From NCBI GenBank assembly GCA_021397835.1, contig JAJFZO010000609.1:684501-748500 (forward strand): 64,000 nucleotides of DNA, written 5' to 3'. The notes under the pieces are model-generated. The model saw only the letters and a program-made list of their open reading frames with translations. It was not told the origin of the DNA and ran no database searches. Every line of letters begins with the position of its first letter. Within the stretch, counting starts at the first letter, position 1. The translations under genes and the position numbers were made by a program. This DNA is from Moringa oleifera (Eukaryota; Streptophyta; Magnoliopsida; Brassicales; Moringaceae). Below, piece after piece: positions 1-64,000 of this stretch.

Positions 1-289
1 GATGGAATTATAGAATGGTGAAGTTGATCAAAAAAAAAATAATAATAACAAGTGTAGTGGTTGTATGGGACGGGATTATTGAGCTAACAAAGTATGAGTG
101 GCAATTAGCAATACTAAATAGGGTGTTGAAAGAAAATGAAAAAAATATGTAAAATAGTAGGAGTTTCTTCTTACAGGAGAGGAAAAGAAGTAGTAAGTAA
201 AGAATTAAAATACTTGGAATTTTTAGTCAACTATGAGAAATTGGGAAAAATTAAAGAAAGTTGTAAGGGTGGGAAGAAAGTGGGAGGGA

Positions 290-3200
290 GTATGTGATCA
301 TGATGTATAGAATTCTTTCTTGAAATATTAGGGGACTGAATGGATTTGAAGAATGTGATGGTCAAATTCATATCAAAGAAATTGATGGTAAATGAGCATG
401 CATTCAAGGGATAAAAATTGAAACTATGAATAAAGGGATAATAAGCAGTGTGTGGGGAGTAAGAGGAGTGGAGTAAAAAGCTTTAATAGCTCAAAAGCAC
501 GCGGGTGGTGTACTTGTAATGTGAAATGAGAAATTAGATAGATGTTTGAAATATTGGATAAGAGTGGAATCTATCTCTTGCATTTTTCAAAAAATAAGGA
601 TGAATTTGAATGTATATTTACAAGAGTATATAGTAGTAGTGTGGTGGAGAAACGAACCAAGTTATAGGAAGAGTTAAAAGAGTGTAAAAGACAGTGAAAC
701 ATATTTTAGGTAATAGGAAGAGATTTCAACATTATGTTGTATGCACATAAAAGGATCGAGAATAGTGGAGATAGTACTAGCTCTAACAAGTTTCTAGATA
801 TGGTATTGAAATCTTCAAGTGATAGATTTACCACTTCTGGGGACACTTTAATCTTTAAGAGAATCCAACTTTATCAAAAATTGATCACTTTGTTATTTCA
901 AGCCAATGGAAATAGAGGTCTTCAAGAACAAATCAAAGGTTCTTCATCAGGTCAACATTAGATCATAACCCAATTTTACTTAAGATGGATGATATCACGT
1001 GGGAATCTCCTCTATTTAATTTGAGAATATGTGGCTTAAGGTGGAAGGATGATTCAAGGCTCTTATTAAGAAGTGGTGGAAAGAAAAAAAAGGTAAGTGG
1101 TCATACAAGTTATGTGGTGGGACGTAAGCTTAAAGATTTGAAAAGTAGCATAAAGAAATAGAAGAAAGATCATTTTGGGGACATTAGGAGGAGAAAGGAA
1201 GGCTTATGGGGAGAGTTAGGGAAGGTAGAGGAAAAGGAGAGGCTTAGATGAGTTAAAAATTGAGAGAGTAAATATTCAGAACAAATTGACTATAATACTT
1301 TAGATGAAAGAAATCTCATAGAGGAAAAAATTGAGAGTTTTTTAGCTTAAGAAAAGGGATATGAACATTTGTTTTTTTTTTTTTTCATTGAATGATGAAT
1401 ATGCATTGAAAGAACAATTTCATTAATATGATCAAATTTGATAGGGAAAGGGTGAAAGAGTAAGAAGAGTTGATACGAAGGGTAAGCAAATTTTGTTTAC
1501 AACTTTATAATGAGCAATGGGAGAGAAGATCAATAATTGTTGGCTACAATTCAATATCATAGATAGTGAGCTGTAAGTTCGATTAGAGAGACTTTTGAGG
1601 AAAAAAAGGTACATTAGGCACTTATATCTAGTGAGGGCTAAAGTACCAAGTCCAGAGGGGTTCACTATAGCTTTTTTCCAAAAAAAATAAAAAAACTATG
1701 AAGAAAGATAAATTGCGATTAAGAGTTTCATGATAGTGAAACGTTTATATGTTCTTTGAATTTAACTTTTTTTGTGATGATTTTTAAAAAAACAAGGGCT
1801 ACAAATTCACGAGATTATCATCCAATTAGCCTTATGGGTGAGCCTACAAGCCAATAGTAAAAGTCCTTGTAAAAAGATTCAAAAAGGTAACGGAAATGGT
1901 GATAAGTCCAAACCAAAATGGTTTCATAAGATGAAGGCAAATTTTTTATGCGATGTCAATTATAAATAGTTGATCATTAATTAAAGAAGGAGAAAAAGAA
2001 GGTGATTTATTAGTTAGATATAGAGAAGGCATATGACCATATCATTTGGGAGTTTGTGATATATTTGTTGAAAAGGATGAGCTACGATGAGCGATGGTGT
2101 AGATACATTAAATGGAGTATCTCAACGACAATATTCTTTACTTTGGTAAATGATGCTCGTTTCAAATTTTTTGAATCAACTAGAGGGTTTCGCCAAAGGG
2201 ATCCATTGTCACTATCCTTTATTGTATTAGTAATGGAGGCTTTTGATAGGATGCTTGGAAAGGCAGTTTAATGGGACTCTTGAAGGGATTCAAAGTGAGA
2301 AGATCGGGTTCGAAGTTGGAGATAACTCGTATATTGTTTATAGATGACACTATATTTTTTTGTGAGGCGAAGGAAGATCAATTGATCAACTTAAGAAGCG
2401 TTCTATTATGTTTTGAAGCAATATCCGGTTTGAAAGTTATTTGAGGAAGAGCAAACTTATTCCACTTGATGATGTAGTAGATGGGTAGAAACTTGCTAAG
2501 GTGTTAGGATGCAATTTAGGGATTCTTCTAATAAAATACCTAAGGTTACCCATAAGAGCTAGATTTAAGGAATTAAAAATATGGAATTCAGTAATTGAAA
2601 GATATGAAAAGAAGCTATCAGGATGAAAAAGTATATACATTTCTTAGGGGAAAAGACTAACACTTATTAAAAGCACTCTTTCAAGTGTTTTAGTTCACTA
2701 CATATCTTTGTTTCCTTTACCTATGATGATAGTAAGGAAGTTTAAGCAAGTAAAATGATTCTTATGGGAAAGCTTAGGGGACAAGTTTCAAAGCCTTCTT
2801 GTTAAATCAAAGGTTATGAGGCAAACAGTCATGAATAGGAGTATTAGGATTAAACCTCTTGGCTTGTTTAATAAGCTCTCATAAAAAAATGGTTATGGAG
2901 ATTCATGACAGAAAAAAGAAGTATATAAAGGAAGGTGGTGGTAGCAAAATATGGAGTAATGAAAAAAGGGTGGAAAATGGTAATGGGAGGAAAATTTATG
3001 CAATCGAGGTGTGAAAAGCTATAAAGAAAAGATGGAATATGGTCAAACTACATGTAAGGTTCAAAGTTGGAATAAGCAACAACATTAAACATTGACATAA
3101 TTTCTAGTGTGGTGATCAACCTCTTAGGCAGGTATTCTCAAACATATATCAACTTCTTTGTAATAAAGAAGTTTGGGTAAATGAGAGCACCTATCTCCAC

Positions 3201-4016
3201 ATGAGAGGGAAGTAACATGGGAGATTGCACTTAAAAGGAATGTGCAGGATTGGAAAATGAGGCTAGTCAAGCACTTTTTAGAGCATATCTTCAATAATAA
3301 ACTAGTTTTGAACATTGAAGATGGGGCCTTTTTGGAGGGGAGAAAAAGAAAAAAAAAATTGGTTTAGTCTCTTTTTTAAAAAGATTGCTGTTCTCCAAGA
3401 AGGCAATATAATAGATTAAATACCTTAAAATCTAATTTGGAAGGTTGGAGCACCCTTAAAAGCGGTTGTTTTTACTTAGGAAGTTGCTTGAAGTGAACCT
3501 TTAACCCTTACCAATCTATAAAAAAAAAAAAAAAGAATCCTTTTCTTCTAATTAAGTGCTTCTTATGCAAAGAATAAACAAAAACTGTTAATCATGTAAT
3601 ATTCTGATGTAATTGGTCTAAAGAAATTTAAGAGTGTGTTGGCTTTGTTAGGTAAGTTTAGGTGATGTCAATGTCAGTGGCAATAGAATTGAAGCTTAGG
3701 GAGGCATGAGAGTTGCTGGGGTGAAAAAGAAAACTACTGCATTGATCTTACTTCTCTTTTTTTTTTTTTTTATAACTATTGTGGAGAGAGAAATATGAAG
3801 GCTTTTGAAGGAATAAAAACATCTCTTAGTGGGTTAAGGAATATATAGCTTCATATAATTAAATTATGGTTGATGGAAGATTCTTTTATAAATGATAAGG
3901 ATCTTGTAGAGTTCATAAATATCTTCACTTCTAGATAGAATTTAACTTTTTGTACATGAGCGGCACCCCATTGATGTCTCACTAATAATGTTAATTGTGT
4001 TGCCAATAAAAAAAAA
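290..4016 (+). mobile_element. Degenerate LINE (non-LTR retrotransposon)
   Basis: Broken reading frames in the plus direction follow the order of a plant L1-type LINE. An endonuclease start (ILS-NIRGLNG) lies near 308. A segment near 1010-1080 resembles the FRFENMWLKxEGFK block that follows the endonuclease in these elements. Reverse transcriptase traces run from about 1780 to 2750, with GFRQRDPLS near 2185 and the catalytic box decayed to FIDDT at 2337-2351. A C-terminal zf-RVT-like stretch runs from about 3340 to 3950, and the element ends in an A-rich tail near 4005-4016. Stops and frameshifts are frequent throughout, so it is long dead. The 5' end is unclear and may extend beyond the left edge of the window. 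Family assignment is from recognised motifs, not a search. Confidence 0.8.
2056..2271 (+). pseudogene. LINE reverse transcriptase fragment
   Basis: A 71-residue open stretch inside the LINE contains the conserved RT motif GFRQRDPLS (normally GFRQGDPLSP), followed by a hydrophobic segment and EAFDRML. It covers the middle of the palm domain. The catalytic Asp-Asp box follows about 65 nt downstream in another frame as FIDDT. It is a remnant and not expected to be translated. Confidence 0.7.
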
Positions 4017-4757
4017 TCACTAGTGATTTCAAATCTTCATGTTGATTTTAGTTTCTCAATCAAATGACTCATTAAGTTAGATGAACTTAACTTTTCTTGA
4101 CTTTCAATAACGATTTAATATGTTTTAATTTCAATAATATTAGTATTAAAATTAAATCTAAGCTATCATTAAATTATTAAAATTTCATTGTTTTTAATCA
4201 CTATATCAAATGTTGTTCCATTGAAAATTTTTGTTGAAATTAATTTTGTGTTTTTCTATTAATTTCAATGAAAAGAAATTGGTAAAACTTCTATAAAAAT
4301 ATTCTAGTCGTAACTTTTGTTGAAATTACAATATGAATATGGAAAACTAAATTTTGAATTTTTTTAATGAATTCCAGCGAAAGAATACCATTGGAAATAA
4401 TTACAAGAATCTCCCGTTAAATGTTAATTGTTTTATTTTATTTTCTAAAATGAAGTTGGAAATTACCAGTGTCATCATTCCTTGCCAAAAACACCTCATT
4501 TTCAGTTTTGAAATCGAATTAGAGTGATAGTCATCTTCCCATTGTCCCTTCCTTCCATCTCTGTGTTCTCTTCCTATATCCATCCCTTCAACAAGCTTCC
4601 ATTTTTGGTAATTAACTGTAATTTCTGGTGATCCGTAGTAATTCTAGCTCCTTTTATGGTGACTTGCAATAATCTTGTTTCCCTCTGTTTAGTTTTACTC
4701 ATCCTTGCTTTTTTTTACTAGATATTTGTTTTACGAGACTTTTTCCCTCCTTAGTGC
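4017..4757. other. AT-rich intergenic stretch
   Basis: No coding region is recognised. Words such as gttgaaatta and tttcaatgaaa recur around 4200-4400, suggesting decayed repeat DNA, but no clear terminal repeats or unit length could be fixed. The pyrimidine-rich segment near 4530-4570 resembles a plant 5' leader, but nothing coding follows it on the plus strand. Confidence 0.4.
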
Positions 4758-5190
4758 TTAACATAGAGTATTTATTTCTTTTTTATGAATTTGATCAAAG
4801 ACATTAGTTGATGAGTAACTAGTACATGAGATAGGCACCATTGATCTAGCATTTGATACCTTGCCAAAACCGAGCAACTTTGCTCCTAGAATTCGAAATG
4901 GTCTTGGATCATCTTTAATATTAGAATTAGCATTAGCATTCACTGACTTATCAACATACATAGGGACATGGTGCAAATCATCATTATTTTCATTTTGGCC
5001 AGCATCTTTTTCATGTTTTATTTTAAAAAAAATGTCTCACAAAGTTCTTGTTTAGTTCGTTGAGTATATGAAATTAGGTACTTGTCTAACATCATAGTAC
5101 ATAGTCTCATGTATGTTCAAATTAGCAGTCATATTATTATGGGAATCCTCATTTTGAGACATTATTGTCGATGCAAGAATTATGATCAGT
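4758..5190 (-). pseudogene. Unrecognised coding-like fragment
   Basis: Read on the minus strand, an ATG near 5183 opens a frame beginning MSQNEDSHNNMTANLNIHE, interrupted by stops near 5055 and 5045. It then continues in a second open stretch of about 90 residues from 5025 down to 4758, rich in Asn, Ser and Lys and containing DDPRPFRILGAKLLGFGKV. Amino-acid use looks more like protein than chance AT-rich DNA. I do not recognise the family; an old transposon-associated protein is the most likely guess, given the surrounding repeats. It is broken and probably not expressed. Confidence 0.3.
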
Positions 5191-5809
5191 CCTTGTGGAC
5201 ATTACAACATATTCAACACGATGTGATATGTCAACATACCTTTTATGGACTAACAATTCGGATCACCAATTCCACAATTACTTACGGAATATAATTGTCG
5301 TGTCGTCACAAGAAATCAATATTATTATCACATATTTTCTCTATCTGAATATGAGATATTCGAATTCAAAATCAAAAAAATATGAGATATTCGAATTTGT
5401 ACCAATGTATACAATTGAATATTATATTTTTAAAAAAATACTTCTACATATTAATGAAATAACTCAATTAATTGAACCTAAGTCAAACTAAATTGATCTT
5501 GAAGCTTTTGATTCTAATGTCCTTTCTAACATAATTGAATTTTTTAAAAAAATTTCTTTCCAATGATAATTTTACATTATTTACAACTTAATATGATGTT
5601 ATAGACATCTTACAATGTTACTAGTCAACTCAGAATGATCAAAACGTTTTGAAAATAGCACAAAGTGATAAAAGAAAAATGATACAATGTGGTTTTTTTA
5701 AAAAAAAGAAAATTGCTTGAAGTGAACAGAAAAAAAAAAAAGACTCGAATTTAACCTTTTATAATTAAATTGTATGATCATTAATACAAAAAACACCATT
5801 ATGAATTAT
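5191..5809. other. AT-rich intergenic stretch
   Basis: Nothing recognisable was found. Two nearly identical words of about 20 nt around gatattcgaatt occur near 5345-5400 and suggest a small local duplication. Confidence 0.35.
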
Positions 5810-6160
5810 AAATCGCTCGATCATGTGCACAAACGATATGATTATCAATTATAAATCGCTCAATGATACGCACAAAATAACTTGAGATATTAATATACAA
5901 TGGCTCAATCATATAACATAAATAACTTGATTTTGGATACAAAATTGTACAATCCTAGATCACTGAGCATGAATAATTTGATCTTGAATATAAAATAACA
6001 TTATATTTGTTGATATAAAATAATTCAATTATCAAACATAAATAGGTACATTATCAATATGAAATAATATAACAATTAATAACTTAGATTGGTTCGATAT
6101 AATAAATAAAATAGTTCAATCATGTATATAAAATGGCAGAACAATCACTTTATAAGAACA
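5810..6160. repeat. Decayed tandem array, unit about 43 bp
   Basis: About eight imperfect units follow one another, each reading roughly aaatngctcaatcatg then a short A-rich spacer, cataaataacttgat and a gatat boundary. The first three units start at the repeated words aaatcgctcgatca, aaatcgctcaatga and acaatggctcaatca. Later units diverge and some are shortened. It is an old minisatellite-like array without coding potential. Confidence 0.55.
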
Positions 6161-7483
6161 CAATTTCATGAATATAAGCATTGGGTAAAAAGAACAGATA
6201 TTCATGCATTGATGTGTATTTATAGATAGAAACATACCTCCAATGCATTTAAACTAGTAAAAATAAAGATTTTAAGTTCTCAACCTCCACGCAGAGTAGA
6301 GATAATAATTTACTTTAAAAGGATCCAGAGCAATTTGGCAATATACTCAGAGCCAAAATTCATGGCTTACTACAATGTTTGATGCCAATATAAAAGTCAA
6401 ATTTTGAGCACCCAGTCGTACAATTTGGATAGTCTTTGAGAGAAGAAGAAAAAGAAAGAGAAAAACAGAAGGGAAAAAGTCAATCGCCTACTTTAATATC
6501 TATCTTTTCTAATTTGTTTCCCTTCATTAATGTCTCAAAGGCATTTTTATCATGGAATGCAAAGAAGTGCCAAGAAAAAACAAAAAAAAAACTTTCACCA
6601 ATTTTTTGTATTTCGTAAAAATATGAGATTTGAAGACATTAAAAATTATTCCATGTAAACATTATACCATGCAAACCCAACAAATTAATCTAAACCCAAA
6701 TATAAATCCCAATCATAAATTAAATTAAACCTCAATATAAATTCCAAGCCCTATTTATTATATTTTTTAAACAAAAAAAATAAAAATAAAAAAATTTTCT
6801 GTATAACTTTTTGAACTTGATAAAAGAATGGAAAACAACAGAATTAATTTCATAATTAAAAATGAGAATAAAGATAAAGAAGGTATCCTGCCCCCATCCT
6901 ATCAAGTCTGCATCCAAAGTATAGTTAAAAGCAAGATTATAATAAAAAAGTAATACTCAATTGATGTTAATTTTCATAGACATTCAGAAAACTGATTTGG
7001 ATTGCAAGCAAATCAATATTATGTGTAAAATTAAACTGATTTGAAATGAGATGGAAGTGCAATGTGCAATTTTTTTTTCTTACAACCTATTCTTATATTT
7101 TTTAAAAAGTAAAAAAATTTAGAAAAACAAAAAATACAATGTCCATCTCTATTGCCACAGTAAAAAAAAAAAAAAATTCCTGTACCCGACCCCAAATCAA
7201 TTAGCTATCCTATCTCTACTCCATTAAACAGAGATTCCCTAGAAACTCCAACCCCACAGAACTTGTCGACAACCTGAAGGACACAAGGTTTGGGCAAAAA
7301 CTGCCTTGGTAGCATTGAAGGCATAAGAAAATGTCAAAATTGTATCTCAAAATTAGATCAAACTAAATAATTTAAACTTGGAGTTAAATGCTAAACTCAT
7401 TTAAAACGAAACAAAGAAAACCAAATAGCAACTCAGTTGGAAGCTAAGTTAGAAGCATTATGACATGGCTCCAAATATAGAGA
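6161..7483. other. Intergenic stretch downstream of LIG4
   Basis: AT-rich DNA with several homopolymer A and T runs. The short plus-strand frame near 6436 is Lys/Glu-rich low complexity and not a credible gene. No transposon ends or RNA genes were recognised. Confidence 0.4.
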
Positions 7484-7863
7484 TTATAAATGACAATGTT
7501 GCCCTTTCTCATGGTTGCTACCTGTTTTATTTGCAGATATGCTGAGGACTGACTGGAGACTATACATGAACTTGCAGAGATTTAACAGCACCCCGTCTTG
7601 GTATCTTTCACAGAACCTATTTCTGGGGACATTCTTGGCTACTTCAAGTAAAAGTAGCTCAGGTTTCAGGCTTGAAATCGCCAAACATCCCTGCCAAAAG
7701 GTAAGGCGCTTCTATCAAAAGCCACTTTGGGACAAGTCTCCCAACTTTTTGGAAGTTAAATCAGAGTTAAAAAGCATCTTAGAGACTACTCATACTATTC
7801 TCGACACAAATACAAAGTGAAAGACCATGCAACATAATTCTACCCACAAAAATTTTATAGAAT
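7484..7863 (-). other. Probable LIG4 3' untranslated region
   Basis: This stretch follows the LIG4 stop codon (TGA, 7866-7864) on the minus strand. An AATAAA hexamer occurs on the minus strand at 7531-7526, about 330 nt past the stop, at a plausible distance for a plant polyadenylation signal. The actual cleavage site cannot be fixed from sequence. Confidence 0.4.
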
Positions 7864-8629
7864 TCACCAATCCTTCAACAGTTCCCCAGCAACATCCTTA
7901 TAGCTGACTTTCCTTTTTTTCACAGGCTCAATATTACAGTCCATAGATGACTTCTCGTCCTCAACAATTGGGTTTGCACTTGCCGCCTTCTTTACTCCAA
8001 GACTGGGAATCATGTCCAACAACATGGCTTGAACAGGATCAATCGTAACTTCCAAGTTCTGAGGCTTCTCACTGTCTTCACCATGATGTCTTTCACTAAT
8101 TTCAATCTCATCAGATTTCTCAGATATCTCTTCATCCTTTCCGTGGAACTTCTTGGTCATCTCAATATCAGGACCATTATCCAACTGTTGTTCACTTTGT
8201 GGATCTTCTGCAACCTCATGCTCGATCATCTTGCCCTTGCATAATAATTCCTGATCTTCTACTATTTTAGATGGCTGGATATCTGAATTCCCGTTGCCAA
8301 TCAAGTTCTCTTCAGTGGTTTTAGTCTCTCTCTCATTTGCTTTCTCATCAGAACTACTTTCATTCTCAGATATTCTAGAAGGCATGTTCCCAAGACGTGA
8401 ACGTGTCTTTCGAGCTTGGTTGGCAACAATTTTTCCTGTTTTCATGGTTTTACCAACAGGTCTTCCCCTTCTCCTTTTGACATCCCTTCTGGACGAGCTT
8501 GTTTTTGTAGAGTCTCCGTGAGCAACTTTGCCTCTTCTCCGAGTCCCATAACTGACAGGAAAACATAACAAATTCTGGTTTTCAACACTATCAGAAGTAG
8601 TGGCTTCTTCCATATCTTGGTTAGATTTA
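7864..8629 (-). CDS. LIG4: LIG4 exon 27: C-terminal tail
   Basis: Residues 920-1174 form a low-complexity tail unique to plant LIG4. It begins with a basic segment holding an AT-hook-like KRRRGRPVGK (RGRP at 974-977), then becomes acidic and Ser/Glu-rich, and ends with KKRKVSYKDVAGELLKDW, whose last residues are strongly conserved in plants. The basic patches could also serve for nuclear import; that is inference. The acceptor is ttttccag at 8630-8637, joining CA of exon 26 with T to give His920. Confidence 0.92.
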
Positions 8630-11600
8630 CTGGAAAACAGATGCAGATATAATAACAGGATTAGGATGCCAACCCAACAGGATATATATATAAGAAATAA
8701 CAAAGAAGAAATGAAGGGGAAAAAAAAGGTATAAGACCAATATCAACCATTTATGCAACAAACAACGCTTACTATTACATCAGCATGCAAAACCTACTAT
8801 AAACTATAATAGCTGAAAATATCTTCCAACATCTATCATGGTGCCAGTGTTGCTCAAGGTTAACTAGTCTCGTTTTGAGTAGAAGGAAGAGCTCTACGAG
8901 CACAATTCATGGCTACACAAGTAAACTAAGGCAATAACCCTCGAGATGGCGCTGTTATGTGAGTACTCTTGCAAGGACTGACTTACTGAAGGAGCATATA
9001 TATTATGAACCACGTTCATGTTTGACATAGCATGCTTTTGTGCAGGGTTGCATGGGAAAAAACTGAACCGAGAAAGAAGGCAGGGACTGCAGTACTCACA
9101 AATGAAAAGCACTGTCAAGGCATTAACCCAAGCAAAGCAAGGTACAAATAAAAATAAATAAACTAAAAAGGAAATAGAAAACTTTTCGAACTTGTGATAT
9201 TAACATACTTCCATAAGATGGAAAGTTACAGCCTGACGCATTTAGCTCTTCAAAATGTAAATATGAAAGTTCAAGTCATCTCCAATATGTGGGAAAAAAA
9301 TTAATGATGAGAACCCTAAGACCAACCAACCACAAGATGCATTTGTAGACAATTAGATGAGGTCTGGACACATTGAATTCAACTTTGATTTAGTCACCTA
9401 TTTGACCATGAGAGAGAAGATTATTGCTTTGAAGTATCAAACGAAATATAAAAAAAAATTATATCACAGGAACAAGCCTTTCCACGAGTACACTGGCATA
9501 AAATGGTCACAATCAACACTGAATCTTTTACTTTCTTAACAAGCCATAACTGATACACTTCACTGTTTTAGTAAGTTAAAAATAGCACGAGATGGAGACA
9601 ACTTTATTTCTACGAATGATGAGCTGGCTAATCCTTGGTTACTCAGGTAATTTTATATCAAAGGTACCTACTTTAGCAAGAGCCTCGGCTCAAGTGCCTT
9701 CTCACCTATCGAGGCAGTTAAGGTGAGCCCCTACTTAACCCTTTTCCCCCCTTTCAGTGTCTAGGTGAGTGTGCAGCTTGTCTTTGACTGACCCAAAGCC
9801 TACATTCACATTAGTCTCTCGTCTATTCTAAGTTCGATGACATTAATAGCATTTAAACATGCAACATAAGCTAACTAATCAAACAACACATTATAAGAGA
9901 GCAATCACTGCTTCTTTCCTTTTATTTTCTCAAGTAGCAGTAGATATACTGCAATGCAGATACAATAACTCATTGTGAACTCCGAAGATCAAGCATATGG
10001 ATTCCATGCTCAACATATACACTTCCTTTAGCAACCAAACTCAAACACACCAAAACAAAACTTTTTTGCTAAAAACTGGGATCCATTGTTTTTATTGATG
10101 GATGACACCAAATCAGAAAATCAAATCAACACTTTTCAGCTGTTTGAAGAAGTAACGTCCATATCAAAGTTGATGAGAGATTTAAGTGATGAAGAGAGAA
10201 AGATAAGCAGTCAAATGGAAGTGTTGAAAACAAGGTTCTTTTGACTGATGAAAATCATCAAAGATTGATAAGAAAGAGGCTCAAAGAGTGGCAAGTTCCA
10301 AAATACTTGCCACTTTTTGATAAAAGAGACTCTTGCTGTAATGGAGGCTATTCTAACTAGGTTATTCTGGCTGTTGCGGAGTAATCATGCATCAGTGTGG
10401 GCAAAATGAAAGATGTTCAATTGTCATGTTAGTATCGAAAGTTACAGAGTGAAGGAGTGACAAAAATGAATGGTTGAGAGAAGAAAATATGCAATGACCT
10501 TTAAGAAAAGAGTATCCTCGGCTTCTTTGACTTTTGCTATCTTCTGTTTTATATTTAAAAAAAATTGCAAGAAGGTCAGCGAACTTTGGAAAGGACAGGG
10601 ATGTACATGCAGCTTTCATTTTTCCAAATTCCTGTTCGTCACTTACACCAGCATCGCAACCTACCATCTCTTTATTGTCAGCTACTAAGCACATCCACCA
10701 ACACTGCCTACCATGACAATGCAATCATAAAGACAGCACACCAATTCTTATTCCCCCAAGTGAAATTCCAAAACCATCATATCAGCACATAAACTTCATC
10801 ACCCTAATTATCACTGTTGCACATCAACCCTGTGCAACCGCCATTAACCTGCACCCTAGGCTCACCCGTTGGTATATCAACTAATTTCCTCACCCTCCTT
10901 CAGGAAAGGAGAGAAAAGAAAAAATAAAGTGTTCTAGAAATCTACTACAGGAGATTTTGTATTAATAACATGAAATTATGAGAGCAACCAGCTTAATGTT
11001 GCCAATTAAGCATAACATTCACACACTTATGCCCGTCAACACCATGTGAACCTAGTCAAATGATAGACTACCATTCAAGGAGTGCAGAAATAGCAACTGT
11101 CTAGGTTTAGGAATTATATTTATAATTTTAGGCCACTTCCAGTGCTGATATTATAAGCTGACCCCATTGTTGGCTTAAGTAATTGACTTTATTGGATAAC
11201 TAATATTAAGAAATTGAGTTTTACTCCCCGCATACTGTACTCTTTCACATGGGTAAATATAGCAAAGATGCAAGAGACCAACCTACAAACAGAAGATTCT
11301 TCTTCCCTATTTAGTATTAGTGCCAGAAATTCTTCTACACATAGTTATCTAGCTACAACAAAGACCTAAAACATTCACAGGCTTTCAAAGAATTTTCACT
11401 ATATTAAAGAATCTAGGTCTAGTTGGGCAACCTCATCTTATGCCAGCCATGCTGGCACCCTTGTTCCAGGAGGACCTACCAAATTGGAGAAACAGAAAAG
11501 CCAAAATTCATAAAACGTAACCTGAATGGCTAACATTACTTAAACGAAGAAAGGAGATCTACAATTTAAGGAAGAAAAATATGTAAAAAGAACAAAGTAC

Positions 11601-14016
11601 ATACCAAACCTTTCAACTAAGATTTGGAAGGTAAAAAAGGGCCAAAGATGGATAACAAGAAACCAAACACAACTCTTCAACTGTTCATCAAATTCATCTC
11701 CCCTTTTACAGAGTTAATTTGCTTCTTTTGATTAGGTCATTAATGATCCTGGCCGTCTTAAAAGACACCTAACCTCACACCAATTTATGTAAGGCCTGGA
11801 TAAATTGAAACTACCCTAACTACTTCCTAGAAATAGACCTAAATCTAGAAATGAACTTTTTAGAGGAAATTCCCAAATTTTCAAAATAGAAAACAGAACA
11901 AGTTTCACTCATATATCTCATCTACGCCACTGCTGATTGTTCAATGATCTAGCTCTAAGAAATGGAAACCAGTAATTACATCTTGGTTAATCACTGCTAA
12001 CATATTCTTTCCACATCTAGCTATTTTCAGTATAGAGTAAAAAGCACCAACTTCTACTTTTACATGAAACCTTGTTATTCCATCAGAAACATGCATGACA
12101 GTGCAACTAAGTTCAAACAAAATTCAACCAGACTGCCTAGCATTTTGGGTAATTCCTTAACTTCCTGCTTACACAAGACAAATACAAATCCATTCTATTA
12201 TGTATTAGAATTTCATACAAGTACTGAGTTATGAATGTTACTTGAGATATCACACATATAATTCCTAGAAGATGCTTCAGCATAATGTGTATATCATACA
12301 TGCCAGCTGACAACAGTTATACATAAACTCCTAGCCAAAATGATATGAAAAAAATTTCAAATTCAAATAATCATGAAAAACTGATGATTAAATTGCAATT
12401 TTTTACACTTACTGTTCTTCAAACTCTTCTATGCTACTGGGCTTCAAGCTATATGCATCCTCATCCAACTTTCGCTCTCTCTCCAAACTGTCTTCCAGCC
12501 ACTGAGACCGCACAACCTTCAACCTTCTCCTTGATAGATGACATCTCTCAACAGTACTGAGACTGTGCAAAGAAGAAAGCAAGAGATTCAAAACAAAAGC
12601 GAAAAATTGCAATTCTGTGCTGAAATTTTCACCATTATATTAATAGGCCAATGTAAAATCAAGAAAATTATATTAAATCAAAATAAGGTTGCTTGAGAGG
12701 AAGGCATGAAGAGGAGAAAGACAAGAAAGCACTATATCAATTATAATTGTCAGCTAAGCATTCCTTCCCAGCAGGAAAGTGAGTGCCAAGAAACTGAAAA
12801 TTCAGCTGCCAAGGGACAGGTGATGCACTTAATCTCACCACATTTCAGATAGTTGATCATGAGCAAGAAAATTTTCAAAAGATTACCATCATACAGATTC
12901 ATAAGTAGTAGTACCAATCGCACTAACAATTTCATGAATCAGTTCGCAGACTTCGTCATTGGAAAAAAAATTGAAAAATAGAAATGAAAAATTGAGGCAA
13001 ACAGTTTGTTTAACATGATGCAGTAAGCAGCTCATAGTTATTTAACCGTGAAGACAACCTTTATCATACAACAGAACAAAGATTAATGCAGATTACCTTT
13101 GCTCAAGGGATTCAAAGTCCACATTGTCTCCAGGTAGTGACAAAACTACAAGATGAGTGGCACAAGCAAGATTGTTGCTAACCTTTCCACCACCCATCAA
13201 GACTTCAAGCATTAACCTCCTCAACTTGAGTCCCAACAAGACATCCCAATCAGGTTTCCTTCAAGGAAAGAGTTACGGGAAAAGGAGATAAACAACTGCT
13301 AGGATAATAAAATGTTTACAACAGCATATAAATGAACTAATGATTGTGGTGATATCTTACATAGACTGTGCAAAAGAGTAGAAGTATATGGAGCAGCCAC
13401 AAAAGTAAGACCACTTGTCCTCAGGGCTGAACTTTTCTTTATAATGGTCAATAGTATTCACGTCTTCCAATCCATCAACATTGCTTAAGAGCTGAAAAAC
13501 AAAAAAATGAAGGAACAAAAAGTCAAGCTTTACAGTAGTTCCAACAATAGTTATATAAAAGACATCCATGATAGCATTTAACCGATGTCTAATTGTCTAG
13601 CTAAACTAGAATTATACAACAGAAACATACCTGCTTGATGTCTGCAAAGTCAAGATCCCAGTAATAAGAATCAGAAAATTCATCTACCTCTTCCTCCAAT
13701 TTCTTCTTTGAACAGTCAGACAGAAAGAGGAAGTACCTTTAAGAGAAAATACCCCTTTTCAATAACATTGCACTACCATGATCAGTAAATGAACAATGAA
13801 GCAAATGAGAGCAGCCCTGACTTAGGTTGTAAAGGGAGAAGCTTCTTTTTTGAACAACTATCCAAGATCCAAGAGTAATGGATGATATCTCCACGAAGCT
13901 TTGCTGCCTGATATTTAATCCCTGCACTATTTTCTTCTATGTTATATTTCTCCAACCAAGAAAGTGAGTTAAGTCTATGTATGTGCAATCAAAGTCTGGG
14001 ATAGATCTGCATGTAT

Positions 14017-14052
<36 letters not shown>

Positions 14053-17000
14053 ACTGCTTTCAGCGGCAACACAGTGAGTGACTGAGTTGTTCAGATTCAT
14101 TGAGAATGTCCCCCCATTCTCGACCACAATTTTGTGCAAGGACTCAAGAGAATGAAATGGAGGCACGTTAGCAAAGTCTATAGATGTCAAGGAAAGTCAA
14201 AATGAGGGAAACAACCAGCAAGAAGAGATACAGAAGAAAATTTGAGTGCAAAATCAAAGAATAGCCATAAATGCCAACATCCCATAAATATAGAAATATC
14301 TAACCATCCATCTAAGTGGTTGTGCATGTCTTTTGATAAACAAAAACAGGAAATAACCAACTAATCAAATTCGAAATGTCGTTATATAAGTAAATATGAA
14401 ATGCACATAATGTACGCATTCACCCATGCATACAAGAACATATTGCAACCTGATGAACAAGAAGAACCAGTTTCACGAAATAAAAGAATCAACCGGTTGG
14501 GTGTTTCCAACTGTTAAGATGAAATTTTCAAGAAATTAAGAAATATAAAGCATAAAAGGGGAAAGATCTAGAGAGAGAGAGAGAGTGCCTGAGAACACAA
14601 CAGAAATAAAAGAAGTTGCTCGGTTGCATGCCAAAGGATACAAAACATCATATTTAAGAATATCGAGGATTCTCCTTTAATGCCAGAAACATCAGTTTGA
14701 ACAAAATGAGAAGGAACAACTGAGATATTCTGCTTCTCTCCCCTTTTAGATGACTTCAGACGTTTTGGTTTACTATCCTGCAAACCTTCATTTTCTTTCC
14801 ATTTCTGAGTGGTACCATTACTTGAATGTACTAGTTCTATAAATGCTGAAGAAAACCAAAAACCAAAAAACATAAAACATAGCAGTAATGTCTGTCTATA
14901 AAGCTCAATAACATCAAAAACCCAAAGAAAAATTTCAATATACTCTTCCTCATACACTGCACATCAAGGCATTCATGCCAAGGCTTGTCATATCTCACTC
15001 TATCAATACGTGGAAATCTCAGGCTGTACGGTGCAGCAAATACCTGGAACATTAAGCAAATAAACAAAATCAAGGGTGGTGGGGAATTGGTATACACAGA
15101 AATATCATAAAGTGACCTCAAAAGATGGCTCACTGGAAATACAACTGAGAAAAAATTGCATCTAGTTTTATGGACACACCTCAGACCTTATAGTCCTGAT
15201 ATCACTGGTGATCGAAAGTATTATGGATCTGCCACAGGAAAAAAAAAACATATAGCTAAAATAGAATTTTAAATTTAAAAGAAACATCTCATCTTCAGAG
15301 TTAATAATATAACAATGCTAACTTCTCGGGGCAGTCGATCCAGACATCTGGTCTCTCTTTCGAATGATTTGTGACCTGATAGAAATTTGGTGGTGCCTTC
15401 TTTGGGTATTCATATTTCCTAACAGAACATGAAGAGTGATAGAAGATATGTAAATGCCACAGAACAAAATGCAAACAGCCAAAAGCTTCAATGTTGTACT
15501 CTTTAGACAACAGGCACAAGAATATCATGCCATTTATAAGTATCTCATTGATAAGTATTCTATTAGCTGTAGTAAACTACTCCTTCCTCACATTCATGTG
15601 GAGTCCACTAAATAAGTTCATGTGGGCTCAACGTATATGTCAGAGGAAAGAACAATACACCTCCACAAATTTCATCCTACTGACACTATTTCTGCATGAT
15701 ATGTGATAGGCCCAAAAATGGACCTTTGCAACTCCATAATAAAATGTCCAAAGTCATGAGGAAGATTGACATTCAAGACCATATGGAGAGTAACAATGAG
15801 AATAAATGCATTTAGTTATTCTAATATCTGCTGTTGCTTGATAGACCCTTTTTTCAGAGTAATGGAAGTAACTGCCACATTCTGAAGTACCTAAAATAAG
15901 GCTTCAATTTGGTTACAACAACATCGAGCTCCTCATCAGAAAGACCAGTACCCACTCTGCAGAAGGAGATAAATCTGCAGCAGAATAATTTCATCAGTAT
16001 GTCAACATGCCTTTTATGCACATAAAAAATCGCTGGCTATTATTAGGATGCACTACTTCGCCCCGGGGGGGGGGAGAAGGGAAAGGAGAAGATGCCAACA
16101 AGAAATAGAACGGCAATCAATATTTAGATTAAAAATTTAAGCGCAATCATTTAGATGATATTGGTATTTCATGCACCCATCAACCAATCTGCGTTCATAC
16201 ATAAATTGTTATGCATCATAAGAAATCATGCATTTCAGACAAGTCCAATTAATTACAAACCACCTCTTGAATAATGGTTACTTTTCCACTAATATATACC
16301 ATTTTATAAACATGCATTATAACGTTGTAGTATATAAAATATTATATATACATATACACATAGAAAATCAACCTAGATGATTTAGGAGTCTGTTATTTCC
16401 TATAATTTAGAGGTTGTTGTTATGTACAGCAGATTTCTAGAAATATTTTGTGATATACCTATAACTGTAAATATGCCAAGTCAATTTACTTTAGATATCT
16501 CATTATTAGTTCCTATTTTAAGGATCCCTTTTGATCCTCTCTTGTATATAAATACACAGTTTACTGATAATAAAATAATCAGAGAGATCTTTTCCAAGCA
16601 TCATGGTATCAGAGCCCAGATGGCCCTAATCCCGCCCTGTCCTCTATGGTAGAATTCAAACAAACTTCCTTAGTTAGTGGAACTTCATCCGCATCTCCTC
16701 CATTTGAAAACAATCAAGCCTTCACTAAGAGCAACCCTATTCCCGTGACCACTCATAAACTCACTAGTCAATGGTCCCAATCGGTTATGATGTTTGCTTG
16801 TAGTCGTGGCTGCAAAGACTATCTTATTGGCGCTGCTACTCAGCCCAGTTCCAGTGATCCCACATTCAAAGCCTGGAGAGTCAAAAGCAATCTGGCCATA
16901 TCATGGCTGATCAGTTCATTATAACAGAGATTGGTGAGAACTTTCCTCTTTATTCAGTTGTTAAAGAAATTTGGGATGCAGCCCGTGACAAATTTTCCAG

Positions 17001-20000
17001 CAAGGAAAACACTGCTGAACTCTTCCGAATAGATAGAATTCCTTGTGATCTCAAGCAAGGTGAGTCCTTGGTTACAACCTATTTCACTACTCTCACTTGC
17101 TGTTGGCAACTACTGAACATATACAAGTCATATGAGTGAAAATTTCCTAATGACAGTACCTATTGTCGAGAGATTGTGGAGACCAAGTAAATCTTTAAAT
17201 TCCTTATAAGTCTCAACAAATATCTTGATAAAGCCTGTGCCCGAATCCTCGGCACCAAACCATTACTGAGTCCCTAAGAAGCATTTTCAGAAGTTCGCAA
17301 AGAAGAGCGTCATAAATGTATCATGATGGGATCATCCAAGGTATCTCTTACTCCAAAAAGATCAGCTCCTTTGACTCCCAAGGACAACTCAACAGAGCCA
17401 ATAACCCATGCTGCTCGTGGACCGCCTCAACCTTATGAAGATAGCAACCCTCGAAAGGGAAGACCCTAGTGTGATTGTTGCCAAAAACCAGGCCATGTTA
17501 AAGAGACTTGCCAAAAATTGCACGAAAACCCATAGATTGGAAGCCCAGCCGAACAACCTGTGATTGTGAAAGCTGAGTGTATGTTGCCTTTTCTGAAGGA
17601 ATGATGAACTCAAGTCAGGTTCCATTCACCAAGGACCAACTTGAAATGCTCCAGCATCTTATCAACAAGGCAAACCAATTCTCTACCCTTACAGTAATTG
17701 GCATAAGGGGAGTAGCTCAGCATGGTAACAACTCTCTTTCTCTTCATGTCACATAAGCACTCTCAACCTCTTAGATTGTAGATTCAAGTGCATCCGATGA
17801 TAGATTTATATTCTCAATCCTATAGTCCTCGCCGTGGTACTCTTACTATCTGCATAGTTGATGGTTCATGCTCTAAAATGATTGGAATTGGCACTATACA
17901 TCTCTCTCGAACTCTTGCTCCCAATTCTATCTTATCTGTACCAAATCTTGATTGCAATTTACTCTCTATGAGCAAACTAAATAAAGACCTAAATTATGGG
18001 ATTAAGTTCTTTGCCAAATCTTGTGTCTTACAAGACTTGGAATCAAGAAGACGGTTGGCAATGCTGAGTTTTATGCAGGTCTCTACCTTCTCAAAGTCAA
18101 CAACTCTCCTACTAGTCTGAAATGCAGAACTCTTAGAGCAAGTCCACAGTTTCAATCGGTTAGTAGTTTTGAGTCAATAAGTTATTCTAATAAGGATAGT
18201 TTTGCAATGTTGTGGCACTATCATCTAGGTCATTCAAATTTCTTATATCTTAAATGTCTTTTCCCGTCGTTATTTATTAAAAGTTCTTTCCTTTTCCAAT
18301 GTGATGTTTGCCAATTATCCAAACATTATCGAATTCATTATGCACCAAAACCTCATAAACCATCTCAGCCTTTTTCTCTCATCCACAGAGATCTTTGGAG
18401 ACCATCAAGAATTAAAAATACTACTGGAGCATGTTGGTCTTTGCTATTAATTGATGACCATACACAAGTTGAAATTTTCTTATGAAAGACAAATCCAAAA
18501 CCAGCGAGATCTTCCAACCTTCCACAAAATAATCCAAAATCAATTCTAAGTAATATTCAAATTCTTAAGACAGACAATGCTCATGATTTCTTCAACTCTA
18601 TCCTTGGGCCTTACAGTCATGGAATTGTCCATCAAAGTTCATATGTGTCTAATACACACCTCAACAAATGCACCTTTCTTGCCTATTTGTCCAACAAAAA
18701 AGGGTACAAATATTACTACTCCATTACCAACAAAATTTTCCACTCTATGGATGTGACTTTCTTTGAAAACCAACCTTACTACTCCAATTCTATAATTCAA
18801 GAGGAGAAAAATGAGCACGAATCACAAAATTAGGATTAGGCATCTCTTATTGATATTATGTCTAAATCATCAACAGTCCCACTCTCACTATTCTCCTTGC
18901 ATCTACCCTATCATTACCATCTCCATCTTCACCAATTGAAACACCCAAAAATCCAGCATTTGTACAGCATCACGCAACCGAGTTTGAACCTACAAGTCCT
19001 AAGCCAAATCCATTGAGTCCTATTCATGTCCCAGGTCAGCACTAGAGAAAAAGACATCCAGGAAAGTCCAAATACCAACCGGTACAAGCTTAGGGCCAGG
19101 AATGTAATCCGAGTCAAATCACCCTTGAAAAAGCATAACGTAAGGCTAAAAGTGAACCTGTTTCCTTGGTGGAGAAAGAGATAGGTTCTAGTACGGACCT
19201 AAACAGACCAATTGCTTAAAGAAAAAAGGTGTGTTCATGCACTCAACACCCTCTTCATTACTATTTGACATATTCAAACCTATCTCCCAATTATAGAGCT
19301 TTTTGTGACATCCTTGGACAAAATTCAAATTCCCAATTTAGTTCAAGAAGACCTACAAGTGTCAAAATGTAAAGTTGTTACCTTAGAAGAGATAAGAGCC
19401 CTCAAGAAGAATAGAACCTGGATCCTCAGAAACCTTCCACTAAGAAAACGCATTGTTTGGTGTAAGTGGATTTTTTCTATTAAGCACAAAGCAAATGGAA
19501 GTGTTGAGCAATTTAAGGCCCATCTTATGACCAAAGGTTTCACTCAATCTTATGATATTGATTACTAATAGACCTTTGCCCTTGTCGCCAAGTTGAAATC
19601 CACAACAATAAACTGAGAGTGGCCCTTGTTCGAACTTGACGTGAAAAACACATTCCTAAAAGATCTTGCGAAAGAAGTGTACATGCGGATACCTCCTGGG
19701 TTTGACGAAAACTTCACTAAGGGCAAAGTGTGCAAACAATTAAAATCACTCTATTACCTCAATCAATCACCTTAGGCTTGGTTTGACAGATTCACAAGAG
19801 TTTTTAAGGCAAGATTGTGATACTCAGTGTTAAGTAGATAACAAACTATTTGTAAAACGCTCGGCTAATAGAAGGCTCAGAGTATTAATTGTATACGCAG
19901 ATGATATAGTGCTCACTAGGAATTGCAAAGAAGAAATTACCCATCTCAAACACTTGCTTTCCAAAGAATTTGAAATTAAGGATGTAGGGCAATTAAGGTA

Positions 20001-23000
20001 CTTTTTCAGAATGGAAGTGGCCAAATCAAGCTAAGGTATTTCGATCGCTCACCAAAAATGTGTTAGATATCTTGCAAGAAACCAGGATGATCAGGTGCAA
20101 GCCAACTGAAACTCTTATGGATCCTAATACTAAACTCGGAGCTTAAATAGAGGAAACAACAATTGACCGAAGCAGGTACCAACATTTGGTGGCAAAGTTA
20201 ATTTGTTTAACCCACACTTGGCCTAACATAAACTTCGCAGTTAGTATTGTCAACCAATTTCTAAATAATCCCTTAAAGGAGCACATGAAAGCTATATATC
20301 GAATTCTTAGATACCTCAAGAAAGATCCTGAAAAAGGGCTAATGTTCAAAAACCCTCAATAGAAATCAGGTTTATAAGGATGCAAACTAGGTCGAGTCTC
20401 CTATTGACCGAAAATCAACCTCTTGGTATTAGTCGTATGTATGGGGAAATCTAGTGACATGGCGTAGTAAAAAGAAACAAGTGGTAGCTTGCAGTAGCGT
20501 TGAAGCCGAATTCCGACCCGTGGCTCATAGAATCTGTTAAGGCATTTGGTTGACATACTCACTGGCAGAACTCAGAATTGAGACAAATGGTCCTATAAAA
20601 GTTGTATGTGATAATCAATCAGCCATAGCTATTGTAAATATAAGTACACCATGATAGGACTAAGTGAGTTGAGATAGACCGGCACTTCATCAATGAGAAG
20701 ATTGGAAGCAAAGTAATCACCCTGAAGCATGTTACTTCGTAGCAGTAGGCAGAATATATATTAACTAAAGCCCTTCATCTTCCTAATTTCTATGAAGTAA
20801 GCTCCAAGATTGGAGGTCAAGTATATATCATCCAACAAAAAGGGAAGTGTAGAAAATCAAGCTAGACGATTTAAGAGTCTGTTATTTCTTGTAATTTCTT
20901 ACAATTTCTTATAATTTACGTATAGCAGATCTTTAGGAAGATTTTATGATATATCTACAATTGCAAATATCCTAGGTAAACTTATCTTTGATAGCTCACA
21001 ATTAGTTCCTATTTGTAAAGATAGATTTTGATTCTCTCTTTTATCTAAATACATGGTTTATTGATACTAAAATAATCAAAAAAATCTTCCCATAGCTTCA
21101 ATATATATTGTATTATATACTTTCTAATGCATCTTTATAATATCCATTATAGCATTTCTCCACCTTCCTACCTCCTCTTAAATAATATGATAGCAATTCT
21201 TTCCATATTCAAACTACCATGTGTATTGTTTAGCAATCACTACATGTAACAAGCCCTTTTTCAGCATAATTATAATCTAGGTCACTTTTAGAGGATTAAG
21301 ATGGTTTCTTCCACCACAAAAATATGATGCCTTTCTATAACAAAGGGGTGGGAGGAGTTAGAGCCTTGAGTGAGGTTCAAGATGGGATCTAAAAACTCTT
21401 TAAGGTTTTGGCATGACAGACGATGTGGGGATAAATGTCTTAGTGAGGAATATCCACTAGGAAAAATACTTGGTTTAGGAGCATATAAAGAGGGCTGATA
21501 TGAGGGGCTTCATAATCTAATCAGTTTAGGCGAAATGATCAAAATTGGGAGGTAAGGATCCCAGCAAAGCATGGAGTATCAAGCGGTGTGGAAACATAAT
21601 TCTAGCAACAACGACAGGTTTGCAGCCAAATCATTCTTTAGGGAGCTAAACAAAGATGAAGGAAATGAGAATTTTCATCGGAAGTCTATTTGGAGAGCTA
21701 ATGTTCCTATGAAGGTGGCCTTTACTTGGGAGGCAACGTGAGGAAAAATTCTCACCATTGATAATCAAAAAAGGAAGGAAATATTATTGAGAAAGTTTTT
21801 TATGAAAAGAGGATGACAAGGAGACTATGTACCACACTTTTCTATGATGCAGTTAGACTAGATAGCTTCAGGAAAGGGCTCTAGCTATAATAGGGCGGTT
21901 TTGGGCTGTTTCACGGGGAAGAGTTAGTGGCTTATATAAGGCTACAAGTTGGTAAGGAGAGAAGCAAGATAATTAGGATCACACCCCATTCAATTTTTTT
22001 AATAGCATGCCGTGAAAGGAATGGAAGGGCATTTGAAGGGATTGAGATGCCAACAAATGTAGTTAGAGATCACTAGGTACATACACTAACATTAGAGTAT
22101 AGGGTACTTTTTTGTAAATAAGGAGAATTTGTCAGATTTCATAGGATTCCTACCCTCCAAAATACTTGTAAATGGTTGCACGCCCTAGAAGACATTTTGC
22201 AAAGGTAGATTTATCTTTCCAAGTGTCAATTCTTTTTATGTTCCTCTTCCCTTAAACATGCTGTGAAACTTAAGACAGAACTTCTGTCAATATAATCCTC
22301 TTTAAATCATACTTCAAATACTAAATTTTTCTTTCAAAGTTTTTGAAACAAAGATATCACTCTCATAATGATAAGAAAGAATAAATATATTTATTAATTC
22401 TCCTCCTTTCATTTATACATTTAATATTCAAATGTAACTGTGGGTTCGACTATAATTCCTGATGTGTTAGAACTCAGATTCAATTCATCCTCCAAACAAC
22501 CAAGGTGTTGACATGGTGCCATTAGATCCTCTTTAGACTAAATACAAATGAGTTTAACCTAGCAATTGAAAGAGCATAAACCAAAGCATGCTTCTGCCTT
22601 TCAGAGACTACTTCCTTATTAAGACAAAACCAAGTTAAGCAGCCAATTATAATCTCAACTTGCAGTTTTGCATAAGTTTTGTGTTTTCTCTCCAGTGAGC
22701 TATGGTTGAAACACATTCCAACTGTCCAAAAATGTGGTCACATATGAGTTTTCAGGTAACCTTTTTTCACTAAAAATGGCCCCAAAAGATGTTAAGATAA
22801 ACCAAGATTAGATATTAGGTAACTATTTTCATGGGCATAATTGACTCAAGAAAAGCAATATGAGAATGCTGGCAATGCTGGTAGAGCATTCAGGGACTGT
22901 TGCCCCTAAGAAATATTTCCTTCACCAGAGTAAAGACCCACAATCCAAAATGGAAGGAAGGTGCAACTGGAGCTCATCGTCACAGCCCAAGCTCTACAAA

Positions 23001-26000
23001 GTCCAGCTTACCCCACTTAGAAAAATCCTCGCTGGGAAAACCACTTAAACAAAAGCTAGGCAAAACCAGTGAAGAAAGAAAATTTTAGAAAGAGAAACTT
23101 TAGAGAACGGAAGTCTTTGCTGATTCAAAGTCTAAATGCTTACAGCTGAGAACCATCTCCTCTGATATAGTGAAAAGAGTGACCACTGGACAACCAACAT
23201 CTGTAGACTTGCTACTATCTGTTTTTTTTTTTTTTTAAGCAGAAACAAAGAACAATACATTATTTACGAAGCACCAGGGGGGCAACCCGTTACATTTATG
23301 ATCAGCCTAGGAAATTAACAACTTTATGATATCAATTAAGTCTCCCACATTTACAAAATAAACCCAAGTCTCAGAATTTCAAAATACTAATCCAAGTCTC
23401 CCTAAATACCCCCATTGATGTCTCAATATTTTCAAAAGCCCTCCTGTTTCTCTCATGCCAGACACTCCAAAAAATGACATGCAGGATCATCTTCATTAGC
23501 CTTCCCCTTTCTCTGCCATTAATTCCATGCCCCCTGACCATGCAGTAACCCAGGATATGCCCAGCAGTTGTAGCACTAATGTCCAGATCTAAGTAGTCCA
23601 GTCACACCCTACCAGTAAATGAAACACAGTTTCTTCCTGCTCTTTGCATAGGTAGTGGCAATCAACCAGTATTTTTCTCCATTTCTTCAGATTATATATG
23701 GTCAAAATCTTTCCTTTCATTGCCTCCCTATACACTTGCTACTATATAACGGTCCAAAAAAATTTTAAATTGTTCTATTAGCATGTAGATATTCCGAGAT
23801 ACTTGGATAGCTATCTGATTAATATCCCAGGTATTCTTTCTTTTTTAAATCAAAAATATCATAGGTAATCTGAGATACTAGAATATCTATTCTACCAATA
23901 TCTTTCATACTCTGAGCTAGTAAATCCATCTATTAGTATCTCTGATACTTTAGGATACTAAAGGATTTTCCTACCTTAAAAAGTATATCTCCACAAGAAT
24001 CTACTTTACAATGAGATCCCTAAGTTTACCCAGTAATACAATTTAACCCCAAGAATCCCAATGATACAGCAAGTTGCCCAAAATGTAGCTTCCACACAAA
24101 CTCAAGCAGAACATGACACCATGCTGTCACCCAAGAAATTCCACCAGCAACTACGTACAAAAGAGAAATATACTAGAGCTTGAAAGTGATAAAACAGCTC
24201 CTTTTCTGGGCATAAGCTAATAAACGGTAAATCCTTACCGCCTTGGGTACAAATTTGGTCCTGGACGCTCAGCTAAAGCCACCAAAAATTGAGCCACCTG
24301 CAAACACAAGAAATCTTTAAATCATAAATCATAGCACACAAAAGGAAAAACTACAAAATAAAAGAGGAGCATCAAACCAACCTCTCCTCCTCGACGTCCA
24401 GAGCCATAGTATCCTCCTATTAAAACGTGTGAAAGATTAAAGCAGCTCTGATAAGCATTAAAAGTTTTCTTGAAGGATGCAACAAAAAGAAGCAATTAGA
24501 GACCTATGATAAGGACATCCAAGTCAGAACCAGCACGAACATACTCCGGCTTCAACTTCAACCACTTTCCACTACGATCGCTAGGTTCCCATTTGGAACC
24601 AAGGTCTTTTAGTACAATTCCTTCATCTCTGAAACAATAAGATTTTAAGCATAAATGACAAGTGACACATGCATTCAATGAGAAAAGCATATAACTAAGT
24701 TCTGACACAAATTGGTTATAGTTGAAAACATGAATACTTTTCCACCAATTCCTCAATTAAAGACAGTATTTTGGTAAGTAAAATCATTTCTAACTACCTC
24801 AACTCATTTAATTTACGTCTATTTTAACCCCTGTTCAGACCACCTACTTTAATCAAATTACTCTTACAAACTAGTGCTTTTGTGCACATCCAAAGAATAG
24901 AGATATTCTACTTGCAATTTACCTCTGCTGCAGCAGTCTCCCCCATTTGATATAGATGCATTTCTTATCAACCTTCTATCTTACTGCACATATTAACCTC
25001 GACATTTCCGTTTCTCATATACACTCATCATTTAAACACAGTCTCTTAACTGCACAAGAGTTTTACTCCATACAGGAGAAAATTAAACAAGAAGCAGATT
25101 AGGCTTGGCAAGTATTTTGTGGACATAATGTAATCTTTGAACCGTTTCATCCAACCAACTCTAATTCTATGAGTCACATCTGTTTCCTTTTGGACGGCAA
25201 CACAAAAGCATTCCATTGTCAATTTCTTCTTTTCAAGTAATAGACCCCAGATATCAAGTCTGACATACTTCCTGACCATTAATCATCATTCTATCTTCAT
25301 AACATCCCTTCCACTGATTTTTTCTTTATAAGAAACATAGTTTATTTACAAAAACACCAAACTAGTGCAAACTTACTAGAATGGATAATCAAAATCTATG
25401 AATTCCTCTAAATTAAACCAAAAAAAAAAAAACCATAAGTACAAAGTTTGTGACCATTCCACACTCTTAAAAGTTGTATTCCCTTCTTCTTTCCAATAAC
25501 CCAAAACACTAAATATGGTACCATCGATATTAATTTTTTGCCTCCTTGTTAGCCCTAATCCTGGACCATGACCATAACACATTGGCAATTCATGCAGACA
25601 CAATCCATGTGAAGCCTAGAATCAAAACTGCTAGCTTCCATAATTGTCCACCATGGACCCCAAAGTAGGATATGGTTGACAGTCTTGATCAGCCTAAAAC
25701 CTTCAACTTTTAATGTACTACCAATTATTCCCATTTAGAATCAAAAATACTAGTCTCATTTGGTTCCCAAAAAAGAAATATTAGCGTCATGTAGGAGTAT
25801 ATAATCCACAGATAACAAAAACCTAGAATACCATCCTAGACATATCTATTACACTCGCCATAACCAATCAAAAAGATGGGACCTTAAACAAACCTTTCAA
25901 ACAAACATGTGTAACTGGGAAATCATGAGTATGGCCTCTAGCTGTAACGCTTATCACTACTGTGCCAAATCATACCCTTCATCACTTTAGTATACTACAA

Positions 26001-29000
26001 AGACAATTCGTCTTTTCCAGCAGCCACAAAAGAACTTCTCTAGGAACCCCACCCTACATTTTCTCATTATAAAAAAAAGTATATACCTTTTTCTCTATAT
26101 ATTTGCTCTACTTCCTTGATGAAATACATAGATTCTATTATCAGTCTTCATAGCACTAACCAAAAATTGGTTTGCCAATATTTCCCTATTTCGCATCTTC
26201 ATCCATAAACACATTGTCCCAAAGTGTCTTGAGCATGACTGGATGCTTTATGGGCTGATAATTAGTAGAATCCTCCATATCACGCTTATTACTTAACAAG
26301 CAATACCAAGCTTTTAATATTCTTTCAGAGCTTATTGAAGAAACTAGTCAACCAAGCTACTCCATCTCCCAAGCACTTAAAATCTCAATAACAAGGTGAA
26401 ATAATACAAGAAAGAAAAAGTTATAGTTTTACTTTGAGAGCCCATTTCAAATATAAGAGCAAAAAGTCAAGCACCAAGCTCCATAATAATTAAAGGTCAC
26501 TAAAATTTAATATTACAACAGAAAATAAATAAAGGAGTAAACAAAGAAAGTTAATCATAAAAGTTATGAAACGAAACTCACCTATTCTCGATGGTTTCTT
26601 TGAAAAATTTATCAACATCGTCCACACTATAAGCAATACGAGACCAACAAGGTTCCCCTGCATGATTAACAAAGCCATTGAGATGATCATAAATTATTGT
26701 AGAGTCTGTTTAAAAAAATAATAAAATATTGTAGATCATTTCACATAGAGACTTTATATTCATAAAGAAAGTAGTTGAAGCCATCCAAGATTTTACTAAG
26801 TATAAACTGAAGACGCTGTAGACTCCATGAAAAGTTGCAAGCCAACAACTATGTTAAGCCAAACACTACTCCAGCAGAAATAATTTGGCTTAATGATATT
26901 CAACCACATTTGACCATGGTTGCTCCAGAGATTAGTAACGAGAATACAGAATCATGCTATTTTGAGATCAAAGATGAAACACAAACACTTAATCTACATT
27001 TGCAGCTCCACAGTTATTGGCACTTCAATGATAATGCCGACAAGGGCATGAGAAAGGGGTGGGCTTCACCTATATGTTGGACTTTACACAGGATACAGCA
27101 CGCAGACAAGCATGACATTTCCAACTCCTGATTCCAATTCAACTGAACATACTATCCTACTGATATAGTATATCACTAATAAATGTTAAACACAGTAGTA
27201 CAAAGCTACTGCAATATGGAAACATGTAGCATGTGTGCTACATGTGATTATCCTGAATCAACATAATAAGAAGGGCTACATTAACCATTAGTTACAAAAA
27301 TCAAATTATTGTGCATTTGTAAGCTATACTGAAATAATCAAAACAAGGAAGAGATACAGCAGCACCCTAAGCATCCTCCCAGCATTTGGGTTAATATAGT
27401 GGTAACAGTTCAAAATAAGACAGTTACAGTTATATGCCATCCAACATGCATCTCTGCCTAAACTGCCAGAAAAATCGTAAGTGTTGCAGACAGAGAGATC
27501 AGAGATATCATATACATGACCTAGAATTCACCAGTACAGGTAGCTTCATTCCAACTAAGTTAAAACTTCTTCAAAAGTTCAACGGACCACAGCCAACAAC
27601 AATTGCATAACAGAATTTGGATAGCACCAAACTAATTCAATAAGTGAGGAAAGCCATAGTATTAAGGATGAAAATTGAACTTCATTCAGCAATCACTATT
27701 GTCCAATTCTAGACATAAGTGCAGAGAATCAAATTCACACTAAAACTAAAACAAAAATAAAAACGCGAAAAAATAAAATAAAAATTGGAGAGGTAAAATT
27801 GGGTAGATCCCTGGAAGAGCAATCATGTGCAGAACTTAAGTCTTAATTCATCAACAAGACAGTCTAATGTCCTAGTTGCACAAACAGTTGACACGCGAGT
27901 ATACTCTTTACATATAGTTGCAGAAATTAAACTATATTATGGATAAAAGAAACAGAATTGATAATTGTTGATTGAAAATCAATTATATCTACAAGTAAAT
28001 AAAAGTTATTCATTTAATTTGAACTTAAGTAAGATTAGCCATCACCATGCTCCTTACCAGGAGGACGATGAGTATTAAGACCACCATTAGGTACTAGTAT
28101 CTCTAAACGGCCCTTCAAAGGCTTCACCGCTTCTTCTAGAAGCTTATGTCTTTCCTTCAAGCTTTGATGGATGACACTAGTATCTCCAACATAAAGGATA
28201 TCAAATGCAAGATCTAGCCAATCACAAGTCAAGGTCAAGAATATAACTTTAAACCACTGCAATTTTTATTTATGTGGCTGCAGAATGAATCCTGGAGAAA
28301 CTTCATCGATAGGATCACATGAAGTGATTAAAGAACCAGACACACAACACAGTGAGGATACAGCATAACTGCACAGAAAAGAAAATACACATTTACTGTC
28401 AAATAATTGCTTTCTTTAACAATAAGATGGAACAGAAAAATACATCATGAAATAAAACCTGTCTATGACTGTCAAGTCCTTCTTTTGCTGCTTTGGCTGC
28501 AAACAGGAAACAAACATAACATACGGGGAATGCTACAAGAAATGAAATAGTAAATGACTAACAGAAAAGAGAGTCATATTCATCAAAGGACCTATTTCCT
28601 GATTTGAACCAAACTCAGCAAACCGATTCAAAGATGTGTCCCAGACCAACATTTCACCATCAAGTATACACCTATAACATTATAAAGAAGAATTAAGAAA
28701 TTATGAGCCAGTCTAAAACTATTTAAAGTATTGTAACGTATGGAGGTGTCCAACATATACAATTACTACATACTGACATGTATAACACAGGAACTTCACT
28801 GAATTGTCATTATGACTGAGGGAGAAGAGACAGTAGCTCATACTTGTTCCTAACTCCTTATTCCCAAAGACAAATGAACAATGATTGCTTTTGAAAAGCA
28901 CCCATGCTACCACTTCCTAGGATAGCAACTGACTGCTTTATTTTCTTTTTTTATTCTTTTTAAATTTTGATAATTTACTAATTCCACATAGGAAGTAAGC

Positions 29001-32000
29001 AGTCACAAGGTGTAACTTTACACTGAATTACCTGCAGTACGTCCTCACAGGTCACAGTTTACATCATGTCAAGAAGGAAATCTACTTAGTTTCTTTAACA
29101 CACCCTTCATTATAGAAAGTAGATAAAGAATGATAATGCAGTTACTCCTATGCAACTGCAGTTGCCAGTTACTAATTCAGTTGTGTACTCTACAGACAGT
29201 GGTACTTTTGTTTCTTAAAGTGAGTCTATCAAGTATTTTTCTGCACTGGGGTAACTTGTTTCTTAAGTGAGTCCAAAGTATTAGAAACCGTTATGAGTCC
29301 TAGGTTACAGAACCAATATGGACCAATGAAATGGTGCTTCATCTTGTTTTTACCTCGTGGATGCCAAGAGAACTTCTCTCTCTGTGGACTGTACTTATCA
29401 GTTTGTTTTTGCATCATGTTCTCTCAATTAATTCAAAATAGACCATCTTCCTTCACATTGCTCCACCTCTTCAATTTCATCAATAGTGGAGTTCCATGGA
29501 CTCACTTATGTGTGTCAAACATAGACAGGAAGTGAAATATATGTATTTTGTATTCCGCCTACCTAGAAAAGCCACGTCATTCATGCCAAGCAAGACCAAT
29601 TAGAGCTTCCACGTCGGTTCTGCCATTCAGCTTAGCCTGGACACCCAGGAACTATATAGCTAAGTCTGCTAATGATAGCCTCACCAAGAAAATATGGCAC
29701 CGAGTCCACCAATATCAGCTTGACTCAAGAAATCCTGGATGAGTGGAGCTCACTCCATCAGCTTTGCCATTAAGCACAGCCCGGACTCTAAGGAACTATA
29801 GATATCCTCAACTTACCATAACTGACACCAAAATCTCTAGATATCCTCTCCATCATATCCACCTACAATCCCTCATGAGCCACCTCCAAATCGGGAATTT
29901 CTACCCAACTATATGTAGAGATCTACTCCCAAGCCTGTAAAAGGCACATGTATTTCTTTATTATTCTCTTAATGTCAATTTGAAGATTGATATACTGACT
30001 TGAGCGTCGAAGCTATCATAGGAACCAAAAATCTAATTCTCCCATTTAGAGTTTGAAATGCTAAGGAAACACCCTCCTCTTACATGTCGTCTCAATTGAT
30101 TCCCAACCAGCTATTCTTTCTTTAAATTTTTAAACCCTTTAAATTCCCTCTTATTAGTATCTAAGTTACGTAAATGTGGGGAGTATCTAACACATAAGAA
30201 ATCCAGGCTTCCAATTCACCAAATCCTACATTTGAAATACAGGGATCTGGATCCAAGTTTGAATAGAGGTACTAATATGTGTTAATCCTACTTGCAAAAT
30301 AAGGAATACCATGATGAAACACATGTAGAATCTCCACATCCCCAACCAAGAAAAAAGACAAATAAAAGAATCATGCTATCAAGAAAACTATTGCTTGCCA
30401 CCCACCTGTTTTTGACTGTTTGTTTCAATAAATGTTATGTTGAAGATTCACAGCAGGCAAAGCTTGCATATTTCTTTTCTCTTGCTTATATAGTTCCTTT
30501 TTGAGCCCAGAGGGAAAAAAATTATTGCCAGAAGTCACACATCCAAAGGCCAATTCTTTGTTATTTGGTAGAACAGTTCAAAAGCAGAGAAAAAACTATG
30601 TTTGTCTACAGGACATAATGCATAAGAGGTCTCCCTCCCTCCCTAAGATCCATGCAAATTCTTGGAGTACTCTACAACTAACTAAATTTAAAAAATAACC
30701 CAAGCATGCAGTCTGCCTCTTCTAATAAGAATCCCTTTAGCTTTTGACCTGATAAACCTGATTAAAAATAACTTAACTGTCTATGGACAAGTACTTAACC
30801 TTTGAAAGTATTATGATTTTTTCAGTGCTACAAAGAGTCCCAAGGATGTGACACAACCCAAGCTGCCAAAATCTAGTAAACACTGAAAATGGCAATTTCT
30901 TTTGTGGCTGCAACAGGTTGCCTGAATTGTCTGACAAGATACCAGAATACCCTCACGTAAGCCTAATATTTTGACTATCCCACCTACCAAATAAATTTAT
31001 ATCTTTGCTCATAGGATTTGAAATTAGATTGCTTTGACCCGAGCAAGCTGCAATGTCTAGTAAATTTCACATGAAGCCTCATCAGTAGCAAGAAGCTAGG
31101 AATATCAATGTTCCTAGAGGCCAAAAAGGATACTAGATAATAATGATCACGAGTCGATCATAGTACAAGGCAAAGAATGACAGAACTATACATGCTAGTT
31201 TCACTTGTTTAATTCTGTGGTGTTCAAGCTACAATTCATTCAAAACCAGTCCACTGCCTTTTAGGACCCTGCATACAACCTACATATTAAAGCATCCTTA
31301 TACCCGGAGGATGAAAATTTCTGTTAAGTGGCCAGAAAGGAAGCCAAAAAGCAATGATGACAAGATAGCCAAAGCTAATGCCAAGAACGAGAAAGCCATA
31401 AAACTAGCTTAACCTAAATTTTGGCAAGAATCGGGTTTATTGCATTGTAGGGCTCTTTGTCTCATCTATATATACAAAACTACTATGCTTAAAGTACAAC
31501 AAAAACTGCAATTCTATCATCTTCCCTATCTTTCAGTTTTAAGCTTAGTTTTGTATTCTTCTCTTGTACGCCAAGTGGGGATTAGAAATTTATGATCCAT
31601 AGGAATCAATTAATGCTTGATAAAAGCTACCATCAAGTTAGGGGACACAAAAATGAGTAGTCCTTATATGTACAGACTTTTCTTTTATAAAATTTAAAAA
31701 AAAAAAAAAAGAACACTCTCATTGTGAATGCTTTTTCTTTGTTTGTTTTTGGGATAGAAATGTTATTGTGAATGCACAAATCATATCTTAGAAATTCTAT
31801 ACTAATTCCACAGAATTCTGGTCAATGTTCCCAGGCTTCCTGGTATCTACTATAAAGTGTAAACTTCACCAGTATCCACTGATGTTGTTTTAACTTATTT
31901 ATTAGTTATAACATAACATGATAAGGTATATCTACTTCATAAAAATATTTTAGCATTATGGAATAAGGAAGAGGCCCACTATAAATTCAGAGTTATCAGA

Positions 32001-35000
32001 CGGCAACAGTCAATGCCACTGCATCATATGAAAGAAAATGTATAAGATAAAAGGCTGAAACACCTGTCAGATACTCAAATATTGTCATCACATATGCTTA
32101 CCTATCAACCAGAACATTTTTAACGATAAGATCTGACATTGCATGCGCATATTCTGAGTGATCAAGAAAGTTCCTGCATCAAGAACCAAATCATGGCAAA
32201 TTACAATACAAAAAGTCAACCAATTCTCAAAATGAATGTTGCTGCAGGATGTTGCCATATAAAACTCAAATTTAAATATTAAGAAGTAACGAACTACAAT
32301 GGTATTAACGGCTAATCAGCCAAGTAAGAAAGAAATCAAATAATAAAAAATTGGTAACTAAGGAAAAACTACTATTGCTGAGAGATAACACCCGCCTTGA
32401 GAAGTAGTGAACCTCTGTGCCATTTTTGTGAATTTGGATACGGTCTCCATCAAATTTGCACTCCACAATTACATCCTTCCCATGAAGCTACACAAATGGG
32501 GAAAAGAAACAAAAACCCAAAGAAATTAAAGCTTCAAGAGTGAAGAAGTTTAAAACTAAGAAGAAAACAATCAATGAACAAAAATTTAAAAAGAAAAAGT
32601 ACTTAACAGAAAAACTAATGCGAAAACCTAAGCACAACCATAAGTTAAATGATACTATAACCCCTTAATAATTCTTGAATGTTTTGGATAAAATGAGTGG
32701 CTACTTACAGATGGAAGTCACCAAGCTGGTAAATTAAGTTGGCTAATCTATACCTTTTTCCATGCAACAATTGCATCACCAACTCGCATAGCTAGTTGTG
32801 GGCGCACAGCTTTTCCTACTTCAATATCCTGCAAAAGAAACGAATGTGAGTGCGACTACTAGTTTATAAAAAAGGCCCACCCTTCTTTTTCCTTACGAGC
32901 TTAAACAATGACACAATATATGAGGCACCTCACTACCTCGAAAATTATCTGTAAACAGTGGATCAGCCAATCAAGAAAAACTATGTCTTATAACATCATA
33001 AGAAGCTCCACTTTATGAATCCCATCAACAATTAAAACTGCCATAGCAAAGCACTATATTTGGGTTGTAACAAAATAAATTTAGAGAAAGCCTACTACGG
33101 AAGATCCAGATTGCATAGCTGGTCCTGCTAGACATTGTTACCTCATCATTTTCAAGGTTAGGATGTCATTTAGAGCACAATTCATGTTAACTATTTCCTT
33201 GGTAAACATTGAACGACAACTGAAGCAAGCCTGCCCAATGAAGATTGGAGTTTCCTTGAAAGGATTCCGTGTGGAATAATTGCAACATCAGTATCTTCCA
33301 CAGAGAGACAACCATAGTTTCTTCAGCTAACACTGTTCAAATCCCAATAACTGAGGTAGCATTTGCATTGCTAGAAACTATGGTAAACTGCAACCTTAAT
33401 GTTGGAGGGAATCATTGATCTTCAAAACATGCGGTTATACAGTCCTAAAAGTTTTAATTGCTTAATCACAAAGACAATTCAGTCAACTTCTATTTCAAAA
33501 GCATGAAAGCAACACCTTATTTCAAAAGCATGAAACTAACACCTTATTTGAATTCATTACTAGCTCATCATTAACAAAAGAATATATATCAAAGGAGCTT
33601 CCCATATACAATGAGAATCAGCCCTGTACCATCTTCCTCTAACTTCATTTCATGAAATCCACAAAATTCTTACCCCCCCCCCCCCAAATACCCAGAAAAA
33701 AAATTTCACTGTTGTTAAGTTATTATTCTCAGAGGTAGATCACATGCCAAGCCATTTCTATTGTTGTTAGTCACCATTTCATAAAGCAACCATAGCAGAT
33801 TCCACGTAGTTGCTTTAGTTGAGAGAGAGGGATTTTTGCCAAGAATAGGCAGACCTACATTTCCAAAAATTCAAGATATTTAGGTAAAATAGTTTAATAT
33901 AGTATATTGTATGAGTTTCTAAGAATCCCCAGATTTGTTCAATCAGAAGTGCAAGTTGGTTTTGTGTTGGTAATTCCATTTTGAGCAAAATCCTAGCAAA
34001 GCAAGTAAAGACTATCTATATAAACAGGTATCCATAATTTAAAGTATGAGGACTCTGACGTGGACTTGTTATAAGCCAATTGATTCTGATGAGTCATTGA
34101 CGCCTCAATAATGGAACAGGCAAGGCTATAAAGACACAAAAACATGAAAGTTAAAACTCAGTAAAAGAAAACAAAGCATTAGTTGAAATTACTATAGACA
34201 ACAATGAATGTGCATAAATAATTTCCACTTGCAAAACACTAAAAGAGATACGAAAAGAAAAGGCAAAAGTAAAAGTAAGAGATAGGCATAGCCTTAATGC
34301 TGCTTAATTTTTGGTTTCCAAAAAGCGAAAATATATACAGCAACTTGGAATATCCCATGCAGGCAGGTTAATTGACAAAAGTGCTGCTTCCATGATAGCC
34401 CAGCAATATATACAGAAACTTGGATTATCATATGAAGGAAGGTTAGTTGACACGACCTGCTTCTGTTTCCCTCTTGAGTGCACCTCATAACTCTGACTTA
34501 ACAATAACTTGTGATCATCTAAGTAAAATTGCATGCACTAGAGACATAAACTCAATATCTTCATTCTGAGTAAAATATTTTAAGAAGTTCTTCCCTAGAT
34601 ATAAGAGAGATAAAGAACTTTTTCATAACTTGTAACAAACCTGACGTTTATGCCGTTGATTGCAATCCCTTAACTTTTCACAAACCAATCTTAAGTCACA
34701 GGTGACATTAAACAAGTCTTCAGCATCCGGATGAAATTCATTAAAAATACTCTTTTCACTAATTCCCAGTTTCAAATCTGCAAAAAAATTGACCAGCATT
34801 GTTGGAAGCTCAGATCATATTCAACATAAGAAATAAGAACATATCTAATAACATGTTTAATAATAAGAAAAACCTTTAAGAATTATCATGATGATCCACT
34901 TCATTTCCTGTGCATTTGTCTTCTTGATAAGAGTAGAAAGAACTGAAGCCTTCTCTGATCTATCACCATTTAAAGGGCAAAAAGGAAAAAAAAAACAAAA

Positions 35001-37730
35001 AACAAAGTTAACAGACAAAGGTACTACCCAGCTTTCAGAAATAAAAAGATGGAACCAATAATTGAGCCAACTAATATATTATAAGGCTGAAATTTTTTTA
35101 AGTTACATCATTGACTGTTCAGCAGTTCAAATCAACATATAAAATCTTTGAACAAAAGATCACTCAACCAAAAAAATACCTGAAAGAAACCAAATGAGTA
35201 TACAATAAGAATATTGCAATGTCCATCTCTGTTATTAAAATTCTCAAAGAATTGCATTATTACAAGCTTATAAAAATAAAATCCAACCCTCAAAAGAAGG
35301 AGAAAAGAAATAACTCATGGCACTAAACACATGAGGAAATCTCTTTCTAAGAAAATGACTTAGAAACAGAAATGATCACCCTAAGGTCAAAGTAAATATG
35401 AAAGTCAAAAAAAGGGCACTTTCAATCAACAGTATACTTCAGCTTCAGCAACAGCATGCCCTTCACTGAACAAAAAATGAAACAATCATCAACAAGAAAG
35501 AGTACATTTCAGTAAAGCAAGGTATAGGAGGTTTTTTTTTTTTTTTTTTTTTGTGGGGGGGCGGGTAGAAACATGTATAATTATACTGCTACCATGACAC
35601 TGAGGGGATGCCTCCTATTTACAAGTATAAGAAACCTACGTAGAGCCAAGAAATTCAATGAAATCCACTAGGCTTTCTCATTTACAATATCCACCCCTTT
35701 GCCTCAAGGTATAGGTGTTAATTATAAGAGTGATAAAAGTATAAGGTGTCAAAACTCCTTGCAATACAAAAGACTCCCAATTTCAAAGTTACCAAGGAAT
35801 TCAGACAGCAGTAGCAGGAATCCATCAAGTTTCTCTGACACCACAGCTATTCTGTAGCCTAAGTAGGCATGATGAAGAACATGGAATTTTGACATTGTTC
35901 AATTTTTTGACAAATGACATTGTTTTAGTTCTTGATTACAAAAACTACCCTTGGACCAATCTAACATTCCATTGGGTTGTTTGCTGCAGAAAAACACTGG
36001 CAACCATTTTATGTCTTATCGGGCCTAATTATAAGCTTTTCAAAGTTACAAAAATTGTGCCAGAAATTAACAAAAAGTATATTCATGTACTTCTCCCAAA
36101 TTTTCTTGAAGAGTAAAACAGTAGTCACAAATAAAATCAATTTACCCTATGCAAGAAGTTTGCTAAGGGAGAGGAGAGTTAAATTCGACACTTGAGGAAG
36201 AGTGAAGGAAGTGAAACAGAGAAAAATTACAGACAAAGCAGAAAAAACACAAAGTTGGTCCCAGCAACAAGGGGCAAATTATTATATAATGCTGTTCCCA
36301 GTTTTTTTAAAAAAAGAAAGCAAGGGGGAGCAAGGTAACTGCTTTGCTCACGGGGAGAGGAGTAGGAACAACTTTAAGCACGATCCAATTTATGGATCTA
36401 TAGAGTAAGATTGCTTCGATCTAAGTAATCTGATTTGTTGTAAAACCAAAAATCTCATAGTTGCTTTAAGATAGATTCCCTGCAACAATAGCAGATATGT
36501 AGCAACTAGAAACTGTTCATACTACCCAAAATTCATTTCTGATGACACCACAACTTAAATGTGAGAGACCCTCAAATTCCCTATGAAATACACACACAGA
36601 GACAAACTACCTCATATACTCATTATCATGCTTTCTAATGAGATTCCTGATTGACAGTTTCCTCCCTGCAGTGTATCATCTTTCTGGAACACTCACCATT
36701 CACACTAATTCTATATTGCCAGAGTCATAAACAAATGAAGTAATTAAGGAAGGGAGTTTAGCAGCTACTCAGATGCGTAAATCTTCACAACATAACTACC
36801 TGGGTAATATTCATATATTAGAATTCCCTACAAAAGAATGAACAAAGAGAAAAGTTATACCTGTTTTCACTTGAAGCTAAACAATCAAGTAAGTCATTTA
36901 ACTCCTTAATCGTAAGTCCACCCGAAGTCATTCCTTGCCTGCGGTGCAGGACCTGTTTAGCAAGAAGTGCACTGCATATTTATCATGAACCCAATCAAAC
37001 AATAGAATGCCGTCACAAACACACACTGTAACAGCTATAACCAACTACTATTGATCTCCCTTTCACAATAATCTTTCGTATGTTCAATCAAAGGTCAACC
37101 ACTATATCGATGCGTCAGGAAAGAAACCGAATGGGATTTTCACGTGCACGAATGGTGCATGACACAACTAAAGTTTACCATCATTCAGCTAGTACCCAAA
37201 GCAATTTGTCCCACCAATCTCCAAGACAGGAACACCAAGAAAGGAAGTACTTAAGCTTATTCAAAAAAAAATTTTAAAAAAAAAAAACTGTAAACATATC
37301 GAAAGACCCAGAAGTAATCAATCCCAACAAAAAACCATAAAGCACACAATCAACTGCTGGGCTATTGGAGAATAAAGAGGAGCTCAAAAGGCAATACCTC
37401 GGCGGCGACAAGCGCGAAATTGCCGGCACTGGCACCCGTGCTAGAGCCACCTTTTCGCCAGTTGATGAGACGTAAGGCGTCCTCGGAGTCCCTGGCCATG
37501 CCGAGGGCATCGATGAGACAGGTGGCTAGAACAGACTCCTTGAGCCCATAAGTCCCGCGCTCTCGGTCTAGCGATGGCAGGATCAGCCGAATCGCACTGA
37601 AGTAGTCCTCGGGTTTGCAGAACGTGTCCAGAAATTTGCGGAACTTAGAGCGCTTCTGGACCAATGTTTTGCTTTTTTGTACCCAGTTGAAGAGACTCAC
37701 TACGACATTAAACTTGGTTTGCCCCGTCAT
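7864..37730 (-). CDS. LIG4: DNA ligase IV (complete, 27 coding exons)
   Basis: ATP-dependent DNA ligase IV seals double-strand breaks in non-homologous end joining with XRCC4 in the nucleus. Coding exons (high to low coordinate): 37730-37398, 36952-36861, 34959-34874, 34777-34641, 32828-32754, 32487-32396, 32173-32102, 28671-28592, 28496-28459, 28368-28362, 28213-28058, 26657-26582, 24628-24504, 24416-24382, 24297-24239, 15974-15891, 15418-15323, 15228-15180, 15043-14956, 14845-14642, 14177-14052, 13921-13822, 13736-13631, 13491-13361, 13258-13097, 12562-12413, 8629-7864. They join without a frame break into 3,525 nt, 1,174 residues, close to the usual length of plant LIG4. Ligase motif I is KFDGDR with the adenylated Lys at residue 252; motif III is LDGE (299-302); motif IV DEGIVLK (416-422); motif V GKWLKLK (435-441). 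All junctions are GT-AG except one GC-AG. The start MTGQTKFNVVVSLFNW matches the family N-terminus. Exon borders are inferred from splice signals and family conservation; there is no transcript. Confidence 0.96.
8630..12412 (-). other. LIG4 intron 26 (3.8 kb)
   Basis: No coding exon or intact transposon was found. A GC-richer stretch at 9677-9790 with gcctcggctcaagtgcc and gaggcagttaaggtgagcc resembles a dispersed plant repeat with AGGC/GCCT symmetry, but I cannot name it. The frame near 10392-10724 has no family resemblance. Confidence 0.5.
12413..14845 (-). CDS. LIG4: LIG4 exons 20-26: tandem BRCT region
   Basis: Residues 594-919. Exon 20 is a Lys/Ser-rich linker (KRLKSSKRGEKQNIS) leading into BRCT1 at about 656-740 (FANVPPFHSLESLHK, VVENGGTFSMNLNNSVTH, IIHYSWILDSC). 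Exons 23-24 form the inter-BRCT segment that binds the XRCC4 coiled coil in known ligase IV proteins. BRCT2 is at about 797-912 (LMLEVLMGGGKVSNNLA, THLVVLSLPG, VVRSQWLEDSLERE). The Trp residues typical of both BRCT repeats are present. The donor of exon 21 is GTCTCTCTC, running directly into a CT repeat. Confidence 0.92.
14019..14050. repeat. (GA)16 microsatellite at a splice donor
   Basis: A perfect GA dinucleotide run on the plus strand, CT on the gene strand. Its distal end abuts LIG4 exon 21 (ends at 14052), so that the donor reads GTCTCTCTCT. A second short GA run lies at 14570-14585 in intron 20. Confidence 0.95.
14956..24416 (-). CDS. LIG4: LIG4 exons 14-19: OB-fold domain
   Basis: Residues 457-594 include GGYYGSGRRGGE (exon 14), VAQFLVALAERPGPNLYPRR (15), FISFCRVGTGLSDEEL (16), KKAPPNFYQVTNHSKERPDV (17), SIILSITSDIRTIRSE (18) and FAAPYSLRFPRIDRVRYDKP (19). 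This is the OB fold that closes the active site, with motif VI RFPRIDRVRYDK near the end of exon 19. Exon 19 uses the donor T^GTATGAGG, one base past a tempting CA^GTGTAT, because only the former keeps the frame into exon 20. The 8.3-kb intron 15 between exons 15 and 16 holds several transposons. Confidence 0.93.
16359..16603 (+). repeat. 5' LTR of the copia element
   Basis: About 245 bp, aligned over its length with the 3' LTR through shared blocks such as gatttaggagtctgttattt, cacaattagttcctattt-like and ttactgataataaaataatc. It ends in CA directly before the primer-binding site. A TATA-like tgtatataaata lies near 16544. Confidence 0.85.
16622..17625 (+). pseudogene. Copia gag remnant with CCHC zinc knuckle
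   Basis: Fragments in several frames give SQWSQSVMMFACSRGCKDYL, SNLAISWLISS, ITEIGENFPLYSVVKEIWDA and FSSKENTAELFRIDRI, typical of the copia gag (UBN2-like) domain. A complete CCHC knuckle, CDCCQKPGHVKETC, is encoded at about 17471-17512. Stops and frame changes near 16640, 16920, 17138 and 17470 prevent a full-length product. Confidence 0.85.
17760..18835 (+). pseudogene. Copia protease and truncated integrase
   Basis: The protease active site appears as VDSSASDD near 17778, with the usual Gly changed to Ser. It is followed by SVPNLDCNLLSMSKLNKDLN and the GAG-pre-integrase motif LWHYHLGHSN near 18210 with its CDVCQLSKH zinc-binding part. Part of the RNase H-fold core has been deleted after about 18485 and again near 18650, so the DDE triad is incomplete. 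Confidence 0.85.
19305..20800 (+). pseudogene. Copia reverse transcriptase and RNase H remnant
   Basis: The RT start (KNRTWILRNLP, VWCKWIFSIKHKANGSVEQF), PPGF and the catalytic YADD box (VYADDIVLT, near 19888-19914) are visible in shifting frames, followed by an RNase H block with VVACSSVEAEF near 20480 and DNQSAIAI near 20610. Stops occur about every 100 nt after 19570, so it is not functional. Confidence 0.85.
20848..21100 (+). repeat. 3' LTR of the copia element
   Basis: About 253 bp starting TGTAGAAAATC right after the purine tract and ending CTTCA. It carries a small internal expansion of ttacaatttctta relative to the 5' LTR. Confidence 0.85.
21290..22230 (+). mobile_element. LINE 3' fragment (zf-RVT region)
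   Basis: Broken plus-strand frames give FWHDRRCGDKCLSEEYPLG near 21405, AVWKHNSSNNDRFAAKSFF near 21580, then KSIWRANVPMKVAFTWEA near 21690 and KERNGRAFEGIE-like text near 22010. These belong to the C-terminal zf-RVT and tail of plant L1 LINEs. No polymerase core is present, as expected of a 5'-truncated copy or old fragment. Confidence 0.7.
23220..23790 (-). mobile_element. 5'-truncated LINE copy with poly(A) tail
   Basis: Read on the minus strand, the sequence encodes REAMKGKILTIYNLKKWRK, then HYLCKEQEETVFHLLVGC (zf-RVT) and ends in an untranslated part and an A tract, seen as T16 at about 23221-23236 on the plus strand. The tail and the missing upstream part are the signature of a 5'-truncated LINE insertion. 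It is a different copy from the fragment at 21290-22230 and runs in the opposite direction. Confidence 0.75.
24504..32487 (-). CDS. LIG4: LIG4 exons 6-13: adenylation domain
   Basis: Residues 242-456 form the nucleotidyltransferase core. Exon 6 holds the active-site Lys252 in KFDGDR; exon 8 holds CILDGEMLVWD; exon 11 holds AFDILYVGDTSVIHQSL; exon 13 holds DEGIVLKDLGSKWEPSDRSG and the motif V lysines. All catalytic signature residues are present, so the enzyme is predicted active. The intron after exon 6 uses a GC donor. Exon 10 is only 7 nt long and is needed to keep the conserved LCYxAFD sequence. Confidence 0.93.
24629..28057 (-). other. LIG4 introns 11-12 and exon 12
   Basis: Two introns (26658-28057 and 24629-26581) flank the 76-nt exon 12 (26657-26582), which encodes EPCWSRIAYSVDDVDKFFKE. 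I see no transposon or other gene in these introns. Confidence 0.6.
28362..28368 (-). CDS. LIG4: LIG4 exon 10, 7-nt microexon
   Basis: On the minus strand TTATGCT sits between a strong acceptor (ttttctgtgcag) and a GTATCC donor. Exon 9 ends in phase 0 with a Gln codon, and exon 11 begins ATCTTGCATTTGAT after ggctag. Joining through the microexon gives Gln-Leu-Cys-Tyr-Leu-Ala-Phe-Asp, matching the conserved LCYVAFD of plant LIG4. Skipping the microexon leaves exon 9 (phase 0) and exon 11 (entry phase 1) out of frame. Inferred from sequence; RNA is needed to confirm it. Confidence 0.8.
28672..32101 (-). other. LIG4 intron 7 (3.4 kb)
   Basis: Long intron without coding exons. A candidate LTR fragment lies at about 29540-30060. 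The remainder shows no recognisable transposon or RNA gene. Confidence 0.55.
29540..30060 (+). mobile_element. Possible solo LTR or LTR fragment
   Basis: The stretch has a non-intronic, GC-richer texture and contains aaaggcacatg after a TATA-poor lead, a pyrimidine/T-rich polyadenylation-like part (tttctttattattctctt) and gactgacttgagcgtcgaag near 29996. The gacttgagcgtc word is common near the 3' end of plant Ty3/gypsy LTRs. No internal retrotransposon sequence and no clear ends were found, so the call is tentative. Confidence 0.4.
32394..32396 (-). other. GC-type splice donor of LIG4 intron 6
   Basis: Exon 6 must end TCA-AG to join G-AAC-TTT of exon 7 and give the conserved Phe-Ser-Arg-Asn-Phe-Leu. 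The next two intron bases on the minus strand are GC (CAAG^GCGGGT). The nearest GT, four bases further, would break the frame. GC-AG introns are a known minority class spliced by the normal spliceosome. The acceptor before exon 7 is a normal gatgcag. Confidence 0.85.
32754..37730 (-). CDS. LIG4: LIG4 exons 1-5: DNA-binding domain
   Basis: Residues 1-241 form the alpha-helical N-terminal domain that wraps the DNA and, in other ligase IV proteins, binds Artemis. Exon 1 (111 codons) carries KRSKFRKFLDTFCKP and DYFSAIRLILPSLDRERGTYGLKE-type helices and ends exactly before GT of its donor (gccgag^gtattg). Exons 2-5 supply LTIKELNDLL, EMKWIIMIILKDLKLG, EFHPDAEDLFNVTCDL and VRPQLAMRVGDA. The ATG has a purine at -3 and no upstream in-frame ATG with family similarity. 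Confidence 0.94.
32829..34640 (-). other. LIG4 intron 4 (1.8 kb) with small duplications
   Basis: Non-coding. It holds a two-unit diverged duplication of about 61 bp (34330-34390 and 34405-34465, period 75), a two-unit 28-bp repeat around caaaagcatgaaa (about 33492-33546) and a run of C at about 33674-33686. Confidence 0.6.
34960..36860 (-). other. LIG4 intron 2 (1.9 kb)
   Basis: Non-coding. A T22 run followed by a G-rich stretch lies at 35531-35565. Short open frames near 35889-36408 have no family resemblance. Confidence 0.5.
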
Positions 37731-37950
37731 TCTTTCTTTCTCATCACCACAAAAGCATTTGAAATGTTGGGGTCTTATACCAGAAGAACGCAGCAGTGGG
37801 TAACTTGCAGTGGAAGGATTTTCTGTTCCTTAATTTTATTTTTATTTTTATTTTTTCCTCTATTCCTTGTGGATGACACCGGCAAAAATCCAAATCCTAT
37901 TAAGCATTAAAAGACGCGTGGTCGACCAACAAGGCTACACGTCATCAAAA
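37731..37950 (-). promoter_or_regulatory. LIG4: LIG4 upstream region
   Basis: The 220 bp before the start codon on the minus strand hold a purine-rich leader (gagaaagaaagaATG) and are less AT-rich than DNA beyond 38 kb. No clear TATA box is seen, as is common for plant housekeeping and DNA-repair genes. The transcription start cannot be placed. Confidence 0.35.
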
Positions 37951-39466
37951 AAAATTTTTCTAACTCAATACTAAGCCCTCTGTGTCTTATTTCATATATT
38001 TATGGAAAAAAATTATACCACCTTCTGAATGAAGGTATTTTTGAAAATAATTATAAAGGTAAAAGTTATTTCAAAATTTTTATTTTATTTTTAATCAAAT
38101 TTTATTTACAATATTTTTCAATAAATTTTAATATATTAATTTTATGTAAATTAAATGTTAATAAAAATAATTATAAAAATTAATATTTTTATTATTGAAA
38201 TACTTAAAAAATTTCTCGAATAGATTTTATATTCTATTTATTTTATTTTTCAAATTTAAATATTATGTTTTAAATTTTAAAATTCTTGATAATATAAATT
38301 TCTTTAAAATACATTTATTATCTAAAATGTTTTAAATTTTTTGATAACAACTTAAATATTTTTTATATACAAAAAAATTTCAAGTCAACACTCGATATAA
38401 TATATCTCAAATTTAAATATTTTAAATTTTTAAATTTTTTAATAAAATTCAATTTTTTAAATTAATAGATTAAAATTTGTTTGAAGGTGTTTTAAAGGAT
38501 TTGACTAAAAAAAGAAGAAAATGATATTTATTTTAATTATAATTATTAAGTGAAACTCATTTTATTTTTATTTTTTTGGATTAGCCATACAAATTTGTCC
38601 TTTGTAAAGATAACATAATTACAAGGTTTTTGTAATACTTTGAAAATGAAAACCCGAAAAAAAAAAAAAAAAAGCAATGGAAATAGTCACCAATATTTTT
38701 TTTTTTTTAACCGGATTCAACACTATTATATCCCAAAAATTTCTTACATTTGTGTAACAAAATGTTCATCTTATCTTCAAGCAATTGTTAAAATAATTTT
38801 TTAATTAATTATTTTGTTTCGTTCTTTATTTACTTGTTGAAATCCTTTAATGTAAAGCATGCTATTAAAATTAGTTGTCTTTTTTTTATTGTCTAAGTGC
38901 AATACAGTAAGGATAAATTTTTGAATTTGAAAGATTATGATTATGTTTAAAAATAAAAAATGCCCTGTTTTATTTTTATTTTTTAAGATTATCCTATGAG
39001 ATTAAGGTTGTTTTTTCTGAGTTTACCATATAAAGATAAATGCATAAAGTGATTTTACTTTAAATGAATTTTTAATATAATAAAAAATTAATTTTTTTAT
39101 TTTAAGCTCAAAATATACATATAAATATATAAAATAAATTTATTTTATGATGTTGTTTACTAATTTTACTATCATTGAAAATAACTTTGTGTTTAAGATT
39201 CACATTTGAATGTTCATTGCAAAGTAAGTTTGATTATGCCAATGAAATATACTTGTTGGTGATTTTGAGCTCAAAATTGTTTTTCTCTTAAATCCAATAT
39301 TTGGCTTCATGACTTCGTGTTATCATACGATAATTTTTGATTGTATGCAATTTTCATTGTTTTTGTTTGCCTATTCCATGTTTTATGTTTGCATCATTAG
39401 TGCTTTAACATTTATAATATTAGTACTTTATTATATGGCCTCATTCACGCTTTGATCACGTAAAAA
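37951..39466. other. Very AT-rich intergenic DNA
   Basis: Made mostly of A/T runs with words such as aaattttaaa and taatttaaat. No gene, transposon end or RNA gene was found. Its right end begins the direct duplication that brackets the viral block. Confidence 0.6.
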
Positions 39467-39658
39467 ACAATTACGTTTTTCTTTTTCTATGATGATTTAT
39501 TTTGAAAAGTTATAAATTTTAAGATAAATATTATTTTAAATTTTAAATTTTATTTTCTCTTTAATAAAACTTTAATTTGAAAATATTTTCAAATAAATTT
39601 TAATTTATTAATTTAAATTAAATTAAATTTATTAAAAATTTAAAAATTAAAGATATTT
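39467..39658 (+). repeat. 192-bp direct duplication, left copy
   Basis: Begins acaattacgttttt and ends agatattt. It matches 49651-49842 over all 192 positions with two C/T mismatches. The sequence just inside (39659 onward) is of the virus-derived block, so this is AT-rich host DNA duplicated at the outer edges of the block. Confidence 0.9.
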
Positions 39659-39830
39659 TTTGTTTCTTTATTTTCAAGTTTGCAATATAGTGTTTTTCTT
39701 GTTTTAATTTCAATATAATTCCAGTATTGTTTTCAGCATCTGTTCTATCATCTAACCATTCCATTTCTATAATTATTTACTGTTCTATCATCTGGGGACT
39801 GGAGTGTACTTATCAGGGAAAATAGGTTAG

Positions 39831-40749
39831 AACTTTCCTATAGGACTAGTAGTTAAAGAAGAGGTCGCTAAGATTAAGGTTAGAATAGAATTATTATTAA
39901 ATTCTGAATTGTCCATATTTGGTAAAGAAACTGTTTTCTCGTTCTCACTTGAAAATGAGGGAGAAGAGATATAGGACAAGTGGTACATAGGATACCAATG
40001 GAAGACTATGAATGTTATGAGTGTTGTAGTAATTATGAGTATTGTGATGATTATAGTTATGAATATTGTAGTAATCAAGAATATGATTATAGGGAAACTT
40101 GTGATGATTATGAAGATAATTGTCCAAGTACTAGTTATAGAGAATATAGCCAGGAATACCACGAAGATCTAGAAGATCGGTACGATACAGAAAGTTTAGA
40201 CCAAGAGTACCAACCTTACGGCCAAGATAGCTATTCTGGAATTAGATATTTATCTAAACCCAGAAAAGTAGGCAAATTAGTTAGTGGAAAGCCTCACTAC
40301 TCAAACCAGACATCCTACTTCAAGCAATCAACAAACTCCTAGAAAAGGAATCCAAACCCAAACAACCAAAGTTTCAAATAGACAAAGATTTCCTTAAGAT
40401 AGACTTCAACTCAGAAGCCAATAAGCAAAAACGAGAATGGTTTATGACCATCTTCTCAACAGAACGAAGGAGTCAAATTAGGGAAATATATTACCAAAAA
40501 ATGGAAGAAAAACAAAAGAATATAGGATTCTTCGTATGGTTCGAATCCTATACACAACAAGAAGGGATAGTATACCCCTTCAAAACCCAACAAGAGGCCC
40601 TCAAGGCCAACAAAGCCCAACAAGAGGCCCCTGAGGCCAATGAAACCCAACAAGAGGCCCACAAGGCCAATAACAAACAAAAAACTAGGAATAGAAAACC
40701 TAGTCCTCCAAAGACGGAACCTCCTAGAAGTAGTTTTAGCCGAAGATAA
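39831..40749 (+). pseudogene. Pararetroviral ORF fragments before the intergenic region
   Basis: Three open stretches in different frames: a 45-residue fragment to a TAG near 39970, an acidic Tyr/Asp/Glu-rich stretch (39980-40342, many YEC and DYE words) and a basic stretch (from about 40316 to the TAA at 40749) containing IGFFVWFESYTQQEG and then a short repeat of QQEAxxAN units before a Lys/Arg/Pro-rich end. They stand directly upstream of the viral intergenic region, which fits the 3'-terminal coding part of a genome. The acidic part recalls caulimovirid structural or accessory proteins, but I cannot assign a specific protein. Frame breaks make it a pseudogene. Confidence 0.6.
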
Positions 40750-41055
40750 CTGGTTAGTACACCTCGGAAACTGCTGGTGTTTTAAAGGCAATACGCCTAA
40801 ACTGCTGGTGTTTTAAAGGTGGTGTGTTTACACTGCTGGTGTTTTTAGGATAGTGTACTGAAAGCCAAGAAGCCAAGAGAGACCCGAAGTAAGTCCCGAA
40901 GGAGAGGGCAGCAGGGTAAGAAAGGGCAGAAAGGCATAAGCATTAAGCACTGTCGAATCCAGTGTAGGCACCAAACACTACCCAATCCGGGATAGGCACT
41001 AGTATTGTCCAATCTGGGGACTGGAGTGTACTTATCAGGGAAAATAGGTTAGAAC
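40748..41055 (+). repeat. Viral intergenic region, copy 1 (308 bp)
   Basis: Nearly identical to 44747-45054 (three substitutions seen). It contains three copies of actgctggtgtttt at about 31-bp spacing (near 40770, 40801, 40832) and three degenerate copies of a gaATCC-gG-TAGGCAC unit (about 40955-41030). After gaac at 41055 it passes straight into AT-rich DNA and lacks the TATA part. Confidence 0.9.
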
Positions 41056-44000
41056 TTTCCTATTTTATTATATTTTAGAATGTCAATAACATTAATAGGA
41101 TTATCTCGATTATTCTTAAACTATTCTTGAATTGTTGGATTTTTTTTAATATACGAGATAAGATTAGATTATTTTGATGAGATAAGATAGGATTAGATTG
41201 AAATTATAATAATAATATGATTGTTCGATATAACGTGACATATGATAAAATTAAAATTTATTTATTTTAAGATTTTCAATATCGAAAAATAAGATAATAT
41301 AATAGATTATACTATAATTGATAAGTTATTATTTAAATTTTAATTCAAAATTATTTTATATTTTTATAAAAAATAATACAAAATTTTAGTATTCATCTCA
41401 TCATGTTTAAAAAGTCTTATTTGTATGGATATGGTTTTGAATATAATGTGCTTTTAAATAATTTAAATGAATTTTTAACGAATTTGAGTTTTTAATATTC
41501 AAATCGAGTCAGAATAAAAATTAAGTTTAAATATTTGGATAATGGAATATGTAATTGGATTAATAGGTAAATTTTTTAATTTAATTATATTAGAATTTTA
41601 ATTTGAATTTTATTATATCAATTTTAAAATTTTATTTTATGTTTTTATTTTAGTAATATATCATTATATATATATATATATATTTATTTTTATTAATGTT
41701 TGTTAATTTATTTTAAAATTTAATTATATTAAATTGGTTGGTAAATAAATATTTGATGGTATATATTATTTTAAAATCTATGAAATATAATTATATATAA
41801 ATATAATAAATAAGTTCAGATAAATTTAAGTAATATAAAAAATAATTTTAAATAATTTTAAATCTAAGTGCCTCATAATAAACTTTAGAAAACTCATCAT
41901 GGGAGAGAATGATGATTTTCTTTCTTATATTTTTAGAACAAAAGTTATATACATATAATATTTTTAAAATATTAATATTTTAAATCTAATCTCTAAATAG
42001 TAAAATTTTGAATTCAAAGTTCAAATTCAAAATTTAAAGATAAGTTTGATTTCAAAATTTTGTTCTTTACATGTAAACAAAATTTTTAATCTTCTGAATA
42101 TCAAAAGTGTGATGAAGTGATAAAAATTCAAGTTCGTTTATTAAATTTAAGATTCTCTATTTTACGTTATTTGTAATTTTTTATATTTGTTATTTAAGCT
42201 TTTTCTTGTTTTTTATTATTATTATTATTATTATTATTGTGTTTGTGAAAAGATATATTACAATATTCATTACAATTAATGATCAAATTGAAGAAAGAAA
42301 ATTATTAAAATTTTAAAATATCAAACTTTATTACATCTAAAAAATATTAGCCGTAAGTTTTTGTTTTAAATTTTTTATTTTTTATATATCTTTTATTTGA
42401 TGATAAAAATAATTTTTAATAAAGATTTAATTTTCAATAATAATTAAAGTATAATTTTTCAATTATCTTTTGTGCATTGCACCAAGCTAGTTTTTTCCTA
42501 TTTTCAAATAGTGTGTTTGAAGGTGCATGAACCCTACTTTGTTTATTAGCAAAATATGGTGATAGCTTTCATGAATATTTAAGAAAAAATAATTCAATCC
42601 AATTTTTATGATAATGAAAGCAAATATAAATTTTTTTAAGTTTTACTTGTTTTTTAATTTAAATTTTATCATCTTATTATTTTTAATTATATATTCAGAT
42701 TAATTTAAATTTTTAAAATTAATTAAATTTTAACTAAATAAAATTTATATAAAATTTTAATATTTATATTATATTATTAATTAAATATTTATATTTTAAT
42801 AACAATATAATAAAATATATTTTATTAATTTAATTTAAATTACAATTTTCAAGAAAAATAATTATAAAAAATAAATTATTTTTTATTATTAAAATGTTTT
42901 AAAAATGATCGACATGAATTAATATATATTTTAAATTTTAATTTAAAATTTATTTACTATATATTTTTAAACTATATATTTTAAAACATATATTTTTAAC
43001 ACTTAAAAAAATTTAAAATTTTTTGTACTATAATTAATATTTTTTATATTCATGAAAAATTTTAACTTAAAATTTATTGTAAAGTTTTTTAATTTAAATA
43101 TCTCAATTTGTTAATTTTTTTTTGATAGATTCTATTTAGATCAAATTAATAGATTAAGATTTAATTTATCACTATTTAAATATTAATATTTATTTAATAA
43201 TATAAAAGTTTTCATGTTATTTTTATTTTTAAATAAATATAAATATAGTAATAAAATCAATAAATAATATATTTTTTACTTATTAGTTTTAATAATTTAA
43301 TAAACTGTAAGGTAGATTTTATTTAGTAAAAATATTAAAAATTAAAAATATTTAAATTAATGATTTTTTACTATAAATTTTATTCAAATTTTTTAAAATT
43401 ATAAAAAATATTTAAACTATCATCACAAACATTTAGTATTTTTTAAGTATTAAAAATTCTTTTTTACAAAAATTAGACTATCAATTTTCAAAAAAATTAA
43501 TAAAAAATTATTTAAATTTGATTGCTGAAATCAAAATAAAATGTAAAATTTTATTTATTCAATTTTTTAAATATTTTGATAAAAAATATCATTAATTTTT
43601 CACAATTATTTAAAATAAATATGTAATTTAAATTAATTCTATAAATTAAAATTTATTTTTATACTTTTAATAATCTACATTTTTTTTTCAAAAGAGGAAA
43701 TAAAATTTAAGGTTTTGAATAACTTCATCTTAAATTATAAAATTTATTTATTTATTTATTTAAAACATTAATATAAATGAAATCAAGTGAAGATATTGAT
43801 TTTATTACGCACATAAGATCATTATCTTTAAAATTTTTAATAATTTTTATGATAATAATTAAATAAATTTCTCAAAAATATTAAAGATTTCATATATTGA
43901 AAATTTAGATCATCATTTGTTATTATTGAAAACCATAAAGTTAGGCTAAAACCAATAGGCCTTAGAATTACATTCTAAGACATTAAGTTTTTTTTTTTTA

Positions 44001-44724
44001 ATTATTATCAGATATTAAATTTTGTTATTTAAAAAATAATAATAAATTATATATTAATGCAGCGATATAAAAATTTAATAATTTATATTATTTAATAAAA
44101 AATTAAAATTTCAAGTGACCTGTCAACGCACGTATAGTAAAATTTTTTATTAAATGAAGAAAAAAACTATTACTTTTCTTAAAAAAATAAAATTTAAAAT
44201 TTTTTTAAGATTGTATGAATTTTAAATTTAAACTATATATTTCAAAATAAATAAAATATATTTCATATTTTAAAAAATGTTTTCAAATATTCTCATTTTA
44301 TCTTCATATTTAAATATATAATGTAATTTAAATTATAAAATCAAAAAATTATGTAAATATTATTTAAACTCAACACTTATTTAAATAATCGGGTAACATA
44401 CTATAGTTTTATATGACATTTATCAATAAAATTATATATATATAGTTTCATAAATATAAAATTTCAATAAGAATGACATAATAAATTCAAATTAATTAAT
44501 AATGTCAAATTTAATAGTTAAATGCCTTTAAACTGCAGTTATTATTGTTGAAAACGCTATTTTTTAAAATGTATTTCAAACAAAATTCCTGGATATTTTA
44601 ACAAGATTGTATCTACGTTAACGTAAAACTCTATTTTTATGAGATTAAAGGGTAAAAATTTCTCGAATTTGATTGAAGTTCATTTTCTCATATTGTAAAT
44701 TAGACCTAGAAAACAAAATACCTT
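41056..44724. other. AT-rich DNA between viral segments
   Basis: About 3.7 kb of extreme AT content, with a (TA)n run at about 41659-41683 and a (TTA)n run at about 42211-42238. No coding region. It resembles the DNA outside the block in composition. It may be older host DNA, filler captured during integration, or a separate insertion. Confidence 0.6.
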
Positions 44725-44746
44725 CATTCCATTTCTATAATTATTT

Positions 44747-45054
44747 AACTGGTTAGTACACCTCGGAAACTGCTGGTGTTTTAAAGGCAATACGCCTAAA
44801 CTGCTGGTGTTTTAAAGGTGGTGTGTTTACACTGCTGGTGTTTTTAGGATAGTGTGCTGAAAGCCAAGAAGCCAAGAGAGACCCGAAGTAAGTCCCGAAG
44901 GAGAGGGCAGCAGGGTAAGAAAGGGCAGAAAGGCATAAGCATTAAGCACTGTCGAATCCGGTGTAGGCGCCAAACACTACCCAATCCGGGATAGGCACTA
45001 GTATTGTCCAATCTGGGGACTGGAGTGTACTTATCAGGGAAAATAGGTTAGAAC
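44747..45054 (+). repeat. Viral intergenic region, copy 2 (308 bp)
   Basis: The partner of the copy at 40748-41055, with the same triple actgctggtgtttt and triple TAGGCAC-type units. Unlike copy 1 it continues without a break into the viral promoter and leader. Confidence 0.9.
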
Positions 45055-45376
45055 GATTTCCACTCAAGAATGAAGAGACACCACCAAGAAAAGAGAGGAA
45101 CACTCAAGAAGCTCTCCTCACTATAAAAGGAGAACTCAAGGACCCAAGAAGGCAGAAGTTATCTCCACGGATAACTCACCACAAGATTCAAACTTGAATC
45201 TTACAATCTTAGGTAGTCCCCTTGATCTTCTCATAAGAAGCAAGGAACTAAGTCGATTATTGATTGTAAGTATTCACCCAGACAAGACCATATAGTGACG
45301 ATCGTTAACTTGTAACGACGCACTATCAAGATTATCTATGTTTTTGTTTCTTTATTTTCAAGTTTGCAATATAGTT
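45055..45376 (+). promoter_or_regulatory. Pararetroviral promoter and leader
   Basis: A TATA box, ctataaaagg, lies at 45121-45130 within cctcactataaaa, followed by a leader with several short direct words and no long frame. This arrangement matches the full-length-transcript promoters of caulimovirids. It would drive plus-strand transcription into AT-rich DNA, since the coding part does not follow directly. The last 36 bp (45341-45376) repeat the start of the whole block at 39656-39690. Confidence 0.75.
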
Positions 45377-46437
45377 TCAACAATAAAAATATTTTTATAA
45401 TTATTTAAATCAAAATTTAAATTAAACAAAATGAAAACTTTATTTAGATCATTTACGTTAAATTAAATTTTTCAAAAAATATTAAATCATTTTAAAATTA
45501 CTATTAAAATTAATAAAACTATAAATAAATACAGTGATCCTACTTTATTTAATTATATCATAATAATACTAAATAAATGATTTTATAAGAAACAATCTTA
45601 TAATTATATAAAATGATTTTAAAATTATAAATAGTTTCATTAAAATCAAGGTGAGTTAATCAAATCACTAATCTTTGGTGTATGCACGTAATTATCAGGA
45701 TGTAAGTGGGTAAGTGTTTAATATTCACAAATTAATGGGTGAGTTTTTGAATATTGAGAAAATAAGAGGACAAATCTCTAATTATTTGGTAAACTTGAAT
45801 TAGATATGTGACAAGACCTCACTAACCAATTAAAACTGACTTGATTTGGTTTTGATTGGATGAATCATGCTCGCATTTGGCCACACAATTTTGCTTATCT
45901 TGAAATGATATGTCTGCTTCTGCCAAATATCCGGTTAAGTGACAGTCATTAATTCTGCCACCTATTATGAAGATGACAGCATTTATTTCTTAATCTCATT
46001 TTATGAGTTAAATTTAATTTTGTTTTCAATGCAAAAATAATACCGCTATAACCGTAAACAAATTTCTATTTTTACATGTCATTGAATTTTATTATAATTT
46101 GAATCATAATTTTTTATGGATCTTATTTATTTTTAAAAAATTAGATAAAAAATTATATAAAATTTTAATATTTATTTTATACTATCAATCTAATATTGAT
46201 TTATCAATTTAATTTAAATTATATATTTATTTAAATAGTTATAAAAATTTAAAAATATTTTTATTATTAAAATATCTCAAAAATAATTTAAATAAAATTT
46301 TTAATTTTAAATCAATTTTTTAATTTTAAATAATTTTTAATTTAATAATAAATTATATATATTTAAAAATTTTAGAATTATAAATTAAAAAACATATTTT
46401 TTAGCATTAAAAAAATTTTAAATTTTTCTATGATAAT
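45377..46437. other. AT-rich DNA between viral segments
   Basis: No coding region recognised. The central part (45650-45990) is less AT-extreme and has ordinary non-coding texture; the rest resembles the surrounding AT-rich DNA. Confidence 0.5.
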
Positions 46438-46882
46438 AGCTTGAGCATTTCTTTATATCTCCCAAGAAGTAGACTCTTCTCAAGATTCTCAAAACCTTTT
46501 CAAAAAACCCAAGAATCAAATAGTCCAAGACTCAAGCCAAGGCCAAGGAGGCTATTCCAATCTATCCGGCCCAATTAGCCCAATTCAAAGCCAAACAGGC
46601 TATGAAGGACTAACCCAAAATCAATCTGTCCAGAATGACAAAAGTCAAGACCAAAAAGACTATGTAAGTCTAACTGGTCCAACCCAAGTCCAAACACAAG
46701 ATAGCCAACCAACGGGGTATCTAGAAAACCCAGTGAGTCAAGAACATTCAAGCCCAAAAGACCAAGAGGCCCAGAAGCCCATACAAGCAGCTGACCTTAT
46801 CCAGGAACAGCCACTAGTCAGACAACCAAGGACGACTGTAAGGATGATCATATCCGAACATTCGGTCCAACTAACGTACTAA
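46438..46882 (+). pseudogene. Viral polyprotein linker fragment (Gln/Ser-rich)
   Basis: An open stretch from about 46469 to a TAA at 46880-46882, rich in Gln, Ser, Asp and Pro, with repeated SQDxQ and GYxxL words. Such disordered linkers occur between domains of caulimovirid polyproteins. The frame stops and coding continues in another frame into the protease region. Neither the upstream movement/coat part nor a start codon is seen. Confidence 0.55.
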
Positions 46883-47760
46883 ACCTTGCACTATACCTTG
46901 CACTAATTAAGAACAAGGTTAGTAACAAGGCCCAAGCTGATCAGGCCATCCAAAGAGACCAAACTATTGGTCTGCTCAAAAAGGATTCAACCCAGGAACT
47001 AGACAACAAAGAGACTGAACCCTCAGTAGTCTATTCCAGGAATGAACCCCAAAAGCCTCTCCAGGAACCTAAGTATATCCTGGTAAGAGAACCCAAAACA
47101 GAAGGAATCCTTCCTTCAACAGTCAAACCAAACCTAGACATAGGCCCAATCCGAAAAACGACAGAATGGAATCTGGTCATTCCAGAAACCTTTCCAAACT
47201 TCCAAACAGCCGAGGATCTATTTAGATCATCAAACCAAATAAACTTGATTCGGTCAAGTAGACAAAATCAAGTTAAAATTCAAGACTTATATTCAGAAGT
47301 CAATAGGCTCAAGAACCAGATTAGTCAATGTCCGAAAGACAATCGGATACAAATCCAAAAGTGGTATGTCCAAGCCACACTGGTAATTAATGGTGATTTC
47401 CATTTGATTACCACAGCCCTTGTAGACTCAGGAGCTGATCAAAACTGTATACAAGAAGGGTTGATCCCAACCCAATATTATGAGAAAACAACAGAAAGGC
47501 TTTACGGAGCCAATGGAGTGGAACTTCAAGTCAAATTCAAACTCACAAAAGTCAAAATATGCAATAATGGATATTGCATCAAAACCCCTTTTATCCTAGT
47601 TCAAGATTTACGACAAGGACTGATATTAGGAAGTCCTTTCCTCATAAAGATATATCCTTTCTCAGTAGATCAGGAAGGAATATCTACAACCATACTAGGA
47701 GAACATGTCAAGTTCAGGTTTATTAAACCTATTCAAGACAAAGAATTAGGAAATTCCTGA
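46883..47760 (+). pseudogene. Pararetroviral aspartic protease fragment
   Basis: The frame carries VDSGADQNC with catalytic Asp in the codon at 47425-47427, then a flap-like YGANGVEL and the C-terminal LILGSPFL motif typical of retropepsins of plant pararetroviruses. It ends in a TGA at 47758-47760, where the RT region continues in a different frame. In an intact virus both belong to one polyprotein, so this is a broken copy. Homology to a gypsy protease is possible in principle, but the neighbouring RT favours a caulimovirid. Confidence 0.75.
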
Positions 47761-47761
47761 A

Positions 47762-48919
47762 ATTCAAAACAAACAGAAACAAATTAGGTATCTTCATGAG
47801 GAGATACAATATCAAAAGATAGAAGAACAACTAGCAAAACAAACAGTCCAGAACAAAATCAAAGACATAGAAACAAAACTTCAAAAAGAAGTATGTGCAG
47901 AAATACCTAATGCCTTTTGGAGTAGAAACACCTATAAGGTAGCACTGTCATATGAACCAGACTTTAGAGAAAGTCAAATTCCAACCAAAGCTAGACCAAT
48001 CCAAATGAACCAATGACACTTAGAGTACTGCAAAAAGGAAATACAAGAGTTATTAGACAAAGGATTAATTAGACCAAGCAAATCTCCATGGAGTTGTGCT
48101 GCATTTTATGTTTATAAAAATGCAGAGGTAGAAAGAGGAGCTCCAAGATTAGTCATAAATTACAAACCTCTCAACAAAGTACTCAAATGGATTAGATATC
48201 TAATCCCAAACAAAAGAGATCTGATTAACAGGTTATACAAAGCAAAAATCTTTTCAAAATTTGACATGAAGTCAGGCTACTGGCAAATACAAATAGAAGA
48301 ACAAGACAAATACAAAACAACTTTCAATGTACCCTTTGGGCAATACGAATGGAATGTAATGCCATTTGGTCTCAAGAATGCCCCATCAGAATTTCAAAAC
48401 ATCATGAACGAAATCTTCAATGATTATGTCTCATTCTCAATAGTTTACATAGATGATGTATTGATCTTTTCAGAGTCAATAGATCAACATTTCAAGCATT
48501 TAGAAATCTTCTCAAACATCATCAAAAGAAAAGGATTAGTAATATCTTCAAAAAAGATAAAGATATTCCAAACCAAGGTTAGATTCCTAGGATTTGAGAT
48601 ATCCCAAGGAACTATCACCCTAATATCTCGGTCTATTGAATTTGCTGACAAATTTTCAGACGAGATCAAAGACAAAACTCAACTCCAAAGGTTTCTAGGG
48701 TGTCTGAATTATATCTCAGACTTTATCCCTAACCTTAGGCAAACTAGCAAACTATTATTCCAAAGGATTCGAAAGAATCAACAAAACAAAGAATGGACAC
48801 CACAAATGACAGAGATAGTCAAAGACCTGAAGGCTAAGGCTAAGTCATTGCATTGTTTAGGTATACCCAATCCCGAGGCACCTCTAACTGTGCAGACATT
48901 GTTTAGGTATACCCAATGA
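47762..48919 (+). pseudogene. Pararetroviral reverse transcriptase, truncated
   Basis: RT of the Ty3/caulimovirid type: KGLIRPSKSPWSCAAFYV, RLVINYKPLN, KFDMKSGYWQI, PFGLKNAPSEFQ, the catalytic YIDDV at 48446-48460, FLGFEISQGTI and LQRFLGCLNYISDF. An in-frame TGA at 48014-48016 interrupts the N-terminal part. The sequence stops after PEAPLTVQT at the point where RNase H should begin. There a 21-bp duplication and an inverted promoter piece follow. It is therefore non-functional. Confidence 0.88.
48851..48917 (+). repeat. 21-bp direct repeat at viral breakpoint
   Basis: The word cattgtttaggtatacccaa plus t occurs at 48851-48871 and again at 48897-48917. The first copy is inside the RT coding sequence; the second lies exactly where the RT sequence ends. 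It looks like template switching during repair. Confidence 0.85.
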
Positions 48920-49650
48920 ATTAAAAGCACAATAGGAAGCAAAACATTAATACTGAAATTTATTAAAGCAAAGTGTAATACAATAAAAACACGATATTGC
49001 AAAATTTAAAAACAGAATAAAAACATAAGGTAGATCTTACAAAATTGCTGCCAGGTATTATCCTCTAATTTGTAATACAGAAATTATTTGCTCATAAACT
49101 ATGAGCTTTTGGTGTTTGGGATATTTTGAAGAAGGGGTTTTGGATGTGTCGAAGATTGTGGGATCTTCGGAGGTTTGGGATGTCTGTCTTGAAGATGAGA
49201 AATCTTGAAGTTGAAAAGTCTAATGAAAAGCCTGCCTCTGGATACCTTCAGGTTCCTATTTTATAGTGAGGAAAGCCCTTTGGCGTCTTTTCGTGCTTGA
49301 GTGGGAATCTTTTCCCTTTTGAGGTGTCTTCTGCTTTTGTTAATGGAGGCTCCTTTTTCTTTTGTGAGAATCTCCTTTTGGTAGTGGAGTGTCTTGTCCT
49401 GTCTTTGTTGATTGAGGCCAACTCAGCTTTTCTTTTCTTTTAGGAAAAGTAGTGAGCGAAGGTTGGCCATGTGTTCTTGTCATGTGGTGGCTTTGGATGC
49501 TTTGTTATCCATTGCCTTGTTTGATTCCTTTGTCTTCTTTTGATGGCTCTGGATTCGTTCTTATCCGTTGCCTCTGTTTGATTTTGTTTGATTCCTTTGT
49601 CTTCTTTTGATGGCTCTGGATTCGTTCTTATCCGTTGCCTCTGTTTGATT
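48920..49650 (-). promoter_or_regulatory. Inverted pararetroviral promoter segment
   Basis: On the minus strand this holds cctcactataaaatagg (TATA near 49256-49272), the same core as in the plus-strand promoter at 45116-45128. A leader follows downstream on the minus strand toward 48920. Upstream, at 49517-49650, lie two perfect tandem copies of a 67-bp unit, an enhancer-like duplication. The segment is in opposite orientation to the RT piece, so the integrant was rearranged. Confidence 0.7.
49517..49650. repeat. 67-bp perfect tandem duplication
   Basis: Two units, 49517-49583 and 49584-49650, each beginning ttgtttgattcctttgtctt and ending cctctgtttgatt. No mismatch was seen. The array ends exactly at the right edge of the viral block. 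Confidence 0.9.
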
Positions 49651-49842
49651 ACAATTACGTTTTTCTTTTTTTATGATGATTTATTTTGAAAAGTTATAAA
49701 TTTTAAGATAAATATTATTTTAAATTTTAAATTTTATTTTCTCTTTAATAAAACTTTAATTTGAAAATATTTTTAAATAAATTTTAATTTATTAATTTAA
49801 ATTAAATTAAATTTATTAAAAATTTAAAAATTAAAGATATTT
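49651..49842 (+). repeat. 192-bp direct duplication, right copy
   Basis: Partner of 39467-39658. It begins at the base after the tandem viral repeat and runs into ordinary AT-rich DNA at atttaatttc. See the left copy for the comparison. Confidence 0.9.
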
Positions 49843-52578
49843 AATTTCAAAAAATTAAATTTTTTCAATATTAAAAATATTTTTTAATCATATGTAAAAA
49901 TAATTCTTTAGACAAAAATTATTCAAATATGAGAGATGAACTATTTAAATAATTTTTATGTATTTCAATAATAAAAGTCTAATCATTTTTCACTAAAGTT
50001 TAATTTGAACAAAATTAATAAATAAAAATTTATTTGTATACGTTTTAAAAATTAAGATTTAATTAGAAAGAATATGTAAAATTTAAGATTTAAAATAATA
50101 TTTATCATAAATTCTTAAAAAATAATAATTTTTGTCAAAAAATTTATGTTATCATAAACAAATAAAAAATATATATATCTAGCAAAATAAAATTAACAAA
50201 AATGACATGAAAATTATTTTTAAAAAATACAAAACAAATGGCGCTTACATTTAGCACTAAAATTATATTCAATTACGATGATGTGATCCTTGAAAATACT
50301 TTACATATTTTGATAATCAATATTAAGCTGTCAAATTTTTTTATTAATTATCAATGTAATAATTAATCTAAAAAATATTGCAAATATTTTGATGATTGAT
50401 ACATTACTTAAATAAAATACTATATATTTTATTGATTAAATAAAAATATTTTTAGAAATTAAATATATTTTTAATTACATTTAATAAATCATTAAAATAC
50501 TTTTAAAATTTTGGATTACCAATAAATTTTCATCGAAAATACAATACAAATGAAGACTCTTTGATACGATACCTAAAAAATTAACTACTGATTTTTAACA
50601 AACCATATATATTCTTAGAAAGTTAAATACATTTTTCTTTTCCAAGTTTCTGAGCCTTGAAAATGAGATATGTTATTTTTTAATCACATACAACACTAAT
50701 TAACCACATGTAATTTACATAATTAAATATAGATAAGACTAATAAAAAAATAACAATTTATTTGAAGAATAACATTCATTTTTTTTTTCAACTCATCATA
50801 AGAATCATTGACAACAGATATATTTTCTTGGTTTTATTTAAAATATATTTTATTAAAATATAGATTTTAAATATTTAAAATCATACTTTAATTTTTTTCA
50901 TATAAAATTTTGATTCTTCGGTGCATACAATAAATGTTATAAAAGATTAGGTTATTTATAAGAAGTGAAAATCCTCCTTGATCTATGGACATGCACTGTC
51001 TTTTAATAAACAAGTAGTTTTGAAGTTGTGTAGTGCACAATATTGTTAATGGTAGATAAATTTATGAATAATAGTAATAGTAAGTTATTTTAAAATATAA
51101 TTTTATTAAATAAATTATTAAATTTAATCATAAAATTTAAAAGACATAAGACTACATAATGTAGTTTAGTAATTTGTTGAACATGTCTTCTATCTTCTAA
51201 ACAAAATTAAAATATATTAATTTTTATTATAATAATAAATATTTTTTAAAAAAATATATATAACTTGAAAATTAGTAAACATGAAAAGTTACTTTCCTAT
51301 GCTGGACAGTAATCAAAACAAATACTTATTAAATTCTCTGATTTTATAATTGTTGTCTCGAGGAACAGTTGGTCAAGTGGCTTCCTTGACCCGCTTTTTA
51401 TCTCACCTACTTCGTTACACATTCAATTACCGCTAACAAGGAGCCATGCTGCTGGATGGGGACGGGCATGGTCTACCTTGTCTTTCGTCTGCCCATCCCT
51501 TATTATTCTTGGCAGTGTTGTAAAAATCTGCCACGATTTACTTTTGGGTTTGGGCGCATCACGTGTAAGGACTGGCTTCCTCGGACCCTAGGGCATGCGG
51601 TTTCAGGATTTCGGTAGGCATGGGTACTTTGGGCCGAGCTTTTTATTAAGAAATTTCTTTTCAAATTAGCACTCCATCATCCTTTTATTGTAAATTTTTT
51701 TTAAATAATTTATCTTTTTTTGATACTTAAATATATAGTGAAAACTAAAATATCTTTATAAAAAATAATAATATCCTCGAAATTAAGTGAACTTAAAAAT
51801 TAATTATAGTGCATTGTCTGAAATTTTTTTTTTTGGATCTCTCTCTCCTCAATCGCGGTCTCTCTTTGATCTATTTCTCTCTTCGCCCTTTTTTTTTTGC
51901 TCTTTTCTCTTTGAATTTGTAGAAAAAAGAAGAATCGAAGGCAGTTATTAACATATTGATATTTTATGACTGGTTTTCTTGCACAAAGAAGGGAGCTTGT
52001 ATTTTGTATAGTATATTTCTCTTCAAAATCAGAAAGAAAATGCTTGAATAGGCCAAGTGGGTGGCACACATACTTTTAAACAATAATGTAACTTGAAACT
52101 GTAAAGCTTTCATTTGTTATAGAGTAAATTGTGACCAATGTAGCATGAAAGGTGAAGTTTTCATTTGCTTCAACGTAAATCATGACATATAGTAGATTTC
52201 GTAATCCAACACTGATGAAGAAAAATGACAATGTTGCATTTTATTAAAATCCAATCATGTAAGAATGTGAAATCGTATAATGTTAGAATGTGAAATCGTA
52301 TCTTAATCAGAAAAATCATAACCTCATAACATAAATCGTAACTTCATTATGAAAATCGCTAACTTAGAAAATTATGATCTATGGTATATTTCGGAACTTA
52401 AAACTGAATAATGTTGAATATTATTTAAATCGTACTATGTTAGAATGATAAAGTGTATTCTAATCAGTCGTGACATTATTATTTTGGTATCTGAATCATA
52501 ACATGTTTATTAAACAGTATTTAATCTTTTGTAAAACTATTTTTTTCTCTATAATAGCTAATTCCTCTTTATTAGTAT
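49843..52578. other. AT-rich intergenic DNA with a GC-richer island
   Basis: Mostly A/T runs. The exception is about 51356-51640, with balanced composition, words such as gcatcacgtgtaagg (contains CACGTG) and ggaccctagggcatgcgg, and no long open frame. From about 51835 to 51905 a CT-rich stretch like a plant 5' leader appears, and from 52200 on ATCGTA-type words of the following transposon begin. Confidence 0.5.
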
Positions 52579-54708
52579 TTGAAATGTTTTTGTTCTCATC
52601 GCAGAATGCAGATCATTGTCACTTGGAACGGTGAGTTGCTTGAGTCAAGAGAGAGTTTTGAGTATACTAGTAGAGCTATCAGAACCAAGGAGTATGTTGC
52701 TCAGAGGGGTTTTACGTATATACAGTTATTGAATTTGGTTAAATCTTACATGGATATTGATTTTTCTAAGACTGATATTACACTACACACCATAGTAAGA
52801 TTTGAAAAAGCTGTTGTCAAAATTAAGTTAGTGAATGACGATGATGTTGAATTTATGTTGTATGATGACAACATGATTTTTCGTGTAATTGTTGATTTGG
52901 TGGAGCAAAATTTTGTTAAGAATAAACAAAGTATACATGATGATGGAATTGTAGGATGAATTAATTTTTTTAATTCTTATACCTGGAGCAATCCAACTAT
53001 TAAAAGTGAAAATTTTGGCACAAAACCATTCATCCATAGTATGAATCCCCATGATACTCAGCATACTGATAAGATCAACTCGGATGGGCCGATGAATTAT
53101 GATGCTGGGTGTGAATATCCAATTCAAAAAACTTAAACCTACTAGTGAAGATCAATATAGTAAAGCTTGAAAGGCTAAAGAGCATGTATTATCTCTTACA
53201 TACGGTGATCCAGTTTACCAACAATTACTATCAATTGTCACATGTTGCAAACAGTTAATCTGGAAACTAGGGCTCATATATGCATAAAAAAAGGGAGTAA
53301 TCAATTTAAGTTTTTTTTTTTGTTGCTCTTGGTCCATTCTTAAGGAGGTTTCATTCAGTAATTCGACCAGTCATTGATATCGATGCTACTCATTTGAAAG
53401 AAAGGTTTCATGGTGTAATATTTGTAACGGCATGTAAAGATAAAAATGAACAGATATATCCACTAGCATTTGGTTATAGTGACTTGGAGAATTATGAAGC
53501 ATGGGAGTGGTTTTTAGGGTAGCTAAAATAAGCAATTGGTACGGTGAAGGACTTAGTTATTATATCAAATCGTCATGCTAGAATTGCAATGACCACCACA
53601 AAGGTCTTTCTCGATTCTTATCATGGATTATGTTCTTAGCATATAGCCCAGAACATAAAAAATAAATTCAAAAAGGAAGATGTGTCTAAGATTTTTTATA
53701 ATGTGGCTAAGGTATATAAAGAATCTGAATTTAATAAATTGATGACTGAATTACAAGCTAATCACCTTAAAACTTTCGCATATATTATGAAGAAAGATCT
53801 TAGAAAATGGTCACGTGTGTATTGCCCTCGAAAACGATACCAACTTATGACAACCAACATTACTGAGAGCTTGAATTCATGTCTTCGATTTGCTCGTGAG
53901 TTACCTATTATGGCTTTATTAGAATTCATTAGAGATATGATACAACATTGGTTTTATGATTGACGCGAGAAAGCCAAAGCTTGGAGGTTACACTTAACGA
54001 AATAGGTCCATTCATTGATGACCAAAAGACAAAAAATTTCATTGCAAATGACAGCTCTCAATGTTGACTGAAATATATTTCTAGTTAAGGACAAGGGTAA
54101 AAAGGTGATTGTTAACCTCATAAAACGTACTTACACTTGTAGGGAGTTTTAAGCTGATCTTTTGCCTTGTGCGCATGCATTAGCAGCTTTTAGGTAACAT
54201 TGTCTATTTTGCTGCTAATACCTTTATTTTTTATGGGTTTTTGTTGCTGTAACTTCACTAATTTTTATTGTTCATAGGGAAAGTAACGTTGATTTCATAA
54301 CTTTTTGCTCTGATTATTATAAACATGAGTACCTACTGACAGCATATACTGAGTTGATTTATCCGGTTAGTGATAAGTCTGATTGAAATGTTCCTGAAAA
54401 AGTCAAAAGGGTTGTGATTTTACCACCTAATAATGGGAAGCCAGCAGGTCTTCCAAGGAAGTAACGAATACCATTAGGGGGGAGAGGACACATCAAAAGA
54501 GGTGCTCTAAGTGCGGCCAATATGGATACAATAGGTTGAGGTGTCCAAATCCGCACTATTATGATGGTGGAAGCCACTCTCAATCCTCATATGTGCCTAA
54601 TCAATTTCATCATAAAAGTTGTAATTGTAGTGGAGTCAAACACAATTCACTAACTTGTCAAATACCTCCCATTTCAGCTTTAGTAGATGATGATGCCATT
54701 GATCTTTG
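52579..54708 (+). pseudogene. Mutator (mudrA-type) transposase pseudogene
   Basis: The N-terminal MuDR-like part starts MQIIVTWNGELLESRESF at 52606, after a cgcag that resembles a splice acceptor. The MULE transposase domain follows at about 53350-53960: RPVIDIDATHLKERFHGV, YPLAFGYSDLENYEAWEWF, then LVIISNRH where the usual catalytic Asp is Asn, and MTTNITESLNSCLRFAREL. A SWIM-type zinc finger trace (CREF...LPCAHALAAF) is near 54140-54190, and a CCHC knuckle (CSKCGQYGYNRLRCPNP) is near 54510. Stops at about 52957, 53520 and 53960 and frame changes show that it is dead. Confidence 0.85.
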
Positions 54709-54802
54709 ATTTCATTTTTGGTTTAATTTTTCTATCTTTATGGGATTTTTTGATTGTTCTGTGTAGACTTGGATAACTATAACCAATGCAGGGGTACTTT
54801 GG

Positions 54803-54873
54803 ATGAAATCGTAACTTGTTCTCAAATTCGTATAATAATAAATGAAATCGTAACTTGTTCTCAAATTCGTATA
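54803..54873 (+). repeat. Two-unit 32-bp direct repeat
   Basis: The word atgaaatcgtaacttgttct with its following cAAATTCGTATA occurs at 54803-54834 and 54842-54873, period 39, just past the transposase. It contains the ATCGTA word repeated elsewhere in the element. Confidence 0.85.
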
Positions 54874-55607
54874 CTAATTTTGTCACTTAAATTTTTTAAT
54901 ATAATTTCATTACTTGTATTGAAAAAGATTTCAATGAATAGAAATTTCATTAAGTAGTAATTAATAAAAACCGTGCAAAGATTAGACTGAAATCGAAACC
55001 CATTTCTAATTCGTACCAAATAAACATCAAAATAAATTTGCAGACAGAACAACAATATTAATTTTTGCTTTGATAAATAAATAAATTGTCATGTATATAT
55101 TTCTATATATAAAATACAAACACTAATAATAATAAAAAGTCATTTCTTATCAATCTCGCTTGAGTTAGCAAATATATATATAGTCATATGCCATCGGATG
55201 TTTGCCATATCGACTGTAATTACCTCTACAAGAAAAAAATCATAGTTAAAAATATAAAAATTGACAAAACTCGTTAATTCAAAAGAAAACTATTATGATA
55301 AATCAAACATAAAATTAAATCACTCACTATTTTTTCTGTTGGGGAACTTATGTCTTAGGATGCAATGTGCACGATAGTGGTAATGAAGGGATCTCTACAG
55401 TTGGTTTCTTCAAAAAATAGCATTCGTTTGCCATATAACTAGTAAGCATAAATCTAAAGCAATTTTGTTGACCGATTCACACCACATTTGGTATTTCTTG
55501 ACGAAATAAATATAAATCCATAACGTTTATTTCTTTAGATTTATGATAACTACTAGCCAATGAGACCCATCAATATGGCATGGAACTAATAGCTACACAA
55601 CACAAAA

Positions 55608-55608
<1 letters not shown>

Positions 55609-55643
<35 letters not shown>
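55609..55643. repeat. (TA)n microsatellite
   Basis: A perfect TA dinucleotide run of about 35 bp inside the Ulp1-like pseudogene region. Confidence 0.95.
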
Positions 55644-55647
<4 letters not shown>

Positions 55648-56054
55648 TACGAAATGTAGTTAACGATAGTTTTCATGATTTCCAGGAGTAAGGTAATGAA
55701 AGAGAATCACCTTATTGACAGTATGCCAAGGTGGGCACCCATCGCAATATTTTTCACGCACACGATCTAGAAGTCTATCCTCCCAATTGTATGCTTCGTA
55801 ATTTGAATGTGAAAGAGGATAATCAGCATCCGGATTATTTTAATAATCACGATAAATATAATAAAAGGCAGTCTACAAATTTATATTTATTATGTCAAGA
55901 GAATATATTAACATAAAGCAAATTAGCAAACATATATAACTAAAATTGATAAACTTACATAAAGCAATGGGTCACAAATACAAACATCCTGTGAATATAC
56001 ATTAGGAAACTCCTTTTACCTTTTGTGAAACAGACTTAAGTATGCATCAATGTG

Positions 56055-56285
56055 TTGAAAAATCAATGAATAGTGTATTAGGTTACGATTTAAGTAATCA
56101 AGATACGATTTACAAGTTACAATTTCAAGACTAAGTTACGATACATGATTTCAAGATACATTAGGGCATGATTTCAAGTCATAATTTCAAAATTAAGACA
56201 CGATTGTTGACATCAACATACGATTATATAAATCAATAAACGATTTGTTGAATCAAATACGAAATTAGATTATGAATTTAAAACT
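56055..56285. repeat. Cluster of ACGATTT words
   Basis: Within 230 bp the word (t)acgattt or a one-base variant occurs about a dozen times in both A/T contexts (ttacgattt, atacgattt, acacgattg, tacgattat). Spacing is irregular, 15-25 bp. Similar clusters lie at 52250-52450 and 59130-59410. Confidence 0.7.
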
Positions 56286-57689
56286 TTATTCACAAATCAA
56301 GGAGTGTAGCTATGATTTAATGAAAAAAAAGGTAATATAGGATCAACTTACTGAGTCGTTAATTCACGCATTATTTTTCTCAAGATTATGAAACCAATCC
56401 GTACTGACACTGTGGTCAATACCTACATTGCCGCTGTATAAAATTACTAAGTTAGAAAGAAAAGTATGCAATACGCTAAAATATAAGTTATGAATATGAA
56501 AGACTGCTTACTATGAGGTCCCCTCCATGAATATATTGTATTCAGCGATGATTGAGCTTGATATCTCCATTTTGGTATTAACAAGGTAGGAAGACTTAAC
56601 AAGTGATGTCCTAGTAGTAGGGTCAACATATGGGTTGCACAATTGTCCGGATCGTTTACGGGTCCTAACAACCGACAACGCATCGTCGACAGCCTCAGTT
56701 AATCCTGCATGTTCGTCACCATCTTGATTAATAGCCTCATTTTCATCATCATCATTGTCTTTCTCTTCTTCTTCCTCTATTGAGTCCTCCTCAAACTCAT
56801 CACTAGAGTCCTCACACTTATCGCTAGAGTCGTCAGACTCAGTAGACTCCTCTAAAACAACACGGTGTGATGTGGAGCCAGCATCAACACCCTAAAAAAG
56901 ATGTATTGAAAATCATATTAGGTTATGATTGTAGAATAAAGACATGGAATTAATTAATCACAGACTTTATAAAAAAAATCATAAAGAAAAGTTACCTTAG
57001 GAACATAGTTTTGAATTACGAGCTGGATGGATTTGAGGACACTCATTTACTTCATATGACGCCCATCATTAAGGAAATCCATGAGGTTTACCTTTGCCTA
57101 TATGAGAGTTAATTTCACCTTTATAGCATCTAGGCGACGGTACACCTCTAGATCCCCTTAAGTTACCTCATTTCTATGATAAGTCTCCCTATCCCTCTCT
57201 CTGTCCCTTTCCTTCTTCTCCCTATCCTCCCTATCACTTTCCTCATTCTCCCTCTCCTTTTTCACCTTTTCCTCCATTTCTCTCTGCTCTCTCCCCCTAT
57301 ACTCTTTCATGATAATTGCATCTCTTGATCACTTAATAATTGTAAACCCCACTCGTTGCTATTGTAAAGAAGGATTCATTGAGTAAAATAATTAGATGTC
57401 GATAACTGAGATACATTACAAAGTAAAAATTGATATTAGAATAACAAACCTTATATGTTTTTGAAAAAAATGCTGGTAATTTTGTAGACTTGTATTGAGT
57501 GGGGACCTTAACTGTCTCGTTGATATATTTATCTGAACTCTTTGAACTTACAGCAGTAATAGCAGCCACACTGGAGATTTTGGTTGCAAAGGCAGCACAG
57601 TCTCTTCAATACCAACATAATATGGGGTATGCCGCTCAGCATGATTCGGCCTTATCTGAATTCACAAAATTAAGGCTGAACTCAGTAAA

Positions 57690-58080
57690 TGAAGATACAA
57701 AATTAAGAAAAAAAAGTTATGAAAATCACATAAATTAAGATACAAAATCACACAAATGAAGATACGAAACTGAGAAAAAAAATACAAAATCACATAAACA
57801 AAAATATAAAACTAAAAAAAAAGATATGAAATCATACAAATGAAGATACAAAACTAAGAAAAAAGATACGAAATCACATAAATGAAAATACAAAATTGAG
57901 AAAGAAGATAAGAATTAAGAAAAGACATACGAATTATGAAAGAAGATATGAAATTACACAAAGAAAATACAAAACTAAGAAAAAAGATACGAATTAAGAA
58001 AGAAGATACGAAATCACACTAATTAATATACAAAATAAAGGAAAGAAATGCCAAATGAATATACGAAACTAAGAACAAAA
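57690..58080. repeat. Imperfect tandem array around aagatacgaaatcac
   Basis: Repeated units alternate aagatacgaaatcacataaatg and aagatacaaaactaagaaaa, giving a compound period of about 43 bp over nearly 400 bp. It shares the ACGAAAT/ATTTCGT word with the rest of the element and has no coding potential. Confidence 0.75.
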
Positions 58081-59119
58081 TCATAGGGCACATATTGGAA
58101 CTTACCCTATTTGTGAATATCTTCATGTAATCTCCATTGTGAGGCCGCCGATGGAACCTTTATCAGCAAATTTGAGGCAAGGGCAAGTTAGAACTTGACA
58201 ACTTAATACCATGCACATTGGTAGCAGGTATTACCTCGAATGCAAAAATCTGGAAAAAGAAAAACCAATTTTTGTTTCACTAATTTAGACTAAAGCAATC
58301 TAGTACCATGCACCAGTTTTATTTCATAAATCACAAATAATGAAAATAATTAAATAACATAAAAATTAAAACGTATTACATGCAATGCCCATATGAAACC
58401 ATATGCATTATAACTTAAACCATCACCTTCCATTGCTCGATTTGTAACAGCCTTCTTAAAGCGCAACATGGAGTTGTAGTACACCCATGTGCCCCATGAA
58501 AAGTTTTTGAATGCTTCCAAATTATCAACAAGATGAAATTACCATGTGGGGATCTGTTGTCGCTCGTTATGCCTTTGATGACGCCATTTATCTGGTATAA
58601 TAGTGTCGACTTCACTTTATCATCAGGATCCTCAAACTCTCCTTGTAGCAACCTTGTCTTAACTTTATTACCGCTGACTTTGTCCTTACTCCCAAAGTAT
58701 TTAACAAGTATGCCAGATGAATTAGCTTCAATATTTTTCATGTCTGGTAGTTCTCCAAATTTCAACTCGGTGATTAGATTGAATTTTACCTTACTGAAAT
58801 AGACTTCATTCTCACCAAGTCTAAATCATATCTCATCCTCATGGTTTTGCTGAATCTCTCGAAGTAGCAAGTTGTGGACAATGATCCTAGAGAAGTTGAA
58901 ATCATTGTGTACATCTAGGAAATGCCCAAAACAAGTGTTAATAAACTTTTCCTTCTCTAAGGCCTTGAAAATTTTTCTCAGAGTTGGAATGACATCATTG
59001 TCATTGTGTTTCAATAATTTTTTAGTCTTCCAAGACTCTTTAGAGGTGACATATGGCCTGAAAATAGCTTCAGTAATAGTCATATGCACATTGACCTAAA
59101 AAAAAAAAAAATTAAGTAG

Positions 59120-59410
59120 CGAAGTAAGAGATACTGAAATCAGGTTACGAATTCATACACAATATGATTTTTCAATATAATTTGGTTACGAATTCATACA
59201 CAAGATACGATTTCAGTATAATTTAGTTACGATTCATAAACATAATATGATTTTAGTATAATTTGGTTACGATTCACTCAATCAGGATATGATTGTACAA
59301 TTTACGAAATGATTTGGTCAAAACAGTACATAATTTTGAAGTACGATTTGTAGGTACGATTTTCTCAAATATAACACGATTTCATAACATTATATGATTT
59401 TTTGACACAA
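59120..59410. repeat. Cluster of ACGATTT/ACGAATTC words
   Basis: About ten copies of ttacgattc, atacgattt, tatgattt and related words with interspersed cataaacataa spacers, directly upstream (on the minus strand) of the start of the DUF1985-like frame. Confidence 0.7.
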
Positions 59411-59850
59411 ACTAACAACAAAAATCCAAAGAAAAGTGCTCAAAAACATATATTCAAGCTTTCAAAACTATAAGGTTAACTCGAAGAGACAAAAAAAAGA
59501 CAATGAATCATCTGATCAAATAAGTAAGAAAATCCTAAATTTGAGCATAATGTACCTTTTAAAATCATACTTTCATTGATTTTTTTCATTTTTTATTAGC
59601 TTTTAAATTCTTTTTGAGCGTTGGTGTGCAACAGAAACTAAGATATCAAGAGACACTAATTGAATAGGGATGAAAAGAAATGGTGGAGAGAGGAAAAAAG
59701 AGACGTTTGAGAGGTTTGACTTCTCATTTTTCTATACAAGGGCAAATAAGTAATTGTACAATATTCATTAAGGGTAATTGGTCCAAAAACCTTAAAAAGT
59801 GCTAAAAAAACATGCATTATTAATATTGGTTACTTACGTAACTGCATATA

Positions 59851-62330
59851 TACAGATACCTAAAAACACTTGTTCCTTTTTTATTAGGCTTTTGTAAATA
59901 TGGTTCCTCTACCTAACATCTTCCCCTTCCCTTTCAAAGGATTGTGGAGCCTGTAGGCTTGCATAATCCATGGTGGAGTTGTTTTGTCATATAGGAATCT
60001 TTGAAGTAGCAAGGAATGTTGTGACAACCGAGAAACTAGACTCCGATAGCTTGGGGCGACAGAGTTTAGTGCCTCTTAAAGTAATCAGGAAGCTGTATAA
60101 CGATCGGGGGATGGAACTTGTGATAGCTTTAGTGACAAAGTCCATGAACTTGCATTTTCTAGCATAGGGGAGCAGTGCACGTCTTGAGAGGCTTGACATT
60201 CTTGTCTTAGCATGTGTTACTGAATATTTCAATGATCATGGACTTATTGTTGAAAGCTTGCATTATGTGAATGTTCTTTAATTTATCATGATATTATGAA
60301 AAAAATGAAAATCAAGGAAAGAATCCACATGCCCTAGAAATTGGGTATATGCTGATTAAAACCTAATAGAAGGAAGGTTAAAATGGTAAAAAAAATATGA
60401 TCGTTACAATTGTAATAGAAATTGGGCAAGTGATAGGTGGTATCTTCAAATCCTTTCCACCCTTGTGACGGGTGGAATCTTTATACACCTTCCATATTAA
60501 TGTCAATTTTACTATTGAGGCAACAATTATCTTTTTAAACATATATGAGAAAGAGTTTCATAACAATATTTTACTATCCTTCATCTTTCGATTGAAATCA
60601 AAATCTATGATTTTTAGAGGCAAATCTGAATTTAGTTCTTGAATTATCTGTTCAAAAGCAATCATGATGTAAACACGAAGTCGGAGTGAATCTCTTATTA
60701 GCTCAACAAGAAAATCTGTGAATTGCTCAACCCCTAGGAAGAAGAAGACAAAAAGTTGGCTCTTTGACCCAAGAACCAATGATTATCAAATCTGGGGATT
60801 CTATTCACCTAGGTGCAGAAGTTCTAACTAGGTTGGCTATTGATACTGATGTTTCACCCTCTCAACAAAACAAATCGAGTCTTGTTGCCTATTATACATC
60901 GTCTTTCTCTTTTAAAACTGAGATAGATCCTACTAGGTTTCCCTCAAAACCTTTTTAATTAGAAGATAATGAGCTAACAAAATCCAATGCTCCAGTTGAA
61001 AACACCTGTTGGTACACCGATAGTTTCAACACTAGTCCCTGGTGAACCAATGCCTTCACCTCTGAGATCATCAACACTTGTTGCATAACGTCCATCAAGT
61101 GGTCGTCCTCAACTCAAAAATGATGGTATAAGAAGGTAAAAGAAAATAGATGCTGATGAGAACAAAGATGCAAATTCTATTTATGAAGAGAATACAACCC
61201 CAGTGGCAACAGAGCATTTTCTAGAAATAAACAGTGATGAAGCATAAATCATGCATAACATTTAGCGCGAGGTTCAGCGAAATCCAAGATATGTTGTTTC
61301 TAAAACCTACTCTTTTAAATTTTATACTACTAAAAACATAAAGTTATTCAAAAAATACTCTATGCATCAATTCATTTATGAGAGATTCATATATGTTTAA
61401 GGCTTAAGAGAAGCTGGTCCAATAAGATTACAAAAAATCATAGGGTTCATTTAGGTCAGTTTCGAAGGCCAAATCACTTAATGCTAATGTAGTTTTATGA
61501 GCTTTATTTAAATTTGAATTGTGAAATAGGTGATGAAATGCCTTAAAATTGCATTAAGTTTATGTGAGAAAACATATATATGAATTCTCACCCATTGTTT
61601 TAAATAGCTTTTTAGGATGCTTTTAGCCCAAGCATCTGTTGGTGTCAATTTGCTTCATATTTATGAAACCTGCATAGGTCATATAAGGGTTAAGTGGCCA
61701 AAATCTAATGTGTAATTCATTTAAGTTTAATAACTGGATGCTTAGTAAGCATCATTAAAAAAGGCATAAGAATCTTACTGTGTTTTTGTCCAGAACAAGT
61801 TGTGGATTGGGTTACAACCTTGGACAACACATCTCATAATGCATGTTAAGTCAAATGCCACTAACCTGATAGTGCCTTTCTCTTCACGATAAACCAAGTA
61901 CTGCTTCAGCAACATGTTGTCCTTGTTGGGAAAGAGAAGTTGATAGCTCCATGGATCTTGAAAGTGTCTGAAAAGTATGCTAAAGGAAGCCATGTCAATG
62001 ACACAGTCCTAAATCCACCTTTAGATATTGAAGTTGTTCCACTGATTGCATCATCTATTGCCACGTCAAGTGCAACACGCCCTGCAATAAGTTTTTTCAG
62101 AATTTACAACTATTTGCAAGCAAAAGGAAAGTAGGCAAGCAAAAAAGGACATTTTTGCGAGAGTTTAAGACCAAGGAAATGAAGCTGCTTTAGATGATCC
62201 AAGCATACATTATTCCATATCAATCCAGCCCCATAGTCTTTGAAGGCGTTGGCTTTTTTTTTTTTTTTTTGCCAAATCAAGGGGAAGAAATGAAGTAAGA
62301 ATTAAGGGGGAGGAAATTTTTGAATGGAAA
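59851..62330. other. Unrecognised coding-like traces
   Basis: Several plus-strand open stretches have protein-like composition: 59970-60167 (SLGRQSLVPLKVIRKLYNDR), 60764-60958 (KSGDSIHLGAEVLTRLAID) and 61940-62134 (VPLIASSIATSSATRPAISF). A T18 run at about 62257-62274 is followed by gccaaatcaaggggaagaaa and aattaagggggaggaaa, resembling the purine-rich 3' region of some copia-type retrotransposons. No polymerase or integrase motif is present. The stretch is probably a decayed retroelement, but I cannot name the family. Confidence 0.3.
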
Positions 62331-64000
62331 AAGCATATCTTAAATTCTATTGCCTATAAAGAATATTAAAGTATTTTAATTCTTGACTTAAGCTCTATTA
62401 TATATTTTGCCAAAATACCAAAGGATGAGATTATTAGGATCAATAAGTTAAAATATTAGCAAGTCATTTGGCAAAAATCTTTTAGGATGTATTTTCATGA
62501 TTGTAACTGACAAGTATCTAAAAAATGGATAAGTAGCGTTGAGATATTGTGTTGCCATAAGCAAGTTTGATTGAGATATTATTTTCATGTCTTTAGATGC
62601 ATATTTTAATAAAAATTTATAAAAAAACATCATTATGGGATGATTATTGTAATAAAACCTAACTCAAATGTACCTTAACACTCAAGTACTATACGAATGC
62701 ATTAAGTTTTTGGAGAAAGGGTGCACGATATTATGAGAGATTTTTCAAAAGTTAAGGTATACCTCATTTTGAAATTTGAATACACTAAAATTCAAGTCAT
62801 TTTTTAGATGAAGAATCTAATTGTTTTTGCAAAGTGCAAGTTCATAAGTCAAAAGGGTCTTGCAGAACTGATTTTCAGTGTGTACAGATTATAACAGTTA
62901 AAAATGAAGTTTTGGTGAGGTTGAATTGGTATTCCTAATTAGTTTTCACGCTTAGTGAATATAAGTTGTAAAATGAAACCACGTATAAATTTGTCTATCT
63001 TATTTACCTTATGTTTATATTATATCTGTTATTACAACATAAAGTAGTATTGGATCCATCAAAATAAAACTGTGATTATTAATAAATGTCCTGAACCCCT
63101 AAATTTCTCACTTCTTAACCTACAATTTTCTAATTATAACCATCAAAACTGCGACAGAGAATAGCAAAGATATTAAAATGAAATTCAGAAAATCAATTTC
63201 TAAGATGTACAAACACTAAAGCTAATAACTCAAGGGTACACTAGAATAAAATATTTAGATTTTATGCTCGCAGAAATATGTGAATACAACTCAACCCATT
63301 AGTCCATGGCCATATACCCAATTGAGAGCTGCTCAGAAGGTTGAACCATTGAATCCGAAGAATGAGCGCTGTTAAAAAAGAAAAAGAAATAAAAAAGTTG
63401 AGTTGCTATTAGATGTTACTGAATGATATATGTAGAAGACTAAACTTAAAAGCCCATGCTCTTCCTCCCTCTCTAACCCATTCTTTCAGGTGCTAATGAA
63501 AGCTATCAAGCCCATAGAAACAGGCAGACATCGTGCACTTATACTTTTGAACAAACCGCAGTAAAATGAGTAGGTGCCATACTCGATGAGAACAGATCAG
63601 CAAAAAACTTTTATGCTTCATGGTGTGATACATCTACATTTATTTCAAAAGGAAAATAGTCACAAACTTACCTTTGATTGAAAACTACTTTTATTTATTT
63701 GTTAAATCAATACACACATATATAAAGGGTAAGCATAGCATTTCTTTTATGAAATATATTCTTGTATTTCCACATTTGACCAATTCTTAGTTAAGTTCAA
63801 AGTTTTCTTCATCCATTGCAGCAATAAGTACTAACCGGTCATATGGAGTAGTGAAGGAGACACCTAGCCACTAAAAAAACTAACACTCAAATTTCTCATA
63901 TTTTCACTAACCCCTCCTTTCATGACTTCAACATCATACGACACTGTCAGCATCAATTGTCTTGCCTTGATTGGAACTTTTTCTCCTTCTTACAAGAACT
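62331..64000. other. Right-edge stretch without recognised features
   Basis: AT-rich DNA, no open frame with family resemblance, no tRNA and no clear transposon ends. The last 500 bp are slightly less AT-rich. Confidence 0.4.

What the first reader, a model, noticed from the sequence alone, without database searches (positions are those of the whole stretch)
39467..49842. 192-bp direct duplication brackets a 10-kb virus-derived block
39467-39658 and 49651-49842 are the same 192 bp with two C/T differences, and viral sequence starts and stops exactly at their inner edges. Known pararetroviruses have no integrase and no defined target duplication. A long duplication of target DNA suggests one integration by repair of widely staggered breaks or by replication-based repair, or else a later segmental duplication. 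It also dates the event by comparing two once-identical sequences.
Basis: partly seen in the sequence, partly recalled or inferred. Interest (0 to 1): 0.75.

Follow-up and report, generated by a model that had tools for sequence, protein, structure and literature searches.

The report
Virus insertion with long target duplication
In this plant genome a stretch of ancient virus DNA, patched together with copies of plant DNA from three other places, sits between two copies of a 192-base piece of chromosome, and three other insertions of related viruses carry the same kind of long duplication, which suggests that these viruses, which are not known to carry a DNA-inserting enzyme, entered the chromosomes during repair of breaks.

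Summary
The duplication is real: 39467-39658 and 49651-49842 match at 190 of 192 positions and viral homology ends at their inner edges. The block is not all viral: 4,749 of 9,992 bp (48%) are copies of host DNA still present at C35:1.68 Mb, C1:5.48 Mb and C1:4.02 Mb. Five once-identical comparisons diverge by 0.55-1.04% and are homogeneous (p = 0.88): one episode fits. The design recurs: 4 of 11 endogenous caulimovirid loci with both flanks examined carry near-identical host duplications (120, 192, 337, 444/446 bp) next to the viral block; 7 do not; a twelfth was inconclusive. In 231,911 bp, mostly around viral loci, no other host pair of at least 100 bp and 97.5% was found that is not tandem. 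Best reading: viral DNA and ectopic host templates served as filler while a break with long staggered ends, mostly in AT-rich DNA, was repaired and its overhang copied on both sides. This repair class is known in plants; I found no report of it for pararetroviruses in the passages read. Empty site and species are unavailable.

The parts
39467..39658 (+). Left copy of the duplicated target (192 bp, 92% AT)
   Evidence: among scored candidates only two places match in full
39659..39784 (+). V1a, viral leader fragment
   Evidence: 95-96% to C35:1914.3k and 1915.5k
39790..40725 (+). V1b, viral coding piece with DUF7588 (PF24496)
   Evidence: Pfam E 1.8e-19; 88-89% to C84, C35:1924k and C491
40722..41061 (+). 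V1c, viral leader piece, out of order; joined to V1b through about 5 bp of microhomology (read by eye)
41062..42700 (+). H1a, copy of host DNA at C35:1680366-1681993
   Evidence: 13 substitutions in 1,627 aligned sites
42701..44724 (+). H1b, copy of host DNA at C1:5483492-5485495
   Evidence: 17 substitutions in 1,984 aligned sites, counted from 42720
44725..45061 (+). Scrap of about 21 bp like V1a, then V2a (44746-45061), near-copy of V1c
   Evidence: 3 differences in 304 sites against V1c; the scrap was seen by eye
45052..45375 (+). V2b, viral promoter/leader piece with a TATA-like motif
   Evidence: 93-95% to C35 and C84 copies; the TATA motif was seen by eye
45376..46461 (-). H2, copy of host DNA at C1:4022972-4024056 (inverted)
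   Evidence: 6 substitutions in 1,085 aligned sites
46462..48898 (+). V3, viral aspartic protease and reverse transcriptase
   Evidence: RVP E 1.2e-9, RVT_1 E 9.2e-37; best other copy 91% among 40 scored of 142 candidates
48914..49650 (-). V4, viral non-coding/promoter piece, inverted relative to V3 when compared with the C2 array; ends in two exact 67-bp copies, 49517-49583 and 49584-49650, the second ending at the host junction
49651..49842 (+). Right copy of the duplicated target

Best explanation
A germline chromosome broke, or was nicked on both strands about 190 bp apart, in a very AT-rich stretch next to a DNA ligase 4-like gene. During repair the ends were joined through filler: fragments of caulimovirid DNA present in the nucleus and DNA copied from three other host sites, strung together by short microhomologies and template switches in an end-joining/polymerase-theta-like way. 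The single-stranded stagger was copied on both sides, so the 192 bp now bracket the insert. Related viruses entered other places in this genome the same way with staggers of 120, 337 and about 445 bp. Shown: the duplications, their abutment, the mosaic, the retained sources and the similar divergence. Inferred: the nature of the break, the enzymes, and that the virus was episomal.
For: (1) Four loci have near-identical host duplications next to viral DNA: window 192 bp (2 mismatches), C84 120 bp (1), C35:1683k 337 bp (1), C3 444/446 bp (0 mismatches, 2 gap positions). (2) The 337-bp target is found at 2 places in the genome only (2 of 2 candidates scored); the C3 target at 2 places, the next best-scoring being 72% (40 of 69 candidates scored). 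(3) The four true flank pairs score 213-793 bits at 99-99.7%; 72 mismatched left/right flank pairs from nine loci scored at most 193 bits, at 73% over 355 columns. (4) Divergence of target pair, host copies and internal viral duplicate is homogeneous, p = 0.88, pooled 41/5,192 = 0.79%. (5) The sources are still in place, so host pieces were copied. (6) Junctions read by eye show 0-5 bp overlaps or short fillers; the C3 left junction carries 12 nt that are an inverted copy of the insert's other end. (7) Three of four targets are 85-93% AT; AT as high as in the window target occurs in 0.2% of 1,114 local 192-bp windows. (8) One of eight viral ends (C35) lies within 0-4 nt of the primer-binding site, a natural discontinuity of such viral DNA (recalled; PMC526188 passages name discontinuities as preferred ends).
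Against: 7 of 11 loci show no such duplication (C35:1914k, C491, C627:192k, C77, C2, C516, C84:895k); age, deletion, nested events or another route could each explain that. The C35:1683k target is only 67% AT, close to the local median of 66% in the window. There is no empty site. The same structure can come from replication-based template switching or from recombination of a circle carrying a piece of the target. About 35 bp at the C84 right junction are unexplained. The 67-bp repeat at the window's right junction may be viral: tandem repeats of 118-127 bp occur in the corresponding region of three other copies. The best control pair (193 bits) comes close in score, though not in identity, to the shortest true pair (C84, 213 bits).
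Confidence: 0.6

Rival explanations
1. Replication-based template switching (MMBIR/FoSTeS-like): a stalled fork copied viral and host templates in turn and re-entered the chromosome upstream of where it left, so 192 bp were copied twice.
For: Several host and viral templates in one insert, microhomology at junctions, the 67-bp repeated end, sources retained.
Against: Re-entry should give deletions as well as duplications; the loci without duplication could not be tested for deletions. It needs viral templates at the fork; the best resident match to V3 is 91% among 40 scored of 142 candidates.
Confidence: 0.23
2. Integration of a chimeric circle by homologous recombination: a circle of viral DNA and host scraps, including the 192-bp target piece, recombined with the chromosome by a single crossover.
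For: A similar model was proposed for transposed Arabidopsis genes flanked by direct repeats of 30-550 bp (PMC2869330, abstract and section 8 read). Host sequence from C35:1.68 Mb sits beside virus at C84 as well as here.
Against: The same molecule would have carried 1.1-2.0 kb of homology to C35 and C1, yet would have used 192 bp. Three of the four targets are unusually AT-rich, which random captured pieces need not be.
Confidence: 0.1
3. The virus used a transposon's integrase or a LINE-type nick-and-copy reaction.
For: Hybrid mechanisms with retrotransposons have been proposed (passages of PMC10377300). LINE-type target duplications vary in length (recalled).
Against: Target duplications of 120-446 bp are far longer than the short ones integrases make (recalled). 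By eye I saw no poly-A tail in the junction stretches printed; the window copies do not have TG...CA ends as LTRs do. Retrotransposon sequence at the junctions was not searched for.
Confidence: 0.03
4. Later event or artefact: a tandem 192-bp duplication existed first, or a segmental duplication or misassembly made the pair.
For: About 148 bp of the target is a dispersed repeat type.
Against: Insertion at a tandem boundary would be needed at four loci; no near-identical copy of the outer flanks was found; the contig is 13.8 Mb long.
Confidence: 0.03

Closest known systems
Endogenous caulimovirids / florendovirus-type insertions (PMC4241990, PMC10377300, PMC526188: passages found by terms)
   Same: Fragmented, rearranged and partly inverted viral pieces in AT-rich DNA; filler-DNA repair already proposed for them.
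   Different: No long target duplication is described in the passages seen; PMC4241990 says that short stretches can be gained or lost at insertions compared with empty sites. Here duplications of 120-446 bp and, in the window, ectopic host filler are seen.
Plant insertions with tandem duplication and ectopic donors, 'patch-mediated' break repair (Vaughn and Bennetzen 2014; seen only as summarised in a passage of PMC7407515)
   Same: Duplicated target and inserts with several donors; asymmetrical nicks followed by end joining proposed.
   Different: Those inserts are 10-1000 bp; here the bracketed blocks are about 1.5, 4.6, 10 and 16.3 kb and contain virus.
Transposed Arabidopsis genes with flanking direct repeats (PMC2869330: abstract and section 8)
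   Same: Direct repeats of 30-550 bp bracketing an ectopic copy, often present at the orthologous target.
   Different: Genes, not viruses; the authors favour circle recombination.
NUPT/NUMT clusters in plants (PMC7037861: passages found by terms)
   Same: Mosaics of fragments joined by microhomology as filler at breaks.
   Different: Organellar DNA; long target duplications are not mentioned in the passages seen.

Membership tests
Endogenous caulimovirid (Caulimoviridae) | Retroviral-type aspartic protease and reverse transcriptase | tested here: met
   RVP and RVT_1 in V3
Endogenous caulimovirid (Caulimoviridae) | Viral movement protein and caulimovirid coat domain | tested here: inconclusive
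   MP (PF01107) and Caulimovir_coat_dom found at the related locus C35:1914k, coat domain also at C3; not in the six open frames of the window block that were scanned
Endogenous caulimovirid (Caulimoviridae) | tRNA-Met primer-binding site TGGTATCAGAGC (motif recalled) | tested here: inconclusive
   Exact in related stretches of C84, C35 (two loci), C491, C516, C2 and C77; not found with up to 1 mismatch in the C3, C49 and C627 stretches, nor with up to 2 in the window block
Endogenous caulimovirid (Caulimoviridae) | No integrase | tested here: inconclusive
   No integrase hit in the pieces scanned; the whole virus was not scanned
LTR retrotransposon | LTRs with TG...CA ends and a 4-6 bp target duplication outside them | tested here: not met
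   The 192-bp copies start ACAATT and end GATATTT; the outer five bases differ (read by eye)
Patch-mediated / staggered-break insertion | Direct duplication of the target bracketing the insert | tested here: met
Patch-mediated / staggered-break insertion | Ectopic donors copied, sources retained | tested here: met
   (window block)
Patch-mediated / staggered-break insertion | Empty site with a single copy | not testable with these tools
   Only this one genome is held, without relatives

The most novel reading that the evidence does not exclude
Pararetroviruses of this lineage enter plant chromosomes by a recurrent route with its own signature: paired nicks 0.1-0.5 kb apart, mostly in AT-rich DNA, capture of linear viral DNA (at times by its primer-site end) together with copied host DNA, and a long target duplication. 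Every young insertion would then carry its own clock and a map of the break.
Probability: 0.25. Interest if true: 0.8.

Novelty: new variant of a known kind. Interest (0 to 1): 0.64.

Why it matters
How integrase-less pararetroviruses become inherited is described as poorly understood (PMC4241990, passages). Long target duplications at 4 of 11 loci give a concrete, testable footprint. At the window, C84 and C3 they mean that AT-rich DNA was the target rather than baggage, a point that PMC526188 says its rice data could not settle. They also date insertions: 0.79% pooled would be about 0.3-0.6 million years at recalled plant rates of 1.3e-8 to 7e-9 per site per year, with the species unknown.

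Tried and rejected
LTR or TRIM reading of the 192-bp pair: rejected on ends and lack of an outer target duplication. Dispersed-repeat explanation: the AT-rich family exists, but among scored candidates only this pair matches in full. H1a first looked 93% similar to C35; this was over-extension past the H1a/H1b joint, and cut at 42700 it is 98.4%. C516's 165-bp direct repeat (copies 6,215 bp apart) is taken as viral terminal redundancy, because its left copy lies in a match to viral V4, and not as a target duplication. C84's small viral block at 895k has no bracketing pair but lies 22 bp from a copy of C35:1681353-1682774. C77's flanks share AT-rich similarity (best 71.7% over 247 columns) and C627's 68% over 197; both are within the range of mismatched controls and were counted as negative. 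Rfam and tRNA scans of the window found nothing. C515, a 76% hit, was fetched as a possible source of H1 and led nowhere. Species: a DNA ligase 4-like exon gave 50-88% matches, so the plant is not named. One search ran but returned no matches at all, probably because of an unsupported BLAST scoring setting; it was repeated with other settings.
Full report
The observation. The two 192-bp copies lie exactly where stated and differ at positions 21 and 124, C in the left copy and T in the right. Neither copy extends further on either side. The window lies at C563:684501-748500 of a 280-Mb genome in 669 contigs. Of 64 matches to the 192 bp (40 of 1,324 candidates scored), only these two span all of it; the other 62, at 68-87%, show that its last 148 bp or so belong to a dispersed AT-rich family. 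The left flank (567 bp; 9 of 9 candidates scored) has only matches of 61-136 bp at 72-84% elsewhere, and the right flank (1,158 bp; 40 of 1,325 scored) none above 82%. So no segmental duplicate and no empty site was found in this assembly.

What lies between. I mapped the 9,992 bp against other copies in the same genome. Viral pieces: V1a leader, V1b (DUF7588), V1c leader, V2a/V2b leader and promoter, V3 (protease and reverse transcriptase), V4 (non-coding, inverted). Host pieces: H1a from C35:1680366-1681993, H1b from C1:5483492-5485495, H2 from C1:4022972-4024056 in reverse. Host pieces sum to 4,749 bp, 48% of the block. In other viral copies V1b and V3 are neighbours, so V1c-H1a-H1b-V2-H2 (5.7 kb) sits inside a viral stretch, with about 13 viral bases lost and no target duplication of its own (read by eye).

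Direction of copying. C35 and C84 share sequence that runs straight across the H1a/H1b joint of the window (C35:1681353-1682774 against C84:895458-894046, 97.75%). The joint in the window is therefore derived and the window is the recipient for H1a. For H1b and H2 only one other near-identical copy was found (40 of 5,490 and 40 of 2,283 candidates scored), and direction rests on parsimony: three separate sources meet only here.

Age. Substitutions over aligned sites: H1a 13/1,627, H1b 17/1,984, H2 6/1,085, V1c against V2a 3/304, target pair 2/192 (indels not counted). A chi-square test finds no heterogeneity (p = 0.88; pooled 0.79%); with counts this small it cannot exclude modest differences in age. 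By contrast the best resident match to V3 is 91% (40 of 142 candidates scored), so V3 was not copied from a resident copy seen here; an episomal virus or a lost copy is the likely source. V1c is closer to a resident copy: 96% to C491, and its near-copy V2a 98%.

It recurs. Twelve endogenous caulimovirid loci were examined, eleven with both flanks. They are a small part of what the genome holds: one search lists 131 reverse-transcriptase matches, though those at 34-38% look like other retroelements. Four have a near-identical host duplication next to the viral block: the window; C84:906558-906677 and 922964-923083 (120 bp, 1 mismatch, around 16.3 kb); C35:1683196-1683532 and 1685065-1685401 (337 bp, 1 mismatch, around 1.5 kb); C3:6722081-6722524 and 6727161-6727606 (444/446 bp, no mismatch, 2 gap positions, around 4.6 kb). 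Host and viral edges lie within 5 bp of each other, except 12 bp at C3 left and about 35 bp at C84 right; at C84 left this rests on a 57-bp inverted viral piece at 906676-906732. Seven have none: C35:1914k, C491:522k, C627:192k, C516:351k, C77:345k, C2:4638k and C84:895k (C84:895k by self-comparison only). C49:2798k is inconclusive because only 572 bp of its left flank were fetched. Flank lengths examined differ: about 1.3-1.5 kb for C77 (both sides), C2 (left) and C516 (right), 1.9-2.2 kb for C627, 5-10 kb for C491 and C35:1914k. Loci were not picked for their flanks: some were best hits of the promoter searches, some were compact, and C35:1683k came in as the neighbour of a host source.

Controls. 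Mismatched left/right flanks (72 pairs from nine loci) scored at most 193 bits (73% over 355 columns); shorter ones reached 82% over 71. The four true pairs score 213, 338, 604 and 793 bits at 99-99.7%. Over 231,911 bp (the window and stretches fetched mostly around viral loci), direct repeats of at least 100 bp and 97.5% were nine: the four above, and five that are viral or tandem or both (for the viral calls see 37). The 337-bp target occurs at 2 places in the genome, both here; the C3 target at 2 places, the next best-scoring at 72% (40 of 69 scored). The C84 target was not searched in the whole genome. The C3 segment next to the right target copy recurs across the genome (43 matches) and encodes DUF7746 and a caulimovirid coat domain, so it is viral.

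Mechanism. Abutment, similar divergence, retained sources, several templates and short microhomologies (0-5 bp, by eye) fit repair of a break with filler. The bracketing duplication asks for a stagger of 120-446 bp that was filled, or for a copying process that re-entered upstream. C3's left junction holds 12 nt identical, in inverse orientation, to the insert's right end, which is typical of templated end joining (recalled; passages of PMC7407515 describe such repeats). At the window's right junction the last 67 viral bases are present twice, but tandem repeats of 118-127 bp in the same viral region at C84, C627 and C49 mean that this may be viral. At C35 the viral end is at the primer-binding site within 0-4 nt, one of eight ends, so suggestive only.

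Literature. Papers seen: PMC4241990, PMC10377300, PMC526188, PMC7037861, PMC7407515, PMC13308828, PMC1899175, PMC9719215, PMC10641527 and PMC4423477 as passages found by terms; PMC2869330 abstract and section 8. Searches were seen as listings. In those passages endogenous caulimovirids are said to enter as filler at breaks or with retrotransposon help, often in AT-rich or (TA)n DNA, and no long target duplication is described. This is a statement about these passages and searches only; most subscription papers are not held. Long flanking duplications around copied genes are known in Arabidopsis (PMC2869330), and ectopic-donor insertions and tandem duplications in rice (summarised in PMC7407515), so the process is of a known kind; its repeated link to pararetrovirus entry is what appears new.

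Limits. One genome, no relatives, no reads, species unnamed. Substitution rates used for years are recalled.

Noticed in passing
window 24499-37829, minus strand: Exons like DNA ligase 4 (DNA_ligase_A_N at 37365-37829; DNA_ligase_A_M pieces at 28038-28265 and, below the curated cut-off, 24499-24756; some matches named DNA ligase 4). The virus block lies about 1.8 kb upstream of the first exon seen, so a gene for end joining has a viral insertion in its 5' region.
   Followed up: partly
C35:1680366-1682774; C84:894046-895458; window 41062-42700: Overlapping parts of one host region, which itself lies just beside a viral insertion at C35:1683k, were copied next to virus at two other loci. Chance reuse of one region in 280 Mb seems unlikely; a linked or circular chimera is possible.
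   Followed up: partly
window 40725/46462; C84, C491; L041 2054-5008: Several copies join the DUF7588 piece directly to the protease, while one C35 copy has DUF7746 and a coat domain in between. There may be a coat-less form alongside a fuller one.
   Followed up: no
C2:4638467-4670052: Five reverse-transcriptase matches of equal score spaced about 6.2 kb apart on one strand: a head-to-tail array; the C516 block has a 165-bp repeat at 6,215 bp spacing.
   Followed up: no
C77:350433-354140; C35:1914292-1915574: Viral promoter/leader pieces present as close inverted repeats at several loci.
   Followed up: no
window 16604-18482: Exact tRNA-Met primer-site motif and a GAG-pre-integrase frame: probably a Ty1/copia-like element.
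   Followed up: no
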